From: Tabrizicola sp.
GTDB lineage: Bacteria; Pseudomonadota; Alphaproteobacteria; Rhodobacterales; Rhodobacteraceae
Assembly (NCBI RefSeq): GCF_022842145.1
Contig: NZ_JALHQD010000005.1
Span: forward strand, 186,001 to 250,000
Reading direction: 5' to 3'
Length of the DNA: 64,000 nucleotides
Of the stretch, positions 1 through 64,000 are shown one piece after another. The position numbers and the translations under genes are program-made. Numbering within the stretch: position 1 is the first letter of the stretch; the number at the start of each line of letters is the position of its first letter. The notes under the pieces are model-generated. The model ran no database searches and was not told where the DNA came from. It saw only the letters and a list, made by a program, of their open reading frames with translations.

Positions 1-191
1 AGACTTCCCCGGATTCGAATATTGCCCGCCTCATTAGCCATACCGTCAAAGAGATGGCGCATAGCCTCGGCTGAGGTCGTGTGGTGGAATAGGTTGCACA
101 TGGCACACCACGCAGGTGGTCGGGGAGTTGTGTCAACATTTCCTCTAGCCGCAACTTCCGGGCGGATAATGTTCCTGCTAAGTCCTCCCGC

Positions 192-345
192 ATGCCGTGG
201 CCCAAAACAGTCCCCGAAGATCTGTGCCGCAAGCTTGAGGCGGTCCTGGGTTACATAACCGCCCAGCGCCGCAGGACGTCTGGGGCGCAGTGCTGGAATG
301 GCTGGAGGCCGAAGGGGTCGAGGCACCACCCGGCCAGCGGAGAGA
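192..345 (+). pseudogene. frameshifted fragment of a small unknown gene
   Basis: An ATG at 192 opens a protein-like stretch (MPWPKTVPEDLCRKLEAVLGY) that loses sense near 265. A second protein-like stretch continues in another forward frame from 269 (PQDVWGAVLEWLEAEGVEAP). The amino-acid composition of the two halves suggests one gene broken by a single indel. I do not recognise the family. It lies among other decayed genes, which fits a remnant. Confidence 0.25.
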
Positions 346-359
346 ATGCGTAAGACAGT

Positions 360-797
360 CTACCTCTTTCGAAGGCTGACAATAAGCGCCGACACCCCAA
401 AAACGAGGATCGAACTGACCGCAACACGAATCGCAAGCTGCGGGTTGACCAGCGTCTCAACCTGAAACAATGGCTTTCCATCCGCTGTGCCCAAAGCGGT
501 CAAGAAATACGCGACTACGCCAGCGGCGCATGTTGACCATGCAAGGCTCATGGAAGTCGCGCCTGACCGCAACGCTGCCCGCGGCAGACACAGTCGGTCA
601 TGCCGCCCCCATCCAATGACAACCAGGTTTGACAACTGCGCCGCAGGACCTTCCTGCACCGGCGCGGTCGCCAGATCACGGACGAGAGCATCAAAAGTCT
701 TTGTTCTGGCAAAGCTCATCAGCTGGGACGCTACCATGTCCCCGTCGAGTTTCCACGGACGCGTAGAAAGCTGCCCAAGGAGCATACTGCGCGTCAA
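360..797 (-). pseudogene. possible alpha/beta-hydrolase C-terminal remnant
   Basis: The first half of the translation (residues about 25-77) resembles the segment before the catalytic Asp of alpha/beta hydrolases, with a VVIGWGRHDRLCLP stretch where such proteins usually have a WGxxDR motif. After that the resemblance stops. The following frame offers RQRCGQARLP, similar to the expected continuation, so a frameshift near 570 is likely. No nucleophile-elbow GxSxG region is present, so this would be only a 3' fragment. The family assignment rests on pattern memory only. Confidence 0.3.
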
Positions 798-1055
798 AGG
801 GTTTCTATAAAGAGTCGGAAGGGCAGGCCGGACGGCACGTACCAGTCGAATTGATGCAGACAGCGTAGCGAACTTGCTGCGCGGCAGCTAGCAGTGCGCC
901 AACGTGGATCTGCGCACCCTTCTCGAAGGAACTCAATTCCCGTTTTGCCCACGAAGTCTTGTCATTAGATCAATCCTGGAAGTTCATAGAACTTAGCCCA
1001 AGGGCCCCGGTGAGAATGCGCTGAAAATCAATTACTGTACGCGCGTCCAACGCTG

Positions 1056-1985
1056 TTACCGAGCTTTCCACGCTTGCTTTGACCACTGTTGTGAAAACGG
1101 CACTAAGATACGTGCCAGGGTAACCTTAGGGTCATATACTCCGCTAAGGACTTTCTCAACTATCTCTGGCGAAAGTAATGTCAGTTTCAGCAACCGCGTC
1201 ATGTAAGAGGAGGCGAGCCTCTCTCGCTCGGCCGGTTCGGCGATGGTGGCGAACTCCCCTGATTCTAGCATTCGCTTCCACCGGAAGGCCCGCGCTAACA
1301 CCTTGATCAGAGTGTTGTCGCTTCGGTACGGGTTTGCTGCGCCGTCCAGCAACTGCATTTTCTTCCGCCCGCCGCGCCGCACAATGCGGAACGGAACACG
1401 GAGCGATATGACGTCGGCGCGCTGCTTACCCTCTAAGTTGCCATCATCCTGACCACGCCTGATCTGTCATATTGTGTTTGGCGGTGCCTATCCCGTGCTA
1501 GGTCGTTCCATTTTTCGTCGTTCGCAGTGCTAAGAGTTTCAGGTTCGGTATCAAGTTGATATCTTTATTGGGCGACTCGCGCCACGGTTGAGAATGATGG
1601 GGAAAGGTTAGAGCTTTATGAATACTTCCCAGCTTCATACGACGTTTCCAACCTTCGCGAGGAGCTCGCGCGTTAGCCCACACAAACCGTCAACTCACGG
1701 CAGCACGTCCAGCCCCTCCTCACCGATGTTCACCCTCTCCACCAGCAACGCCACCATGCGCGACTGCTCGGCGGGGGACAGTTCGTCCCACAGCGTATCC
1801 AGCCACTGCAGCGCCGCCGTTGCGTCCGCTTCGGTGATGCGGGCATCATGCGCCCGCGCCGCCATCCAAGTCCCCGCGATGATCTCCGGCTGCCGGAACT
1901 GCGCCCGAAGCTCCTTGATGACCGCGGTTTCTAGATCGCCCGATGGAACGCGCCCGATCGGGCACACGCCTTTACCGAACTTCAA
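1056..1985 (-). pseudogene. serine recombinase (large resolvase/invertase family), C-terminal remnant
   Basis: Two reading-frame islands on the minus strand match the C-terminal half of large serine recombinases of the kind common in Rhodobacterales elements. At 1985-1695 there is a region with CPIGRVPSGDLE, QPEIIAGTW and LVERVNIG, the part after the zinc ribbon. At 1382-1056 there is the C-terminal helix-turn-helix tail (RRGGRKK, NTLIKVLARAFRWKRMLESGE, LTLLSPEIVEKVL). The stretch between them is out of frame. The catalytic N-terminal resolvase domain is absent: the fragment stops eight bases before the inverted repeat of the IS element at 1993. No recombinase-like sequence continues beyond the far end of that IS, so the truncation is not a simple clean insertion. 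It cannot be active. Confidence 0.6.
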
Positions 1986-1992
1986 GACACTC

Positions 1993-2020
1993 TGGACCTG
2001 TCGCGGTTCTGTTCCGGTCA
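1993..2020 (+). repeat. IS terminal inverted repeat (transposase 3' side)
   Basis: Begins TGGACCTGTCGCGGTTCTG. Its reverse complement matches 3192-3219 at 26 of 28 positions. It lies 10 bp beyond the stop codon of orfB, the usual placement in IS3 elements. Confidence 0.85.
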
Positions 2021-2030
2021 GGTGCTCATG

Positions 2031-2826
2031 TTAAGCGGCTTTGCGTTCGAAAGCCACGGGGCTTTTCCGGCCCAAGGCTGAGCGTCTGCGGCGTGGATTG
2101 TAGAAGCCGTTGATGTATTCGGAGATGGCAACTTCGACGTCTTGACGGGTCTGCTTGTTCGTGCGCCAGACCAGTTCTGCCTTGAGGGATTTGAAGAAAC
2201 TCTCGACGGCGGCGTTATCATAACAATTTCCTTTGCCACTCATTGACGCCACCAGTCGATCGTTGCGCAAGATTTTCTGGTAGTCGTGCGAACAGTATTG
2301 GCTGCCGCGGTCCGTGTGGTGAATGCATCCCCTCCGTGGCCTGCGCAGAGAGATGGCCATGTTCAGGGCGCGGATCGCCAGGTCTTTCTTAATGCGACTG
2401 CTGATAGCCCAGCCGACCACCCGCCGTGAATGCAGGTCCAGGATGACTGCCAGATAGACCCAGCCCTCCCGCGTCCAGACATAGGTATGTCACCAGCCCA
2501 TTTCTGGTTGGGTTGGCTCGCGGCGAAATCCTGCTGCAGGAGATTCGGCGCTATGTTGAATGTGTGGTCGCTGTCGGTGGTTGCTTTGAATTTATGGGTT
2601 CTGACCACTGAAATGGCATTCTGCCGCATCAAACGACCCACCCGACGGTGCCCGACACGCACCCCAACTCGTTCAGATCTTCAGTCATCCTTGGGCGGCC
2701 ATAGCTGCCCTGGCTCGATCTATGCTGATTGCGGATATGCGCCAAAAGCAACATGTCGCGCCGCTGCCGATGGGATACAGGCCGATGCTTCCAAGCCCGA
2801 AGACCTCGATCCGTTACCCCCATCAC
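2031..2826 (-). pseudogene. IS3-family transposase orfB, two frameshifts
   Basis: Three consecutive minus-strand frames together give a full orfB: 2826-2629 (HTH-like start, MGVTDRGLRAWKHR), 2662-2363 (MRQNAISVVRTHKFK ... QPNQKWAGDI) and 2420-2031 (VVGWAISSRIKKD ... to the end). Frameshifts fall near 2660 (NELG/VRVGHRRVGR) and near 2490 (after GDI, where TYVW is expected). The catalytic triad is visible as D in KWAGDI, D in HHTDRGSQY and E in NAAVESFFKSLKAE, so the enzyme core was intact before the indels. As read, the gene cannot make an active transposase. Confidence 0.8.
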
Positions 2827-3158
2827 GCGGCAGGCATGCGCCCTGGAAAGCGCCCCCTGATAGTCGTCCAGAAACGCGAACTTCTCGGCTTTTGGGCCGC
2901 GAAGAACCGAGTGGCCTTTTTTAGCAGTTCCCTCTCCTCCTTGAGAATCCGGTTCTCACGCCGAAGCCGCTCATTCTCGCGCAAAAGGTTCTGGTCGGAG
3001 TCGGGTGGACCTGCCTCGTCAGAAACCTTCTTCACCCATTTGTTCAGGGTAGAAAGCCCAACCCCCAAATCAGACGCAACCTGACGCCATGTCAGGCCGC
3101 TGGTCTGTGCGATGCGAACCGCATCACGCTTGAACTCGTCGCTGTGTATCGCTGCCAT
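2823..3158 (-). CDS. IS3-family transposase orfA (helix-turn-helix subunit)
   Basis: About 111 residues starting MAAIHSDEFKRDAVRIAQ. An N-terminal helix-turn-helix of the HTH_Tnp_1 type (LTWRQVASDLGVGLSTLNKW, residues about 18-37) is followed by a leucine-zipper-like coiled coil (LLRENERLRRENRILKEERELLKKA, residues about 58-82) that would dimerise OrfA/OrfAB. The ATG at 3156-3158 gives the normal IS3 OrfA N terminus; a longer reading upstream runs through the terminal repeat and is rejected. Its end overlaps the start of orfB, as expected for programmed -1 frameshifting in this family. OrfA itself is intact. Confidence 0.75.
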   Translation of the reverse strand: MAAIHSDEFKRDAVRIAQTSGLTWRQVASDLGVGLSTLNKWVKKVSDEAGPPDSDQNLLRENERLRRENRILKEERELLKKATRFFAAQKPRSSRFWTTIRGRFPGRMPAA

Positions 3159-3191
3159 ATCCGGTCTGCTTGATGGCGAGTTGATCGCAAA

Positions 3192-3219
3192 AGACCGGAA
3201 CAAAACCGCGACAGGTCCA
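3192..3219 (-). repeat. IS terminal inverted repeat (orfA upstream side)
   Basis: Partner of 1993-2020. Read on the minus strand it starts TGGACCTGTCGCGGTTTTG. It is separated from the orfA start by 33 bp, which would hold the transposase promoter. Confidence 0.85.
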
Positions 3220-3270
3220 AGGTGGTTGTAGAGTTGAAAGAGATTTATGCTTCTCACTCCGCAAGCTGAT

Positions 3271-3486
3271 TTACAAGAACGGAGATTGCCCTCGTAGCGT
3301 CCCCCCACAGAGTTCACGAGTTTGTCGAGCATAGACGCGCAGTTCGGAAGGAACCTGACCGCCCTCCATCACCATTGCTTCAATCGCGCGGCTACAAGCC
3401 TGGTGTAGGCGGTCGTCCGAATTCCTGTTCGCGTGGAGGCGGGCTTCCCGGATGACCTTAAGCGCGTCCTTTTGCCATTGTCTCAT
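3271..3486 (-). CDS. small hypothetical protein
   Basis: 71 residues starting MRQWQKDALKVIREARLHAN. The ATG at 3486 is chosen because GGAG lies about 11 bases upstream; the earlier alternative start has no such site. The composition is ordinary soluble protein, helical at the N terminus, with no signal peptide or recognisable domain. It sits just outside the IS right end and in the same orientation as the small gene at 3546-3758, so the two may have formed a small accessory operon. I do not recognise the family. Confidence 0.4.
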   Translation of the reverse strand: MRQWQKDALKVIREARLHANRNSDDRLHQACSRAIEAMVMEGGQVPSELRVYARQTRELCGGTLRGQSPFL

Positions 3487-3545
3487 TGTGAGCAATCTCC
3501 AAGCAGCGTGTGCCGCAAGAAGAGTGCCTTTTGGTAAAGATTCGC

Positions 3546-3758
3546 TTAATGAGTAAGCGCGAAGAAGTGCGATCTCTCTTGGGTTGCAGTTTGCGCACTT
3601 TGCTTCATGGCTTCAAACTGGTTCGCCAACAGGTCTTTGGCTTCTGTAGCGCAAACGATTGCCAGGAGCTTGAAAGCCTCTGCGGTGGCAGCGAACCCTT
3701 CGCGCTCTGCCATCGCAGCAGCGACAAGGGCTTGGTTCTTCAGTTCGCTCGGATGCAT
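3546..3758 (-). CDS. small hypothetical protein, alanine-rich helical
   Basis: 70 residues (MHPSELKNQALVAAAMAERE...). An AGGTG ribosome-binding site lies about 6 bases before the ATG at 3758. The sequence predicts a mostly helical, soluble, Ala-rich protein with no transmembrane segment. No family is recognised. Its position upstream of the gene at 3271-3486, with a 59-base gap, allows co-transcription. Confidence 0.4.
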   Translation of the reverse strand: MHPSELKNQALVAAAMAEREGFAATAEAFKLLAIVCATEAKDLLANQFEAMKQSAQTATQERSHFFALTH

Positions 3759-4229
3759 TTAACACCTAAGATTTGATCAACTTTCGCCCATACTATGCCC
3801 CGAGAGTTAAGGAAGTGTTAAACGAGCCGAACGGGTGGACAGTGAACCGGAAATGAACAACCAACTATCTCTACATTGTGCGTTCTTCTCGGCTCTGGGA
3901 ACCATACATGCGTTTGTCTTTCGATTTCTCGCACCACCCAAGGGTCAGAATTATCTTCCTGTTTCCACAACATCGCCCATTGTTCTGAGATGTAGGTACA
4001 ATCCAAGATTGGTTAACTCCATGTTTCATGGGTGCGGCTAGCTGGTTTTCCATTGGCATAGAGAGAGCGGCCAACGGATTCACCGGGCAACATCAGCAAC
4101 CGAGTAGCTAAGCACGTGGATCTCTTCTGCCCCTCCGCCAAGGTTCTTAGCAGGATTGACTGGCAGAAGGCTTGACATGAAGGGGCGTTGACTGCCCGCC
4201 AACGAACGTGTGCGTTTCTGAGGCACACC
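3759..4229. other. gap without a convincing gene
   Basis: This stretch is noticeably AT-richer than its surroundings. Only short reading frames occur. The best is a 62-residue minus-strand frame at 3818-4006 that would start at TTG (MDCTYISEQWAMLWKQED...) with GGAGTTAA about 10 bases upstream. I would not call it a gene without homologues. No tRNA, terminator or repeat is evident. Confidence 0.3.
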
Positions 4230-4500
4230 CAACGGTGATCGAGAACTTCGACGCATCGTTTGCAGCTGAGGAGTTGGCGCGGTTCCGTCGCGATCTGGGC
4301 ACGGCTGTCGGTCAGTGTCGAGAACAGCACCTCGTTCAGGATTCGTCGCAGAATCGACCGTTGGAGCTTTCGACGAACCCATTCTGCCAAAAATCACCGC
4401 GCGCGATGTAGTGCCACTGGACGGTGGTGTCTTGCCACCGGAACAAGATCGCCATCGAGGTGAACCCGGTGCCACTGCGGAACATGATGATATGTGGACT
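4230..4500 (-). pseudogene. second IS3-family transposase orfB remnant, badly degraded
   Basis: Minus-strand fragments keep the last third of an IS3 OrfB: FRSGTGFTSMAIL, WHYIARGDFWQNGFVES with the third catalytic Glu, then LNEVLFSTLTDSRAQIAT in a shifted frame. The second catalytic Asp expected before NGTEFTS has become Arg-Ser, so the gene is dead even apart from the frameshift. It belongs to a different IS3 subgroup from the element at 1993-3219, since the residues around the Glu differ. No terminal repeats were located. Confidence 0.6.
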
Positions 4501-4797
4501 GCTCGCTTGGAAGACTTTGTATCGAGTTCGCGCCGCCCCCCCTGGCACCGTACACCGAGGTATCGGCACTCACGTTCAGCAACTCCCGCGCTCCACGACC
4601 GCCAACCGGCGGCCATCGGTCGAATGGCATCTTTGACATGGAGACCGGGCGCAATAACATGAAGTTGCAAAAAAGCCACAGATCACTCGAACATCTCAAA
4701 ACTTTACCGAAATTCAGATCTAAAAAGACAGCGAAAATCCGAAATGTAAACCGACTATTAACGCTGGGGCGGTCAACTGAAAAAAAGAGGATCGAAA

Positions 4798-7641
4798 ATG
4801 GTAAACATCAATCTGTGGCCCTTCGGGACAATGAAGTACACGGGGACTACTGCCTCAGACGATCTATTCGGGACCAACTTTCTGTTTGCGCGTGACGGCG
4901 CCTGGACGCCAGGTGCAATTTCCCAACCATACCAAGCATTCGCGTCTGAAGTTGGGCTCTCAACAATGAGGTACCCTGGCGGAACCATGACCGAAGATCT
5001 TTTCGACATGGAGAATCCCAACAATACCGGCAACCCGGTGGCCGGCCAGAAAGGCCTGGTGCCGCTAACGTCCTTTCTTGAATTCGCGGGCTCAATCAAT
5101 GCGTCTGCTACCATTGTGATTCCCACCTATCGGCTCTTCACGAACACGTTCGATGCAAGCGGAAAAAGGATCATTGATCCCAATGCTGAGTCCATTGTAA
5201 ATAACTTTGTCCTTTTTGCCCTTGAGGAAGCAAAGGCCGCCGAAACCTCGATTGTTGCATTTGAACTAGGAAATGAATGGTGGGTCAATAATGAAAGCCT
5301 ATTTGGCTTTAGGATGAGTCCCGTTGATTACGGGCGAATGGCAAACTTCCTGGCACGAACTATTCAAGAAGCTATCATTGAATACAACTTGGGCCAGCCC
5401 AAATGGAACAAAGAAGATCCCGAAATTGTTATCCAAGTTGGCCCCGGTGGAAACGCGGAATGGTATTCCCGCGCCGAGCTTGGCCTCCCCACCGCGGGCA
5501 AGCCCGCCGATATTACTGCAACTGAAGCTATATTTAATCAGATATCGGACCCAGTATCACAATCGGCCATAGATGGAATTCTTACCCACAGATACCTTCA
5601 CGGTGGCGACCATGCCGTCACTGGATGGGCATATAGACCATTCGAGTATTGGGAGCATCTGGCGCGGAATACCCCTGGATTCAATACCAACGTGAGCCGG
5701 TATGTAACTGAATGGAATGTGTCGGCAAGAAATGAAAATCAGTTTGGACTGAGGCAGTTTGATTCAATGATTCTGTTAACGCAGGAGATGATGAATGCGG
5801 GTGTCAGTCATGCGAACGTTTGGGCTGTCCAGCAGAACAATGACACTAAACTAACTTACAATACGGGTCTCCGGGAAGCGCAGTACGCTGGATTAACGTT
5901 CGGAGGACTTGCGTTCGATATGATGGCTGCTCAGTTGCCGGGCCAGCAGACAATCTTCAATCCTGGAACTATTTCCGACCTTCAATCAGCCATGTTTGGA
6001 TCTGAATCCCGAATTGTCTACTTTCTGACTAACAAGACTGGAAACATCAGGAATGACGTCATTAGTAAGTTTACGATCCCGGCTGGAACAGAACATGTAA
6101 GCATCTATGAAGTTGAGGAAGGATCTGACGGGAAACCTACCGTAACTGTTCGAACGTCTAGCCTTCAAAACCTGCCTAGCCAAGTGCAGTTGACGCTTTC
6201 CACCGATGAAACTGTAATGATAGTGCTCACTCTAGGCGCCAATGGTGCGACCGTCGAAGGCTACGATCGCGCAGACATTTTGCTTGGAACCGTAGGGCCA
6301 GACCATATGAGTGGGGGGCTTCAGAATGACTCCATTGCTGGCTACTATGGAAGTGATACAATTCTGGGCGATGAAGGTAGTGATACGCTATTAGGTGGTG
6401 AAGGAAGTGATGTTCTAGAGGGGGGCAGCGGAGACGATCTAGTTCTGGGCGGAGATGGCAACGATTCTATCGGTTGGAGTTCCGGTTCTGATACCATAGT
6501 AGGGGGTTCGGGAGAGGATATGCTCAATTTTTCCCGTATGACTCTGAGCGTTTCCATTGATCTACAGGATCACTTCGTTTCGATTCCCGCTACGGGCGTA
6601 ACTATCTCGGAATTTGAGAGCCTAATCCTAGGAAGTGGTAATGACACCCTGTTCGGAGGAGTTGGCCGAAACAGGATCGAAGCCGGCTGGGGAAATGATT
6701 ACCTGGATGGGCGCGAAGGTGAAGACACACTTGAGGGTGGGGATGGTGATGACACCGTTCTGGGTGGTGCTGGTGAAGATCTTCTCGATGGTGGCTCCGG
6801 CAATGATGAGCTCTATGGCGGCGACGGCGCGGATTATATGGTTTCAGGCGATGGCCATGATTCGATTTTTGGTGGCATGGGAGATGACATCCTTGAGAGC
6901 GGAACTGGAGATGACTTAGTTATTGGAGGCGACGGAGCAGACGTCCTGATGGGAAACTCTGGCGACGACACCATGTTAGGGGGATCTGGTGATGATCGGG
7001 CCCTAGGTGGCTTGGGATGCGATGTTATCCTTTTAGGTATAGGTGATGATTACTCCGACGGTGGTGGTGGTGACGATTTTATGTTTGGTGGGACAGGTTC
7101 CGACTCTTTGAGAGGCATGAGTGGTGATGACTTTGTCCTTGGTGGGTCGCAACTATCATTAGATTTCTGGAGCGCACTTTTCGGCACAAGTACCAATCTA
7201 GAAGAGTATGTTGCCTCTATAATGTCGGACCCCGAAGATAAAGCGTCTTATCCATCCGACGATCGCATGATAGGAGGCCAAGGAAATGACACGCTAGTCG
7301 GCGGTGCTGGAAACGATTTGATTTTCGGTGAGATGGACGATGATTGGATCATTGGCGGGGGGGGGGGCGACCTCCTGTCTGGGGGCTTTGGAAGCGACAC
7401 CTTTATCTTCGATTTGACAGCTTTTCATCAAGCCACAATTGTGGATTTTCATGCGTTCGATGACAGGATCATCCTGGTAGGATTGATGCCGCTTGGTATG
7501 GGTTCGATTTCGGAGTTCATAGATCATAGTGCGTCGGTATCTTCAGAAGGGGTGGTGGTCAACCTTTTGGGAGGATCTGAAATTCTTTTCCTTGGTAGGA
7601 AAAGTATTGATTTTCTACACTCCACCTTAGATTACTGGTGA
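4798..7641 (+). CDS. RTX protein with N-terminal glycosidase-like domain, type I secreted
   Basis: 947 residues. Residues about 20-390 look like a clan GH-A (beta/alpha)8 glycoside hydrolase: FELGNEWW carries the Asn-Glu pair (E160, candidate acid/base) and RYVTEWNVS carries a strand-end Glu (E305, candidate nucleophile), as in GH39/GH51/GH79-type enzymes. Residues about 488-870 are calcium-binding RTX nonapeptides (GGxGxDxLx). The last ~70 residues, ending HSTLDYW, lack repeats and fit an uncleaved C-terminal type I secretion signal. There is no N-terminal signal peptide. GAGGA lies 8 bases before the ATG at 4798. The exporter genes follow at 7892 and 9625. The gene is AT-richer than the chromosome after 15 kb, suggesting acquisition. 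A run of 11 G (7357-7367) lies inside it. The substrate is unknown; a polysaccharide (EPS or plant-type) is an inference. Confidence 0.85.
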   Translation: MVNINLWPFGTMKYTGTTASDDLFGTNFLFARDGAWTPGAISQPYQAFASEVGLSTMRYPGGTMTEDLFDMENPNNTGNPVAGQKGLVPLTSFLEFAGSINASATIVIPTYRLFTNTFDASGKRIIDPNAESIVNNFVLFALEEAKAAETSIVAFELGNEWWVNNESLFGFRMSPVDYGRMANFLARTIQEAIIEYNLGQPKWNKEDPEIVIQVGPGGNAEWYSRAELGLPTAGKPADITATEAIFNQISDPVSQSAIDGILTHRYLHGGDHAVTGWAYRPFEYWEHLARNTPGFNTNVSRYVTEWNVSARNENQFGLRQFDSMILLTQEMMNAGVSHANVWAVQQNNDTKLTYNTGLREAQYAGLTFGGLAFDMMAAQLPGQQTIFNPGTISDLQSAMFGSESRIVYFLTNKTGNIRNDVISKFTIPAGTEHVSIYEVEEGSDGKPTVTVRTSSLQNLPSQVQLTLSTDETVMIVLTLGANGATVEGYDRADILLGTVGPDHMSGGLQNDSIAGYYGSDTILGDEGSDTLLGGEGSDVLEGGSGDDLVLGGDGNDSIGWSSGSDTIVGGSGEDMLNFSRMTLSVSIDLQDHFVSIPATGVTISEFESLILGSGNDTLFGGVGRNRIEAGWGNDYLDGREGEDTLEGGDGDDTVLGGAGEDLLDGGSGNDELYGGDGADYMVSGDGHDSIFGGMGDDILESGTGDDLVIGGDGADVLMGNSGDDTMLGGSGDDRALGGLGCDVILLGIGDDYSDGGGGDDFMFGGTGSDSLRGMSGDDFVLGGSQLSLDFWSALFGTSTNLEEYVASIMSDPEDKASYPSDDRMIGGQGNDTLVGGAGNDLIFGEMDDDWIIGGGGGDLLSGGFGSDTFIFDLTAFHQATIVDFHAFDDRIILVGLMPLGMGSISEFIDHSASVSSEGVVVNLLGGSEILFLGRKSIDFLHSTLDYW
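6259..7404 (+). repeat. RTX nonapeptide repeat region
   Basis: Tandem GGxGxDxUx-type 9-residue units, roughly 27-bp periodicity at DNA level, with two interruptions (around 6520-6640 and 7150-7260) where the glycine-rich pattern is lost. In this family the repeats bind calcium and fold into a parallel beta-roll after export. Divergent codons between units argue against recent expansion. Confidence 0.85.
7357..7367 (+). repeat. G(11) homopolymer inside the RTX gene
   Basis: Eleven consecutive G encode part of the IIGGGGGGDLL stretch. A one-base slip here would shift the frame about 90 codons before the stop and remove the last repeats and the C-terminal secretion signal. It could be a phase-variable tract or a sequencing-sensitive site; the present length keeps the frame open. 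Confidence 0.7.
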
Positions 7642-7891
7642 TGCGTTATTTGGTTTAGCGTCGCTCGGCATTGAAATAGGAGTCGGTTCATTCATAAAAC
7701 TCGATGCGAGTCAGTTTGCCAGAAGTTTTTTCGAATTTTTTTTGTCTTAGCATAGTGGGCTTGTAGATGCCGAGCGGCCCTTTATTAATGGTTTGGCAAT
7801 CAGTTCATGGCATCTATTCACTGTTCAATTGGTTCAGGCAACTCACCTTTGCCCCGGACTTGTGTTGAGCGAATGGCATAGCGGGGCGTAG
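7642..7891. other. intergenic spacer between RTX gene and exporter
   Basis: AT-rich and without a gene. It has a small perfect hairpin (ACTCG-ATG-CGAGT, near 7698-7712) and T-rich runs around 7726-7745, but the T run does not directly follow the stem, so it is a weak terminator at best. The spacing allows the exporter genes to have their own promoter. Confidence 0.35.
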
Positions 7892-9628
7892 ATGCGGAAA
7901 CGTGATTCGGTACAGGGCAGGAAAGAGCTGTGGTCTGCGTTCAGTGCGTCTTCTGGTCTCGTCCTTGCGACTTTATTGTACAGTATTGTTGTCAACCTCC
8001 TTATGTTTACCGGTCCACTATACATGTTGCAGGTCTATGATCGAGTGCTTGGCGCTAGGTCCGAGGCAACGCTAGTTGCGCTCTCTGCTCTCGTGATCTT
8101 CCTGTTCTTGGTCATGGGAGTGCTTGAGCACTCTCGGAGCAAGATAATGGCATTCGCCGGTGCGCGCTTTCAGGAACGGTTGGAGCGACGTGTGTTCGCC
8201 GCAGCGATGCAAAGGTCGTCTAGGGTTCCGAGTGATCCGGTGGCGCTCACCGCTCAGCGTGACCTTGAAGCCATCAGGACCTTTCTTGGGTCTTCAGTCA
8301 TTCTTGCCATTTTGGATCTCCCGTGGACCCCGCTTTTCATAGTAGTGCTCTTCATCTTTCACTCCTTTATAGGTTGGCTAGCCGTGGGTGGGGCGGCTAT
8401 TCTGATTCTCGCATCCGCATTCAACCAGGTTCTTTCACAGGGACTGCAGAAGGAGGCCGGTTTTACCGCGTTTCAGGCCGATCGTATGGCGGACTTGATG
8501 AAGGCTGAGGCCGAAACAATGCATGCTCTCGGTATGTCTGGCGCGGGGTTCGACCGCTGGCAAAAGGTGCGTAAAACTGCTCTAAGCAAGGCCATCTCTG
8601 CGGCGGGAGTCTTGGGTTGGTTCGGGTCATTAACCAAGACGTTTCGCATTTTTCTGCAATCTGCAGTGCTTGGCTTAGGAGCTTGGCTGGTTCTAAAGGA
8701 GGAACTGAGTGCAGGCGCAATGATTGCAGGCTCGATCCTGATGGGCCGCGCCCTTTCGCCGATAGAGATTGTTGTTGGGCAATGGACCCTTGCGCAGAAG
8801 GCTGGTGACGCGTGGCAACGGCTGTCTGAACTTCTTTCGTGCACTCCGCCGCCGCAGGCACGGACGGCTCTGCCCCGCCCGAAATCTTTACTTGATGTCG
8901 AGGCGCTGAGTGTTGGTGCCCCTGGCGAGCCAGTTCCTCTTTTGCGTATGGTCAGCTTTCGGCTGGAACCCGGCCAAGCGCTTGGTGTGATTGGGCCGTC
9001 AGGAGCTGGCAAGTCGACGCTTGCCCGCGCACTGACCGGTGCTTGGCGTCCTATGGCCGGGAAAATCCGGCTCGATGGGGCGGCGCTGGAACAGTATGAT
9101 CCGGACATACTTGGACGGCTAATCGGCTATCTCCCGCAGCGGATCACTCTGTTCGATGGGACTATCGCCGAAAACATAGCTCGGCTCGATGATCAGGCGG
9201 ACAGTGCCCGGATCGTTGAGGCGGCGCTGAAAGCTGACGCGCATGACATGATCGTTCGGCTGCCGGATGGCTATGACACCCGCGTCTCGTCAGGCGGGGG
9301 CCGACTATCGGGGGGGCAGATGCAGCGGATCGCTCTGGCTAGGGCGCTGTATGGTGACCCAGCTTTGCTTATCCTGGACGAGCCGAACTCGAACTTGGAC
9401 AATTCCGGCTCCATGGCGCTGAACATAGCGATCCGCACGATGAAGGCAGAAGGCAAGTCCGTCCTGATCATGGCGCACCGGCCGGCAGCAATCCAGGAAT
9501 GCGATCTGCTTCTGGTCCTTGAAGGCGGGGTGCGCAAAGCTTTCGGGTTGCGCGATCAGATACTGCGCGACCAAGTCAAGAACCACACGGAACTTCTGAA
9601 GCGTGCCTCTCCGGGAAGCACGGCATGA
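7892..9628 (+). CDS. type I secretion ABC transporter (PrtD/PrsD-type)
   Basis: 578 residues. The inner-membrane component of a type I secretion system exports the RTX substrate directly from cytoplasm to outside. An N-terminal ABC-transmembrane domain (residues about 20-310; TM1 at LVLATLLYSIVVNLLMF) carries the family hallmark GPLYMLQVYDRVL. The ATPase domain has Walker A GPSGAGKST (about 370), signature LSGGQMQR, Walker B ALLILDEP and the H-loop MAHR. There is no N-terminal C39 peptidase-like domain, as in the PrtD/LapB-light branch. It overlaps the HlyD-type gene by ATGA, so the two are translationally coupled. The outer-membrane TolC-type partner is not in the window. Confidence 0.93.
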   Translation: MRKRDSVQGRKELWSAFSASSGLVLATLLYSIVVNLLMFTGPLYMLQVYDRVLGARSEATLVALSALVIFLFLVMGVLEHSRSKIMAFAGARFQERLERRVFAAAMQRSSRVPSDPVALTAQRDLEAIRTFLGSSVILAILDLPWTPLFIVVLFIFHSFIGWLAVGGAAILILASAFNQVLSQGLQKEAGFTAFQADRMADLMKAEAETMHALGMSGAGFDRWQKVRKTALSKAISAAGVLGWFGSLTKTFRIFLQSAVLGLGAWLVLKEELSAGAMIAGSILMGRALSPIEIVVGQWTLAQKAGDAWQRLSELLSCTPPPQARTALPRPKSLLDVEALSVGAPGEPVPLLRMVSFRLEPGQALGVIGPSGAGKSTLARALTGAWRPMAGKIRLDGAALEQYDPDILGRLIGYLPQRITLFDGTIAENIARLDDQADSARIVEAALKADAHDMIVRLPDGYDTRVSSGGGRLSGGQMQRIALARALYGDPALLILDEPNSNLDNSGSMALNIAIRTMKAEGKSVLIMAHRPAAIQECDLLLVLEGGVRKAFGLRDQILRDQVKNHTELLKRASPGSTA

Positions 9629-10929
9629 GCTCGTCGGATGCGCAGTGGTCGGCGGCACGCCCGCTCATTTGGGGGTTTCTGACGCTGGGGTTGCTGGTCG
9701 GCGGCCTGGGTGCCTGGTCGGCGCTGACCACCTTAGCAGGCGCGATCATCGCCCCGGGTCAGATCGAGGTTTCGCAGAATCGCCAAATTGTCCAGCACCC
9801 GGACGGTGGGGTGATCGAGGAAATCATGGTGCGGGAAGGCGCCGAGGTTCTGGCTGGCGATGTGCTGATGCGGCTGGACGGCAGTGCGCTGAACTCTGAA
9901 CTGGTGATCGTTGAAAACCAGTTGCTGGAACTTGCCGCGCGTCAGGCACGCCTTGTGGCGCAAAGCGACGCGAACGCGGCGGTCCGCTTCCCGGAGAAAC
10001 TGCTTTCGACCGCCGCCTTGCGCGCCGATGTGGCCGAGATGCTGGCCGGTCAGCAAAGCCTTTTTGCCAACCAAGCCAAGATGATGGCTCAGGCGCAAGA
10101 ACAGCGCCAGACGCGCATCGGCCAGATCGAAAGCCAGATTGAGGGCTTCGCGGCGCAGCAGGATGCGATCCGCGCGCAGACCGGGTTGCTGGACAAGGAA
10201 CTTGGCACCCAGCGTGAGTTGCTGGCTAAAGGCCTGACGCAGTCCGCCCGCGTCTCGGCGCTGGAACGCGAGCTTGCGCAGTTGAAGGGACAGCTGGGCG
10301 AATTGACGTCTGCGCGCGCCGAAGCCGCGGGCCGCATCACCGAAATCGAGATCGAGATCACCGCATTGCTTACCCAGCAGGAAGAGCAGGCCCAGGCGGA
10401 ATTGCGCGATCTTGTGGCAAGCCAGAGTGAACTGGAAGAGCACGAGCGCGCTTTGCTGGAACGGATTGCGCGGCTTGATGTCAGATCCCCTGCCTCGGGC
10501 CTTGTGCTGGGAATGCAGGTTACAACGCCTCAGGCGGTGATCCGGCCGGCGGATGCCCTGATGTTCATCGTCCCGCAGGACAGGCCACTTCTGGTTGCCG
10601 CACGGGTGCCGGTCACTCATGTCGACGAGGTCCATTCCGGCCAGGATGTCCGACTGGTGTTCTCGTCGCTACCATCCCGAACGACGCCGGAAGTTGTTGG
10701 TCAGGTAACGCTCGTCTCCGCAGACGCTCTGACGGATGATCGATCCGGAATGAGCTATTTCAGAACGGAAGTTGCCATTGATGCCGCGGCCCTTCGCCAG
10801 TTGCGGGACGTGGACATCGTTCCCGGCATGCCTGTCGACGTCTTTATCCGCACGACTGACCGAACGCCGCTGTCTTACCTGCTGAAACCGTTCACGGACT
10901 ACTTTCGGACTGCATTCCGGGAAACGTAA
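9625..10929 (+). CDS. type I secretion periplasmic adaptor (HlyD/PrtE family)
   Basis: 434 residues. A single N-terminal membrane anchor (LIWGFLTLGLLVGGLGAWSAL, about 12-33) is followed by a lipoyl/beta-barrel half (QIEVSQNRQIVQHPDGGVIEEI), a long alpha-helical hairpin rich in Gln and Glu (about 90-280) and the returning lipoyl half (LDVRSPASGLVLGM), ending in the conserved C-terminal MPVDVFIRTTDRTPLSYLLKP. It links the ABC exporter at 7892 to an outer-membrane channel. The start overlaps the stop of the ABC gene. This is the last gene of the secretion locus. Confidence 0.93.
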   Translation: MSSSDAQWSAARPLIWGFLTLGLLVGGLGAWSALTTLAGAIIAPGQIEVSQNRQIVQHPDGGVIEEIMVREGAEVLAGDVLMRLDGSALNSELVIVENQLLELAARQARLVAQSDANAAVRFPEKLLSTAALRADVAEMLAGQQSLFANQAKMMAQAQEQRQTRIGQIESQIEGFAAQQDAIRAQTGLLDKELGTQRELLAKGLTQSARVSALERELAQLKGQLGELTSARAEAAGRITEIEIEITALLTQQEEQAQAELRDLVASQSELEEHERALLERIARLDVRSPASGLVLGMQVTTPQAVIRPADALMFIVPQDRPLLVAARVPVTHVDEVHSGQDVRLVFSSLPSRTTPEVVGQVTLVSADALTDDRSGMSYFRTEVAIDAAALRQLRDVDIVPGMPVDVFIRTTDRTPLSYLLKPFTDYFRTAFRET

Positions 10930-11188
10930 ACTTGCGGCTGCGACCGGTGGGTGGAGAAGGTTCGACGGCAGGCCCATCCCCTCCAGCTCGTGGGGCTACC
11001 TTTGATTACCTGCGAGAGGGAGTTCGAAAAAGCCGTCGTCAACGCGCGCGCGAGGTATTCTGGTGCATCGGGTACTCACCGATGAAGATCACGTGACGAT
11101 CAAGCTTGGCTGCTTTTCGAAGTAACAAGGCCATTGCCTTTCATCGTTCTTTGGGCTTGGCGACACGTCTGGTGTCTGGTGAGACGAT
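10930..11188. other. spacer at the left edge of a decayed integrative element
   Basis: No supported gene. Fragments of reading frames exist on both strands, but none has a convincing start or a recognisable motif, and I see no tRNA that would mark an attachment site. Confidence 0.3.
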
Positions 11189-11458
11189 CTAGGTGTTCTT
11201 GTATCTGGTGAAACGCACGTCGCAGTTTGCGCCTCCTAGCCCTCGATCATCCGCCATATACTGCGGCTTAGCCGACTTGTCGGGCAAGGCCACTCGGCGG
11301 GGAGAGCGAGGGTCGTTCATGGAGTGGTAGAGAAGCTTAGCCGCCTCATGCCGGACCTTTGCCTCAACTTCCCACGCTAGGGCCGCGTCTTCTCCATACG
11401 TTGCCCTACGGTTATTGAGTGCTGCGATCCGATAGTTGCGCATTGTAGACGCATCCAT
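11189..11458 (-). CDS. hypothetical protein of the integrative element
   Basis: 89 residues from ATG 11458; an internal Met gives the alternative start MRNYRIAALNNRRATYGEDAAL. It is charged and helical, with no membrane segment. Its ATG overlaps the TAA (11458-11460) that closes the restored frame of the upstream pseudogene, implying that both belonged to one coupled operon running leftward. Function unknown. Confidence 0.4.
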   Translation of the reverse strand: MDASTMRNYRIAALNNRRATYGEDAALAWEVEAKVRHEAAKLLYHSMNDPRSPRRVALPDKSAKPQYMADDRGLGGANCDVRFTRYKNT

Positions 11459-11861
11459 TAGAGCTCAGCGGTCAACTGAATTGCGCCAACTCCCCAAAGA
11501 TATGCTTCCCCGACAGGCTCCCCGCGCTCCAATTCTCGAGAAACGATCTCGACCGGACGAAGGCCTGGCTCTTCCGCCAGTTGAGGCAGAACTATAGCGC
11601 GCTTGATGACATTGGAGCAGGCCGCAGCAAGTTCCGCGACAGTTGGCCAGACGCGGGTTTATGCATTGATATCCGAATCATCGACGCCTGGATCAAGAAC
11701 GCCTCGTAGTCCACTACTGGCGCGAACTTGCAGAGAATACGGGCGAGGGCTTCAGCTTCGGACTGGGATGCTTTGGGATTCTCGCGCAGGTGCAGAGGCA
11801 CGGTATAGCGATCCAGCCAACGCGTCAGGTGCTTCCCGATTTCGGAACCGCGGATGCTCAT
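11458..11861 (-). pseudogene. accessory protein of the integrative element, frameshifted
   Basis: Starts MSIRGSEIGKHLTRWLDRYTVPLHLRENPKASQSEAEALA, which reads like a natural protein up to about DYEAFL (near 11690). The continuation is in a different frame (RVWPTVAELAAACSNVIKR ... GAIQLTAEL) and runs to a TAA at 11458-11460. One indel near 11670 explains the break. Proteins with this layout (RWLDR, HLRDNPKA, EAEALARIL) occur in Rhodobacterales integrative elements from memory, but their role is not known to me. Its ATG overlaps the upstream gene's stop. Confidence 0.45.
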
Positions 11862-12555
11862 TGGATGTTCGTCCCGAAGTTGGTGAGGTCGTAGGGACGC
11901 GAAGGGGGTCTCGGCTTAAGTCGTGCAGTGATCCATGGGATCGGATCCACGGTGCCGGCCTTGCTGCAGTCCATGATTGTTTCGAGTATCTGTTCGTCCT
12001 GCCCTGGATTGTCCTTGCGGAGTTTCCCCACGAACCTGCGTGCACCGGTTTCTTGGATGCCACAATTGACGAGTACTCTCACACCCTCGTCGAAAATTGC
12101 CTTCGTCAGACTGATCGGCTCAGCGTCCAATGCGGTAGCATCGGAATCTTCTTCCCTTCTTTCACCCTTCTTCTTGGTTTGCGTCGCTGCTGCGCCGGAG
12201 GCTGCGTCGTTTCTGCGTCACTGCCACGCGGCGCATTCTGATAAATGTTGTAGTTGCAGATGGTTACGGTCAGGCCTTCGCCGGTATCTCGGTAGATCAT
12301 GCATTGATCCTCGAGCTTGGCCAGATAGCGACGCACCGTCGGTGCAGACCACATCCACGCACTTGCAAGAAAACGCGTGGAGGCAGCGAGTTGACCGCGC
12401 TGCAGGTCAACAATGTGGTCAACGACACGCGTCGTTCTCGGTTTCCAGGAAGCGTTGGCAATAAGCCAGATCCACGCCTCGCGCTGGCTCATCGCTTCAT
12501 CCTTGAAAGTGGGGTCGCCCCACAGATCGCGGGCAATGTTCACATTGACAGCCAT
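11858..12555 (-). pseudogene. HTH replication-type protein, frameshifted
   Basis: From ATG 12555 the product reads MAVNVNIARDLWGDPTFKDE, then REAWIWLIANASWKPRT, RGQLAASTRFLASAWMWSAPTVRRYLAKLE, ITICNYNIYQ. This is a winged-helix/HTH pattern typical of phage or integrative-element replication-initiator-like proteins. Near 12170 the frame ends in a short nonsense tail (KKIPMLPHWTLSRSV). The adjacent frame continues naturally (DSDATALDAEPISLTKAIFDEGVRVLVNCGIQE ...) to 11858. A single indel inside an Arg/Lys-rich linker splits one original protein of about 230 residues. The N-terminal DNA-binding half might still be made. Confidence 0.5.
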
Positions 12556-12680
12556 TTTGCCTTTGCAATGTTGGCGACGACCCAGGTGGTCAAAGCGCCT
12601 GGCGTCACTTCCTGCACTAAAGTCCAATGACGGCGGAGGGCGATCTGGGATTTGATAGTCCCGGCGTAAGTGTCTGGCAT
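12540..12680 (-). CDS. possible 46-residue protein
   Basis: A short frame (MPDTYAGTIKSQIALRRHW...) with a strong GGAG site 7-8 bases before its ATG at 12680. Its stop overlaps the first codons of the HTH gene at 12555, the kind of overlap seen in coupled operons. The intergenic space between the AlpA-like gene and the HTH gene otherwise lacks a gene. Only the ribosome-binding site and the position support it. Confidence 0.3.
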   Translation of the reverse strand: MPDTYAGTIKSQIALRRHWTLVQEVTPGALTTWVVANIAKAKWLSM

Positions 12681-12780
12681 CTTTATCTCCGGTGGCTACC
12701 GACGGACTGGGCAGGACATTACGGGCACGCAAGACCGGGCCATTTCCTGCAGCCCCATCCATCAATGGCGAGGCTGTCCT

Positions 12781-12972
12781 TCAGCCGCAGGAGGCGCGGC
12801 GGGCTTCCCAGGCTTCAACTTCCGAAAGCTTCCAGCGGGTGCAGCCTGGGGAAAGCGAAGTCGGTTTCGGAAAGTCGGGAACAGATTTTACCCAGCGCCA
12901 AGGCGTCGAGCGATGGACACCATAACGGCCGGCCAGTTCAAAGTCAGATAGGAAAACCTCAGGCGACGTCAT
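12781..12972 (-). CDS. AlpA/excisionase-like small DNA-binding protein
   Basis: 63 residues with a MerR-type winged helix-turn-helix of the AlpA/HTH_17 kind: LSDFELAGRYGVHRSTPWRWVKSVPDFPKPTSL, then the wing CTRWKLSEVEAWEARR. Such proteins control integrase expression or act as excisionases for P4-type elements. Here the gene lies between the replication-type gene and the integrase, all on the minus strand. It is the only element gene, apart from small ORFs, that is clearly unbroken. The start at 12972 gives the normal family length. Confidence 0.7.
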   Translation of the reverse strand: MTSPEVFLSDFELAGRYGVHRSTPWRWVKSVPDFPKPTSLSPGCTRWKLSEVEAWEARRASCG

Positions 12973-13102
12973 CTTGCGTACTCCGGCTGTGTACGTATGC
13001 TCGCAACCTGCCGAAACGCTATCGGCCTAGTCCAAAGTACATTGCGACGAGTTTTGTCACCGCCTGTACGTTACCTTACAAAATGCCTCTGCAGAGCAAC
13101 CG

Positions 13103-13447
13103 TTATTGTACTGGCTCTCTTTGGGTCTCCAGAAGGCTCATAGGCCTTAAGCACGAACGCAGGAAACGGACCACGATAGTTGTTGTACTCCCGAACCAAC
13201 CATCTGACGGGCTATTTCCAAAGAACTTGCTGCAGACCTCGGCCAGCGATCGTATTAGCGCTCTCTGTGCTGTCGTGCCTATGTCCTCGACGGGCGGTCT
13301 GTCTCCAATTTCGGCCTCCAGGTATTTGGTAGCCGACAGTAACTCCTCGAGGAACGCGATCGCGTTGGGATAGTGTGAGGGGAGCTTCTGATCGATACGT
13401 TCAAGCAGGCCTCCGTCACTTGTCTTGTGGCCGGTCAACATCTCCAT
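13103..13447 (-). CDS. hypothetical protein
   Basis: 114 residues (MEMLTGHKTSDGGLLERIDQKLPSHYPNAIAFLEELL...). It has helical, soluble composition and no recognised motif. It lies within the decayed element; because the neighbours are frameshifted, its C-terminal end may also be altered. Function unknown. Confidence 0.3.
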   Translation of the reverse strand: MEMLTGHKTSDGGLLERIDQKLPSHYPNAIAFLEELLSATKYLEAEIGDRPPVEDIGTTAQRALIRSLAEVCSKFFGNSPSDGWFGSTTTIVVRFLRSCLRPMSLLETQREPVQ

Positions 13448-13455
13448 ACCAGACT

Positions 13456-13863
13456 TCAGCCGAACGACCCTCTACGAATAATCGCAAGGTTCTTTGCTCG
13501 TGCTTTGGCGCGCTCAGGATAGGTCAGGTCGGACAAGACATCGCGTCGCGTGAAAGCAAATGATACGTTGTCTGCGAGATCACCCATAAGATCGCGCCAC
13601 CCGGAAAATCGGTGCGCCCTTTCATCCTCTCTTGGGCGTAAAAAATGCGGAGGGCACCCCAGGCCAGCGCCATGCACTGCAAGGACGAGTCGCTCTGCAG
13701 CTTCAACACCCCAAGTCACCGAGAGCCCCCCAACCGTTGGCAGATGAATGATTGTCCTTCGATATAATCGTCCTCCTATCAGATTAGAGATGACGTCGGT
13801 TTGTGCCCCGTGCGTTGCGGCCCAAGTGAAGCATCGGTGCGATAGATTGCGACGTGATTGCAA
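13456..13863 (-). other. uncertain coding stretch, probably decayed
   Basis: A 135-codon minus-strand frame is open (MQSRRNLSHRCFTWAATHGAQ...), but a second frame over 13524-13709 (LKLQSDSSLQCMALAWGALRIFYAQERMKGR) looks more like natural protein in the middle. The best reading is one gene with compensating or multiple indels. I cannot assign a family. Confidence 0.25.
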
Positions 13864-14027
13864 ACGAAAGACACCTTACGTAGGCGTTCAGAATATTGCA
13901 AAAGTTGTCTCAAGGTCCTTCTTGGTCACAGCGCTATGCGCTGATCGCGCGATTCCTTCACTCTGCGAACGGAAGCCAACTTTCATTTTGACGGAATCTT
14001 TCAGTCCGACGCGTAAGTGGCCCAGAA

Positions 14028-15263
14028 TTACCTCCGTTTGCATTGTATAGGTGAGAATACTCTGCAGGCACGACTCAGCAATCCCTTCAAACTGCAAATG
14101 CCATCAATCTGATGCGAAGACTTCGTCACGACTACCGACCTTCCAAAAAATGCCACCCAATCAGCCATCATAGCGCGGCGCTTCTCAACCATATCACCCC
14201 GCCTGTACGCTGCCTCCACTGTGTTGCTGATCCGGTGCGCTAGCGCGACCTCTGCCATCTCACCAGGATACTCAGTCCTCTCGGCCGCCAAGAAACGTGC
14301 TTCGCATTCCGTGCGGCACGGGGCGGGCGCTTGCTTACGCGGTCAAGGTACCCCCGGTAGCCGGCCGCGACCTGTGCTATGTGCTGGCGTTTCATAAGCA
14401 TCGAAAGGGCCATGTCCTAAAGTAGGCCAATTCTCGCACCAGGGAATAGGAGCAGCGTGCCGCTAAATCTCGGAAGGGTCTTTCAGGAGAGCCACAGATT
14501 CTGCGGTCAGCACCACACTATGTTCTCGCCGCACTTCATGCGATGGGCTGGGATGATCCAAAGTGACTTTTTAAAATCGACTTCCTCCCATGTGGCTCCC
14601 CTGACTTCGCCCGATCGAGCGGCTGTCGACGCCAGAAACTCCAAGGCGCGAGCAGGCAAGCTTTCGCTTTCGCGAATATCTGCAAACCATCTCGGAGCAT
14701 CGTCTAGCTGCAAAGCCGGATGGTTGCTCTCATACGATACCTTGCTTGCAGCCGGAAGCAAATCTTTCAGGTTGCCTGCCCAGCGCGCCGGGTTGTCGTC
14801 GCTTCTAAACCCCGCCACAGTCGCCCAAGACAGAACCGCCTCGATCCGCCCACGAAGCCGGGTCGCGGTCTCAGTCTTTGCCGCCCAGATCGGCTGAGGG
14901 CAGCGAAGAACGGCGGCGGTATCGATCTCGCCGACCGGCATTCCGCCCGTCGGGCCTCAGTCAGCCGCGCCTTTGCGGCTTTCCGCTCCTGAATCGGATC
15001 AACCCCCCGTTCTACCCTGTCACGGGCCTCTCTGGCCTTGTCGCGAGCTTGCGAGAGCGTCACAGTGGGATACCCGCCCAATCCGATTCCCGGCGGCAGC
15101 CGCCGATCAGCATCCGCAGAATCCATGATTTCGCTCCGGTCGGGGTGAGCTGCATGTACAGACCGGTAACACCGCCAACCGGCACCATAAGGTTACCTTT
15201 TCCGCTAGAGTGAGCGAGACGCTTCACATCCAAGGCTCCTAGTTCAGCGGCGACTCTAGGCAT
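14028..15263 (-). pseudogene. P4-type tyrosine integrase, multiple frameshifts
   Basis: Starts at 15263 with MPRVAAELGALDVKRLAHS and GLYMQLTPTGAKSWILR, the DUF4102 N-terminal arm-binding domain. It continues in another frame with GLGGYPTVTLSQARDKAREARD and DPIQERKAAKARL, then RLRGRIEAVLSWATVAGFR (core-binding domain) and STAARSGEVRGATWEEVD (first catalytic Arg). The HGMRSTF box (His-x-x-Arg) survives near 14310 in yet another frame. The final AERTEYPGEMAEVALAHRISNTVEAAYRRGD (His/Trp position and nucleophile Tyr) lies at 14291-14200. At least four indels separate these parts, so no functional recombinase can be made, although all catalytic residues are still recognisable. Confidence 0.85.
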
Positions 15264-15456
15264 TCCACGTTCCCGCTATAACACCCCTCGAAAAGGATGC
15301 CGCAGGAAAGGATGAACTACAACAGCATGCAACACGCCATGGCATCAGATTTCTGGTTTTCCCTAGTATTTCGGCACTTCGTCGCTTCGGAAGGCAACGG
15401 AATACGACGCAGAATGGCGGCCTCCGGGTCCGCCAAAATCCACAATGACGCCGCAG
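15264..15456. other. junction between accessory zone and core-like region
   Basis: Non-coding as far as I can see. Integrases of this type sit beside their attachment site, so an att core would be expected here, but no tRNA 3' end is recognisable. Right of this point base composition and gene integrity change to those of the high-G+C chromosome. Confidence 0.35.
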
Positions 15457-15792
15457 CTAAAAGCAGATGATCTCGGCTTCTGCTTCCGCCCGTCGCAAGT
15501 CCGCGACCTGGGCGTTTGCCGGAGCGGTATCGCGAAAGAGCGTGGACCTTTCGCCGGAAGTCTGGCGCATGGTCAGCACGGTTTCTGCCGCCACGTAGGC
15601 GTCATAGGGCAGGATCGTCGCAATCACGTCGATAGCGCAGGAACACTTGCGAAGCGCCTCGGGCGTCTGACCGTTCACCGCCATGCAACCAAACACGTAA
15701 CCTGCCCGCGCCTCGGTAGGATAGTCGTTTGCCCCTGCGATCTGGGGGCAAGCCAGCACGATGACCGACGCAAGATGTAAGACCCGGGTCAT
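15457..15792 (-). CDS. small exported protein of the C1-regulator operon
   Basis: 111 residues. An N-terminal signal peptide (MTRVLHLASVIVLACPQIAGAND) precedes a short mature domain with three Cys (FGCMAV and RKCSCAI), which could form a disulfide or bind a metal in the periplasm. It overlaps the preceding gene by ATGA and is last in a tightly coupled minus-strand operon that begins with the LuxR-type regulator at 19679. No known family is recognised. The context suggests a role linked to methanol or formaldehyde regulation, which is inference only. Confidence 0.7.
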   Translation of the reverse strand: MTRVLHLASVIVLACPQIAGANDYPTEARAGYVFGCMAVNGQTPEALRKCSCAIDVIATILPYDAYVAAETVLTMRQTSGERSTLFRDTAPANAQVADLRRAEAEAEIICF

Positions 15793-16439
15793 TCGCTACC
15801 CTTTCCCGGATCGGACAATTTGAACGTCTCATGATAGCCAGTCTCCGGATCGGGAGTATCCGCGCTTAGGCTGAGGATGCGGCCAGGAACCGAGGGCGCG
15901 ACCACGAACCGCAGCGTCAGGTCGGCAAACTCGCCCATTCGCTCACGATTGGGATCGTCTTCAAAGGGGCGCAGGGTGAATGCCTGTGCGGCGACCATGC
16001 TGCCGGCGTAAGGTTCGCTGGCGTCGGTTGGGTCGCCACCCGTGCGCAGGGCATCCTTGATACGGTTTCGGATGTAGAATGGGCTTCCACCGGTGAGTGT
16101 TGCCATGCTGCGGGCAACAGATTCCAGAAACACCAACAAAACGGGATTTCCGCCCTCTGCCGAAAAATCCCCAAGACTGCGGCTGCGGCTGTCGGCAATG
16201 AGTGTCAGAGACAGGTGCGCCGCCCCATTTGTGGGCTTGGAAAGCACCAGGCTCTCCTGGGACACGGGCTGGAAATCCGGTGCCGCGGGGCCGCTTCGGA
16301 CATGCGAGTAAACAATCTCCACCCCGGGCGGCAAGGGCGAGAAGATCCCCTCGGCAAAGAGGCTGTCCGTTATGGCATCGGCGTTTGCAGGCCCGACAAG
16401 CATCAGACCTGACACTATCATCCAAAGCAGTCTGGTCAT
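15789..16439 (-). CDS. exported protein of unknown function beside FlhSR-like regulators
   Basis: 216 residues with a signal peptide (MTRLLWMIVSGLMLVGPANADA). The mature part is soluble, with no transmembrane helices and no motif I can name; it contains an EIVYSHVRSGP stretch and a C-terminal DPETGYHETFKLSDPGKGSE tail. It overlaps the kinase gene upstream and the 111-aa gene downstream by ATGA each, so its expression is coupled to the two-component system. A periplasmic partner of a cytosolic sensor set is unusual. Function unknown. Confidence 0.75.
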   Translation of the reverse strand: MTRLLWMIVSGLMLVGPANADAITDSLFAEGIFSPLPPGVEIVYSHVRSGPAAPDFQPVSQESLVLSKPTNGAAHLSLTLIADSRSRSLGDFSAEGGNPVLLVFLESVARSMATLTGGSPFYIRNRIKDALRTGGDPTDASEPYAGSMVAAQAFTLRPFEDDPNRERMGEFADLTLRFVVAPSVPGRILSLSADTPDPETGYHETFKLSDPGKGSE

Positions 16440-17797
16440 GGAATGCCCCCTTCCGTTCTCTCTTCAACCAACCGCAGCAGCGCGTGGCGCAGGTCCTCGG
16501 GCTGGATTGGCTTCTCCAGCACCCGGATGCCGTGGCGCGCGCAGCTTCGCACCATTGCGGCGTTGCGATGGGCCGTGACCACGACCGCCGGGATCTCCGC
16601 GCCGCTCAGGTCACGCAGGACGGTGATGGTCCGCAGTCCCGTATCGCTGCCCCGCAGGTGATAGTCGGCCAGGATCAGGTCCGGTTGCAGCCCAAGCTCT
16701 GTCACTGCTGCGCGTGCGCCGGCGGTGCCATCGACCACATGAGTGCGCATTCCCCAATTGTTGCGCAGGGTCACGGCATATCCATGTCGCATGGCGGCAT
16801 TGTCCTCGACGATCAGGGCCTGCAACCCCCGCAGCCGATTGCGGTCGGGATGATGCCGTGCGCCGGTCTTCCGGACCGACGCATTCCGGGCCACGATTTC
16901 AAGGCCGATGCGGAAAAGCGATCCGCGGCCCGGTTCACTCTCCAGTTCGATCGGATGGCCAAGCTTTGCACAGGCGCGCTTGACGATGGACAGGCCGAGA
17001 CCCATGCCAGGCTCGCCAGAACCGTCCTGTCCCAGGCGATGAAATTCGGCAAAGATCTGGTCACGGTCCTCGGCAGCAATGCCGATGCCGGTATCGTGGA
17101 CTTCCAGCCAGGCCTGCCCGCCGCGCCGGCGTGCACCAATCAGCAGGCCGCCAGCTTCGGTGTACTTTATCGCATTTGACACCAGATTCTGCGCGATCCG
17201 TCGCAAGAACACCGGGTCGCTGTCCACGGCCAGGGAACTGCGGACAAAGCGCAAGCGCAGACCACGCGCGGCAGCGGGCGCCTCGAACTCGACGCGCAGT
17301 CGATCAAAGAGCGCGTCAAGGCTGACTGCCTTGCGGTTGAACTCGATCCGTTGCGAGTCGAGGCGCGAGATGTCTAGGACGGCGCGGATCAGCTCTTCCA
17401 CGGACTCGAAGGCGTTGCCCAAGCGCTTGACCAGATCGGTCTGATCGATCCCAAGCTCCATCATCGCAAGGTTGGACAGGAACAACCGGGCCGCGCTGAG
17501 GGGCTGCAAAAGGTCATGACTGGCCGCCCGCAGGAACCGCGTCTTGGACCGGTTGGCTTCCTCGGCGGCCAGTCGGGCGGCTGCAAGTTCATGGTTCTTC
17601 TGGCTCAGGTCGGCCAGCGCGCGTTCCAGGTCGCGGTTGCGCGCGGCCACTTCCTTTTCAAGCGCCAGCGCCGCCTGGAACAGCGACCAGGCCGACCCAC
17701 GCGTCTTGTCGTAATGGTCCAGCCGTTCGATCAAAGCTGCGTTGATGCGTCCCAGCTTTTCGATCCGGCGTTCCAGATCATCTCCGTCTCGGAGCAT
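16436..17797 (-). CDS. flhS: cytosolic hybrid histidine kinase (FlhS-like)
   Basis: 453 residues, no transmembrane helix. An N-terminal coiled coil (about 5-85) leads to an HDLLQP-type H box with H94, a HATPase_c domain with the N box (NLVSNAIKYTEAGG), G1 (DTGIGI) and G2 (GMGLGLSIV), and a C-terminal receiver with phospho-acceptor D378 (LILADYHL). Kinases of this layout beside a LuxR-type regulator control methanol and formaldehyde oxidation genes in Paracoccus (FlhSR) and Rhodobacter (RfdSR). It abuts the FIST protein gene at 17798, which probably provides its sensory input. The symbol is by position and architecture and is not certain. Confidence 0.8.
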   Translation of the reverse strand: MLRDGDDLERRIEKLGRINAALIERLDHYDKTRGSAWSLFQAALALEKEVAARNRDLERALADLSQKNHELAAARLAAEEANRSKTRFLRAASHDLLQPLSAARLFLSNLAMMELGIDQTDLVKRLGNAFESVEELIRAVLDISRLDSQRIEFNRKAVSLDALFDRLRVEFEAPAAARGLRLRFVRSSLAVDSDPVFLRRIAQNLVSNAIKYTEAGGLLIGARRRGGQAWLEVHDTGIGIAAEDRDQIFAEFHRLGQDGSGEPGMGLGLSIVKRACAKLGHPIELESEPGRGSLFRIGLEIVARNASVRKTGARHHPDRNRLRGLQALIVEDNAAMRHGYAVTLRNNWGMRTHVVDGTAGARAAVTELGLQPDLILADYHLRGSDTGLRTITVLRDLSGAEIPAVVVTAHRNAAMVRSCARHGIRVLEKPIQPEDLRHALLRLVEERTEGGIP

Positions 17798-18964
17798 CTA
17801 GTGCCTCTCGGGGTCCAGGAAGGCCAGACCGACGAAGGTCTGGTTCATGTGCATGCCACCATGCTGTTCGCCGTAGGTGTTGAAGCCGGCCATGTTGTAG
17901 CGGTGGAAGATATCCTTGATAACACCGCCAAGCCCCGCATGTTCCATCGCCAACCGCCGCAGGATGCAGTCGAAGGACAGGATCAGCGACGGAATGGCGG
18001 GAAGATCGCGCAGCATCGCCTCAAAGCCCTCGGTCAGGTCCTCGGCCAGACCCAGCGACATCACCGCACCAGTATCGATCGACGACATCAGCAGAAGCCC
18101 GCCCTCTTCGGTCTGCTGGCGGATCGCGCGGACGAAAAATCGCCCCCCCATGTTCACCAGCAAGGGGTGCCGGGCAAAGACCAGCGGCGATAACTCGGCG
18201 ATCGGGACGCCAACGATGCGGGCGTATTCCTCGGCCGCAGGTTCGGCGTTGATCTCCAGCAAAAGACGTTCGGCCGGATTGGCGCGGGTGACGATCATCC
18301 GGGTTTCGGTGGCGCGGAAGTGGTCGAAGATCAGGTCGCGCACGTCGAGGTCTGTCTCGATCAGGCAGAAGATCGCAACATCGCGCAACACGGCCTGATC
18401 AGCGATCACAAAGGTCTGCGAAAAGTCCAGATCGTCCCCGGCTGAGCCGCCCATGACCATGACGTGCGGAAGGGCGGCGTCGAGCGTCGCCACCAGCACT
18501 TCTTCCTGCTGCGAAGACCCGTCGACCAGCAGAACCCCGAAAAGCCGGCGACCCGGGTCAGGCTTGAAACGCGCCAGCATGTCGCGCAGTCCTGTCATCC
18601 AGCGCGAGACTGGCAGGCGAGACAGCTCGTCCAATACCAGCACTTCGGACCGGAAGCTCTGCGCGGGAAAGCCGATCGCAACCGCCGTGCCATTGCAATA
18701 GCCCTCGCCAGACAATTCCCCCGCCGAGGAGCAGCCAACGATCCGGGTGTCGGCGGGCAATCCCTTGCGAAGATCCGCCGCCAAGACGGGAAGCATGGCA
18801 CTGGGCGAGGCGAAGATCAGGACCAGGTCCGGATCGGCCGGCTTGAGGACCGAAAGCAGGCCAGCCGCCGCCGAGGCCACATCGCCCATGTGGATCGTTG
18901 CCTGAACCGGAGCCGTAATGTGCGAAGCGGGATACTCCCTCACCGTTTTCCCGGCCCCCTTCAT
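17798..18964 (-). CDS. FIST-domain sensory protein
   Basis: 388 residues, soluble. The N-terminal FIST_N domain (about 30-215) holds LVLIFASPSAMLP, IVGCSSAGELSGEGY and VMGGSAGDD. The FIST_C domain (about 235-375) holds LLLEINAEPAAEEYARIVG and the closing LAFLDPERH. FIST proteins are predicted small-ligand sensors coupled to kinases or chemoreceptors; ligands are thought to include amino acids or other small molecules. Here the gene lies between the LuxR-type regulator and the hybrid kinase, with its stop immediately adjacent to the kinase start, so it likely acts as the input module for that kinase. The ligand is unknown; formaldehyde or a glutathione adduct is a guess from context. Confidence 0.85.
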   Translation of the reverse strand: MKGAGKTVREYPASHITAPVQATIHMGDVASAAAGLLSVLKPADPDLVLIFASPSAMLPVLAADLRKGLPADTRIVGCSSAGELSGEGYCNGTAVAIGFPAQSFRSEVLVLDELSRLPVSRWMTGLRDMLARFKPDPGRRLFGVLLVDGSSQQEEVLVATLDAALPHVMVMGGSAGDDLDFSQTFVIADQAVLRDVAIFCLIETDLDVRDLIFDHFRATETRMIVTRANPAERLLLEINAEPAAEEYARIVGVPIAELSPLVFARHPLLVNMGGRFFVRAIRQQTEEGGLLLMSSIDTGAVMSLGLAEDLTEGFEAMLRDLPAIPSLILSFDCILRRLAMEHAGLGGVIKDIFHRYNMAGFNTYGEQHGGMHMNQTFVGLAFLDPERH

Positions 18965-18968
18965 GTGG

Positions 18969-19679
18969 TCAGTCGCTGTCGTACAGCTTGATCGCCTTGG
19001 CGAGCAGCACGACCTGGGTCCGGCGCCGCACTCCGATCTTGCCCATGATTGCCGCGATGTGGGTCTTTACCGTCGCCTCCGAAATGTTCAGCGCGTAAGA
19101 GATTTCCTTGTTGGCCTTGCCCAGGCAGATCTGGCGCAGGATCCGGGACTGCTGGTGGGTAAGAGATGCGAAGCGATGCGCGATCTCTTCCATGTCGGGC
19201 AGCGCCAGATGCTGCGGGGCGTCGTCCGGGTCATAACCTTCTGGCGTCACCTTCTCGCCCGACCAGACCCGGCGAAGTGCCGCACACATCGCCTCGCGGC
19301 TCAGCGACTTGCTGATATAGCCCTGCGCGCCCGCGGCCATCACCGCGCTGATCATCGCTGGGTCCTCGTTGGCGGAAATCACCGCGATGGGGACGCCGGC
19401 GGCCACGCGGGCCAGCGTCACCATACCCTCGGATCCCTTGGCATCGGGCAAGTTCAGGTCCAGTAGGATCGCATCGGGCAGCTTGCCATACTTCAATCTC
19501 TGGATTGCCGAAGCTAGGTTCCGTTCGCACTGCGCCTGCCGCAAGCCGAAGGCGACGCGCAGGGTCACAGTCAGCGCTTCACACATGAGGGGATGGTCGT
19601 CCACGATCAGCAGGTCATCGACCTTCATCATGACGCCGGGCGCCGAACCGCATGCCTCGACCACAATCTGGTGCCGCAT
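18969..19679 (-). CDS. flhR: LuxR/NarL-family response regulator (FlhR-like)
   Basis: 236 residues. The receiver domain has the acidic pair in LLIVDDHPLM and phospho-acceptor D74 (ILLDLNLPD). The C-terminal GerE-type helix-turn-helix (about 173-225) has KEISYALNISEATVKTHIAAIMGKIGV. The ATG at 19679 is preferred over the internal Met pair at 19631/19628 because GGGAGGAGAC lies directly upstream. It is the first gene of the minus-strand operon 19679-15457 (regulator, FIST protein, kinase, two exported proteins). It is the obvious candidate to bind the palindrome found five times in this island, including one copy (19818-19832) in its own divergent promoter region. Confidence 0.85.
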   Translation of the reverse strand: MRHQIVVEACGSAPGVMMKVDDLLIVDDHPLMCEALTVTLRVAFGLRQAQCERNLASAIQRLKYGKLPDAILLDLNLPDAKGSEGMVTLARVAAGVPIAVISANEDPAMISAVMAAGAQGYISKSLSREAMCAALRRVWSGEKVTPEGYDPDDAPQHLALPDMEEIAHRFASLTHQQSRILRQICLGKANKEISYALNISEATVKTHIAAIMGKIGVRRRTQVVLLAKAIKLYDSD

Positions 19680-19817
19680 GGTCTCCTCCCTTGCCGCGTC
19701 TGGATCCTGCGCGGCTTCAGAAATGAACGCTCGTCCAGCGCCCTGGTTCCTCAGCTTCCGGTTGTCCCTCGAAGTTCTCCCGACCTGATCATGTCAGGTT
19801 TTTTCCGGCAGGTATCT

Positions 19818-19832
19818 CATCCTTTGGGTTGA
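19818..19832 (+). promoter_or_regulatory. candidate FlhR operator, site a
   Basis: CATCCTTTGGGTTGA on the plus strand, ending 51 bases before the ATG at 19884. It is one of five near-identical sites; read in reverse it is TCAACCCAAAGGATG. The TTGA half coincides with a plausible -35 position for the ABC operon. It also lies between this operon and the divergent flhR-like gene, so it could mediate autoregulation. Confidence 0.65.
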
Positions 19833-19883
19833 TTTACGGAGGGCGTCCGAAGTGGCATGGTTGAGAAAATCAGGAGTATTACG

Positions 19884-20849
19884 ATGCTTGACCGCTTCCG
19901 CTTGGGCGCTGCGGCGCTTGTGGCTGTTTTGGCCTCAACTCCCGCCTTGGCGGAAGAATTGACGATCGGCACCCTCGCCTCGGGCACGGTGCGGTGGGAA
20001 TTGGACACAATTCAGCACTACGGATTGGACAAGGCGGAAGGCTTCGATCTGAAGATCACGGAACTGGCGGGCAATCCCGCCACCCAGATCGCCCTGGCCG
20101 GGGGCGAGGTCGATGCGATCGTCTCCGACTGGCTGTGGGTCGCGCAGCAGCGGGCCGAGGGCAAGAATTACGTCTTCATCCCGTTCTCCACCGCCGTAGG
20201 TGCGCTTCTGGTACCCCAGGACAGCCCGGCGCAGACGCTGGCGGACCTGAAGGGCAAGAAGATCGGTATCGCCGGCGGACCGGTGGACAAAAGCTGGCTG
20301 ATCCTGCGCGCCTATGCCCGGCAGGAAACCGGCGAGGATCTGGCGACCGTCACGGAACAGGTCTTTGGTGCCCCACCGATGATCTACGAGGCAGGTCTCT
20401 CGGGCGAGGTCGACGGGGTGATCAACTTCTGGAACTTCCTGGCCAAGATGAAGGTCCACGGCATGCGGGAGCTGATCACCGTGGCCGAGGCCGCCACAGC
20501 CTTGGGCCTGGACCCGGCGACGCCGCTTTTGGGCTATGTCATGGATGAACAGCTGGTGCAGGAAAAGCCCGAACTCGCCGCTGCGTTGAAGCGGGCCTCA
20601 CGCGCGGCCAAGGAACTGCTGCTGACCGACGAGGCGGCCTGGCAACGCCTGCGTCCGATCATGAACGCCGAGGATGACGCCGAGTATGCGGCCCTCCGCG
20701 AGGGCTGGCGGCAGGGGGTTCCCGCCGACGCTCCGGTCGACGAGGCCAACGCCGCCAAGGTCTTTGCCCTGATGGTCGAGCTTGGCGGAGAGGAACTGCT
20801 GGGCCAGGTCAAGGAACTGCCCGAAGGCGTGTTCTACAAAGGTGACTAG
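19884..20849 (+). CDS. NitT/TauT-family ABC substrate-binding protein
   Basis: 321 residues. A signal peptide (MLDRFRLGAAALVAVLASTPALAEE) is followed by a periplasmic type II binding fold: LTIGTLASGTVRWELDTI, DLKITELAGNPATQIALAGGEVDAIVSDWLWVA, DLKGKKIGIAGGPVDKSWLIL. The start at 19884 has AGGAG about 8 bases upstream; the earlier ATG at 19857 has no such site. It is the first gene of a three-gene importer. Relatives carry sulfonates, nitrate or thiamine precursors, but this subfamily sits in PQQ-dehydrogenase clusters. A cofactor, chelator or metal complex is a reasonable inference. A site-a operator lies just upstream. Confidence 0.85.
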   Translation: MLDRFRLGAAALVAVLASTPALAEELTIGTLASGTVRWELDTIQHYGLDKAEGFDLKITELAGNPATQIALAGGEVDAIVSDWLWVAQQRAEGKNYVFIPFSTAVGALLVPQDSPAQTLADLKGKKIGIAGGPVDKSWLILRAYARQETGEDLATVTEQVFGAPPMIYEAGLSGEVDGVINFWNFLAKMKVHGMRELITVAEAATALGLDPATPLLGYVMDEQLVQEKPELAAALKRASRAAKELLLTDEAAWQRLRPIMNAEDDAEYAALREGWRQGVPADAPVDEANAAKVFALMVELGGEELLGQVKELPEGVFYKGD

Positions 20850-21621
20850 CCCAGAGCCATTCGGGCGCGCCTCCGGAAGCCTTCCGGTGGTCCTTTCGCT
20901 TGCCGCCTTCCTCGGTCTCTGGGCGGTCGTCGCAGCGATCGTGGCCGAGCCCGCCACGATGCCCGGCCCACTGCGCGTCTGGACCGTACTGGTGGATGAG
21001 GCGGCGTCCGGCCGCCTTCTGACGAACACTGGCATCACCCTCCTCCGCGTGGTCGCCGCCTTCGTCGTGGCGATGGGGATCGGCGTCGCGCTTGGCCTCG
21101 TCCTCGGGCGCAGCGGCAGGACGGACCGCTGGCTGAATCCCTGGCTGGTGATCCTGGTCAACATGCCCGCGCTGGTGGTCACCGTCCTGTGCTACATCTG
21201 GATCGGGTTGAACGAGGTCGCCGCCGTCGCCGCCGTCGTCATCAACAAGGTCCCCCTCGTTACCGTCATGGTACGCGAGGGTTCCCGCGCGCTTCGCCCC
21301 GACCTCGATGACATGGCCCTTATCTTCCGTATGCCGACCGGTGCACGTCTCCGTCATGTCGTCCTGCCGCAGATGGCCCCCTACATCGCCGGGGCTGCGC
21401 GGGCGGGGTTGTCGCTGATCTGGAAGATCGTGCTGGTAGTGGAATTCCTGGGCCGCTCCAGTGGCGTCGGTTTCCAGATCCATCTCAACTTCTCGATGTT
21501 TCGGGTGGCACATATCCTGGCCTATGCATTCGCCTTCATCCTCGTCATGCTGGTGATCGAATACCTGATCCTGCGGCCCTTGGAACGTCATGCCGGGCGG
21601 TGGAGGCAGGATGGACATTGA
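20842..21621 (+). CDS. ABC transporter permease (NitT/TauT type)
   Basis: About 259 residues from a GTG at 20842 that overlaps the stop of the binding-protein gene (GTGACTAG). It has six predicted membrane helices and the inner-membrane EAA-type coupling motif around residues 165-185 (DDMALIFRMPTGARLRHVVLPQMAPYI). Upstream in-frame codons lie inside the preceding gene and are rejected as start. It forms the channel of the importer with the protein at 19884 and the ATPase at 21611. The substrate is unknown. Confidence 0.87.
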   Translation: MTSPEPFGRASGSLPVVLSLAAFLGLWAVVAAIVAEPATMPGPLRVWTVLVDEAASGRLLTNTGITLLRVVAAFVVAMGIGVALGLVLGRSGRTDRWLNPWLVILVNMPALVVTVLCYIWIGLNEVAAVAAVVINKVPLVTVMVREGSRALRPDLDDMALIFRMPTGARLRHVVLPQMAPYIAGAARAGLSLIWKIVLVVEFLGRSSGVGFQIHLNFSMFRVAHILAYAFAFILVMLVIEYLILRPLERHAGRWRQDGH

Positions 21622-22198
21622 CATCAGGGCCAAGTCCTTCGCCGGTCGGCCGGTCCTCGGTCCGGTCCGGCTGACGCTGGCGCAGGGACAACGCGTGGCG
21701 ATCCTGGGGCCATCGGGGATCGGCAAGACCACCCTTCTGCGCATCGTCGCGGGGCTGGACGCCGACTTTGACGGGACCGTCAGCGAGGAGGGTCGCACCA
21801 CGGTGGTCTTTCAGGAACCGACGCTGCTGCCGTGGCGCACGGCGCTGGAGAACATCACCTTACCTGCCGGGGTAACGCCCGAGGTCGCGCGCGGCTTGAT
21901 GGCCGAGGTCGGCCTTGGCGGAAAGGACGCACTATACCCGCGCCAGCTTTCCCTTGGGCAGCAAAGACGGCTTGCGCTGGCGCGGGCATTCGCGCCCTCC
22001 CCCACCACGCTTTTGATGGACGAACCCTTCGCCTCGCTGGATGCCGGAACCGCCGGGCGGATGCTGGATCTGACCGCTGCCCTGCTGGACCGCTCCGAAG
22101 TATCGCTGATCTTCGTGACGCACGACCCGGCCGAGGCGACCCGCCTTAAAGCGCGGGCGCTGACCCTGTCCGGCAGCCCGGCCACGCTGAACGCCTAA
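21611..22198 (+). CDS. ABC transporter ATP-binding protein, short form
   Basis: 195 residues, shorter than the usual 240-260 for this family. The catalytic parts are complete: Walker A GPSGIGKTT, Q loop VVFQEPTLLPWR, signature LSLGQQRR (Leu for the first Gly), Walker B TTLLMDEP, D loop SLD and H-loop THD. The ATG at 21611 follows a GGAGGCAGG site inside the end of the permease gene. The stop overlaps by three bases the stop of the convergent SoxYZ-like gene, leaving no room for a terminator between them. Confidence 0.87.
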   Translation: MDIDIRAKSFAGRPVLGPVRLTLAQGQRVAILGPSGIGKTTLLRIVAGLDADFDGTVSEEGRTTVVFQEPTLLPWRTALENITLPAGVTPEVARGLMAEVGLGGKDALYPRQLSLGQQRRLALARAFAPSPTTLLMDEPFASLDAGTAGRMLDLTAALLDRSEVSLIFVTHDPAEATRLKARALTLSGSPATLNA

Positions 22199-22995
22199 AG
22201 CCCGGTCATGGGAAAGCTTTGGTCAAAGACGTTGCCGTCGGTGTCCTCGGCATGGACGGTGATCCTCTCGGCTCCGTTATCCAGAAAGCGGAACTGGTAG
22301 ACCGGGTCCTCGGAAATCGAGATGCCTGCCGTGACCTTGAACAGAAGGTCATCCCCCTGCCGCACCTCCAGCACATCAACGAAATGCGCCGGGATGTTCA
22401 GCAGCGTCACCTGATCGCGCTGAAAGCCGGTGGTGTTCGGATGCCGCAGCATCAGCTTGGCGGTATGGCGCACCTTCGTGCCTTCCGGCTCCGAGGACAG
22501 GATCTGGAACCGCATCTGGCCCATTTCGGCCTGCAGCGCTTCCAGGTCTTTCGAGGCTGGTGCCGCGCAGCCGCCGCTCGCCTTCACGTAGCGCCCAGCC
22601 AGCACGCTGGCCGTGTCGGTCACGGCAATGGCGCGGATGTTCGAATAGGCGTTGACGCGTAGCCGCAGTTCCATGTCCAGCGGCAGCATGGCGGGGCCCA
22701 GCGTGATCTCGGCCGCCACTGGCGCGGGGTTCTCGTCGATCACCACCGTCAGCGCCCGGATCGCCGGGGCACCGGGCGGCTGGGTCAAATGGACCGGGAC
22801 AAAGGCAGGGTCCATCGCGCGGGTGGGCGCGTCCAATAGCAGAATGTCGGAGTTCTCGGTGGCGGTGTCTCCATCGGGAACCAGCTCTTTCAGCTCTTCC
22901 CAGGCGGTGCTGTCGACCAGCGGGTTGTCCTGCGCCAGTGCTGGCGCAGGGCAGAGCATGATCGCGGTCAGGGCGGCCCGAAAGACGTGCGACAT
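22195..22995 (-). CDS. quinoprotein-associated SoxYZ-like fused carrier protein
   Basis: 266 residues. A signal peptide (MSHVFRAALTAIMLCPAPALAQD) is followed by a SoxY-like domain with the C-terminal KASGGCAAP segment (single Cys in a Gly-rich tail, about residue 140), then a SoxZ-like immunoglobulin-type domain (about 160-265). Fusions of this kind accompany PQQ dehydrogenases rather than sulfur oxidation, and the Cys would carry a covalent adduct in the periplasm. The start at 22995 has GGAGGAAG upstream; a longer reading from 23034 lacks it. Divergent to it is the zinc hydrolase gene (23109), the likely partner enzyme. No sox operon is present. Confidence 0.82.
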   Translation of the reverse strand: MSHVFRAALTAIMLCPAPALAQDNPLVDSTAWEELKELVPDGDTATENSDILLLDAPTRAMDPAFVPVHLTQPPGAPAIRALTVVIDENPAPVAAEITLGPAMLPLDMELRLRVNAYSNIRAIAVTDTASVLAGRYVKASGGCAAPASKDLEALQAEMGQMRFQILSSEPEGTKVRHTAKLMLRHPNTTGFQRDQVTLLNIPAHFVDVLEVRQGDDLLFKVTAGISISEDPVYQFRFLDNGAERITVHAEDTDGNVFDQSFPMTGL

Positions 22996-23044
22996 GACGC
23001 TTCCTCCGCATCCACTACCGCACGAATCCTGCATGCAAACGAGT

Positions 23045-23059
23045 CATACTTTCGGTTGA
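23045..23059 (+). promoter_or_regulatory. candidate FlhR operator, site b
   Basis: CATACTTTCGGTTGA, ending 49 bases before the ATG of the zinc hydrolase gene (23109) and about 50 bases from the start of the divergent SoxYZ-like gene (22995). The same orientation and almost the same distance to the start codon are seen at sites a and c. Confidence 0.65.
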
Positions 23060-23108
23060 TCCCCCACAGTGCGCCGATCCGCTAGACTGCGGGACGGGAG
23101 GTTCCCTC

Positions 23109-24155
23109 ATGTTCCATCTGGTCGTCACCGCCTGCCTTGCATCCGACCCCTCGGTCTGCACCGAGCGCCTGCTGCCCACCCCCGAGCCGTCGACGGAAGC
23201 CGCCTGCACCGAAGGTGCCAAGGCCCGCATTGCCGAATGGGCTGCCCTCCATCCCAACCTGACGACCGGCGACTGGAATTGCCGCCCGACCGAAGACCTG
23301 CCCCGCCTGGAGATGACCGATGTCGCGCCGGGCGTCTTTGTCCACATCGGTCGGTCCGAGCCTGTCTCGATTGCCAACGGCGGGGATATCGCGAACCCTG
23401 GCGTGATCATCGGTGATACGGTGGCCGTGATCGACCCGGGCGGCAGCCGTGCGATTGGCGAAGGGCTTTACGCCGCAATCCGCGATCTGACGGACAAGCC
23501 GATCAGCCATGTGATCCTGACCCACATGCACCCCGACCACATCTACGGTGCCGAGGTCTTTGCCGAGGCCGGGGCGCAAATTATCGGTCACCGCAACCTG
23601 CCCTCGGGACTGGAGCGGCGGGCCGAGGTCTGGGCCGAGAGCATCCCGCGCCAGGCCGGAGCGTTGGCGATGATCGGAACCCAAGCCATCCCGCCGGACC
23701 GGACCGTCGCGGCGCAGGAGGAGATCGCCCTGGGCGGCGCGACGCTGCTGCTTCATCCAGTGGCGACCGCGCATACCGACAATGATCTGACGGTGTACCA
23801 CCTGGAAAGCGGCACTTTGTTCACGGGTGACCTGGTTTTTGCCGGTCTGACGCCCTCTGTCGATGGCTCGTTGACCGGCTGGCTCGACTGGTTGGAGCTT
23901 CCGCCCGACCCCGTGCCGCAGCGGATCGTGCCGGGCCACGGTCCGGTCTCGCTGGGCTGGACGGAAGGCACCGCCCCCCTGCGCACCTATCTGGTTGCGC
24001 TGGCCGACCAGACCCGCGCCGCCATCCGGGCGGGCGAGGCGATGAGCACGGCGGCAACCCATGTCGGCACCGACCAGCGCGGGAACTGGCAGGGCTTTGA
24101 AGAAATCAACGCCCGCAACGCCATCGCCGCCTTCAAGGAACTGGAGTGGGAGTAG
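23109..24155 (+). CDS. quinoprotein relay system zinc metallohydrolase (MBL fold)
   Basis: 348 residues. Metallo-beta-lactamase fold with the metal site THMHPDH (H139, H141, D143, H144), later zinc ligands in VATAHTDND and GDLVFAG, and a final VPGHGP. The first ~65 residues form an extra Cys-containing N-terminal domain (CTERLL, AACTEGAK, WNCRPTED), typical of the 'type 2' relay hydrolases that co-occur with SoxYZ-like carriers and PQQ dehydrogenases. There is no convincing cleavable signal peptide, although the N terminus is moderately hydrophobic. GGGAGG precedes the ATG. Its substrate, probably a thioester-like adduct on the carrier Cys, is inferred from SoxH-type chemistry. Confidence 0.82.
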   Translation: MFHLVVTACLASDPSVCTERLLPTPEPSTEAACTEGAKARIAEWAALHPNLTTGDWNCRPTEDLPRLEMTDVAPGVFVHIGRSEPVSIANGGDIANPGVIIGDTVAVIDPGGSRAIGEGLYAAIRDLTDKPISHVILTHMHPDHIYGAEVFAEAGAQIIGHRNLPSGLERRAEVWAESIPRQAGALAMIGTQAIPPDRTVAAQEEIALGGATLLLHPVATAHTDNDLTVYHLESGTLFTGDLVFAGLTPSVDGSLTGWLDWLELPPDPVPQRIVPGHGPVSLGWTEGTAPLRTYLVALADQTRAAIRAGEAMSTAATHVGTDQRGNWQGFEEINARNAIAAFKELEWE

Positions 24156-24157
24156 GC

Positions 24158-24754
24158 CTAGGGCAGATGCGCCGCGATGGCGCGGCCCAGCGCAAATGCC
24201 CGCTGCTCCAGTATCACCGGTGTTTCGCAGACATAGGTCAGTTGGGCCTGCCGGTCGGTGAAGATGCGGACGTCCCAGTCCAGCCGTTCCTCCTCGGCAT
24301 CCATCTTGTCAAAGTCGGGGTCCAAGGCCGCCGACAGCCGCGCCATCTCGGCCCGCCGCGCCTCGATCTGGGCGCTGAGCGTGAGCTGCTTTTCGGCATA
24401 GCGTTCGACTCCGGCCATGATGCGGGTGCGATAGGCGTCGATCCGGTCGAACACCGCGACGAACAGCGCCGTCAACTCTTGCGCACTGGCTTCCTTGGCA
24501 AAGGCTGCGATCTGAACCTCGGCTTCCTCCATCGGCAAGCGCCGCTGTTCCAGCACCTGGGCCAGCGCTGCGATGTCCGCCCGCTGAGCAAGTATCTCGA
24601 CCGCTGCGTCCGGTGGCGGGCCGGACCAAAGCTGCCCAACCGACAGATGCGGCTGCTTTGGCTGGATACAGGGCCAGGTCGGATCGCCTGACCCGCCGGC
24701 CAGGGCAACTACGGGTAAAGCCAGTATGACGGCGAAAATGAAAATGCTTTTCAT
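24158..24754 (-). CDS. exported helical protein at the end of the lut-like operon
   Basis: 198 residues. A signal peptide (MKSIFIFAVILALPVVALAGG) precedes a mature protein that is nearly all alpha-helical and rich in Ala, Glu and Arg; residues about 60-170 could form long antiparallel helices. Two Cys flank the helices (TWPCIQP and YVCETP). The start at 24754 overlaps the permease stop by ATGA; the much longer upstream frame lies inside the permease gene. It is the last gene of the operon that encodes the Lut/Ped-like ABC system, so a periplasmic helper of that system is likely (a LutG-like exported protein is one option). No domain is recognised. Confidence 0.7.
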   Translation of the reverse strand: MKSIFIFAVILALPVVALAGGSGDPTWPCIQPKQPHLSVGQLWSGPPPDAAVEILAQRADIAALAQVLEQRRLPMEEAEVQIAAFAKEASAQELTALFVAVFDRIDAYRTRIMAGVERYAEKQLTLSAQIEARRAEMARLSAALDPDFDKMDAEEERLDWDVRIFTDRQAQLTYVCETPVILEQRAFALGRAIAAHLP

Positions 24755-25566
24755 GCCCCTGTTCCTTTCCGTCGGCCCCACAGGCCCTTTGCAGGATCGT
24801 ACATGTAGACCGCCGCCGCGAAGAACGCGGCAAAGCCCCCGGCCGTGACCAGAAACGAGGTTGGATCGAACTGCAGATACAGCGCAAAGCGGATCAGCTC
24901 GACCGCATGGGTGAAGGGGTTCACCGCACATATCCAGTAGAGAAGCTCGCTGGATTCCTTCATCCGCCAAAGGGGGTAAAGTGCCGACGAGGCAAAGAAC
25001 ATCGGGAAGATCAGGAAGTTCATCACCCCCGCAAAGTTCTCGAGCTGCCGGATGGTGGAGGACACGAACAGCCCCAGCGCCCCAAGCATCAACCCCGACA
25101 GGACCAGCGCAGGCAGCACGGCCAGATAGCCAAGGGCGGGCGGTCTTACATCCCAGGCCCAGGCGATCAACAGGAAGGTGTAGACCTGCAGGATCGACAC
25201 GAAGACCCCCGCCATGAGCTTTGACAGAAGCAGGAACCAGCGCGGCGCGGGGCTGACCAGCAGCGTCCGCATCGCCCCGGTTTCCCGGTCGTAGACCATC
25301 GACAGCGAGGACTGCATCCCGTTGAAAAGCTGGATCATCGCGCAAAGACCGGGGGTTACGTAGACCTCGTAAAGCACGTAGGTCTGGTAGGGCGGCGTGA
25401 TGGACAGACCCAACACGGCCCGAAAGCCTGCCGCGAAGATGAAAAGCCAGACCAGGGGCCGCACCAGCGCCGCGACGAACCGCCCGCGCTGGTTGACGAA
25501 GCGCAAAGCCTCGCGCCAGACGATGCCGCGGAAGACGATGGTCCAGGCGCGCCAGCCACCAGTCAT
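24751..25566 (-). CDS. lutF: ABC-2 permease of PQQ-alcohol-dehydrogenase system (LutF/Ped-like)
   Basis: 271 residues with six hydrophobic segments. The ABC-2 core motif lies in the MVYDRETGAMRTLLVSPAPRW stretch after TM2. The protein matches the permease always found with the PQQ-dependent alcohol dehydrogenase ABC system. Its counterparts are LutF in Methylorubrum and a PedABC component in Pseudomonas putida, where the transporter is needed for growth with lanthanide-dependent enzymes. ABC-2 architecture is normally exporter-like, yet a periplasmic binding protein (27266) is encoded with it, an unusual pairing typical of this system. It overlaps both neighbours by 4 bases. Confidence 0.82.
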   Translation of the reverse strand: MTGGWRAWTIVFRGIVWREALRFVNQRGRFVAALVRPLVWLFIFAAGFRAVLGLSITPPYQTYVLYEVYVTPGLCAMIQLFNGMQSSLSMVYDRETGAMRTLLVSPAPRWFLLLSKLMAGVFVSILQVYTFLLIAWAWDVRPPALGYLAVLPALVLSGLMLGALGLFVSSTIRQLENFAGVMNFLIFPMFFASSALYPLWRMKESSELLYWICAVNPFTHAVELIRFALYLQFDPTSFLVTAGGFAAFFAAAVYMYDPAKGLWGRRKGTGA

Positions 25567-26288
25567 GCCTCTGCCCCCGTCAGCGTCAGGAAGGCGCGCG
25601 TCAGCCCTTCGGACCCCGCCATGTCGCGGGCGATTCCATGCGCCAGCACCGCGCCTTGGTGGAGAATGTAGACATCATCCTCCGCCCCGATCTCGTCCAG
25701 GATATGCGTGGCCCAAAGGACCGAGACCCCGTTCCCCGTCAGCCCACGGACCAAGGCCAGCACCTCGCGGCGTGAACGGACGTCCAGCCCGGTGGTCGCC
25801 TCGTCCAAGAGCAAAAGGTCCGGGCGGTTGATCAGAGCCCGCGCGATCTCGGCCCGGCGCTGCTGGCCGCCCGACAAAGCCGCGACCTTCATTCCGGCCC
25901 TGTCGGCCAGATCGACCTGCACCAGCACCTCGGCAATGAGGGTATGGGCCATCGCCCGACCGATGCCGTGCAACGCTGCGTGGTAGGCCAGGTTCTGCAT
26001 GACCGTCAGGTCGCTGTCCAAGGCGCGGGTCTGGAACACCACCCCCAGCCGGGCCAGGGCCTTGCCCGGAACGCGGCGCAGGTCATGCCCCGCGACCCGG
26101 ATCACGCCGCTGGTGTTGTCGTAAAGCCGGGTGATCAGCGAGAAAAGCGTCGTCTTCCCGGCCCCGTTCACCCCCAGCAAAGCCACAAACCGCCCGCGCG
26201 GCACCACAAGGTCAACGTCCCGAAGCGCCACGACCTTGCCGAAGGCGTGGCTTACCCCCGTGATCTCCAGAGCCGGGCTCTCCTCCAT
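25563..26288 (-). CDS. lutE: ABC ATPase of PQQ-alcohol-dehydrogenase system (LutE-like)
   Basis: 241 residues. Walker A GVNGAGKTT, Q loop VVFQTRALDSDLTV, signature LSGGQQRR, Walker B LLLLDEATTGLD and H-loop ATHILDE. The sequence is of the CcmA/NodI class that pairs with ABC-2 permeases. It overlaps the permease gene by ATGA and follows the beta-propeller gene by 12 bases. Together with 24751 and 27266 it forms the Lut/PedABC-type transporter linked to lanthanide or PQQ-enzyme physiology. Confidence 0.87.
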   Translation of the reverse strand: MEESPALEITGVSHAFGKVVALRDVDLVVPRGRFVALLGVNGAGKTTLFSLITRLYDNTSGVIRVAGHDLRRVPGKALARLGVVFQTRALDSDLTVMQNLAYHAALHGIGRAMAHTLIAEVLVQVDLADRAGMKVAALSGGQQRRAEIARALINRPDLLLLDEATTGLDVRSRREVLALVRGLTGNGVSVLWATHILDEIGAEDDVYILHQGAVLAHGIARDMAGSEGLTRAFLTLTGAEA

Positions 26289-26300
26289 GCCGCTCTCCGT

Positions 26301-27257
26301 TCAATCAGGACCCACAACGATGCCCCAGGGTTGCTGGCCGACGGGAACCGAGCGGATGACCTCCCCCGCCGCCACGTCGATCACCGAGACGTCGTTGGAA
26401 TTGCCGTTAGTGGTGAAGAGAAGGCTTTCGTCCGGCGTGAAGGCCAGCTGCCAGACCCGCTGACCGACCAGAAGGTAGTCCAGCACCTCGAATGTCGTCC
26501 CATCGATGACCGCCACCCGGTTCGCCGGCCCCAGCGCCACGAAGATCCTGGAACCATCCTGCGTGATCTTCAGCCCCACTGGCTGGATCGCCTCGGGCAG
26601 GACACCGGGGATCTCGAAGCCGATCTTGTGGACCACCTCCTTCGTCGCCACGTCGATCACCGCAACGGTCCCGCCGATCTCGGCCGTGACGAACAGAAGC
26701 TTGCCGTCCGAGGTGAACTGCGCGTAGCGCGGGCGCTGGTCCACCAAAACGTTCGCCACGATCTGCGACGTCGCCGTGTCGATGAAGTGCGCCATGTTGG
26801 TCGTCTCGGAGGTGTTGACCACAAAAGCCCCATCGGGCGAGATCGCCATCCCCTCCGGCTCCACCCCCACAGGGACTTCGGCCAGCATCCGGTGCGACTG
26901 CACGTCCACGATGGTGACCAGGTTGTCGTCCTCATTCGCGATGTAAAGCGGATTGCCGCTGGGATGCAGCACGAACAGCTCCGGGTCCGGGCCGGACGGC
27001 AGGGTATGCGTCTCGGTATAGGTCTCGGTCTCGAATACCCGCACCGTGTCGTCGTCCGAGGCGCAGACATACAGCTCTTTCCCATCGGGCGAGATCGTGA
27101 TCCCCCGCGGTCGGTTTCCCGCCGGGAAGGTGGCGATCACCTCCAGCGTCTCGCTTTCCAGAACGGTGATGTCGTTGCCCTTCTCGTTGGTGATGTAGAC
27201 CTTGTTGGCCAGCGCGGGATGGGCCAGCAGGACAAGGGACAGGGCGGCAAGACGCAT
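26301..27257 (-). CDS. PQQ-associated YVTN beta-propeller exported protein
   Basis: 318 residues. A signal peptide (MRLAALSLVLLAHPALANK) is followed by seven YVTN-type blades, each with the pattern VxVIDxxTxxVxxxxxxGxxPxGxxxSPDG. The start at 27257 has GAGG upstream; the longer reading begins inside the previous gene. This is the 'PQQ-dependent catabolism-associated beta-propeller' that accompanies lutAEF-type genes (possibly LutB). It is probably a periplasmic scaffold or ligand-binding protein. It contains no heme or PQQ motif. It lies 8 bases after the binding-protein gene. Confidence 0.85.
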   Translation of the reverse strand: MRLAALSLVLLAHPALANKVYITNEKGNDITVLESETLEVIATFPAGNRPRGITISPDGKELYVCASDDDTVRVFETETYTETHTLPSGPDPELFVLHPSGNPLYIANEDDNLVTIVDVQSHRMLAEVPVGVEPEGMAISPDGAFVVNTSETTNMAHFIDTATSQIVANVLVDQRPRYAQFTSDGKLLFVTAEIGGTVAVIDVATKEVVHKIGFEIPGVLPEAIQPVGLKITQDGSRIFVALGPANRVAVIDGTTFEVLDYLLVGQRVWQLAFTPDESLLFTTNGNSNDVSVIDVAAGEVIRSVPVGQQPWGIVVGPD

Positions 27258-27265
27258 GGGGGACC

Positions 27266-28441
27266 TCATGGGAAGGAACATTCGGTTTCGGGACGGTCCC
27301 TCCCAAGCGTGTCAAGCTGCGACACCTGGTGCAGGAACGCATCTTGCGGCGAGACGGTTACGGTCAGCGCTCCGGTCGTCAGCAGGATCGGCTGACGCAG
27401 CTGATGGTCCCAGTCGCGGATCGTCAGCTTCTGGCCCTTGAAGCCCGCGACCTCGAACTCCGGTGACAGGATGTGCTCGCGCAAATTCGCGGGGTCGCCC
27501 GATTGCGTGCGTGTCGCCGCCTCGCCAACGATGCGGATGGCAAGCCAGGCCTGATAATCCTCTTCGCGCATCGGGCGGCCGGCCATCGCCTCGAACCGGT
27601 TCTGGAACTGCGTGGCACCCCAGGCCTCCAGCGCCGGGTGCCAGGTGCGTGGCACGAGGCCAGCGGAACCCGCGACAGGCCGTGCGTCCCAGGTCTGGAA
27701 CGGCAGGTATTCGGCGAAGATCCCCGCCTCGTCCGCGGCAATCAGGATGTCATGATCCTCCGCGCCCTGCGTGAAGACCGGCATCTGTTTTTGCACCTGG
27801 ACATGCCCGGTATCGGTGCGCCGCGCGCCGCCGGTGTCCTCATAGACCCGTTCCTCGACGATCTCGGCCCCGAACTTCGTGGCCGCGGTGCGGAACGCCT
27901 GGGCAAGGTCGACGTCAGCCGGATGGCTGCCAGCGACCAGAAACCAGCTGTCCCACTTCTTCCACGCCAGGAACTGCGCCAAGGCATCGGCGAGCATCGC
28001 GTGGCTTGGGGCCACATGGACCACGTTTCCCCGACAGTCCGCGCCGCGCAACCCGTCACCCCGTGCGCCAGCGTTCAAGATCAGCGCCCGATCCCCGGCC
28101 AGATCGGTCAAGGCCAGCGTGGTGGCGTCGTCGGCCAGGATGACGACGAACCCCGCACCCCCGGCCAAGGCTTCCTCCAAAGCGGCGGCCGCAGTGTCAG
28201 GTGTCGCCACGAAGTCGGCGGTCTCGAAAATCTGGCCCATGAAGCTGCCGGTGGTGGCATTGTCCTCGGTCCCAAGTCGCGCACCCGCGAGGCCCAGGTC
28301 GGCGGGCGCCAGGTCCAGCCGCGAGATGGGCGGTAGCCCTGCCACATCCACCCGCAGGACGGCGGCCCTGATCAGGGTGTCGGCCTCCGCCAAGGCTGGT
28401 GCCAGAAGCCCCACCAGGCTGATCGCTGCAATGAACTGCAT
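27266..28441 (-). CDS. lutA: ABC substrate-binding protein of PQQ-alcohol-dehydrogenase system (LutA-like)
   Basis: 391 residues. A signal peptide (MQFIAAISLVGLLAPALAEAD) precedes a type I periplasmic binding fold of the branched-chain amino-acid-binding class: DNATTGSFMGQIF, ALAGGAGFVVILADDATTL, HVAPSHAMLADALAQFLAWKKWDSWFLVAGSHPADVDLA. It is the first gene of the operon 28441-24158, with GAGGAGTG before the ATG. Homologues are LutA (Methylorubrum) and a PedABC-associated protein (P. putida), both tied to lanthanide uptake or sensing. The site-c operator lies 48 bases upstream. Confidence 0.83.
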   Translation of the reverse strand: MQFIAAISLVGLLAPALAEADTLIRAAVLRVDVAGLPPISRLDLAPADLGLAGARLGTEDNATTGSFMGQIFETADFVATPDTAAAALEEALAGGAGFVVILADDATTLALTDLAGDRALILNAGARGDGLRGADCRGNVVHVAPSHAMLADALAQFLAWKKWDSWFLVAGSHPADVDLAQAFRTAATKFGAEIVEERVYEDTGGARRTDTGHVQVQKQMPVFTQGAEDHDILIAADEAGIFAEYLPFQTWDARPVAGSAGLVPRTWHPALEAWGATQFQNRFEAMAGRPMREEDYQAWLAIRIVGEAATRTQSGDPANLREHILSPEFEVAGFKGQKLTIRDWDHQLRQPILLTTGALTVTVSPQDAFLHQVSQLDTLGRDRPETECSFP

Positions 28442-28489
28442 AGGCCACTCCTCGGTTGATTGGGCCACAGCGGCGCGGGAAGCGTCAAT

Positions 28490-28505
28490 TCAACCAAAAG
28501 GTTGA
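28490..28505 (-). promoter_or_regulatory. candidate FlhR operator, site c (perfect palindrome)
   Basis: TCAACCAAAAGGTTGA is a perfect inverted repeat with half-sites TCAACC/GGTTGA around AAAA. It lies 48 bases before the lutA-like ATG (28441, minus) and 66 bases before the divergent ATG at 28572. It is the most symmetrical of the five copies and defines the dimeric half-site. One site could serve both divergent promoters. Confidence 0.7.
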
Positions 28506-28571
28506 GAGTTCCCCCCGAATTCATCCTTCCGACGGATTGCGGGACCCGGGTCCGGCTCGCATCCTGCTGCC

Positions 28572-29075
28572 ATGAAAGCCGCCGTCGCATCCCTGGCCCT
28601 GCTTCTCTGGGCCAACCCGGTCCCCGCGCAAGAGCCGCCCACTCCGGGTAGGGTCGCCTTCTTCGGCTTGCGCTTTATCGACATGTCCACCGAGGGTGCC
28701 ATGAACGGCGTCCGCCCGGATGAATCGACCCGCACCAAGATGGCCAGCGCGTTGGTCGCCGAGGACATGGTCGCCCGTGGGTTCGAGCTCGTCCCGATTG
28801 ACCCGGTGGCCAAGCGGCTTGAGACGATCACCAACCCCACGGACTGCAATGGCTGCGACACCGCCATGGCGGCCGAGCTTGGGGCGGATTATGCGCTGAC
28901 CGGCGAGGTGCGGAAGATCTCCAACCTCATCCTCAGCCTTGAACTCAACTTGCGCGATGCGGAAAGCGGGCAGACGCTGCGGGCCGGAACCGTGGACATT
29001 CGTGGCAACACGGATGAAACTTGGAGGCGCGGGTTCAGCTACCTTTTGCGCAATATCATCTTCCGGCAACGCTAG
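28572..29075 (+). CDS. exported DUF3280/DUF2380-type protein
   Basis: 167 residues with a signal peptide (MKAAVASLALLLWANPVPAQE). The mature part has the pattern of the DUF3280 family: RVAFFGLRFIDMSTEG, TKMASALVAEDMVARGFELV, CNGCDTAMAAELGADYALTGEVRKISNLILSLELNLRD, GNTDETWRRGFSYLLRN. The CxxC (CNGC, about residues 95-98) may be redox-active. Members occur beside xoxF or PQQ dehydrogenase genes; the biochemical role is unknown. It is transcribed divergently from the lut-like operon and converges on the xoxF operon. Confidence 0.78.
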   Translation: MKAAVASLALLLWANPVPAQEPPTPGRVAFFGLRFIDMSTEGAMNGVRPDESTRTKMASALVAEDMVARGFELVPIDPVAKRLETITNPTDCNGCDTAMAAELGADYALTGEVRKISNLILSLELNLRDAESGQTLRAGTVDIRGNTDETWRRGFSYLLRNIIFRQR

Positions 29076-29080
29076 CCGCG

Positions 29081-29623
29081 TCAGCCTGCCTGGAACGGCT
29101 CCACCCGCACCAAAGGCGGGTTTCCAGGCAGCGTCACCCAACCCTCGGGCCCCTCCGGATACCAGATCACCTGCGTATAGCCCAACTCCAAGGCCCGCTT
29201 GGCGACGTTCCAGGACATCCAGCAGTCCGCTCGGCAGAAGACGACGATGGCCTGATCTCGGTTGCCTTTGGTCGCTTGCTCCAGCCCGGCGCGCAGATAG
29301 GCTTCCTCTTCCGGTGACAGCGACTGGAACCCGGTGTTCGGCAACCAGATCGAACCCGGAATGCTGTCACGCGGCTTGTCGCGCCAGATCGTACCCTCGG
29401 GCAGGTCCGCTGGTTTGACGTCACGCGGCATCACGTCGATGAAGACCGCCTTGCCGTCGCGGTGCAAGGCCGCCGCGGCCTGGTTGTCCACCACCGTCGC
29501 CCCGGCCAAGGTGTCGGGAACCGGGGCCGCATAGGGCGGTCCGCGATAGCCCTCCGGCTCGGGCGGGACCTGACCAAGGGCAGGTCCCGCAAGCGCAAGC
29601 GCCAGGACCAGCCAAAGCTTCAC
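29081..29623 (-). CDS. PQQ-dependent catabolism-associated Cys-motif protein (rhodanese-like)
   Basis: 180 residues. A signal peptide (MKLWLVLALALAGPALGQV) precedes a rhodanese-like fold. The family hallmark sits in VVFCRADCWMSWNVAKRALELGY, a Cys-x3-Cys-Trp where a rhodanese active loop would be. The family is named for this motif and is confined to PQQ-dehydrogenase clusters; it probably handles a periplasmic thiol or disulfide step, for example cytochrome or dehydrogenase maturation. It overlaps the xoxJ stop by ATGA and is last in the xoxF-xoxG-xoxJ operon. Confidence 0.83.
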   Translation of the reverse strand: MKLWLVLALALAGPALGQVPPEPEGYRGPPYAAPVPDTLAGATVVDNQAAAALHRDGKAVFIDVMPRDVKPADLPEGTIWRDKPRDSIPGSIWLPNTGFQSLSPEEEAYLRAGLEQATKGNRDQAIVVFCRADCWMSWNVAKRALELGYTQVIWYPEGPEGWVTLPGNPPLVRVEPFQAG

Positions 29624-30459
29624 GGCGCAGCCTCCTGCAATGCGGTCCCCTGGTCATTCACCAGGGGCACACCCGCCTTGGTCAGGATCGCCACGATCTC
29701 GGCCTGGTTGCGGCGGATAAGCGAGTTCAACTCGCGCTTCCAGTCCTGGTCGCTGGGGCGCACGCCCATCGTGATCCGGTAGAACAGCTTGGGGCTGGCT
29801 GTTTCCTGCAAAAGGGGAGTGACCGTCAGAGCCGGGTTGCCCTTGGCCAAAGGTCCGCCAATCGGCCCCCACAGGATGGCCGCGTCGATTGCGCCCGATT
29901 GCAGATCGGCCAGCATGTCGCCCGCCGGGTCCTGCACCCGCCGGTCCACGATCAGCGGATAGGGCTTTGCCAGCGCCATCAGCCCATGCTGCGCCACGTG
30001 CGAGGCCGGAGGCGTTCCCGCCACGATGCCGATCCGGCGGCCCTGCAACGCGGGGTCGGTCAAGGTCTCGACCTTGGCCAGCGCATCGTCGCTCCGCGTC
30101 ACCAGGACATAGACCGAGGTGTAGTAATGATTGGTGTTCTGCACCAGCTCATCGCCCTGCGCATAGCCGATGACCACGTCGCACACCCCGGCGCGCAGCG
30201 TCTTGCGGATGAAGCCGGGCCCCATCGGAAACCACGTGGTCTCCAGCGGCCGGTCCAGGCGTTCGGCCAGAAGTTCGGCGATCTCGTTCTCGAATCCCTT
30301 GGTTTCGCGGCCCGAGAGCGGCAGGTTGGCGGGATCGGCACAAACCCGGAAGGCAGTGGAAGATACCAGGTCCGCCGTCTGTGCCGACACTGCCCCTGCG
30401 GAAAGCATCAGGCTCAAGACGACAGGCCAGACCTTAGCTGTCCATGCAGGACTCTTCAT
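29620..30459 (-). CDS. xoxJ: XoxJ, periplasmic binding-protein-like partner of XoxF
   Basis: 279 residues. A signal peptide (MKSPAWTAKVWPVVLSLMLSAGAVSAQT) precedes a type II periplasmic binding fold: FRVCADPANLPLSG, KGFENEIAELLAERL, WFPMGPGFIRKTLRAGVCDVVIG, VAGTPPASHVAQHGL. XoxJ proteins are encoded with xoxF and xoxG and are thought to help activate or mature XoxF rather than feed a transporter; no ABC genes follow here. The ATG at 30459 lies 26 bases inside the xoxG reading frame and has GAGG upstream. Longer readings have no signal sequence. Confidence 0.87.
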   Translation of the reverse strand: MKSPAWTAKVWPVVLSLMLSAGAVSAQTADLVSSTAFRVCADPANLPLSGRETKGFENEIAELLAERLDRPLETTWFPMGPGFIRKTLRAGVCDVVIGYAQGDELVQNTNHYYTSVYVLVTRSDDALAKVETLTDPALQGRRIGIVAGTPPASHVAQHGLMALAKPYPLIVDRRVQDPAGDMLADLQSGAIDAAILWGPIGGPLAKGNPALTVTPLLQETASPKLFYRITMGVRPSDQDWKRELNSLIRRNQAEIVAILTKAGVPLVNDQGTALQEAAP

Positions 30460-30952
30460 TGGCCGCGACCTCCTCGCTCTTTTCCGCTCGCTTGGCCGGA
30501 CGGCCGCGGGGAACCGCATCCGTCCCGCGGGCCTTGAGATAGGTGTAGATGTCGTCCAGGTAGCACATGACATTCGGGTTGGTTCCAAAGGACGGCATGA
30601 CCGAATTCTGGCCACCGCCCACCTTCTGGCGGCCCTCGGCCACCACGGTGTAGAAATCATAGTAATCCATCACCACCGCGGACCTCTTCAGCGCGGGCGC
30701 GTAGGTCGACCCCTCGCCATCCGGTCCGTGGCAGACATGGCATTCCGCGTGGTAGCGCCGGAACCCCGAGAAGGTGGCCCAATCGACCGTGCCATCCTCC
30801 TCGATCTTGTAGGTCGGAATCCCCTCTGCCGTCATCCAGCGCCCGTTTTCCTCATGGTCGGCCACCAGGTTCGGGTCGGTCTCCTGCGCCTGCAGTGGCA
30901 GCGCGACCAGGGCGATCACTCCGATGGCACTGAAAAGATTGGTCTTCGGCAT
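30434..30952 (-). CDS. xoxG: XoxG, cytochrome c electron acceptor of XoxF
   Basis: 172 residues. A signal peptide (MPKTNLFSAIGVIALVALPLQAQ) precedes a class I c-type cytochrome with one heme site, CHVCH (C71, C74, H75). The axial Met is probably in VMPSFG. A Glu/Lys-rich C-terminal tail ends at ESCMDS. It takes electrons from the PQQ of XoxF. The start at 30952 is chosen for the signal peptide and the AAGGAT site about 10 bases upstream; Met codons at 30970 and further up are less likely. It lies 92 bases after xoxF and overlaps xoxJ. Confidence 0.9.
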   Translation of the reverse strand: MPKTNLFSAIGVIALVALPLQAQETDPNLVADHEENGRWMTAEGIPTYKIEEDGTVDWATFSGFRRYHAECHVCHGPDGEGSTYAPALKRSAVVMDYYDFYTVVAEGRQKVGGGQNSVMPSFGTNPNVMCYLDDIYTYLKARGTDAVPRGRPAKRAEKSEEVAANEESCMDS

Positions 30953-31044
30953 GTTGCGGTTATCCTTCATCTTTCGCATCGCACGAAACGCGGGGGCCGC
31001 CATGCCCCGGTCGAAGCATGGCGGCCCGGTCAGTTTGGTATGTG

Positions 31045-32847
31045 TCAGTCCGACAGTTCGAACACGGTAAGCTGGCCGCCCAGTGCGGTGTAATCGGACA
31101 GCGCCGCATAGCCGCCCACCGCGCCAAGCCCTTCGTTCGGGTTGGTCAGACCAGCCGCCAGACCGATCCCGGCCCAGCCGCCGACGCCCGAGAGGACGGC
31201 GATGTACTGCTTGCCGCCCTGCTCATAGGTCATCACGTTGCCGATGATACCGGACGGGGTCTTGAACTTGTAAAGCTCCTCGCCCGTCGCGGCATCGATG
31301 GCCTTCAGATAGCCCTCCAGCGTGCCGTAGAAGACGACGTCCCCTGCGGTCGCCAAAGCACCCGACCAGACCGAGAACTGCTCGGGCAGCGACCACTTGA
31401 TCTCGCCCTTGACGTTGTCCCAGGCGATGAAGTTGCCCATCCCGCCGTGGCTGTTCGGAGCCGGGTACATCGACAGCGTGGCCCCGACATAGGGCTGACC
31501 TGCGGCGTAGCTGACCTTGAACGGCTCATAGTCCATGCAGACGTGGTTGGTCGGCACGTAGAACAGATTGGTCTTCGGGCTGTAAGCCGCCGGCTGCTGA
31601 TCCTTGGTCCCAAGCGCCGCTGGGCAAACGCCCATCGTGTTGGTGTCTTCGCCAGTCTGTTCGGTCGAATACTCCTTGACCACCGCCGGACGACCGTAGG
31701 TGGGCGAGGCCGGGTCCATGTCGACACCCGTGGTCCAGTTCACTGCGGGATCATACTTCTCGGCCACCAGAAGCTCGCCCGTTTCGCGGTCCATCGTATA
31801 GCTGATGCCGTTGCGGTCGAAGTGGGTCAGAAGCTTGCGCGGCTGGCCGTTGAAGTCCTGGTCGGTCAGGATCATCTCGTTGACCCCGTCAAAGTCCCAC
31901 TCGTCATGCGGGGTCATCTGATAGACCCATTTCGCCATGCCGGTATCGGCGTCACGTGCGAAGATGGTCATCGACCACTTGTTGTCGCCGGGACGCTGCT
32001 TCGGGTTCCAGGTCGAAGGGTTGCCGGTGCCGTAGTAGATCAGGTTCAGGTCGGGGTCATAGGCATACCAGCCCCAGGTCGTGCCACCGCCGATCTTCCA
32101 CTGATCGCCCTCCCAGGTGCTGATCGAGCTGTCCTTGCCGATCGGCTTGCCCAGATGGGTGGTCTTCTCCGGATCGACCATCAGTTGATCGTCCGGGCCG
32201 ACCGAATAGGCCCGCCACAGCTGCTCGCCCGTCTCGATGTTGTAGGCCGTGACATGGCCCTGGACGCCGAACTCGCCACCCGAGATGCCGACGATCAGCT
32301 TGTCCTTGACCGGCAGCACGGTGGCTGTGTTGGTCTCGCCCTTGGTCGGATCGCCGTTGACCACCGACCACTTCGTCTCGCCAGTCTTGGCATCCAGTGC
32401 CACCAGCGTGGTGTCGGCCTGATGCAGGAAAACCTTGCCGTCGGCATAGGCGAGGCCCCGGTACACCGTGTCGCAGCACATCACCGCGATCACATCCGGG
32501 TTCTGCTTCGGCTCATAGCGCCACAGGATCTTGCCTTCATTCGCCAGGTCCAGCGCGTAGACCACGTTGGGGAACGGCGTGTGGACATACATGATGTCGC
32601 CGACCACAAGGGGCGAGCCCTCGTGCCCGCGCAGCACGCCGGTCGAGAAGGTCCAGGCGACCTTCAGATCCTTCACGTTGTCCTTGGTGATCTGGGCCAG
32701 CTCCGAGTACCGGGTGTTAGCATAGTCCCCGGTCTGGATTGCCCATTGCTTTGCATTGCCGATTGCTTCCGTCACGCTCTCGTTGGCGGATGCCGAAACG
32801 GACATCCCCAGCGCAAGCGCGATGGACAAGGTGCCTAAGGTCTTCAT
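31045..32847 (-). CDS. xoxF: lanthanide-dependent methanol dehydrogenase XoxF
   Basis: 600 residues. A signal peptide ([23 protein letters not shown]) precedes an eight-bladed PQQ propeller. The vicinal disulfide pair is C124-C125 ([10 protein letters not shown]). Metal and PQQ ligands are visible at E192 (SGGEFGV) and N276 (GTGNPSTW). The active site reads [11 protein letters not shown]318 is the catalytic base and D320, two residues on, is the extra Asp that marks lanthanide-dependent enzymes (Ala in calcium-dependent MxaF). It oxidises methanol, and possibly formaldehyde, in the periplasm and passes electrons to XoxG. GGAGGC precedes the ATG. The first gene of its operon, with the site-d operator 183 bases upstream. 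No mxaF or mxaI occurs in the window. Confidence 0.96.
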
Positions 32848-33030
32848 GGTGCCTCCTCCGATGGCCAGTTTGGTCGGCCGACTGATGTTCAACGGCAAAC
32901 CGGGAACGGTCGAGCCAGAGGGTTTCTGGCTCGCTGTCTTCACGACGAGCGGCATTGAACTGCCGCTTCCATTTTCCTCATTTCATTAGGTTGCCCGTTC
33001 CTCCACCGGTCAACCTTCGCCCCCGAGTTC

Positions 33031-33045
33031 TCAACCTAAAGTATG
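33031..33045 (-). promoter_or_regulatory. candidate FlhR operator, site d
   Basis: TCAACCTAAAGTATG on the plus strand, so CATACTTTAGGTTGA in the xoxF direction. It lies in the 234-base gap between the adhC-type gene's stop and xoxF, 183 bases before the xoxF ATG, implying a long xoxF leader or an additional promoter element. The other four copies sit 48-62 bases from their start codons. Confidence 0.6.
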
Positions 33046-33081
33046 GCCACGCCACGGTTTTTGTGGCGCGGCCAGCTTGCG

Positions 33082-34218
<1,137 letters not shown>

Positions 34219-34315
34219 CTGATATTCCTCCCAGGTGTCAATCCCGGCCATGCGGACGGGGCGCGGAAGGGCGTCACCGCCCCACCGCCGAAGTGCAGGT
34301 CGTGGCCGACCTGGC

Positions 34316-34891
34316 CTAGTCTTTCAGGACGCCGCTGGCCTTTGCGGTGAAACTGGCGATGTAATCCATCAGCGCAGGCGACAGCGCGTCATAGGGCGGC
34401 AGGCCCAGTTCGTTCAGCCGGGCACGGATGCCGTCCATCGCCTCGGGCCGGGTGCCGCTTTCGATCACCGACGACACGAAGGCCGCAAATGTGGGGGCCG
34501 CCCAACCTTCCTCGCCCGAAAGCTCGGTGTGGATGAAACTCAGGCCGGTGAACGGGTGGTTCTCACGCGTGACCGGGCCATGCAGGTGCACGCCGCAACC
34601 GGTGCAGGCGTGCCGCTGAATCAGCGCCGACGGATCGACAACCTTCAGTTTGCCCTCATTCCGCGTCACCTTGACCTTGTCGGATGGCACGACGGAAACC
34701 ATCGAGAAGATCGCCCCCTCGGGCTTCCAGCACTTGGTGCAGCCACAAACGTGATTGTGCAGGCAATCCGAGGAAATCTCGACTTCCACCGGGTCCGAAG
34801 CGCAGTTGCACGTCAGCGTTCCGCCGGAAAATCCGGATCTGCCGGGTTTGACACCATTGTCCACCGCCGGGTGGATACTGACCGTCGCCAT
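34316..34891 (-). CDS. gfa: S-(hydroxymethyl)glutathione synthase (Gfa)
   Basis: 191 residues. Glutathione-dependent formaldehyde-activating enzyme of the Mss4-like zinc fold. Zn-binding Cys clusters are visible in [19 protein letters not shown] and ACTGCGVH. It captures formaldehyde as S-hydroxymethylglutathione for the dehydrogenase encoded immediately downstream. The start ([13 protein letters not shown]) has GGGAGGCG just upstream; longer upstream reading is not conserved in character. It is first in the gfa-adhC operon, with the site-e operator 62 bases before the ATG. Confidence 0.95.
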
Positions 34892-34953
34892 TTTCGCGCC
34901 TCCCCTGGTTTTCTGTGAGGAACAGCGTGGCATCGATACGAATAGTCCGCAAT

Positions 34954-34968
34954 TCAACCAAAAGGATG
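34954..34968 (-). promoter_or_regulatory. candidate FlhR operator, site e
   Basis: TCAACCAAAAGGATG on the plus strand, that is CATCCTTTTGGTTGA towards gfa. It lies 62 bases before the gfa ATG. Conserved positions relative to the other copies are TCAACC, AAAG and the terminal TG. Confidence 0.65.
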
Positions 34969-35097
34969 GCGAAGGCCTGGCTTCGGTACCGATTGCCAGG
35001 TGATCGCGCACGCGCTCCCTAGCGACCTCCGAGGGACGTCACACCGGGAGGGAGCGACGGTGCCGCTACAGCCAGCTGGACCTCTTTGGCCTGGTCC

Positions 35098-36174
35098 TCA
35101 AGGGGTTCCGTTGGGGGCCGGATTCGCTTCCTGAGAAAAGACCGGCACGAAACTGGCCGGCGCGAGCGAACCCTCGATCACATCGACGCCGGCAGTGGCG
35201 GCTGTCACGGTCCAGACAGGTGGACCCGCATGGTAGGTCGTCAGGCGATCTTCCAGCGCGCGGACTGCCAGCTCGATGGAAAGCCGCCCCTGCAGGACTG
35301 GCGAGTCGGTTGGCGCAGCCAGGATCCGCCCCCGGACGACGCCCCGGTACACGGCATGGCTGAGATAGGTCGAGACCACCTCGACCTTGCTCTCCAGCCC
35401 CCTTGCACGCAGGATCGGGACCGCTGCCTCGGCCATCGGGCCGCTTCCGACCAGGTAGTCGATGTCGGGCATCGCCTCGAGCACCTCCTCGACCAGCAGG
35501 ACCTGCTCTTCGGTTCCGGTGTCGCCGAAGCGGATCATCACGATCTCCGCCGAGCTTTCCGCCAGCGCCGCGCGGAAGCCCGCGTCGACAAAGGTCACCC
35601 AGCCCGCGCCCTGTGGTCCTGGAAACCAGGCGACGCGGACCGGCGCACTGCCCTTGGGGTGGCGACTGGCCAGAAAACGCCCCGCAGCCGCCCCCATCTC
35701 GGTCCAGGGCACGCTGGCCTTTGCGGTGATTCCGCTGTCATCGATGTCGTTGACTGCGGCAATGACCGGCTTGAGCCGGGCGATCCGCTCGACATCGGCA
35801 GTCAGCCCGGCATAGGAGACGGCCCCCAGGATGACTCCGTCGAACTCCTGGCTGGCACAACCTTTCAGCTGTTCGATCTGTCGCGAGAGGTTGGGGTAAC
35901 CCCCGGCCTCGAAAACATCGAAGGAGACCCCTAGGCGGCGTGCTTCCTCGACCATGCCATAGTTGACCGACAGCCAGTAGGCATCCTTCAGATGCGGATA
36001 AAGGACGCAAAAGCGCCAGGGTCGGGCGGCGCGGGTGAGCGGCGTGTAGGTCAACGGCACTGCGGCGCTGCTGTCGTCGAAGGGCACGGCGCGGGCTTCC
36101 AGCTTCCACACCTCGGCACCGGCCTGGCCCGCAAGGCCCGCCAGCAGAACCGCCGCCGAAACGGCCTTGCGCAT
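35098..36174 (-). CDS. torT: TorT-like periplasmic TMAO-sensor binding protein
   Basis: 358 residues. A signal peptide (MRKAVSAAVLLAGLAGQAGAEV) precedes a type I periplasmic binding fold of the TorT class: WRFCVLYPHLKDAYWLSVNYGMVEEARRLGV, FEAGGYPNLSRQIEQLKGC, DGVILGAVSYAGL, PVIAAVNDID. TorT captures trimethylamine N-oxide and presents it to the TorS sensor domain. The gene is divergent from torS, with 60 bases between their starts, so their promoters overlap. The ATG at 36174 precedes the signal peptide directly; the much longer upstream frame is antisense to torS and is rejected. Confidence 0.85.
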   Translation of the reverse strand: MRKAVSAAVLLAGLAGQAGAEVWKLEARAVPFDDSSAAVPLTYTPLTRAARPWRFCVLYPHLKDAYWLSVNYGMVEEARRLGVSFDVFEAGGYPNLSRQIEQLKGCASQEFDGVILGAVSYAGLTADVERIARLKPVIAAVNDIDDSGITAKASVPWTEMGAAAGRFLASRHPKGSAPVRVAWFPGPQGAGWVTFVDAGFRAALAESSAEIVMIRFGDTGTEEQVLLVEEVLEAMPDIDYLVGSGPMAEAAVPILRARGLESKVEVVSTYLSHAVYRGVVRGRILAAPTDSPVLQGRLSIELAVRALEDRLTTYHAGPPVWTVTAATAGVDVIEGSLAPASFVPVFSQEANPAPNGTP

Positions 36175-36234
36175 CGCGTCTCCTCTTTCGCGGATTCGGT
36201 GATAGCTTGGACCCGCAAACCCTGGGAGCGAACC

Positions 36235-39102
36235 TTGCGGAACTTCGGCTACAAGTCGAGTCTTGGCGGACGTCTGCTGCTGGCGATCGCGCTGATCGTG
36301 GGCTTTCCAGCCGCCACCGGGGTGCTGGGCTGGTTCGAGCTGAAGGATGTGGCGGCAAACCAGTCGCGCGTGGTGACCGAGGCGATCCCGGCGATTTCGG
36401 AAGTTCGGGGCGTGGCCGAAGAAACCAGCCGTGTGGTTGCAGTTGCGCCCGAACTGGCGGCTGTCACGGACGAAGCGCAGCGGGCCGAGCGGGCGGCGTT
36501 CCTGTTCGACCAGGCCAATGCCTTGCGCGCGCGGCTGTTGCGGCAGGAGGGGTTGCGGGACGAGGCACTGGCCAACGCTCTGGCCGCCGAGGCGGGCCTG
36601 CGGCAGGCGCTCACCACGATCGACCGGCTGGTGCGGCAGCGGATCAGCCTGATTGCCCGCCGGGATGCTCAGCTGGCTGCGGGCCTTGCCGCGGCGGTCG
36701 AGCTGACGGAAATCGCCGATACTCTGGTGGCGAATGCCGAAATGGGGGCCTCGGCCGTGATCTCCAGCCTTTACGGCATGGACGGGACGGATACCGCAGA
36801 CCCCGAAGTTCGGCTGGATACGCTGGACAAGCTGATCGAGGTCGACCTCTTTCAGATGGGACTGATGTTCGAACTGCGGTCGCATGCCTCCGAGGTCGGG
36901 CTGCTTTTGAACCGGGTGGCCGGGGTGCAATCGCAAGTCGAGTTGCAGTCCCTTCGCGACGAGCTGGCGGCGCGGGTCCGGGTGATCGCGCGGCGGCTGG
37001 AGTCGGTACAGGACCCGCGCCGGGCAGACCGGGTGCGCGTGCTTCTGCGGGTGATCGGTGCCGCGCCGGCGGCGCCTCCCGAGACGGCGGCACTGTTCGA
37101 GAACATGGCCCAGGTGCTGGCAGTGACCGAACGGATCGCCGGAGCCGAGACCGAGCTCCGGCGGGCGGCGCTGGAGCTGGAAACCGCGGCCTCGGTGCTG
37201 GCGGACCGGATCGAGGCCAATGCGGTCCGGGCGGGCCAGTCGGCGCAGCAGGCGATCCTGGCGACACAGCGGCTTTATGCGTTTTCGGCGATACTGGCGT
37301 TGGTGCTCTCGCTGGCGGTCCTGTGGTTCTATGTGCGCGGCAACCTGATCCGGCGTCTGGATGCCCTGTCCTCGCGCATGACAGGCTTGGCCGAAGGCAG
37401 CCTGGGCGAGGCAATCCGCCCCTCGGGCAGGGACGAGATCGGACAGATGGAAGCCGCGGTCGAGGTGTTCCGGCAGCAGGCCATTGCGAACCATGATCTG
37501 GCGGCGGAACGCGAACGCCACCTCGAAGAACTGCGCAGGCACCGCAGCGAGTTGCAGGAACTGGTGGACGAGCGGACCGAGGCGCTTCGGGGTGAAGTGT
37601 CGGCACATGACGCAGCGCGCGACCGGGCCGAGGCTGCGGACCGGGCGAAGTCAGAATTCCTGGCGATGATGAGCCACGAGATCCGCACTCCGATGAATGG
37701 CGTGCTAGGAATGCTCCGCAACCTGCCACGCAATGGGCTGACGCGGGTGCAGGTGGCGCGGCTGGAGGCGGCGCTGGCGTCGGGCAAGGGGCTGATGGGC
37801 CTGCTGAACAGCATCCTCGACTATTCCAAGCTGGAGCAGGGCCAGACGGCGGAAGAAATCGAGGATTTCGACCTCGGTGAAGCCTTGGGGGACATCGCGC
37901 TGTTGATGGCACCGATGGCCGAAGAAAAGGGCCTGCGGCTGGTGACCGAACTGCCCGACGCCGCGCTGCCGCCGCTGCGGGGCGACATGGGCAAGCTGCG
38001 GCAGATCCTGTTCAATCTGGTGTCGAACGCGGTGCGGTTCACCGATGCGGGCGAGGTGCGGATCGCCGTGGGGCTGAACGGCCCACCCGAGGCGGACACC
38101 CTGCGGCTGCGCTTCACGGTCAGCGATACCGGCCGCGGCATCGCGCCCGACGCACTGGAGCGGATCTTCGCCGCCTTCCAGCAGGAGGACCCGCAGACCG
38201 CAAGGACACATGGCGGCACCGGGTTGGGCCTGACGATCAGCCGGCGGTTGGCCGGGCTGATGGGCGGGGCGCTGACTGTCGCCAGCCAGCGCGGGCATGG
38301 CGCGACCTTCACGCTGCACCTGCCCTTCGCGCGGGGCGCGGACCCGATCGCAAGGAAGGTGGAGCCCGCGCCGGACCTGCCGCCGCTCAGCGTGCTGGTG
38401 GTCGAGGATCACCCGGTCAATCAGGAGGTCGCATTGGGCTTTCTGCAGTCCATGGGTCACCGGGCCGCAATTTCGGCGACGGGAGAGACGGCGCTGGAGA
38501 TGCTTGCGGCGGGCGGCTACGACGCCGTTCTGATGGACGTCAACCTGCCCGGAATCTCGGGCATCGAGACGACGCGGCGGCTGCGTGCTTTGCCGGGGCT
38601 GGACCGGCTGCCGGTGATCGGCGTCTCGGCCCATGCCCAGCCGCAGGACATGGCGGCGTGCCGGGCTGCCGGGATGGACGAGGTGGTGGCCAAACCGCTG
38701 ACGCCCGAGGCTCTTGCCGCCGCGCTGGAGAGGCTGTGCGGGGTGGGTGTCGCTCCTGCGGTGCGCGAGACCCTGGCCGACCTGGGGCCGACCGCGACGC
38801 GAGAGCTTCTGCGGCTGATGCTGGACCGGCTGCGACCCGAGGTGGAGGCGCTGGCCGCGGCGCTGCAGGTGCACGCAACCGGTGACATCGAACGGCTGGC
38901 GCACCAGTTGAAGGGTGCCGTGGGCAACTTCGCCCTGCCCGAGCTGGGCGAAGTTCTCGCCGACCTGTCGCGCCGCGATGCCAGACCGGGACCCGAGGCC
39001 CTGGGACCCTTGCTCATTGCGGCAGCGGCGGCTGAGCGGCAGCTGACCCGGTCGCTTCAGTCGCTGGAGGAGTTGGCTGGGGTCAGGACAGCTGCGCAGT
39101 GA
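36235..39102 (+). CDS. torS: TorS-like tripartite hybrid sensor kinase
   Basis: 955 residues from a TTG start at 36235 (GGGAGCG upstream); an earlier ATG at 35992 would overlap torT. TM1 is at LLLAIALIVGFPAATGVLGWF, followed by a long periplasmic helical sensor (about 40-345), TM2 (FSAILALVLSLAVLWFYV), HAMP, HisKA with H481 (MMSHEIRTPMNGVLG), HATPase (DTGRGIAPDALERIF, GGTGLGLTIS), a receiver with D768 (LMDVNLPG) and an Hpt domain with H890 (HQLKGAVGNF). This is the full TorS phosphorelay layout and about the length of E. coli TorS. Its 3' end overlaps that of convergent torR by 20 bases. Confidence 0.9.
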   Translation: MRNFGYKSSLGGRLLLAIALIVGFPAATGVLGWFELKDVAANQSRVVTEAIPAISEVRGVAEETSRVVAVAPELAAVTDEAQRAERAAFLFDQANALRARLLRQEGLRDEALANALAAEAGLRQALTTIDRLVRQRISLIARRDAQLAAGLAAAVELTEIADTLVANAEMGASAVISSLYGMDGTDTADPEVRLDTLDKLIEVDLFQMGLMFELRSHASEVGLLLNRVAGVQSQVELQSLRDELAARVRVIARRLESVQDPRRADRVRVLLRVIGAAPAAPPETAALFENMAQVLAVTERIAGAETELRRAALELETAASVLADRIEANAVRAGQSAQQAILATQRLYAFSAILALVLSLAVLWFYVRGNLIRRLDALSSRMTGLAEGSLGEAIRPSGRDEIGQMEAAVEVFRQQAIANHDLAAERERHLEELRRHRSELQELVDERTEALRGEVSAHDAARDRAEAADRAKSEFLAMMSHEIRTPMNGVLGMLRNLPRNGLTRVQVARLEAALASGKGLMGLLNSILDYSKLEQGQTAEEIEDFDLGEALGDIALLMAPMAEEKGLRLVTELPDAALPPLRGDMGKLRQILFNLVSNAVRFTDAGEVRIAVGLNGPPEADTLRLRFTVSDTGRGIAPDALERIFAAFQQEDPQTARTHGGTGLGLTISRRLAGLMGGALTVASQRGHGATFTLHLPFARGADPIARKVEPAPDLPPLSVLVVEDHPVNQEVALGFLQSMGHRAAISATGETALEMLAAGGYDAVLMDVNLPGISGIETTRRLRALPGLDRLPVIGVSAHAQPQDMAACRAAGMDEVVAKPLTPEALAAALERLCGVGVAPAVRETLADLGPTATRELLRLMLDRLRPEVEALAAALQVHATGDIERLAHQLKGAVGNFALPELGEVLADLSRRDARPGPEALGPLLIAAAAAERQLTRSLQSLEELAGVRTAAQ

Positions 39103-39784
39103 AGACGTAGCCTTCGCCGTGCGAGGTGCCGAAAATGCGGGGCTGCTTCGGGTCGTCGGCGAACTTGGCCCGCAGGCGTTTCACCATCACATCGACCGTC
39201 CGCGATCCCGAATCGCCGTGGCGGTGGGTGATACTCGCCAGCAGCCGATCGCGTGAAAGGACGATCCCGGGGTTCAGCACGAAGGTGCGCAGCAGTTCGT
39301 ACTCGGCGCGGGTCAGCTGAACTCCGACTCCGTCTTCTCCGCTGACATGGCGCGCAGCGGTGTCGAAGGTGTACCCCGCAAAATGCACGACCCGGCGCGT
39401 CAGCTGCCGCATCGCCGCCGTGCGTCGCAGAAGGTTCTTGACCCGCGCCAGAAGCTCGCGACGGTTGAAGGGCTTGCAGACATAATCGTCGGCGCCAAGT
39501 TCAAGCCCCACGATCCGGTCAACGTCATCGGTGCGCCCCGACAAAAGGATGATCCCGACCTCGGACCGCGCCCGCTGTTCGCGGGTCAGTTCAAGCCCGT
39601 CCTTGCCGGAAAGGTTGATGTCCACGATCAGAAGATCAGGGCTTTCTTGGGCCAGCACCTTCTCGGCCGCTTCGGCCCCGGCGCAGACCGTGACCCGGTA
39701 ACCGAACGTCTCCAGATAGGCCCCCAGCGCCGTGCGGGTCACCGGGTCGTCCTCGATCACGACGATATGGGCGGCAGAGGTCAT
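39083..39784 (-). CDS. torR: TorR-like OmpR-family response regulator
   Basis: 233 residues. The receiver domain has the acidic pair (VIEDDPVTRTALGAYLE) and phospho-acceptor Asp in LLIVDINLSGKDG. The C-terminal winged helix has RAEYELLRTFVLNPGIVLSRDRLLASI and SRTVDVMVKRLRAKF. It is the terminal acceptor of the TorS relay. Unlike in E. coli, where TorR controls the TMAO reductase torCAD, the neighbouring divergent genes encode a TMAO importer. Two decamers resembling TorR boxes lie in the shared 186-bp intergenic region. Confidence 0.87.
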   Translation of the reverse strand: MTSAAHIVVIEDDPVTRTALGAYLETFGYRVTVCAGAEAAEKVLAQESPDLLIVDINLSGKDGLELTREQRARSEVGIILLSGRTDDVDRIVGLELGADDYVCKPFNRRELLARVKNLLRRTAAMRQLTRRVVHFAGYTFDTAARHVSGEDGVGVQLTRAEYELLRTFVLNPGIVLSRDRLLASITHRHGDSGSRTVDVMVKRLRAKFADDPKQPRIFGTSHGEGYVFTAQLS

Positions 39785-39845
39785 GGGTAAGAAGTCCCGG
39801 GTGCGGCACCCGTCCTGTTAACATTTTGTAACAACATTCTCCAGC

Positions 39846-40912
<1,067 letters not shown>

Positions 40913-40920
40913 TCTCCGGC

Positions 40921-40980
40921 GTCACCTTCGGGTGACCCACCTTGCCACCCGGGATCATTCCCCCCGGGTGGCGCTTTTTT
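40921..40980 (+). terminator. tandem hairpins after tmoX (intra-operon terminator/stabiliser)
   Basis: First hairpin GTCACC-TTCG-GGTGAC (40921-40936) is a UUCG tetraloop. Second hairpin is a 10-bp stem GCCACCCGGG / CCCGGGTGGC (40944-40972) followed by GCTTTTTT, a standard intrinsic terminator. It lies between tmoX and tmoW, so binding protein would be made in excess over ATPase and permease, a common arrangement in ABC importers. Confidence 0.85.
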
Positions 40981-40996
40981 CACCGGAGGCGACCCG

Positions 40997-42019
40997 ATGA
41001 CCACAAACGACGTGGTGATTTCCTGCAAGCACGTGTGGAAGGTCTTCGGCGACCGTCCGGAACGGCTGAACCTGACGCCCGCGACGACGCTGGACGACTT
41101 GCGCGCAACCAACCACATCGCCGCCGTCCGTGACGTGTCGCTGGAGATCCTCCGGGGTGAGATGCTGGTGGTGATGGGGCTTTCGGGGTCGGGCAAGTCA
41201 ACGCTGGTCCGCTGCCTCGCCCGCCTCCTGGACGTAACCTCGGGAGCCGTGGAGGTCGAAGGTCGCGACATCGGCAAGCTGTCGGAGCCCGAACTGATCG
41301 AGCTGCGGCGTAAGAAGATGGGCATGGTGTTCCAGAGCTTCGGCCTTCTGCCGCACCGCACCGCGCTGGAGAACGTGGCCTTCCCGCTGGAGATGCGGGG
41401 GCAGGACCGCGCCTCGCGCATTGCCAGGGCACGCGACATGCTGGCACTGGTGGGACTGAAAGGTCGCGAAGGCTATTTCCCGCGCGAATTGTCGGGCGGC
41501 CAGCAGCAACGCGTCGGCATCGCGCGCAGCTTGGCGGTCGAGCCGGACATCTGGTTCCTGGACGAACCCTTCAGCGCGCTCGACCCGCTGATCCGGCGCG
41601 AGATGCAGGACGAATTCCTTCGGCTGAAGGGGATGCTGGCCAAGACCGTCGTCTTCATCACCCACGACTTCGACGAGGCTTTGCGCCTAGCCGACCGCAT
41701 CGCGATCATGAAGGACGGCGCAGTCGAACAGATCGACACGCCCGAACGCATCGTCATGGCCCCGGCAACCCCCTACGTCGCCAAGTTCACCGAAGCCATC
41801 GACCGCACCCGCGTTGTCCATGCCCTGGCCCTGGCCCAGCCGGTCGAGGGGCGCGTCATCGAGGGCGAGCCGCTCCCCGCAAACGAGACCCTGCACGCGC
41901 TGGCCCGGCGCATCGTCGGCGACAGCCGGCCGCTGATCCCGCTGGTGCACAAGGGCCAGATCGCGGGTCTCCTGGACCGCAAGGCCGCGCTGGATCTCTT
42001 GCTGGGGCCAGTGGCATGA
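40997..42019 (+). CDS. tmoW: TMAO/quaternary-amine ABC transporter ATPase (TmoW-like)
   Basis: 340 residues. Walker A MGLSGSGKST, Q loop VFQSFGLLPHRTALEN, signature ELSGGQQQR, Walker B DIWFLDEPFSALD and H-loop ITHD. It belongs to the quaternary amine transporter (OpuAA/ProV) class with the long N-terminal extension before the A-loop. The C-terminal ~80 residues are a degenerate CBS-like regulatory region. GGAGG precedes the ATG. The stop overlaps the tmoV start by ATGA. Confidence 0.88.
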   Translation: MTTNDVVISCKHVWKVFGDRPERLNLTPATTLDDLRATNHIAAVRDVSLEILRGEMLVVMGLSGSGKSTLVRCLARLLDVTSGAVEVEGRDIGKLSEPELIELRRKKMGMVFQSFGLLPHRTALENVAFPLEMRGQDRASRIARARDMLALVGLKGREGYFPRELSGGQQQRVGIARSLAVEPDIWFLDEPFSALDPLIRREMQDEFLRLKGMLAKTVVFITHDFDEALRLADRIAIMKDGAVEQIDTPERIVMAPATPYVAKFTEAIDRTRVVHALALAQPVEGRVIEGEPLPANETLHALARRIVGDSRPLIPLVHKGQIAGLLDRKAALDLLLGPVA

Positions 42020-43977
42020 TGACTGCGGCGCTTGGAAAACCGCCGTTTCAGCTGGACCAGAGGCGGGTGGCCCAGGCAATCCTGCTGGCAGCGCTGGTGC
42101 TGGTTGCCTTCCGTGGGGCCCTGCCCGCCGGTCTGGTCCGCCTGCCCGAAGCGATGGTCGTGCCCTTTGCGGACTGGATCAACGCCGCTTTCGCCTTTGC
42201 TCAGGACGACCTCGGGTTGATGAGCCTGACACGCGCCTTCTCGGATGCGGTCGAGCTTTGCCTGGATGTCACGGCGAACCTTCTGTACGGCAAGTCGCGC
42301 TGGCCGAACGTCGGCCCAATCCCCTGGGTGGTCATAGCCGCGACGGCCGGGATGGCGGGTTATGCGTTGGGCGGCCTACGTCTGGCCCTGCTGGCCGCCG
42401 GCACCTTCGTCTGGATCGCCGTCATGGGCCAGTGGAAATGGGCGATGGAGACCCTGTCTGTCATCGTCGTGTCCGTGCCCTTCTCGGTCATCTTCGGCCT
42501 CTTGATGGGCGTCCTTGCATGGCGCTACCGCCTTGCCGAGCGCATCCTGAACCCGATCCTGAACATTGCGCAGTCGCTGCCGCATTTCGCCTACATGATC
42601 CCCGTCGTGGTTTTCATCGGCGTCGGTCCAAAGGCAGGGGCCATCGTCACCATCATCTTCTCGGTCCCGCCCATGATCCGCATGTCGCTTCTCGGCCTGC
42701 GCGCGGTGTCGCCCGAGATCATCGAAAGCGGCAAGATGAGCGGGACGACCCGCTGGCAGCTGATGACCCGCGTCCGCCTGCCCGCCGCCCGGACCGAGAT
42801 CCTGATCGGCGTCAACCAGGTCATCATGCAAAGCCTGGCGATGGTGGTGCTGGCCAGCTTCATCGGCATGCCGGGGCTGGGGCAGAAGCTGCTGCAACTT
42901 CTCCAGGCGCTCAAGATCGGGCTATCGGTCGAGATTGGCATCACCATCGTCCTTCTTGCCATCGTCCTGGACCGGATGTCGAAAGCCTGGGCGATGAAAC
43001 AGCCCGAGCATGTCGAGGGCGAAACCTGGGTACAGCGCCACCGTCTGCTGACGATTTGGCTGGGCCTGGTTGCGCTGGGCTTCCTGGCGGCCTGGGCACA
43101 TCCTTACTTCGCCGAAGTGGAGCGGAAGCAGGCGCTCAGCATGGCCGGCCCGATTGACGTGGTGGTCGGCGGCTTCATCGACCTCGTCGATCCGGTGACC
43201 GACTGGCTGCGATGGTTCCTGATCACCTGGGTGCTTATTCCACTCCGCGACGCCTTCCTGTGGCTGCCGACATCGGCCGTCGTCCTGGCTCTGGCCGGGA
43301 TCGGCTGGCGGATCGGCGGCTGGCGCTCGGCGCTGGTCTGTCTGGCGTTCGTCCTGCCCATCGCGCTGTCGGGCTGGTGGGATCGGGCAATGATCACCGC
43401 CTACACCGTCTTCGTCTCGGTCACCCTGGCCCTGCTGATCGGGGTACCGCTGGGCCTGATGGGAGCCGCGAACGAGACCCGCGCGCGGCGGTTCCTGCTC
43501 GTGTGCGATACGGCGCAGACCTTCCCAAGCTTCATCTACCTGATCCCGGTGATCATGCTGTTCGGCGTGAACGACGTTGCCGTCGTCGCAGCCGTGACGG
43601 TCTTTGCGACGGTGCCCATCGTCCGCTACACCATCGAGGGTCTGCGCAACATTCCGCCCGAGATCGTGGAATCTGCACAGATGTCGGGGGCAAGCCCCGG
43701 TCAGCTTCTGCGCCACGTAAAGTTGCCTCTGGCCGTCCCGACGTTGGTCGTCGGTGCCAACCAGTCGATCATGTTCGCGCTGTTCATGGTGATCATCGCG
43801 GCGTTCATCGGCACGCAGGACCTGGGACAGGAGATGCAGCGGGCGCTATCCTCGACCGATGTCGGCAAGGGCCTGGTCCTGGGCTTTGCGGTGGCGTTCA
43901 TGGGACTCCTTGCGGATCATCTGCTTCTCAGATGGGCGCGCAGCAGAAATGCCTCGCTCGGCTCGAGCCAGTCCTGA
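42016..43977 (+). CDS. tmoV: TMAO ABC transporter permease, duplicated (TmoV-like)
   Basis: 653 residues, about twice a standard ProW-type permease. Two homologous binding-protein-dependent permease domains are fused. Each carries an EAA-type coupling loop: LRAVSPEIIESGKMSGTTRWQLMTRVRLPAA (about 230-260) and LRNIPPEIVESAQMSGASPGQLLRHVKLPLA (about 545-575). The double length is characteristic of TmoV in marine Rhodobacterales. It completes the importer with tmoX and tmoW. The next gene is convergent. Confidence 0.88.
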   Translation: MMTAALGKPPFQLDQRRVAQAILLAALVLVAFRGALPAGLVRLPEAMVVPFADWINAAFAFAQDDLGLMSLTRAFSDAVELCLDVTANLLYGKSRWPNVGPIPWVVIAATAGMAGYALGGLRLALLAAGTFVWIAVMGQWKWAMETLSVIVVSVPFSVIFGLLMGVLAWRYRLAERILNPILNIAQSLPHFAYMIPVVVFIGVGPKAGAIVTIIFSVPPMIRMSLLGLRAVSPEIIESGKMSGTTRWQLMTRVRLPAARTEILIGVNQVIMQSLAMVVLASFIGMPGLGQKLLQLLQALKIGLSVEIGITIVLLAIVLDRMSKAWAMKQPEHVEGETWVQRHRLLTIWLGLVALGFLAAWAHPYFAEVERKQALSMAGPIDVVVGGFIDLVDPVTDWLRWFLITWVLIPLRDAFLWLPTSAVVLALAGIGWRIGGWRSALVCLAFVLPIALSGWWDRAMITAYTVFVSVTLALLIGVPLGLMGAANETRARRFLLVCDTAQTFPSFIYLIPVIMLFGVNDVAVVAAVTVFATVPIVRYTIEGLRNIPPEIVESAQMSGASPGQLLRHVKLPLAVPTLVVGANQSIMFALFMVIIAAFIGTQDLGQEMQRALSSTDVGKGLVLGFAVAFMGLLADHLLLRWARSRNASLGSSQS

Positions 43978-44112
43978 AGGAGAACGCCGCTTCTGCGCGC
44001 TACCACAACGACTGCATCACGACCGGAATAGATTGTTCTGAGCGCCCGTTGTGCGACCGCGCCGACACAGGCGTGGACCGCTAGACGTCACCCCCGGACA
44101 AGCGGGAAAAGG

Positions 44113-45231
44113 TCATTGCGGGCCAACAGCTTGCGACACGTCACCATCCGCCGCAGACACCCCGTGCACCCGGGCCTCACGCTTGAACGGGTTTTCGTCG
44201 GGTACCGCATAATCGGGCACCAATGCTCCCTTGTCCCGCGCGTCGGCCATATAGCGAAACGCATTGACCGTCATCCGCATCAGATGCTCGCCCGCCTTCA
44301 TCGGCGGATACATCGCTTCCGTTTCCGGGGTCCGGAACTTCTCCAGCGGCTCGACGATGGCGTGGTAGTCCAGCCCGAAGAACAGAGGAAAAGAGAACCG
44401 TTCCCGACCGATATTCACCACGCGGTGCTGGGTCGACCTGAACTGCCCGCCCGACCAGGTTTCGAAGATGTCGCCGATGTTGACGATGAAGCAGCCGGGG
44501 ATGGGTGGTGCCTCGATCCAGTCATCCTCGGCATTCATCACCTGCAGGCCCGGACCGCCCTGCAGCAGGATCGTGAAGCATTCGAAATCGGAATGGGCGG
44601 CGATGCCGACGATATCCTTGGTGGCAGGCAGGTCGTTCGGCACATAGCGCAGCAGGCGCAGTTGCGAGGTCGGATAGCTGATCTGGCGGGTCAGCTCTTC
44701 CGGGTCCACCCCAAGCTCCAGCGCCAGGGCGTCCAGAAGCCTCAGGCCAATGCCGAAGACCGCATCGTAGTAGCTTGCGACCGTGTCCTTCCAGCCGGGC
44801 AGATCAGGCCAGATGTTCGGCCCCGTCATCCGCCATTGGGCAAGGTGATCCGGGTGGTCTGCCGGAGCCTCGTAGGACATGTCCCAGGATTCGTTCATGT
44901 TGATCGACTTGGGGAAGTTCGCGCCATTTTCCTCGAACGGAACATAGCCACGATGGTGGGTGGTGAACCCCGACCACCAGCGCATCTTGTAGGATCGCGG
45001 CATGCCGTGGAACTGGCGCGAGGCCGCCGTCACTTTGTCGACCAGTGTCTGCGGGACCCCGTGGCCGGTGATGTAGAAGAAACCGGACGTACGGGCCGCC
45101 CGGCCCAGTTCGGTTGCTATGCGGGCCTTGTCCGCCGGATCGCCCGTGAACAGGCCGCCGATGTTGATGACGGGTAGGGTCGCATCGTCGACGGTAAGGG
45201 CTTTCTGGTCGTCGGATACATCACTGCGCAT
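44113..45231 (-). CDS. 2-oxoglutarate/Fe(II) oxygenase, isopenicillin-N-synthase-like
   Basis: 372 residues. An N-terminal DIOX_N domain (LPVINIGGLF ... GFFYITGHGV) precedes a double-stranded beta-helix core with the iron triad H213, D215 and H269 (AAHSDFECF, STQHRVVN) and the 2-oxoglutarate-binding R278-x-S280 (ERFSF). The ATG at 45231 is chosen for the GGAGG site; an upstream alternative at 45291 has none. It is divergent from a PotD-type importer operon, so the imported compound or a derivative is the likely substrate. The superfamily includes ethylene-forming enzyme and arginine or homoarginine hydroxylases, some of which release guanidine, which is of interest given the guanidine operon at 51.8 kb. 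The substrate is unknown. Confidence 0.85.
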   Translation of the reverse strand: MRSDVSDDQKALTVDDATLPVINIGGLFTGDPADKARIATELGRAARTSGFFYITGHGVPQTLVDKVTAASRQFHGMPRSYKMRWWSGFTTHHRGYVPFEENGANFPKSINMNESWDMSYEAPADHPDHLAQWRMTGPNIWPDLPGWKDTVASYYDAVFGIGLRLLDALALELGVDPEELTRQISYPTSQLRLLRYVPNDLPATKDIVGIAAHSDFECFTILLQGGPGLQVMNAEDDWIEAPPIPGCFIVNIGDIFETWSGGQFRSTQHRVVNIGRERFSFPLFFGLDYHAIVEPLEKFRTPETEAMYPPMKAGEHLMRMTVNAFRYMADARDKGALVPDYAVPDENPFKREARVHGVSAADGDVSQAVGPQ

Positions 45232-45502
45232 GTCGGCCTCCGGACAATCTGATGGGATGACTGTCCGGCCCCGGGCGTCGCTTGCACGCAAATAGTCTAC
45301 AATTGCGATCTATCCCCCCGCCCTTGCCTGCTTTTCCAGCATCTGCGTGCAGCGATGGCTCAAACAGTCGCGAGTTCTTTCTGCACGGGCATTTTGGCTG
45401 GCCAACTTGGACTCAAGGCAGGCGCCGGTCTGATTCGGTGTCTTTTTCCCGCAAAAGCCGCTGCCCCGGCAGCGCGCTTTCGCGTCAACCTGGAGGGATG
45501 AA
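45232..45502. other. divergent promoter region of oxygenase and PotD-type operon
   Basis: 271 bases without a gene. It must hold both divergent promoters. I see GGAGGG before the ATG at 45503 but no riboswitch-like or FlhR-like motif. A short inverted pair around 45470 (GCCCCGGCAGCGCGC) is too weak to call. Confidence 0.3.
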
Positions 45503-46588
45503 ATGATCCGACTGAACCGCCGCAATCTCTTGAAGCAAGGCAGCGCCGCAGTGGGGCTGGCCGCAGCCTCGTCCGTGATCGGCACGCCGCTCATCGCGCA
45601 GACCCGCACCTTGCGGGTGGGGTCGTACGGCGGCTATTTCGAGAACAGCTTCAAGGAGCATGTCTTCCCCGCCTTCACCGCCGCCACGGGCATCACGGTG
45701 GAAAGCGTGACGCAGCCGAACTCCACCGATTGGCTGGTGACGATGCAGCAGGCGACGGCGGCAGGGTCGGTTCCGACGGACATATCGCTTTACGCGCGTG
45801 ACACGATGATCAAGGCCAGCCGACTGGGCGGATTGATCAAGACGCTTGATCTGTCCAAGATCCCGGCGTCAGCGAACCTTGACCCCTACTTCGTCTTTGA
45901 TGCCGGTGAAGGCCCGCTTGGTGTCGGAGCGATGTCCTGGTTCACGGCAATGGTGATCAACCCGACCGAGGTCACAGAGCCCCCGGCAAGCTGGGCCGAG
46001 TTCTGGGACACCTCGAAGTACGAAGCAAGCCTCGGGCTGTCGAAGAACTACAACGCCCAGTTCATGGACATCACCGCCGCCACCTTCTTCGACGGCGAGG
46101 CGACCTTTGCCACCGAGGAGGGCATTCTGGCGATCATCGCCAAGGTGGCCGAGTTGAAGCCGAACGTGGCGCTGTGGTGGTCGGCCGAAAGCCAGATGGA
46201 ACAGGCGATGAAGAACGGTGACGTGATCGGCGGGCAGTACTACCTCGACGTGTCGAACCTGATGGCGTCGGAAGGCTTCCCGATCAAGCCGATCTTCCCG
46301 AAGGAGGGCAATCCGCAGGACTACGGCTCTTGGTGCCTGGCGGCGCTGTCCGACAAGGATGCCGAAGCGGCGGAGTTCATGAATTTCTCGTCGGACCCCG
46401 CCACTCAGGCCCTGATGTCGCGCAAGATCGGGACCGCGCCGCTGGTGGCCAAGGACAAGACCGACCTGACCGACGACGAGTTCGGCTTCGTCTCCGGAAC
46501 GCCCGCGATCAAGCCCGCCTACGAGGCCTATCTCGACAAGGAAACCTTCATGAAGGAAGCCTGGGACAAGATGGTGGCTGGGGTGTAA
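45503..46588 (+). CDS. PotD-like ABC substrate-binding protein, Tat-exported
   Basis: 361 residues. A twin-arginine-type signal (MIRLNRRNLLKQGSAAVGLAAAS, with RRNLL) precedes a spermidine/putrescine-binding-type fold: TLRVGSYGGYFENSFKEHVFPAFTAATGITVE, FGFVSGTPAIKPAYEAYLD. It is the first gene of the operon 45503-51661. Relatives bind polyamines, 2-aminoethylphosphonate, opines and other cations. The flanking isochorismatase-type hydrolase and oxygenase suggest a modified amine rather than a simple polyamine. The gene starts at ATG 45503 after TGGAGGGATGAA. Confidence 0.85.
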   Translation: MIRLNRRNLLKQGSAAVGLAAASSVIGTPLIAQTRTLRVGSYGGYFENSFKEHVFPAFTAATGITVESVTQPNSTDWLVTMQQATAAGSVPTDISLYARDTMIKASRLGGLIKTLDLSKIPASANLDPYFVFDAGEGPLGVGAMSWFTAMVINPTEVTEPPASWAEFWDTSKYEASLGLSKNYNAQFMDITAATFFDGEATFATEEGILAIIAKVAELKPNVALWWSAESQMEQAMKNGDVIGGQYYLDVSNLMASEGFPIKPIFPKEGNPQDYGSWCLAALSDKDAEAAEFMNFSSDPATQALMSRKIGTAPLVAKDKTDLTDDEFGFVSGTPAIKPAYEAYLDKETFMKEAWDKMVAGV

Positions 46589-46596
46589 GTCCCGCC

Positions 46597-47672
<1,076 letters not shown>

Positions 47673-47676
<4 letters not shown>

Positions 47677-48674
47677 CTGCGACCGACGACACAGCCGCAT
47701 GGCCCCGCGAGACAGCGGCCGCGGCACCCGGAACCAAGGGGCCGCGGGCCGGGCGCTCCGCTCTGGCTGTGCAGGTGGTGCTTTGGGCGACCGTGCTGGT
47801 CTTCTGCCTCGTGCCGCTGTTTCTGGTGTTGGTCATCTCTTTTGGCCACAAGATCGAAGGTGCGGGCTGGGAATGGGCGCTGACGCTTGAGAACTATCAA
47901 CGCTTCTTCGTAGGGGCGAACTGGCCTGCCGAGAGCACCTCGCTGTATCTGGGCCAGCTCTACTGGTCGATGCGCTATGCGGTGGTGGCGGCGCTGCTGG
48001 CGGTGGTGACCGCCTTGCCCTTCACTTACCTCATGACCCGCCAATCACGCCGGGCGCAGGCAGTCTGGCTGGTGTTCCTGCTGGCCACCCTGTCCCTCTC
48101 GGAAGTCTTCATCGTCATGGGCTGGGATATCATCCTGTCCAACAATTCAGGCCTTCCGATGCTGTTCGCCGCCACCGGCCTGACCGACTGGCTGAAGGAC
48201 ACCGGCTGGTTCGACGTCCTGCGCGACTGGGGGCTGGCCAACCCGCGCAACGTCAAGTTCAAGCCCTCCGAAGTGGCGACGGTACTGACGCTGTCCTATC
48301 TCGTCTGGCCCTACGCGGTGATCCTGCTCTACCCGGCCCTGTCCCGGCTTGACCCGTCACTGGCCGAGGCAGCGCGCACGATGGGGGCCCGGCCCTGGAC
48401 CGTCGCGCGCACCGTCATCCTCCCATCGGTGCGCTTGCCGCTGATCGGGACCACGCTGTTGCTCTTCGTGTTCCTGCTGGGTGCCTACGTCGCAATCACT
48501 GTCTTCGCCGACCCCTCGCAGCACACCACGGCTGTATCCGTCTATGAACATGTGCGCGGCAGCACCCTGAACGCCCCCTTCGGTGCAGCGCAATCGGTGA
48601 TCCTTCTGGTCACGGCAACCGCGTTCCTGGTGCTGGGCCAATGGCTGACCCGCAAGTCGCCGAGGGCCGCGTGA
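47673..48674 (+). CDS. PotB-like ABC permease
   Basis: 333 residues. After a hydrophilic N terminus (MTATDDTAAWPRETAAA...) there are six membrane helices and the EAA loop (LDPSLAEAARTMGARPWTVARTVILPSVR, about 225-255). Start and stop overlap the neighbouring genes (ATGA, TGATG), which indicates translational coupling in the PotABCD-type operon. Confidence 0.9.
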
Positions 48675-49474
48675 TGCTGCGGGCCCTGGGCGCGATCTTC
48701 ATGTCCCTGGCCGCGCTCGTGGTCGCCCTGCCGATCCTGATCGTCTGTTCCGCCGCGCTGAACGGCGGCCGCACGATGTTCTTTCCGCCGCAGGACCCAA
48801 CGCTGGCCCGTTTTGGCGAATTCTTCGTCTCCGAGCCGGTCTGGACGCGTGCCCTGACGAATTCGGTGATCGTGGCGGTGGGGGCGGCCACGCTTTCGGT
48901 GCTGCTGGCTTGGCCGATTGCCTATCGCCTGTGGAAGACAGGATCCCGCGCATCCACCATGCTTGCGACCCTGGGCTCGATCCCCTTTGCGGTGCCGCCG
49001 ATCGTGTTTGGCGTGGGGCTTGGCTTCTTCTGGGCCTTTCTGGGTGGCCTTGGCACGATCTGGGCCGGGATCATCAGTCACGCTGTCCTGTTCCTGGCCC
49101 TTCCCCTTGTGACAATCTCCATCGGCCTGCAGGCCATCGACCGCGCGCATCTGGATGCCGCCGCGACCATGGGGGCCACCGAGTCCGTGACTTTCCGCAC
49201 CATCGTGATGCCGCAGACGCTGCCCTACACCGTCTCGGGCTTCTTCTTTGCGCTTGTCCTGTCGTTCAACGAATTCATCGTGATGTTCTTCGTCTCGGCC
49301 TCGTCCTTCGCGACCGTCACGCTGCAGATCTTCAATTCGCTGAGGAACGGCTACACCCCCACAATGGCCGTGGCCGCCGTGGCCTTCATCGCCGTCTCCA
49401 TCGCCGTCTTTTCCGCCGTCGCCCGCTGGGGTGACCTGCCACGCCTGATGGGCGCAGACCAATCCCGCAACTGA
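48674..49474 (+). CDS. PotC-like ABC permease
   Basis: 266 residues from the ATG at 48674, which overlaps the PotB-like stop by one base; an earlier ATG at 48641 lies inside that gene and is rejected. It has six predicted helices and the coupling loop IDRAHLDAAATMGATESVTFRTIVMPQTLPY (about 155-185). It pairs with the PotB-like permease. The isochorismatase gene starts 16 bases after its stop. Confidence 0.9.
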   Translation: MLRALGAIFMSLAALVVALPILIVCSAALNGGRTMFFPPQDPTLARFGEFFVSEPVWTRALTNSVIVAVGAATLSVLLAWPIAYRLWKTGSRASTMLATLGSIPFAVPPIVFGVGLGFFWAFLGGLGTIWAGIISHAVLFLALPLVTISIGLQAIDRAHLDAAATMGATESVTFRTIVMPQTLPYTVSGFFFALVLSFNEFIVMFFVSASSFATVTLQIFNSLRNGYTPTMAVAAVAFIAVSIAVFSAVARWGDLPRLMGADQSRN

Positions 49475-49490
49475 CCTGAAAGGATCCCCC

Positions 49491-50105
49491 ATGCCGCGCC
49501 AGCCAACCCTTGTCGGAAACCCCGTTCTGATCGTCGTCGACATCCAGAAGGGCGCATTCATGGATCACGTGGCGGGCATCCCCGTCATGCCCGCCCACCG
49601 CGAAAACATGGAGCGTGCACGCTCGGTCGTCGATGCCGCGCATGGCGCGGGAATCCCGGTGGTCTTCATCCAGGAGATCCACCGCCGCGACATGGTGGAT
49701 TATGGCCGCGAGCTGGACGGGACCGAGGATGTCCATTGCCACGAGGATGATCCCGGCACCCCGGTCGCTTTCGAGGAGATGGGCCGCAGGCCCACGGACT
49801 ACTTCATCCACAAGCGCCGCTATTCGGCCTTCTATGGTACGGAACTGGAAATCCTGCTCAAGGGTCTCAAGGCCCAGACCCTGATCCTGATCGGCGGGCT
49901 GACCGACGTCTGCGTCCACTACACCTTCGCCGACGGCCATCAGGGCGACTATTACTGCCGCGTCATCAAGGATTGCGTGGGCGGCTCGACGACCGCGGCG
50001 CATGAAGCCTCGCTGAACGCGATGGAGTATCTGCAGGAAGGCGCGGTCCTGTCGGCAGACCAGATCATAACCGCGCTCGGTGCCCGACGCGCGGCGGCGG
50101 CGTGA
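49491..50105 (+). CDS. isochorismatase-family cysteine hydrolase
   Basis: 204 residues. The Asp-Lys-Cys triad of the family is visible as D17 (LIVVDIQKG), K108 (YFIHKRRYSAFYGT) and C141 (GGLTDVCVHYTFAD), with the cis-peptide region before Cys. Members hydrolyse amides such as nicotinamide, biuret, carbamoylsarcosine or ureido compounds. In this operon it most likely cleaves an amide made from the imported compound, inside the cytoplasm. It overlaps the next gene by ATGA-type coupling (50102). Confidence 0.87.
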   Translation: MPRQPTLVGNPVLIVVDIQKGAFMDHVAGIPVMPAHRENMERARSVVDAAHGAGIPVVFIQEIHRRDMVDYGRELDGTEDVHCHEDDPGTPVAFEEMGRRPTDYFIHKRRYSAFYGTELEILLKGLKAQTLILIGGLTDVCVHYTFADGHQGDYYCRVIKDCVGGSTTAAHEASLNAMEYLQEGAVLSADQIITALGARRAAAA

Positions 50106-50839
50106 TCCCGGAAGCAGCCCTGCAAGGCCATTGGCGGCGCAACTGGCTGCGGGCTCCGGGGGTCCAAGACAGCACCACCCGTGTGCATTGGGTACAAAGT
50201 GGCAAGTGGTGCGCGGATATCCGGGTGCCCCTGCTGCGGCCCGGGCTTGCCGCGGGCTCGCTCTCCGCGATGGACCCGGCCGACCTGGCGGTGCTTCTGT
50301 CCGCCGAGGGCTTTGCCGGCCACACAACGCTGACCGGCGACATGTGCACCTGGACCCGCAGCTGGAACTGGCGCGGCTTTCCCTGTCCGGTGGATGCAGG
50401 ACGCCTCCGGTTCGATCCCGCGGGCCATCTGATCGAAGACGGCGTGCATTCCGATTACCGCGAAGAATGGCAGGCTGCTCCGGGTGGCACGTGGACAGCC
50501 ATGTCCGCCGCATCCGCAGACGCAAAGGGGCTGCTGATCGCAAATGACACGCATTTCCTCCTGGGTCTGGGTCAAAGCGATGCGCACGCATGGCCCGATC
50601 TGATCGCAGCGCTCAAGGACGGGACGGCGACGGCCGGGGATGCCCGGGCGTCATTTGCCTCGGTCTATGTCATGGGCCACTGGCAGGGGGCGGACGGCGT
50701 TGCCGAACTCTCCACCCAGCCCTTCTGCGAAGGAAAGCCCGTCCTGCAGCGCGACCAGGCCACTGCGCGCCTCACCCTTCCCGATTTTGATGGCCGGGCG
50801 CAGGAATACCTCCTGCGCCTGTCCCCACTCCCTGCCTGA
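50102..50839 (+). CDS. hypothetical protein of the PotD-type operon
   Basis: 245 residues, soluble, Trp-rich (HWRRNWLRAPGV, WCADIRVPLL, WTRSWNWRGFP), without signal peptide or membrane helix. The regular beta-type pattern (TRVHWVQSG, GRLRFDPAGHLIEDGVHSDYREEWQ, ASVYVMGHWQG) suggests a lipocalin-like or other beta-barrel fold resembling yeast Hri1-type domains; that is an impression only. It is coupled to the hydrolase before it and lies 9 bases before the MBL gene, so it belongs to the same catabolic unit. No function can be assigned. Confidence 0.8.
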   Translation: MIPEAALQGHWRRNWLRAPGVQDSTTRVHWVQSGKWCADIRVPLLRPGLAAGSLSAMDPADLAVLLSAEGFAGHTTLTGDMCTWTRSWNWRGFPCPVDAGRLRFDPAGHLIEDGVHSDYREEWQAAPGGTWTAMSAASADAKGLLIANDTHFLLGLGQSDAHAWPDLIAALKDGTATAGDARASFASVYVMGHWQGADGVAELSTQPFCEGKPVLQRDQATARLTLPDFDGRAQEYLLRLSPLPA

Positions 50840-50848
50840 GGACCGCAC

Positions 50849-51661
50849 ATGACCCTGCCCATAGCCGAGCATTGGTACCGCGCCACCCGCATCGACGACG
50901 ATACGACGCTGATCATCGAGCCGCACATTCATGTGCTGGAGCAGGCCAATCTCTGGCTCGTGCAGGGCCGGGACCGTGACATGATCCTGGACACCGGCAT
51001 GGGTGTGGTGCCACTGAAGCCCTTCCTCGACACCCTGCGCCGCGATCCGGAAAAGCCGATCATCTGCGTCTCTTCCCACACGCATATCGACCACATCGGC
51101 GGGGTGCACGAGTTTGAGACGCGCCTTGTCCATCCGCTGGAAGCCGAACAGATGGCGCGACCCTCGGGCCTGCATTCCCTGTTCAAGCGCGACATGCCGG
51201 ACCGGCTGATCCAGACCTTTCTCGATGCGGGCTACCCACCAATCGGCGAGATGCTGATCGAAGCCCTGCCCTTCGTCGGCTACGACCCGGAAAGCTACCG
51301 GTTGCGCGGTGCTCCGGCGACCGGGCTCTTGACCGAAGGCGACACGGTCGATCTCGGGAACCATGTCTACGAAGTCTGGCATCTGCCCGGCCATTCCCCC
51401 GGCGGCATTGGCCTTTTCGAACGGTCGACGGGTATCCTGTTCGCCGCAGATGCGATCTACGACGGGCCGCTGATCTACAGCGGACCGGGGATGAGCGTCG
51501 CCTCCTACCGCGAGACCTTTGCCAAGCTTCGCACCCTGCCCGTCACCCTGGTTCACGGCGGCCATGATCCCAGCTTCGGGCCGGAACGGATGCTGCAGAT
51601 CATCGATACCTACGAAGCACGTTGGGATGCCGAAGCCTTGTCGCAGGCAAATACACCCTGA
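50849..51661 (+). CDS. metallo-beta-lactamase-fold hydrolase
   Basis: 270 residues. The metal site is SSHTHIDHIGG (HxHxDH), with later ligands in HLPGHSPGGIG and FAADAIYDG and a closing LVHGGHDPSFG. There is no signal peptide, so it is cytoplasmic. It is the last gene of the operon that starts at 45503; its exact substrate is unknown. The fold covers hydrolysis of esters, lactones, thioesters and amides, so it could finish the degradation begun by the oxygenase and isochorismatase-type enzyme. Confidence 0.85.
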   Translation: MTLPIAEHWYRATRIDDDTTLIIEPHIHVLEQANLWLVQGRDRDMILDTGMGVVPLKPFLDTLRRDPEKPIICVSSHTHIDHIGGVHEFETRLVHPLEAEQMARPSGLHSLFKRDMPDRLIQTFLDAGYPPIGEMLIEALPFVGYDPESYRLRGAPATGLLTEGDTVDLGNHVYEVWHLPGHSPGGIGLFERSTGILFAADAIYDGPLIYSGPGMSVASYRETFAKLRTLPVTLVHGGHDPSFGPERMLQIIDTYEARWDAEALSQANTP

Positions 51662-51815
51662 GTCGTCCGCGATCCGGTGCTGCGCCGAAGAAATGCGCCC
51701 AAAGGGCGGGCATGTGACGACGGGATCGCCCGAAAAATGGGCCTCTGGATGTTCTCCCCTCGCCCATGCGCCGCCGCCCATTGCCGCCTGCAAGCCATCC
51801 GGCATTCTGACCGTG

Positions 51816-51930
51816 AGTTGACGGCTAGGGTTCCGGCGCAGCTGTGCGTGTCTGGTCCGAGAGCTGTCACCGCAGGGAGAGACATCCCCTGCGGCGCACG
51901 GCGGGACAAAAACCCGGGAGACCTCGTCAG
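51816..51930 (+). ncRNA. guanidine-I (ykkC) riboswitch
   Basis: The conserved blocks of the ykkC/guanidine-I class are all present in order: GGCTAGGGTTCCG (51823-51835), GTCTGGTCCGAGAG (51850-51863), a variable hairpin (CGCAGGG...CCCTGCG, about 51871-51893), then ACGGCGGGACAAAA (51898-51911) and CCCGGGAGA (51913-51921). P1 can be drawn as TGACG (51819-51823) with CGTCA (51925-51929). It lies in the 5' leader of the gene at 51991. Immediately after it is a small GCCAA-GGGA-TTGGC hairpin (51931-51944) without a U tract, so the switch may act on translation or through an unrecognised terminator. Ligand: guanidinium, established for this class. Confidence 0.93.
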
Positions 51931-51990
51931 GCCAAGGGATTGGCGGCGAAGGTTCGTCCATTTCCCTTATGCAACAGGAAGGGAAGAACC

Positions 51991-53058
51991 ATGATTTCGC
52001 GTCGCTCACTGCTATTGGCCGGGGTTTCTGTGCTGGCGCTGCCACTGGCAGGCCCCGCATCGGCTCAAAGCCGCACCGAGTTCAAAGTCGCATGGTCGAT
52101 CTATGTCGGCTGGATGCCCTGGGGCTACGCGGCGGACAGCGGCATCGTCAAGAAATGGGCGGACAAGTACGGGCTGACGATCCAGGTGACGCAGTTCAAC
52201 GACTATGTGGAATCCCTCAATCAGTACACGGCCGGGGCCTATGACGCGGTGACGGTCACCAATATGGACGCGCTGTCGATCCCCTCGGCGGGCGGCGTGG
52301 ATACGACCGCGGTGATCGTGGGTGACTTCTCGGCTGGCAATGACGCGGTGTTCCTGAAGGGCGCAGGCGGCTTGGCGGACCTCAAAGGCAAGCGCGTCAA
52401 CCTCGTGGAGTTTTCGGTCTCGCACTACCTTCTGGCGCGCGGACTGGACTCGGTCGGTCTGTCCGAAGCGGACGTGACCGTCGTCAACACTGCAGATCCC
52501 GATATGGTGGGCGCGTTCCAGACGGCCGACGTCGAGGCGATGGTGACCTGGAATCCGATGGTGGCCGAGATCGAAAAGCTGCCCGATGCGACAAAGATTT
52601 TCGACAGCGCGCAGATCCCGGGCGAGATCATCGACCTGATGGTGGCCAGCACCGCGTCCCTCGCCGAGAACCCCGACTTCGGCAAGGCGCTGGCTGGTAT
52701 CTGGTACGAGACCGCCGCGCTGATGGTTTCTGACACGCCGGAAGGGGCTGCCGCACGGGCGGCGATGGGGGCGGCCTCCGGCACCGATCAGGCCGGGTTC
52801 GAAGCGCAGATGGCGGCGACCAAGCTCTTTGACAAACCCGCCGATGCCGTGGCGTTCACCACCTCGCCCGACCTTAAGGCGACGATGGAGCTTGTCCGCA
52901 CCTTCCTGTTCGACAAAGGGCTGCTCGGGGCCGGTGCGCCTTCGGCAGATGTCATCGGGATCGAACTTCCGGCGGGCGACGTGCTGGGTGACGCGGCCAA
53001 CGTGAAGCTTCGCTTCACTGCGGACTACATGCAGATGGCTGCTGACGGCCCGCTGTAG
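51991..53058 (+). CDS. guanidine ABC transporter substrate-binding protein ('urea ABC' family)
   Basis: 355 residues. A signal peptide with a twin-arginine-like start (MISRRSLLLAGVSVLALPLAGPASAQS) precedes a NitT/TauT-type binding fold: EFKVAWSIYVGWMPWGYAADSGIVKKWADKYGLTIQVTQFNDYVESLNQYTAGAYDAVTVTNMDAL. This family was annotated 'putative urea ABC transporter' because it accompanies urea carboxylase. Under a guanidine-I riboswitch the cargo is most probably guanidine. The ATG at 51991 follows AGGAAGGGAAG. It is the first gene of the operon 51991-61403. Confidence 0.88.
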   Translation: MISRRSLLLAGVSVLALPLAGPASAQSRTEFKVAWSIYVGWMPWGYAADSGIVKKWADKYGLTIQVTQFNDYVESLNQYTAGAYDAVTVTNMDALSIPSAGGVDTTAVIVGDFSAGNDAVFLKGAGGLADLKGKRVNLVEFSVSHYLLARGLDSVGLSEADVTVVNTADPDMVGAFQTADVEAMVTWNPMVAEIEKLPDATKIFDSAQIPGEIIDLMVASTASLAENPDFGKALAGIWYETAALMVSDTPEGAAARAAMGAASGTDQAGFEAQMAATKLFDKPADAVAFTTSPDLKATMELVRTFLFDKGLLGAGAPSADVIGIELPAGDVLGDAANVKLRFTADYMQMAADGPL

Positions 53059-53067
53059 TTGCCCCGG

Positions 53068-53886
53068 ATGCGCCTGATCAACCTCACGCCCGGCAAGGGA
53101 GGGCGTCTTTTGCTGGGCGCTCTGCCGTTCGTGGTGCTGGCGCTGGCCTATCTGGTCGGCTCGGCCCTGCGGCTGGCCGACAACCCCGGCGACAAGCTGT
53201 TGCCGTCGCTCGGGGCGATGGGGCGGATGATCGAGGTGATGGCCTTTACCCCCGACAAGCGCACGGGGGCCTACCTTTTGTGGACCGACACGGCGGCCAG
53301 CCTCTTCCGCCTGTGGTCGGGCTTGGCAATTGCCACGGTCATCGCGCTGGTCATCGGCCTGCTGAACGGCGTGCTGCCCGTGATGCGGGCCTTGCTGGCA
53401 CCTTTCGTGGCCTTCCTGTCGATGGTCCCTCCGCTGGCCCTTCTCCCGGTGCTGTTCATCGTGCTGGGCCTCGGCGAAGTGTCGAAGATTGCCCTGATCG
53501 TGATCGGAGTGGCCCCGATCCTGACGCGTGATCTTGCGCTGACGGCCGCTGCACTGCCCCGCGAGCAGATCGTGAAAGCCGAAACCCTGTCCGCCTCCAG
53601 CTGGCTGATCGCATGGCGCGTGGTGCTGCCACAGGTCATGCCGCGGCTGATCGACAGTCTGCGTCTGCAGCTTGGCCCCGCCTTCCTGTTTCTGATCGCC
53701 GCCGAGGCGATCTCGGCCGAAGGCGGCCTTGGCTACCGCATCTTCCTTGTCCGCCGCTATCTCTCGATGGACATCATCTTCCCCTATGTCGTCTGGATCA
53801 CGGTCCTCGCCGTGGCAATGGACCTCGCCCTGCGCCTCTTGCGCCGCCGCCTATACCCCTGGGCCGAGCCGGAGGGTCGGGCATGA
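53068..53886 (+). CDS. guanidine ABC transporter permease
   Basis: 272 residues from the ATG at 53068; a TTG at 53059 immediately after the upstream stop is an alternative. It has six predicted helices and the coupling loop LTAAALPREQIVKAETLSASSWLIAWRVVLPQVMPRLI (about 160-195). It is a NitT/TauT-type permease. Its stop overlaps the ATPase start by ATGA. Confidence 0.88.
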   Translation: MRLINLTPGKGGRLLLGALPFVVLALAYLVGSALRLADNPGDKLLPSLGAMGRMIEVMAFTPDKRTGAYLLWTDTAASLFRLWSGLAIATVIALVIGLLNGVLPVMRALLAPFVAFLSMVPPLALLPVLFIVLGLGEVSKIALIVIGVAPILTRDLALTAAALPREQIVKAETLSASSWLIAWRVVLPQVMPRLIDSLRLQLGPAFLFLIAAEAISAEGGLGYRIFLVRRYLSMDIIFPYVVWITVLAVAMDLALRLLRRRLYPWAEPEGRA

Positions 53887-54719
53887 CCGCTCTCACCATC
53901 CAGAACCTCTGGAAAGAGTATGGTCCGCAGGTCGTCCTGGAAAGCGTCAGCCTGACCATTGCGCCACGCGCCTTTGTGGCTCTGGTCGGTCCGTCCGGCT
54001 GCGGGAAGACGACCTTCCTGCGGATGCTCCTGGGACAGGAACAACCGACACGCGGGACGATCGTGATGGACGGCGCACCCCTCCCCCGCGAGCCGGGACC
54101 CGATCGCGGCGTGGTCTATCAGCGCTATTCGGTCTTTCCCCACCTGACGGCTCTGCAGAACGTCATGATCGGTCCGGAAATGCGCGCGGCACGACTGGCA
54201 GGCCGGCTCTGGGGCAAGGCGCGAAAGGGGCTGGCAGACGACGCCGCCACCTTGTTGCACGAGGTCGGTCTGGCAGGTGCCGAGGACAAGTTCCCCGCCC
54301 AGCTGTCGGGGGGCATGCAGCAGCGGCTGGCCCTGGCCCAGACCCTGATGATGCGACCGAAACTGCTGCTTCTGGACGAACCCTTCGGCGCGCTAGACCC
54401 CGGGATAAGGGCCGAGATCCACGCCCTGATGCGTCGGCTCTGGCATGAACATCCCATGACGGTGGTCATGGTGACCCATGACATGCGCGAGGCCTTTGCT
54501 CTGGCCACACGGGTCATCGCCTTCGACCGCCCGCGCCAACGCCCCGAAGAGCGCGAGCGGTATGGGGCCACCATCACCAACGATATCGCCCTGTGGCCCC
54601 CGCGCGTGGCGGGCCGACAGACGATCTATGACGCCGACATTCCCGCCGGCGACGAAGACCTCAGCCGTTTTGCCATCCAACCTGGTCCGCCCCGGCCCGA
54701 TCAAGGAGCCCTTCGCTGA
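53883..54719 (+). CDS. guanidine ABC transporter ATPase
   Basis: 278 residues. Walker A GPSGCGKTT, Q loop YQRYSVFPHLTALQN, signature LSGGMQQR, Walker B LLLLDEPFGALD and H-loop VTHDMREAFALATR. The C-terminal ~60 residues, with the TIYDADIPAGDEDLSRF stretch, are longer than in typical TauB/SsuB and are characteristic of this transporter. The ATG at 53883 is chosen because it overlaps the permease stop; a longer frame from 53613 runs antiparallel in character to the permease gene. Confidence 0.88.
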   Translation: MTALTIQNLWKEYGPQVVLESVSLTIAPRAFVALVGPSGCGKTTFLRMLLGQEQPTRGTIVMDGAPLPREPGPDRGVVYQRYSVFPHLTALQNVMIGPEMRAARLAGRLWGKARKGLADDAATLLHEVGLAGAEDKFPAQLSGGMQQRLALAQTLMMRPKLLLLDEPFGALDPGIRAEIHALMRRLWHEHPMTVVMVTHDMREAFALATRVIAFDRPRQRPEERERYGATITNDIALWPPRVAGRQTIYDADIPAGDEDLSRFAIQPGPPRPDQGALR

Positions 54720-55513
54720 TGCCCCATACCCCCAGGCCGCCCGAGGCCATCGCCGCCGACCGCGCAAGATACGAAGACCACCAGCGAAAGGGGCTGACCT
54801 TTGCCCCCAAGGCCCCTCCGGTCCCCAGTTCGCTGCCCGCGCCGCCACCCTTTGGTGTGGTGCGCGAACAGGTCATTCCGGGGGGATGGTATGCGACGTT
54901 CACGCTGGCCCAAGGCCAGATCCTGCGGCTGCAGGCGGGCGGTCTTGGCGGTTCCGTTTCGTTGGCGGCATGGGCGGCGGGAGATACCTCCGAGCGCCTG
55001 AACCTGCCCGACACTATCAAGGTCCAGTGGACGACCGATCTGCGAAAGGGACGTGTCCTGTTTTCCGACATGGGCCGGGTGATGCTGTCGATCACCGAAG
55101 ACAGCTCGGGTGCGCATGACGTGCTGACCGGTGGATCGGGCAGCACCGGCGCGGGCACCCCGACCATGCGCAATACCCGGGACAACATGATCCTTGCCGC
55201 CGCCAAGCTCGGGCTGAACCGGCGCGACCTGCCGATGCTGATGACCTTCTTCGCCCCGGTCCGGGTGGATGCCGAAGGGCGGTTCTTCTGGAACGCCACG
55301 CTGTTGTCCGGAAGCGACTGGGTCGAGCTGCGGGCCGAGATGCCGCTGATGCTGGCCCTGTCCAACACCCGGCACCCGATGGACCCGACCGGGTCCGAAG
55401 TGCCCGGCGTGACCGCCACGCTGCAGGCCGCCCGACCGGTGCCGGACGATGATCTGTGCCGCACGGCCACCGCCGAGGCGACGCGCGGTTTTGTCAACAA
55501 TGCAAGGGGTTAA
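54719..55513 (+). CDS. carboxyguanidine deiminase subunit (urea carboxylase-associated protein 2 type)
   Basis: 264 residues of the DUF1989 fold: VIPGGWYATFTLAQGQILRLQ, DTIKVQWTTDLRKGRVLFSDMGRVMLSI, SGAHDVLTGGS, LNRRDLPMLMTFFAPVRVD. The two tandem DUF1989 proteins of these operons (once called UAAP1/UAAP2) form carboxyguanidine deiminase, which converts carboxyguanidine to allophanate plus ammonia. It overlaps the transporter ATPase stop (TGATG) and precedes its partner by 4 bases. This larger paralogue lacks the Cys cluster seen in the smaller one. Confidence 0.87.
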   Translation: MPHTPRPPEAIAADRARYEDHQRKGLTFAPKAPPVPSSLPAPPPFGVVREQVIPGGWYATFTLAQGQILRLQAGGLGGSVSLAAWAAGDTSERLNLPDTIKVQWTTDLRKGRVLFSDMGRVMLSITEDSSGAHDVLTGGSGSTGAGTPTMRNTRDNMILAAAKLGLNRRDLPMLMTFFAPVRVDAEGRFFWNATLLSGSDWVELRAEMPLMLALSNTRHPMDPTGSEVPGVTATLQAARPVPDDDLCRTATAEATRGFVNNARG

Positions 55514-55517
55514 GGCA

Positions 55518-56111
55518 ATGCAGATCCACGAGATTCCCGCCGAAAAGCCCTGGTCCGGCATTGTCCGCAAGGGCCAGACCATCCGCATCATCGATGCCTA
55601 TGGCCAGCAGGCCATCGACACGATCTTCTACAACGCCGGTGATTTCGGCGAACGCTATTCGGCGCAGGACACGATGCGCGAACAGGGGGCAGCCTACGTC
55701 ACCACCGGCACCCGGGTCATGTCGAACGAGGGCCGCCCGATGCTGACGGTGACCGCAGACACCTCGGGTCGGCACGACACCTGCGCGGGTTGCTGTTCCT
55801 GCGAAAGCAACACCGTCCGCTTTGGCGAAGGCACCCGGCATCTGCATGCCTGCCGCGAGAACTTCATCCTGGAACTTTCGCGCCACGGCATGACCAAGCG
55901 CGACATCGTGCCGAACATCAACTTCTTCATGAACGTGCCGATCAGCCCGAACGGGGCCATGACCATCGACGACGGCATTTCGGCGCCCGGCGACCATGTG
56001 GAACTGGTGGCGGAAATGGATGTGCTTTGCGTGATCTCGAACTGCCCGCAAATCAACAACCCCTGCAACGGGTTCGATCCGACGCCGATCCGCGTCGAGA
56101 TCCGGGACTAG
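55518..56111 (+). CDS. carboxyguanidine deiminase subunit (urea carboxylase-associated protein 1 type)
   Basis: 197 residues of the DUF1989 fold, starting MQIHEIPAEKPWSGIVRKGQ. The diagnostic stretch is TSGRHDTCAGCCSCESNTVRFG (Cys cluster, about residues 95-103), then GMTKRDIVPNINFFMNVPISPNG and CPQINNPCNGFDPTPIRV. Cys residues in this cluster would bind zinc and form the active site; the larger partner at 54719 lacks them. The ATG is at 55518, and the stop lies 4 bases before the carboxylase gene. Confidence 0.88.
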   Translation: MQIHEIPAEKPWSGIVRKGQTIRIIDAYGQQAIDTIFYNAGDFGERYSAQDTMREQGAAYVTTGTRVMSNEGRPMLTVTADTSGRHDTCAGCCSCESNTVRFGEGTRHLHACRENFILELSRHGMTKRDIVPNINFFMNVPISPNGAMTIDDGISAPGDHVELVAEMDVLCVISNCPQINNPCNGFDPTPIRVEIRD

Positions 56112-56115
56112 CGCC

Positions 56116-59100
56116 ATGTTCAAGACCGTGCTCGTGGCGAACCGGGGTGAGATCGCGGTGCGCATCATCCGAACCCTGCGTGCGATGGGAATATCCCCCG
56201 TCGCCGTCTATTCCGACGCCGACCGCTTCGCCCCCCACGTCCGGCTGGCAGATCAGGCCGTCCGTCTGGGACCGGCACCTGCGGCCGAAAGCTATCTGAA
56301 CGTGGCCGCCGTCATCGCCGCAGCCCGCGCCACCGGGGCCGAGGCAGTGCATCCGGGCTATGGCTTCCTGTCGGAGAATGCCGCTTTTGCCGAGGCTTTG
56401 GCCGCAGAAGGCATCGCCTTCATCGGGCCGGAACCTGCCCATCTGCGCGCCTTCGGGCTGAAGCATACCGCCCGCGAATTGGCCCAGGCGGCTGGCGTTC
56501 CCCTCTTGCCCGGCACCGGACTTTTGGCCGATCCGAAGGCGGCAGCCACAGCCGCATCGGCGCTGGGTTATCCGGTGATGCTGAAATCCACGGCCGGCGG
56601 TGGCGGCATCGGGATGAGCCGCTGTGATGACGAAGCAGCACTGCTCGCCGCTTTTGCCGGGGTGGAGCGCACGGCAAAGGCCAGCTTCGGCGATGCACGG
56701 GTCTACCTCGAACGGTTCGTCGCCCGCGCCCGCCATGTCGAGGTGCAGGTTTTCGGCAACGGTCGCGGTCGGGCCGTGGCCTTGGGTGAACGCGACTGCT
56801 CGCTGCAACGTCGCAACCAGAAAGTCATCGAGGAAACACCCGCGCCCAACCTTCCCGAAGCCGTGCGCCAGCGCCTCTTCCGCGCCGCCGAGTCGCTGTG
56901 TGCCAGCGTCGGCTATGCCTCGGCCGGGACGGTGGAATTCATCTATGACCCCGACCGGCAGGACATCGCCTTTCTCGAGGTGAACACCCGGTTGCAGGTC
57001 GAACATCCGGTTACCGAAGCGGTGCTCGGCATCGATCTGGTCGAATGGATGGTCCGGCTGGCGGCGGGCAAAGATCCGATCCCCGAAACCCTCCCTGCGC
57101 CGCAAGGACATGCCATCGAAGCCCGGCTTTATGCCGAAGCACCGCATGCCGGCTTTCGCCCCTCGGCCGGGCGGCTGACGGACGTCGCCTTCCCGGAAAA
57201 CGTCAGGGTGGATGGCTGGATCGCGACGGGCACGGTCGTCGAACCCCACTACGACCCGATGCTGGCCAAGATCATTGTGCATGCGGCCGACCGCCCCAGC
57301 GCAATCGCCGCGCTGCAAGATGCGCTGTCATCGTCGCGCGTGGCCGGGATTGCGACCAATCTGGACTATCTGGCCGCCATCGCCGGATCGCCGATGTTCG
57401 CCGCAGGGGATGTGACAACCGCAGCCCTGAACACCTTCGCCTTTGCGCCAAAGGGGATCGAGGTGCTGTCGCCCGGCGCGCAGTCCAGCTTGCAGGAACT
57501 GCCCGGGCGGCTTGGCCTTTGGCACGTCGGCGTGCCGCCCTCCGGCCCGATGGACGCCCGCAGTCATCGCAATGCAAACCGGATGGTCGGCAACCCGCCT
57601 GACACCTCCGCGCTAGAAATGACGATGACGGGGCCGACCTTGCGGTTCCTGTCTCGGGCCCGCGTCGCACTTGCGGGCGCCCGAATGCAGATGGTCCTCG
57701 ACGGTGCGCCCGTGACAGACCCGGTGTTCGAGGTTCCTGCGGGCGGCGTGCTGACAGTCGGAGCCATCCAAGGGCCGGGCATGCGCGCCTATCTGGCTGT
57801 GGCCGGGGGCTTTGACCTGCCTGAAATTCTCGGATCCCGCGCGACCTTTGGCTTGGGCGGATTTGGCGGCCACGCCACAGGCGTCTTGCGCACGGGCGAT
57901 CTGCTACCTTTGGCCGATGCGCCGGTCGGTGCGCCCTCGGCACCCGAAGAGGCCGCCTTGACCAATGCCTGGACGCTGAAGGTTGTCTACGGCCCCCACG
58001 GCGCGCCCGACTTCTTTGCTCCCGAAGACATCGAGACGCTGTTCTCCACCACTTACGAGGTCCACTACAATTCGGACCGGACCGGGGTCCGGCTCATCGG
58101 CCCAGCGCCAACATGGGCGCGTGCTGACGGGGGCGAAGCCGGCCTGCACCCTTCGAACCTGCATGACAACGCCTATGCCGTGGGGGCGATCGACTTTACC
58201 GGAGACATGCCGATCCTGCTCGGCCCTGACGGCCCAAGCCTTGGCGGTTTCGTCTGCCCCGCGGTGGTTGCAGATGAAGACCTCTGGAAACTCGGACAGC
58301 TCCGTCCCGGCGACACCTTGCGCTTTTCGCCCGCCGAGCGGCCCGCCGACCCGATTGCGGGACCCGCCTATGGCCGTTCCGGCTCGCCCATCCTGTGGCA
58401 GGGCGGAGACGGGGTCAGCGTGGCCTACCGACGGCAGGGCGACGCGAACCTGCTGGTCGAATACGGACCGATGATGCTGGACGTGGTCCTTCGCCTAAGG
58501 GTGCATCTCCTGATGCAGGCCGTCGCCGCATCGGGCCTGCCGGTCATCGACCTTACCCCCGGGATAAGGTCACTGCAGATCCACTACGATCCAGCCCGGT
58601 TGTCGCGTCACGACCTGATTGCCAAGTTGCAGCGCATCGAAGCCAGTCTGCCGCCCGCAGGCTCGGTCAAGGTTCCCAGCCGCGTCGTGCATCTGCCCCT
58701 GTCCTGGAACGACCCGCAGGCAGAGCTTGCGATGCGCAAGTATCAGGACCTAGTGCGCCCCGATGCCCCCTGGTGCCCCTCGAACATCGAGTTCATCCGG
58801 CGCATCAACGGCCTTGCGGATGAGGCTGCGGTCCAACGTACGATCCTTGATGCCCGTTACCTGGTGCTGGGCCTGGGCGACGTCTACCTTGGCGCGCCGG
58901 TTGCCACGCCCGTCGATCCGCGCCACCGACTCGTGACCACCAAATACAACCCTGCCCGGACCTGGACGCCCGAGAATGCCGTCGGCATCGGCGGGGCCTA
59001 CATGTGCATCTACGGAATGGAAGGACCGGGCGGCTATCAGCTTTTCGGCCGCACCATACAGGTCTGGAACACCTGGGCGCGCACTCCGGCTTTCAAGGAC

Positions 59101-59619
59101 CGCCCCTGGCTTCTGGATTTCTTCGATCAGATCCGGTTTGATCTGGTGACACCCGACGAACTGGCCGAAGCGCGGCTGGCCTTCCCGCATGGCGGCTATC
59201 CCGTCCGGATCGAGGAGACGGTTCTGGACTGGTCGGCAGAACTTGCCCAACAGGCGCGCGATGGCGCCGACATCGCTGCGGCCAAGGCCCGCCAACAAGC
59301 GGCTTTCGAGGCGGAACGCCAGCGATGGAAGGACGCGGGCCTCGACAGCTTCACCCCCTTGGAACAGCCCGGCGCCGAACAGACCGCACTTCCGCAGGGT
59401 TGCACGGGGATAGAAAGCCCGGTGCCCGGCTCCTTGTGGAAATTCCTGGTCGAACCCGGGTCCCGCATCACCGCGGGTGATACCGTGGCGATCATCGAAT
59501 CCATGAAGATGGAGATTGCCGTGATGGCTCCGATCTCGGGTCGCCTGCGGTCGGTGAACACAAGCCCGGGGCGGACCGTCCGCGCGGGCGAAATCCTTGC
59601 CGTGATGGAGACGACATGA
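56116..59619 (+). CDS. biotin-dependent guanidine carboxylase ('urea carboxylase' family)
   Basis: 1167 residues. Biotin carboxylase domain about 1-445 (KTVLVANRGEIAVRIIRT, ATP-grasp loop STAGGGGIGMS, EHPVTEAVLGIDLVEWMV). KipA/AHS2-like and KipI/AHS1-like carboxyltransferase domains follow, about 455-780 (GLWHVGVPPSGPMDARSHRNANRMVGN) and 800-1040 (PARTWTPENAVGIGGAYMCIYGMEGPGGYQLFGRTIQVWN). The biotinyl domain has K1131 (IIESMKMEIA). It lacks a fused allophanate hydrolase, which is encoded separately at 59616. The guanidine-I riboswitch and the deiminase subunits show it is the guanidine-preferring branch: guanidine + bicarbonate + ATP to carboxyguanidine. Some urea activity is likely. Confidence 0.9.
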   Translation: MFKTVLVANRGEIAVRIIRTLRAMGISPVAVYSDADRFAPHVRLADQAVRLGPAPAAESYLNVAAVIAAARATGAEAVHPGYGFLSENAAFAEALAAEGIAFIGPEPAHLRAFGLKHTARELAQAAGVPLLPGTGLLADPKAAATAASALGYPVMLKSTAGGGGIGMSRCDDEAALLAAFAGVERTAKASFGDARVYLERFVARARHVEVQVFGNGRGRAVALGERDCSLQRRNQKVIEETPAPNLPEAVRQRLFRAAESLCASVGYASAGTVEFIYDPDRQDIAFLEVNTRLQVEHPVTEAVLGIDLVEWMVRLAAGKDPIPETLPAPQGHAIEARLYAEAPHAGFRPSAGRLTDVAFPENVRVDGWIATGTVVEPHYDPMLAKIIVHAADRPSAIAALQDALSSSRVAGIATNLDYLAAIAGSPMFAAGDVTTAALNTFAFAPKGIEVLSPGAQSSLQELPGRLGLWHVGVPPSGPMDARSHRNANRMVGNPPDTSALEMTMTGPTLRFLSRARVALAGARMQMVLDGAPVTDPVFEVPAGGVLTVGAIQGPGMRAYLAVAGGFDLPEILGSRATFGLGGFGGHATGVLRTGDLLPLADAPVGAPSAPEEAALTNAWTLKVVYGPHGAPDFFAPEDIETLFSTTYEVHYNSDRTGVRLIGPAPTWARADGGEAGLHPSNLHDNAYAVGAIDFTGDMPILLGPDGPSLGGFVCPAVVADEDLWKLGQLRPGDTLRFSPAERPADPIAGPAYGRSGSPILWQGGDGVSVAYRRQGDANLLVEYGPMMLDVVLRLRVHLLMQAVAASGLPVIDLTPGIRSLQIHYDPARLSRHDLIAKLQRIEASLPPAGSVKVPSRVVHLPLSWNDPQAELAMRKYQDLVRPDAPWCPSNIEFIRRINGLADEAAVQRTILDARYLVLGLGDVYLGAPVATPVDPRHRLVTTKYNPARTWTPENAVGIGGAYMCIYGMEGPGGYQLFGRTIQVWNTWARTPAFKDRPWLLDFFDQIRFDLVTPDELAEARLAFPHGGYPVRIEETVLDWSAELAQQARDGADIAAAKARQQAAFEAERQRWKDAGLDSFTPLEQPGAEQTALPQGCTGIESPVPGSLWKFLVEPGSRITAGDTVAIIESMKMEIAVMAPISGRLRSVNTSPGRTVRAGEILAVMETT

Positions 59620-61403
59620 TGCTGCCCCCGATGCTGACGATCGCCGCCCTGCGCGCGGCCTATGGGGCCGGTCTGACCCCTCTGGATGTGGTTGAAGAGG
59701 TGATCCGTCGTCGTGACGCCCTCGTCGACCGGGCGGTGTTCATTACCGAAACACCCGCCGAAAAACTTCGCGCAGCAGCCAGGGCGGTGATGGCGGGCCC
59801 ACCCGATCTGCCGCTCTGGGGCATTCCCTTTGCCGTCAAGGACAACATAGACGTCAAGGGCCTGCCCACCACGGCGGCCTGCCCAGCCTTCGCCTATGAC
59901 CCCGCAGCCAACGCCACGTTGATTGCGCGGCTGCTCGCGGCAGGGGCCATCGTGATCGGCAAGACCAACCTCGACCAGTTCGCCACCGGGCTGAACGGTA
60001 CCCGCAGCCCCCACGGTGCGCCGCGGTCCGTGTTCAACGCCGATTACGTCTCGGGCGGGTCATCCTCGGGGTCGGCCGTCGCCGTGGCCAGCGGGCTATG
60101 CAGCTTTGCCCTTGGCACCGATACCGCGGGTTCCGGCCGCGTGCCTGCAATGTTCAACAACCTCGTCGGCATCAAGCCCACGCCCGGCCTTGTGCCCAAC
60201 ACCGGCGTTGTCCCGGCCTGCCGGTCGGTCGATGTGGTGACCGTCTTTGCCGGATCGGTGGCCGAGGGCGTGGCTGTGCGCCGGGTGATGGAGGGGTATG
60301 ACGCAGCCGACCCCTTCTCGCGCCAGGCAACCCCCGCCGCCTTGCCATCACGCCTGCGCATCGGGGTCCTTGCGGGCGCCGAGCGCGAGTTTTTCGGCAA
60401 TGCCGAGGTCGAGGCGCTGTACGACGCGGCCATCGAACGCGCTCTCTCGCTGGGGGCGACCGTTGTTCCCTTCGACTATGCCCCCTTCCGCGAGGCGGCG
60501 GCGCTGCTTTATGACGGTCCTTGGGTGGCCGAGCGGCTGGCAGCGGTGGAAGCCTTCTACGCATCGAACGCCGCAGATTTCGACCCGACGGTCCGCAAGA
60601 TCATCGCAGGGGCGCAAGGCCGCACTGCGGTCGAGGCGTTCAACGGCCTCTACCGTCTCAACGCGATCAAGCAACAGGTGGCCCCGGTCTGGAACACGTT
60701 TGATCTGCTGATGTTGCCGACGTCTCCCACGACCTGCACCGTCGCCGACATGCTGGCCGACCCAATTGTGCGGAACAGCCAGTTCGGGCGCTATACCAAT
60801 TTCGTCAACCTGATGGGTCTGGCGGCCATTGCCGTGCCAGGCGGCTTCGGCCCCTCGGGCCTGCCTGCGGGAGTAACGCTGATCGGACCGGGGTTCAGTG
60901 ACGATGCGCTGGCTCCCTTTGCCGGGGGGATGCATGCCGCAGCGGCGTGCGGGATGGGCAAGGACCGCGCGGCCGAGGTGCCGCCCGCGGCCCTGCCCAA
61001 ACTCCCCGAGGGTTGGCTCCCCATCGCCGTCGTCGGCGCGCATCTGACTGGAATGCCGCTGAACCACGAACTGACCGGACCAGGAGGCGTCAAGCTGGCT
61101 GAAACGACGACCGCCCCCGGCTATCGCCTCTATGCCTTGCCAGGCACGGTTCCGCCAAAACCCGGATTGATCCACGACCCCGCCTTCCAGGGCTCGGGCA
61201 TCACCGTCGAAGTCTGGGCGCTGCCCGCCGCTGCGTTTGGGGCTTTCGTGGCCCGGATCCCGGCCCCCTTGGGCATCGGAAAGCTGACCCTTGCCGATGG
61301 CACCGCCGTCAGCGGCTTTCTGTGCGAAGCGCACGCCGTCCAGGGGGCAGAGGAGATCACGTCCTTCGGCGGCTGGCGGGCCTATCGTGCCGCGAAACCC
61401 TAG
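59616..61403 (+). CDS. atzF: allophanate hydrolase
   Basis: 595 residues. The amidase-signature domain (about 1-440) has the Ser-cis-Ser-Lys triad: Lys in PFAVKDNIDVKG, and the Ser pair in SGGSSSGSAVAVASG and GTDTAGSGRVPA. The C-terminal domain (about 465-590) is typical of AtzF/Uca allophanate hydrolases and performs the second step. It releases two ammonia and two CO2 from allophanate made by the deiminase. Its ATG overlaps the carboxylase stop (ATGA). Last gene of the guanidine operon, converging on the M20 amidohydrolase gene 39 bases away. Confidence 0.93.
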   Translation: MMLPPMLTIAALRAAYGAGLTPLDVVEEVIRRRDALVDRAVFITETPAEKLRAAARAVMAGPPDLPLWGIPFAVKDNIDVKGLPTTAACPAFAYDPAANATLIARLLAAGAIVIGKTNLDQFATGLNGTRSPHGAPRSVFNADYVSGGSSSGSAVAVASGLCSFALGTDTAGSGRVPAMFNNLVGIKPTPGLVPNTGVVPACRSVDVVTVFAGSVAEGVAVRRVMEGYDAADPFSRQATPAALPSRLRIGVLAGAEREFFGNAEVEALYDAAIERALSLGATVVPFDYAPFREAAALLYDGPWVAERLAAVEAFYASNAADFDPTVRKIIAGAQGRTAVEAFNGLYRLNAIKQQVAPVWNTFDLLMLPTSPTTCTVADMLADPIVRNSQFGRYTNFVNLMGLAAIAVPGGFGPSGLPAGVTLIGPGFSDDALAPFAGGMHAAAACGMGKDRAAEVPPAALPKLPEGWLPIAVVGAHLTGMPLNHELTGPGGVKLAETTTAPGYRLYALPGTVPPKPGLIHDPAFQGSGITVEVWALPAAAFGAFVARIPAPLGIGKLTLADGTAVSGFLCEAHAVQGAEEITSFGGWRAYRAAKP

Positions 61404-61442
61404 CTGAGCTGCGCGCTACCCTGACGGCCGATAACTCCAGCC

Positions 61443-62825
61443 CTACCAACGCGCTTCCCAGAAGGCCAAAGGATCGTCCCGCATGATCTGTGTGATCCCC
61501 GGCGGGATGACCTTGATCGTCTGCGGCCCGACCCGGGATGTCAGTTCCATCTTGGCTCTTACGATCTTTTCCGGATCGGTCAGCAATTCAATTGCCGCAA
61601 GCGCCAGTGCCTCCGAGGCCATCAATGGCCCCGCGTCAGACGCCGGATGCCCCGACAGCGCGGTCCAGGCCCAGTGGTGAATCGGCACACCCGCAGGATA
61701 TGCCCAGTTCACCCGACCCAAGGGCACGATCCAGCTCGCATCCCCGTCGTCCTGACCGTAGTAGTCGATGCCGTCCTTGAAACAGTCGATGTCGCGGTGC
61801 AGATCGAACGGCTTGCCGGGCGATGCGGCCTCGGACAGGGCCTGCATGAAATCGATGTCCGCGTCCGTCCAGCGCGGTGGGCCGACCAGACGCAAGCTGT
61901 CGTCCAGGACATCGGCCAGCACGTCATTGGCCAGATACCCGCGACTTGCCGCCACGAACTTCTCTTCGACCTCGACTCCGGTTCTGGCGGCGACTGCACG
62001 AAAGACAGCCTCCATTCCCCGATAGGCAGCCATGACCGGATCAAGCTCGCGGTGGCGGAGCGAGCACCAAAGGCGCACCTCGTCCGGCATCACCCCCGGC
62101 ATGATGCCCGCGGATCGGAACACGTGCTTTTCGACGATTCCGGGAAAGTGGTCAGCTTCGGCGATGAAAGCAGCCATCGCCGTCTCCGCCGTCTTCAGTG
62201 CATCGCGTGCACCGCCCATGCCGGCGTGGGCGCTGTCCCCGCGGAAGACGAATTCGCCCGTCACCACGGCATGGCAGGGGCGCGACAACGACCCGTTCTG
62301 GTAATCGCCGTGCGAGGTCAGCAACGCATCGAACGCATCGAAGACGCCAGCCTCCTGCAAGGCGATCTTGCCCCAAAGGATTTCCTCGGCGGGGCAGCCG
62401 ATGACGCAAATCTCGCCCGCAAGCGACAGGTCCTCGGCCGCAATCGCCGCCGCGATGGCAGCACCGCAGTTGGCCGGGCCGATGTGGTTATGCCCGCAGC
62501 CATGACCGGGGCGGCGGCCGGTACCGCTGCGATGGGCCACGGCGGCGTTGTCCAGACCCGGTAGCGCATCATACTCGGCCAGGATGCCGACGCGCGGGCC
62601 GCCCTGCCCGGCCCCCCGGCGTGCGAGAAAGGCTGTCGGCACTCCGCCCACTCCGGTTTCGACCTCGAATCCGTGGGTCTCCAGAAAGCCGGTCAGGTTC
62701 GCAACGCTTTGGTATTCCATGCCCGGCAGCTCGGGACAGGCCCATTGGTCGCGGAACAACTGTGTCATCTGCGGAACAAGCTTTGCCCATTCCGCCCTTA
62801 CGGTATTTGCTGTTGAATGATCCAT
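61443..62825 (-). CDS. M20-family amidohydrolase (AbgB-like)
   Basis: 460 residues, no signal peptide. Metallopeptidase motifs of M20D enzymes: GHGCGHNHIG (metal ligands), CPAEEILWGKIA (Glu-Glu), LTSHGDYQNG and FRGDSAHAGMGGARDAL (dimerisation-domain start). The layout resembles AbgB and related aminoacyl or indole-acetyl-amide hydrolases. It is monocistronic as far as visible and is preceded by the downstream end of an amino-acid ABC operon. The substrate is unknown; a peptide or N-acyl amide taken up from outside is reasonable. Confidence 0.85.
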   Translation of the reverse strand: MDHSTANTVRAEWAKLVPQMTQLFRDQWACPELPGMEYQSVANLTGFLETHGFEVETGVGGVPTAFLARRGAGQGGPRVGILAEYDALPGLDNAAVAHRSGTGRRPGHGCGHNHIGPANCGAAIAAAIAAEDLSLAGEICVIGCPAEEILWGKIALQEAGVFDAFDALLTSHGDYQNGSLSRPCHAVVTGEFVFRGDSAHAGMGGARDALKTAETAMAAFIAEADHFPGIVEKHVFRSAGIMPGVMPDEVRLWCSLRHRELDPVMAAYRGMEAVFRAVAARTGVEVEEKFVAASRGYLANDVLADVLDDSLRLVGPPRWTDADIDFMQALSEAASPGKPFDLHRDIDCFKDGIDYYGQDDGDASWIVPLGRVNWAYPAGVPIHHWAWTALSGHPASDAGPLMASEALALAAIELLTDPEKIVRAKMELTSRVGPQTIKVIPPGITQIMRDDPLAFWEARW

Positions 62826-63070
62826 CTCGGCCCCGATGCTTGACCAGAAGCCTAGCCGTTACACCCGTCCACGAAAGCATCCGGCCTCGCGACCGGCCTT
62901 TTCCGTGAGGAAATGCTTAGTTTCCAGGCAGCCCAGCTGCCTTTTCAGTGCAATTGCACAATCTGGCGCACACCCGACACCATCGGCAATACACCAAGAT
63001 CGCCACCCCCTCCGCAACGGCCGGGGCAATGGCCATTGCGTCCTGAGGTCTTGCGCCGACCAATGCCGGT
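62826..63070. other. intergenic region with palindromes
   Basis: No gene. It contains a GGCAGC-CCA-GCTGCC-TTTT hairpin (62927-62945), which has terminator form only on the plus strand where no gene ends nearby, and two perfect palindromes, GTGCAATTGCAC (62948-62959) and GCAATGGCCATTGC (63026-63039). The second could end transcripts of the Aap-type operon, or the palindromes could be operators for the M20 gene. Confidence 0.4.
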
Positions 63071-63838
63071 TCAGTGACCCAGAATCTGGCTCAGGAACAG
63101 CTTGGTCCGGTCGCTCTTCGGGTTGTTGAAGAACTCCTTCGGTTCGTTCTGTTCGACAATCTGGCCCTGGTCCATGAAGATCACCCGGTTCGCCACGGCC
63201 TGGGCGAAGCCCATCTCGTGCGTGACGCAGATCATCGTCATGCCCTCCTGGGCAAGCTGGATCATGGTATCCAGCACCTCCTTGATCATCTCGGGATCAA
63301 GCGCGGATGTCGGCTCGTCGAACAGCATGATCCGCGGCTTCATGCACAGACTGCGCGCGATGGCGACGCGCTGCTGCTGGCCGCCGGACAGCTGACCAGG
63401 GTACTTGTTCGCCTGCTCGGGGATCTTGACCTTCTCAAGGAAGTACATCGCCGTTTCCTCGGCCTCGCGCTTCGGCACCTTGCGGACCCAGATCGGGGCC
63501 AGCGTCAGGTTCTCCAGGATCGTGAGGTGCGGGAAAAGATTGAAGTGCTGGAACACCATCCCGACTTCCGACCGCACCTTGTCGATGTTCTTCAGGTCGT
63601 TGGTCAGCTCTGTCCCGTCGACGATGATCTGCCCCTGCTGGTGTTCCTCCAGCCGGTTGATGCAGCGGATCAGCGTCGACTTGCCCGACCCCGACGGGCC
63701 GCAGATCACGATCCTCTCGCCGCGCTGCACGGTCATGTTGATGTCACGAAGCACGTGGAACTGTCCGTACCACTTGTTCATGCCGCTGATCTGGATCGCC
63801 ACTTCGTCCGAGATCTGCATCTGTGCTGCTTCTGCCAT
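63071..63838 (-). CDS. aapP: polar amino-acid ABC transporter ATPase (AapP-like)
   Basis: 255 residues. Walker [11 protein letters not shown] loop [16 protein letters not shown], signature LSGGQQQR, Walker [22 protein letters not shown] and H-loop VTHEMGFA. It is of the GlnQ/HisP/AapP class for polar amino acids. The N terminus, [32 protein letters not shown], has the ~20-residue extension typical of AapP in Rhodobacterales and Rhizobium. It lies 10 bases after the permease stop. The rest of the aap operon is outside the window to the right. Confidence 0.9.
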
Positions 63839-63848
63839 GTAATGTCCC

Positions 63849-64000
63849 TTAGCGATGATCGGTCTTCAGCTTGCGCTCCAGGTACATCGAGTACCGGGAC
63901 ATGCCGAAGCAGATGAGGAAGAAGATCGCGCCGACGAAGATGTAGGGCTCCCAGTAGATGCCCTTCCAGTCGATGTCGGCCCGGACGATCTGGGTGACGC
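63849..64000 (-). CDS. aapM: amino-acid ABC transporter permease (AapM-like), C-terminal end only
   Basis: Partial gene running off the right edge. The minus strand ends ...[16 protein letters not shown] and a TAA (63849-63851); the preceding residues are hydrophobic and include [18 protein letters not shown], the last helix and basic tail usual for AapM/AapQ permeases. Its position directly before the AapP-type ATPase supports the assignment. Confidence 0.78.

What the first reader, a model, noticed from the sequence alone, without database searches (positions are those of the whole stretch)
19818..34968. A palindromic 15-16 bp motif marks five transcription units of the xoxF / formaldehyde island
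Reading by eye, TCAACCnAAAGkWTG occurs at 19818-19832 (reverse), 23045-23059 (reverse), 28490-28504, 33031-33045 and 34954-34968. In every case the CAWmCTTTnGGTTGA strand points towards a start codon: an ABC operon (51 bases), the MBL hydrolase (49), the lutA-like operon (48), xoxF (183) and gfa-adhC (62). The copy at 28490 is a perfect inverted repeat, TCAACC-AAAA-GGTTGA, as expected for a dimeric GerE-type regulator. An FlhR-like LuxR-family regulator with its kinase is encoded inside the island. This gives a concrete regulon: methanol oxidation, formaldehyde detoxification, the lanthanide-type transporter, the relay hydrolase and an uncharacterised importer under one switch.
Basis: partly seen in the sequence, partly recalled or inferred. 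Interest (0 to 1): 0.85.

Follow-up and report, generated by a model that had tools for sequence, protein, structure and literature searches.

The report
Shared switch site of methanol-oxidation island
Five copies of one short DNA signal sit in front of the methanol-oxidation, metal-uptake and formaldehyde-removal genes of this bacterium, and related bacteria with the same regulator carry the signal too, so it is probably the docking site of that regulator, although binding has not been shown.

Summary
The five sites are at the stated places and are the only exact matches in the 4.33 Mb genome. A matrix trained only on 16 xoxF promoters of other genera ranks three of the five first, second and third in the window. 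In the genus, all 5 of 32 genomes with xoxF carry the exact site; 1 of the 27 without it does. In the window and 20 of 80 relatives an [AC]CTTT core lies 28-29 nt upstream of a TTGAC -35 hexamer before xoxF. Of 46 relatives tested, 18 have a close homologue of the island regulator; these 18, and one more, have that promoter. At gfa and the lanthanide-transporter operon the box abuts the -35 region instead. Most likely this is the operator of the island's FlhR/AfdR-type response regulator, used at two promoter geometries (about -60 at xoxF, about -44 elsewhere; start sites inferred). What is conserved between genera is an asymmetric core, not the palindrome. Binding, phosphorylation and signal were not tested. 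It is a known kind of regulon with an operator I did not find described.

The parts
16436..17797 (-). hybrid histidine kinase (HisKA, HATPase, receiver); no sensor domain matched
   Evidence: Pfam; NahK/ErcS-type model below its cut-off
17798..18964 (-). FIST-domain protein, NosP-like, counterpart of AfdT/RfdT/orf2
   Evidence: Pfam FIST and FIST_C; NosP model 303.7 bits, cut-off 450; gene order as in the review passages
18969..19679 (-). LuxR/GerE response regulator, FlhR/AfdR-type; proposed to bind the five boxes
   Evidence: Pfam Response_reg and GerE; co-occurrence with the xoxF box
19818..19832 (+). box 1, CATCCTTTGGGTTGA, between the regulator operon and the ABC operon
   Evidence: kept in 5 of 5 congeners, also in G022 where the ABC operon is absent
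19884..22198 (+). ABC importer operon (NMT1/SsuA-like binding protein, permease, ATPase)
22195..22995 (-). quinoprotein dehydrogenase-associated SoxYZ-like carrier, divergent from the MBL gene
   Evidence: TIGR04557 above cut-off
23045..23059 (+). box 2, CATACTTTCGGTTGA, before the MBL gene
   Evidence: 4 of 5 congeners with at most 2 mismatches, G004 with 3
23083..23088 (+). TAGACT, probable -10 of the MBL promoter (no -35 seen)
   Evidence: sequence; same CGCTAGACT in G009, G016 and G022
23109..24155 (+). quinoprotein relay system zinc metallohydrolase 2 (MBL fold)
   Evidence: TIGR04559 above cut-off
24158..28441 (-). lanthanide-transporter-type operon (PedA1A2BC/lut-like): binding protein, YVTN beta-propeller, ABC ATPase, permease, CXXCW protein
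   Evidence: TIGR03863 above cut-off for the binding protein; gene order; PedA1A2BC described in PMC12997753 passages
28483..28488 (-). TTGACG, possible -35 of the lut operon, one base after box 3
   Evidence: sequence; TTG kept one base after the box in 5 of 5 congeners
28490..28505 (-). box 3, perfect inverted repeat TCAACCAAAAGGTTGA, between lut operon and DUF3280 gene
   Evidence: 5 of 5 congeners with at most 2 mismatches
28572..29075 (+). DUF3280 gene, divergent from the lut operon
   Evidence: Pfam PF11684
29081..31003 (-). second CXXCW/rhodanese-type gene, xoxJ-like and xoxG-like genes
   Evidence: ORFs; weak Pfam hits for the last two; names by position and recall
31045..32847 (-). 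xoxF, PQQ methanol dehydrogenase
   Evidence: TIGR03075 above cut-off; 592 relatives in genome contigs, best 80 kept
33008..33013 (-). TTGACC, -35 of xoxF, starting 29 nt after the A of ACTTT
   Evidence: same spacing (28-29) in 21 of 81 upstream regions
33031..33045 (-). box 4, CATACTTTAGGTTGA, before xoxF
   Evidence: exact in 5 of 5 congeners with xoxF
33082..34251 (-). adhC, S-(hydroxymethyl)glutathione dehydrogenase
   Evidence: TIGR02818 above cut-off
34316..34891 (-). gfa, S-(hydroxymethyl)glutathione synthase
   Evidence: TIGR02820 above cut-off
34947..34952 (-). TTGCGG, possible -35 of gfa-adhC, one base after box 5
   Evidence: 20 of 25 gfa loci have TTG one base after a box-like element (regex written after seeing them)
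34954..34968 (-). box 5, CATCCTTTTGGTTGA, before gfa-adhC
   Evidence: kept with 1 mismatch at the three other orthologues of 87% identity or more

Best explanation
The five sites are the operator of the FlhR/AfdR-type response regulator encoded in the island. Proposed mechanism: the cytoplasmic-looking hybrid kinase, with the NosP-like FIST protein as possible sensor partner, leads to phosphorylation of the regulator when methanol or formaldehyde is present; the regulator dimer binds the box and recruits RNA polymerase. At xoxF the box centre is about 60 bp upstream of the inferred start, behind an ordinary -35 (class I-like). At gfa-adhC, the lanthanide-transporter operon, the relay hydrolase and the ABC importer it abuts or replaces the -35, about 44 bp upstream (class II-like). 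Box 1 may also control the regulator operon. Shown: the sites, their confinement in this genome, their conservation, the fixed spacing at xoxF, the co-occurrence with the regulator. Inferred: binding, phosphorelay, signal, sign of control, autoregulation and all start sites.
For: Only five exact genome hits, all in a 15-kb stretch. Matrix from 16 promoters of other genera ranks three of five sites top in the window. 23 of 24 unit-sites kept with at most 2 mismatches in five congeners. xoxF spacing of 28-29 nt in 21 of 81 regions, other distances at most 1, shuffles at most 2. 18 of 18 genomes with a close regulator homologue have this xoxF promoter, against 1 of 28 without; the close homologues form one clade, 100/100. 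In the genus, regulator orthologue and xoxF are in the same five genomes, plus G010 with a regulator only. Cereibacter johrii, a relative of the organism in which AfdRS controls adhI (PMC4776306 passages), has box-like sites before MBL, xoxF and adhC. Regulator-FIST-kinase order as in AfdRTS, RfdRTS and FlhR-orf2-FlhS.
Against: No binding or expression data. Co-occurrence rests on one clade, so it is not 18 independent events, and shared ancestry of the whole island explains part of it. Oceanicella has the xoxF promoter but only a 42% regulator. G010 has a 77% regulator without xoxF found, in a 59%-complete genome. 2 of 29 genomes outside the genus, and G007 inside it, have exact pattern hits without xoxF-linked context seen. 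The matrix from other genera does not single out lut and gfa. The box before the regulator is not seen in a constant place in Paracoccus. MBL box of G004 is degraded; gfa of Cereibacter lacks a box. Genome-wide, the composite xoxF pattern is not more frequent than its reversed control (26 against 56). A paralogous cassette exists. The hybrid kinase shows no HPt domain, so an unseen partner would be needed. A review states that an rfdT mutant did not change adhI expression, which speaks against a simple sensor role of that FIST protein.
Confidence: 0.75

Rival explanations
1. The box is a true operator but is bound mainly by another regulator, for example the 45% identical response regulator of the second cassette on contig C11, or both compete at the same box as activator and repressor, as AfdR and RfdR do at adhI.
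For: The own genome holds a second regulator-FIST-kinase cassette. R. sphaeroides uses two such systems on one promoter (PMC4776306 passages).
Against: The paralogue is in 12 of 32 congeners, 10 of which lack xoxF and the exact box, whereas the island regulator tracks xoxF and the box.
Confidence: 0.15
2. The motif is part of the core promoter, an extended -35 element or an alternative sigma factor site, and not a regulator site.
For: Its TTGA end resembles a -35, and at four units it lies where a -35 is expected.
Against: At xoxF it lies 29 nt upstream of a separate TTGAC -35, in 21 of 81 regions at 28-29 nt. At gfa and lut a TTG follows one base after it. It is dyad-like, and co-occurs with a DNA-binding response regulator.
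Confidence: 0.06
3. The likeness is chance, or copied sequence, with no function.
For: The pattern was chosen by eye from these five sequences.
Against: Matrices not trained on a given site recover it. The box stays at the same place in congeners while its surroundings change. The flanks of the five sites do not look alike.
Confidence: 0.03

Closest known systems
FlhR-orf2-FlhS of Paracoccus denitrificans
   Same: Regulator, FIST-like protein and kinase in this order; controls glutathione-dependent formaldehyde oxidation and methanol oxidation (review passages PMC8879981, PMC4776306). 14 Paracoccus species have a 60-63% regulator homologue and the xoxF box.
   Different: P. denitrificans itself was not examined here. 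There flhRS is described as away from flhA-fghA. I found no operator for it in the held papers.
AfdRTS and RfdRTS of Rhodobacter sphaeroides
   Same: Same gene order; AfdRS activates and RfdRS represses adhI (review passages). A relative, Cereibacter johrii, has the island, a 56% regulator and box-like sites before MBL, xoxF and adhC.
   Different: Which of the two the island regulator corresponds to was not settled. R. sphaeroides 2.4.1 itself was not examined. Known target is adhI; here xoxF, lut, MBL, gfa and ABC are proposed as well.
NosP, NahK/ErcS' and ErbR (AgmR/PedR1) of Pseudomonas
   Same: Homologous FIST protein, hybrid kinase and LuxR-type regulator beside PQQ alcohol dehydrogenase, PedA1A2BC lanthanide transporter and relay genes (PMC12997753 passages; model hits).
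   Different: All three island proteins score under the cut-offs of the NosP, NahK/ErcS and ErdR models. Pseudomonas uses the system for other alcohols. Its operator was not compared.

Membership tests
FlhR/AfdR/RfdR-type two-component cassette | LuxR/GerE response regulator, FIST-type protein and histidine kinase adjacent in this order | tested here: met
   window 19679-16436; reference order from review passages; that the reference orf2/T proteins are FIST proteins was not tested
FlhR/AfdR/RfdR-type two-component cassette | High sequence similarity to the characterised FlhR, AfdR and RfdR proteins | tested here: inconclusive
   56-63% identity to homologues in Cereibacter johrii and Paracoccus; the characterised proteins themselves were not compared
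FlhR/AfdR/RfdR-type two-component cassette | Controls transcription of glutathione-dependent formaldehyde oxidation genes | not testable with these tools
   Only a box before gfa-adhC
NosP / NahK(ErcS') / ErdR families | Curated cut-offs of the NCBIfam models | tested here: not met
   303.7 of 450, 339.4 of 400 and 136.5 of 390 bits: homologous, not filed as members
Response-regulator operator (GerE-type dimer site) | Dyad symmetry of the site | tested here: inconclusive
   Perfect at one of five sites; 5, 4, 4 and 3 of 6 arm pairs at the others; cross-genus core is asymmetric
Response-regulator operator (GerE-type dimer site) | Fixed position relative to the promoter | tested here: met
   28-29 nt before TTGAC at xoxF in 21 of 81 regions; one base before TTG at gfa in 20 of 25 loci
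Response-regulator operator (GerE-type dimer site) | Bound by the regulator | not testable with these tools
   No binding assay

The most novel reading that the evidence does not exclude
One FIST-kinase-regulator cassette, through one operator used at two fixed promoter geometries, co-ordinates lanthanide uptake, the lanthanide methanol dehydrogenase, the quinoprotein relay hydrolase, formaldehyde removal, an unassigned importer and itself, in Paracoccus, Cereibacter and the window's genus. The two geometries would let detoxification (gfa, promoter-abutting) and formaldehyde production (xoxF, upstream site) respond with different thresholds to the same phosphorylated regulator, with the NosP-like FIST protein as the missing formaldehyde or redox sensor.
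Probability: 0.25. Interest if true: 0.72.

Novelty: new member of a known kind. Interest (0 to 1): 0.52.

Why it matters
FlhRS and AfdRS/RfdRS have been described since 2001 and 2004 (dates as cited in the review) as switches of formaldehyde oxidation, but the passages I saw in held papers give no operator. A concrete box with defined spacings makes the regulon testable by reporter and footprint. It ties lanthanide uptake and xoxF to the formaldehyde switch, and it predicts that the ABC importer beside the regulator, also present in at least 7 of 14 Paracoccus loci looked at, belongs to methanol metabolism.

Tried and rejected
Exact-pattern search in xoxF loci of relatives: only L021-L023 had the exact site before xoxF, and L088 had one mismatch. 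L021-L023 are the same contigs, by length and match position, as those of congeners G009, G016 and G022, so they are not independent. This looked like a failure of conservation until the shared core and the -35 spacing were seen.

The first scan of orthologue loci was mis-oriented for minus-strand loci and is not used; it was redone.

Off-island matches: the nine loci from the own genome (L006-L011, L267-L269) lie inside ORFs or beside genes that, by my reading of the translations, are not C1 genes (glyoxalase-like, ferredoxin-like, ABC permease); one lies 155 nt upstream of an AtpI-like ORF. S-formylglutathione hydrolase, pqq and formate dehydrogenase genes were not located, so a weaker box there is not excluded. 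Of 29 genomes outside the genus 2 have exact hits (G037 two, G044 one), and in the genus G007 has one without xoxF; their contexts were only looked at for ORFs and, for G007, for island genes.

The composite xoxF pattern in 22 genomes gave 26 hits: 20 are the xoxF promoter by sequence, one each in 20 of 22 genomes, and six lie elsewhere. The reversed control gave 56, so the pattern is not enriched in number; the result shows place only.

A box before the regulator gene outside the genus: the loose core matched in 4 of 14 Paracoccus loci (5 hits) at no constant place, and in Cereibacter and QY30 at other places again. A box-like element before the ABC binding protein was seen by eye in 5 of the 7 Paracoccus loci that reach that gene; no statistics.

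A family search meant to reach a Pseudomonas control genome found no control over the cut-off. Literature searches listed no paper that I recognised as giving an operator for FlhR, AfdR, RfdR or AgmR; I read passages of five papers, none in full. The 2004 and 2001 primary papers are not held, so a description there cannot be ruled out.
Full report
OBSERVATION. With a looser pattern five of ten genome hits are these. Because the pattern was read off the five sites I used two less circular tests. Leave-one-out matrices put each held-out site above all 127,963 non-site positions of the window. A matrix made only from 16 xoxF promoters of other genera (14 Paracoccus, Cereibacter johrii, isolate QY30) ranks the window's xoxF, MBL and ABC sites 1, 2 and 3; lut is 8th and gfa 12th.

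SITES AND GENES. Each box reads towards a start codon. NCBIfam models above cut-off name the PQQ methanol/ethanol dehydrogenase family (XoxF), Gfa, AdhC, the relay metallohydrolase, the SoxYZ-like carrier and the PQQ-associated binding protein. Pfam names the response regulator, FIST protein and hybrid kinase and the ABC parts. Three boxes lie between divergent genes: regulator|ABC, SoxYZ-like|MBL and DUF3280|lut. The last is the perfect palindrome; at the others 5, 4, 4 and 3 of 6 arm pairs match (by hand).

CONSERVATION IN THE GENUS. XoxF is in 5 of 32 genomes of the genus. The exact pattern is in these five and in one other; the hypergeometric chance is about 3e-5 (hand calculation). Of five units in five congeners, 24 could be compared, and 23 keep the box with at most two mismatches. 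The failure is MBL of G004, three mismatches at the same place. The 25th, gfa of G009, has only a 60% homologue, without a box. G022 lacks the ABC operon beside the regulator but keeps the box there in a conserved block. This suggests that box 1 also serves the regulator operon; recent loss of the ABC operon is the alternative.

CONSERVATION BETWEEN GENERA. Outside the genus the exact 15-mer is not found before xoxF. Yet upstream of xoxF [AC]CTTT lies 29 nt (19) or 28 nt (2) before TTGAC in 21 of 81 regions (80 loci plus the window); no other distance from 6 to 150 has more than one. In 200 mononucleotide shuffles no distance exceeded 2. The positives are the window, three congener contigs (L021-L023), 14 Paracoccus, Cereibacter, Oceanicella and QY30; the other 60 loci, among them Ruegeria, Roseovarius, Ancylobacter and Sinorhizobium, lack it. 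In 22 such genomes 20 of 26 hits of the composite element were the xoxF promoter, but the reversed control had 56 hits. At gfa, [AC]C[CT]TT-N4-[TC][GC]A-N-TTG occurs in 20 of 25 loci, 67-91 nt before the start, against 12 hits in 620,884 strand-bases of background (regex written after seeing the data). In 8 of 13 Paracoccus MBL loci the box points the other way and is directly followed by TTGA, so a divergent gene seems to be served there. A box-like element precedes the ABC binding protein in 5 of 7 Paracoccus loci by eye. Cereibacter johrii has box-like sites at MBL, xoxF and adhC.

REGULATOR. In the genus the island regulator (85% identity or more) is in the same five genomes as xoxF; a 77% homologue is in G010, a 59%-complete genome without xoxF found. 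Of 46 named xoxF genomes searched, chosen from 80, 18 have a homologue of 53-96%; 22 have at best 35-45% and 6 none at E 1e-35. All 18 have the 28-29 nt xoxF promoter; of the other 28 only Oceanicella has. Two of the 18 are congeners already counted. In a 46-row tree the 22 close homologues lie on one side of a branch with full support; the label was set by identity and G010 is among them. One clade means that the co-occurrence is not a set of independent events.

MECHANISM. Position suggests an activator. At xoxF the box centre is about 60 bp upstream of the inferred start, behind a good -35. At gfa and lut a TTG follows the box by one base, which puts the centre near -44. At MBL there is a TAGACT -10 but no visible -35, as at activator-dependent promoters (general knowledge). 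The cassette order matches AfdRTS, RfdRTS and FlhR-orf2-FlhS, which control formaldehyde oxidation (PMC4776306 passages; PMC8879981 passages). That AfdR activates adhI directly in vitro is recalled from the 2004 abstract, which I could not open. The kinase shows only HisKA, HATPase and receiver domains, so the FIST protein is a plausible sensor partner, as NosP is for NahK in Pseudomonas (PMC12997753 passages); this is inference, and the unchanged adhI expression of an rfdT mutant speaks against it.

WHAT IS NEW. The regulator type, its link to formaldehyde genes and the island are known. The operator, its two spacings, and the inclusion of xoxF, the lanthanide transporter, the relay hydrolase and the ABC importer were not found in the papers I could search; most subscription papers are not held. 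I rate it a new member of a known kind, well supported as a cis element and circumstantial as to the protein that binds it.

Noticed in passing
own genome G000:C1:222148-223302 (L207, L263): Second adhC copy, 99% identical to the island's over residues 5-389, with one in-frame TGA reported; no gfa match beside it. G016 has two partial adhC matches at contig ends.
   Followed up: partly
own genome G000:C11 (L131, 8142-12167): A second cassette of response regulator, FIST protein and hybrid kinase (46, 39 and 40% identical), as in R. sphaeroides with its two systems.
   Followed up: partly
G022, L128 7384-8416: The ABC importer operon is absent between regulator and SoxYZ-like gene, but the box and a block upstream of it are kept.
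   Followed up: yes
L242-L255 upstream of MBL genes (Paracoccus): The box points away from MBL with TTGA directly after it in 8 of 13 loci, so an unidentified divergent gene may be the target.
   Followed up: no
L279 (Paracoccus onchidii, G066:C10:58730): An off-island match of the composite promoter lies before a TonB-dependent-receptor-like ORF (by reading the translation) and just after a 56% identical adhC paralogue; possibly a metal-uptake target, possibly chance.
   Followed up: partly
window 14507-15126: Two overlapping minus-strand ORFs read like parts of a broken tyrosine integrase (by eye), at the edge of the island.
   Followed up: no
window 35098-42019: Beside the island, genes that by eye resemble a TorT/TorS/TorR-type sensor system and a glycine betaine ABC transporter.
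   Followed up: no
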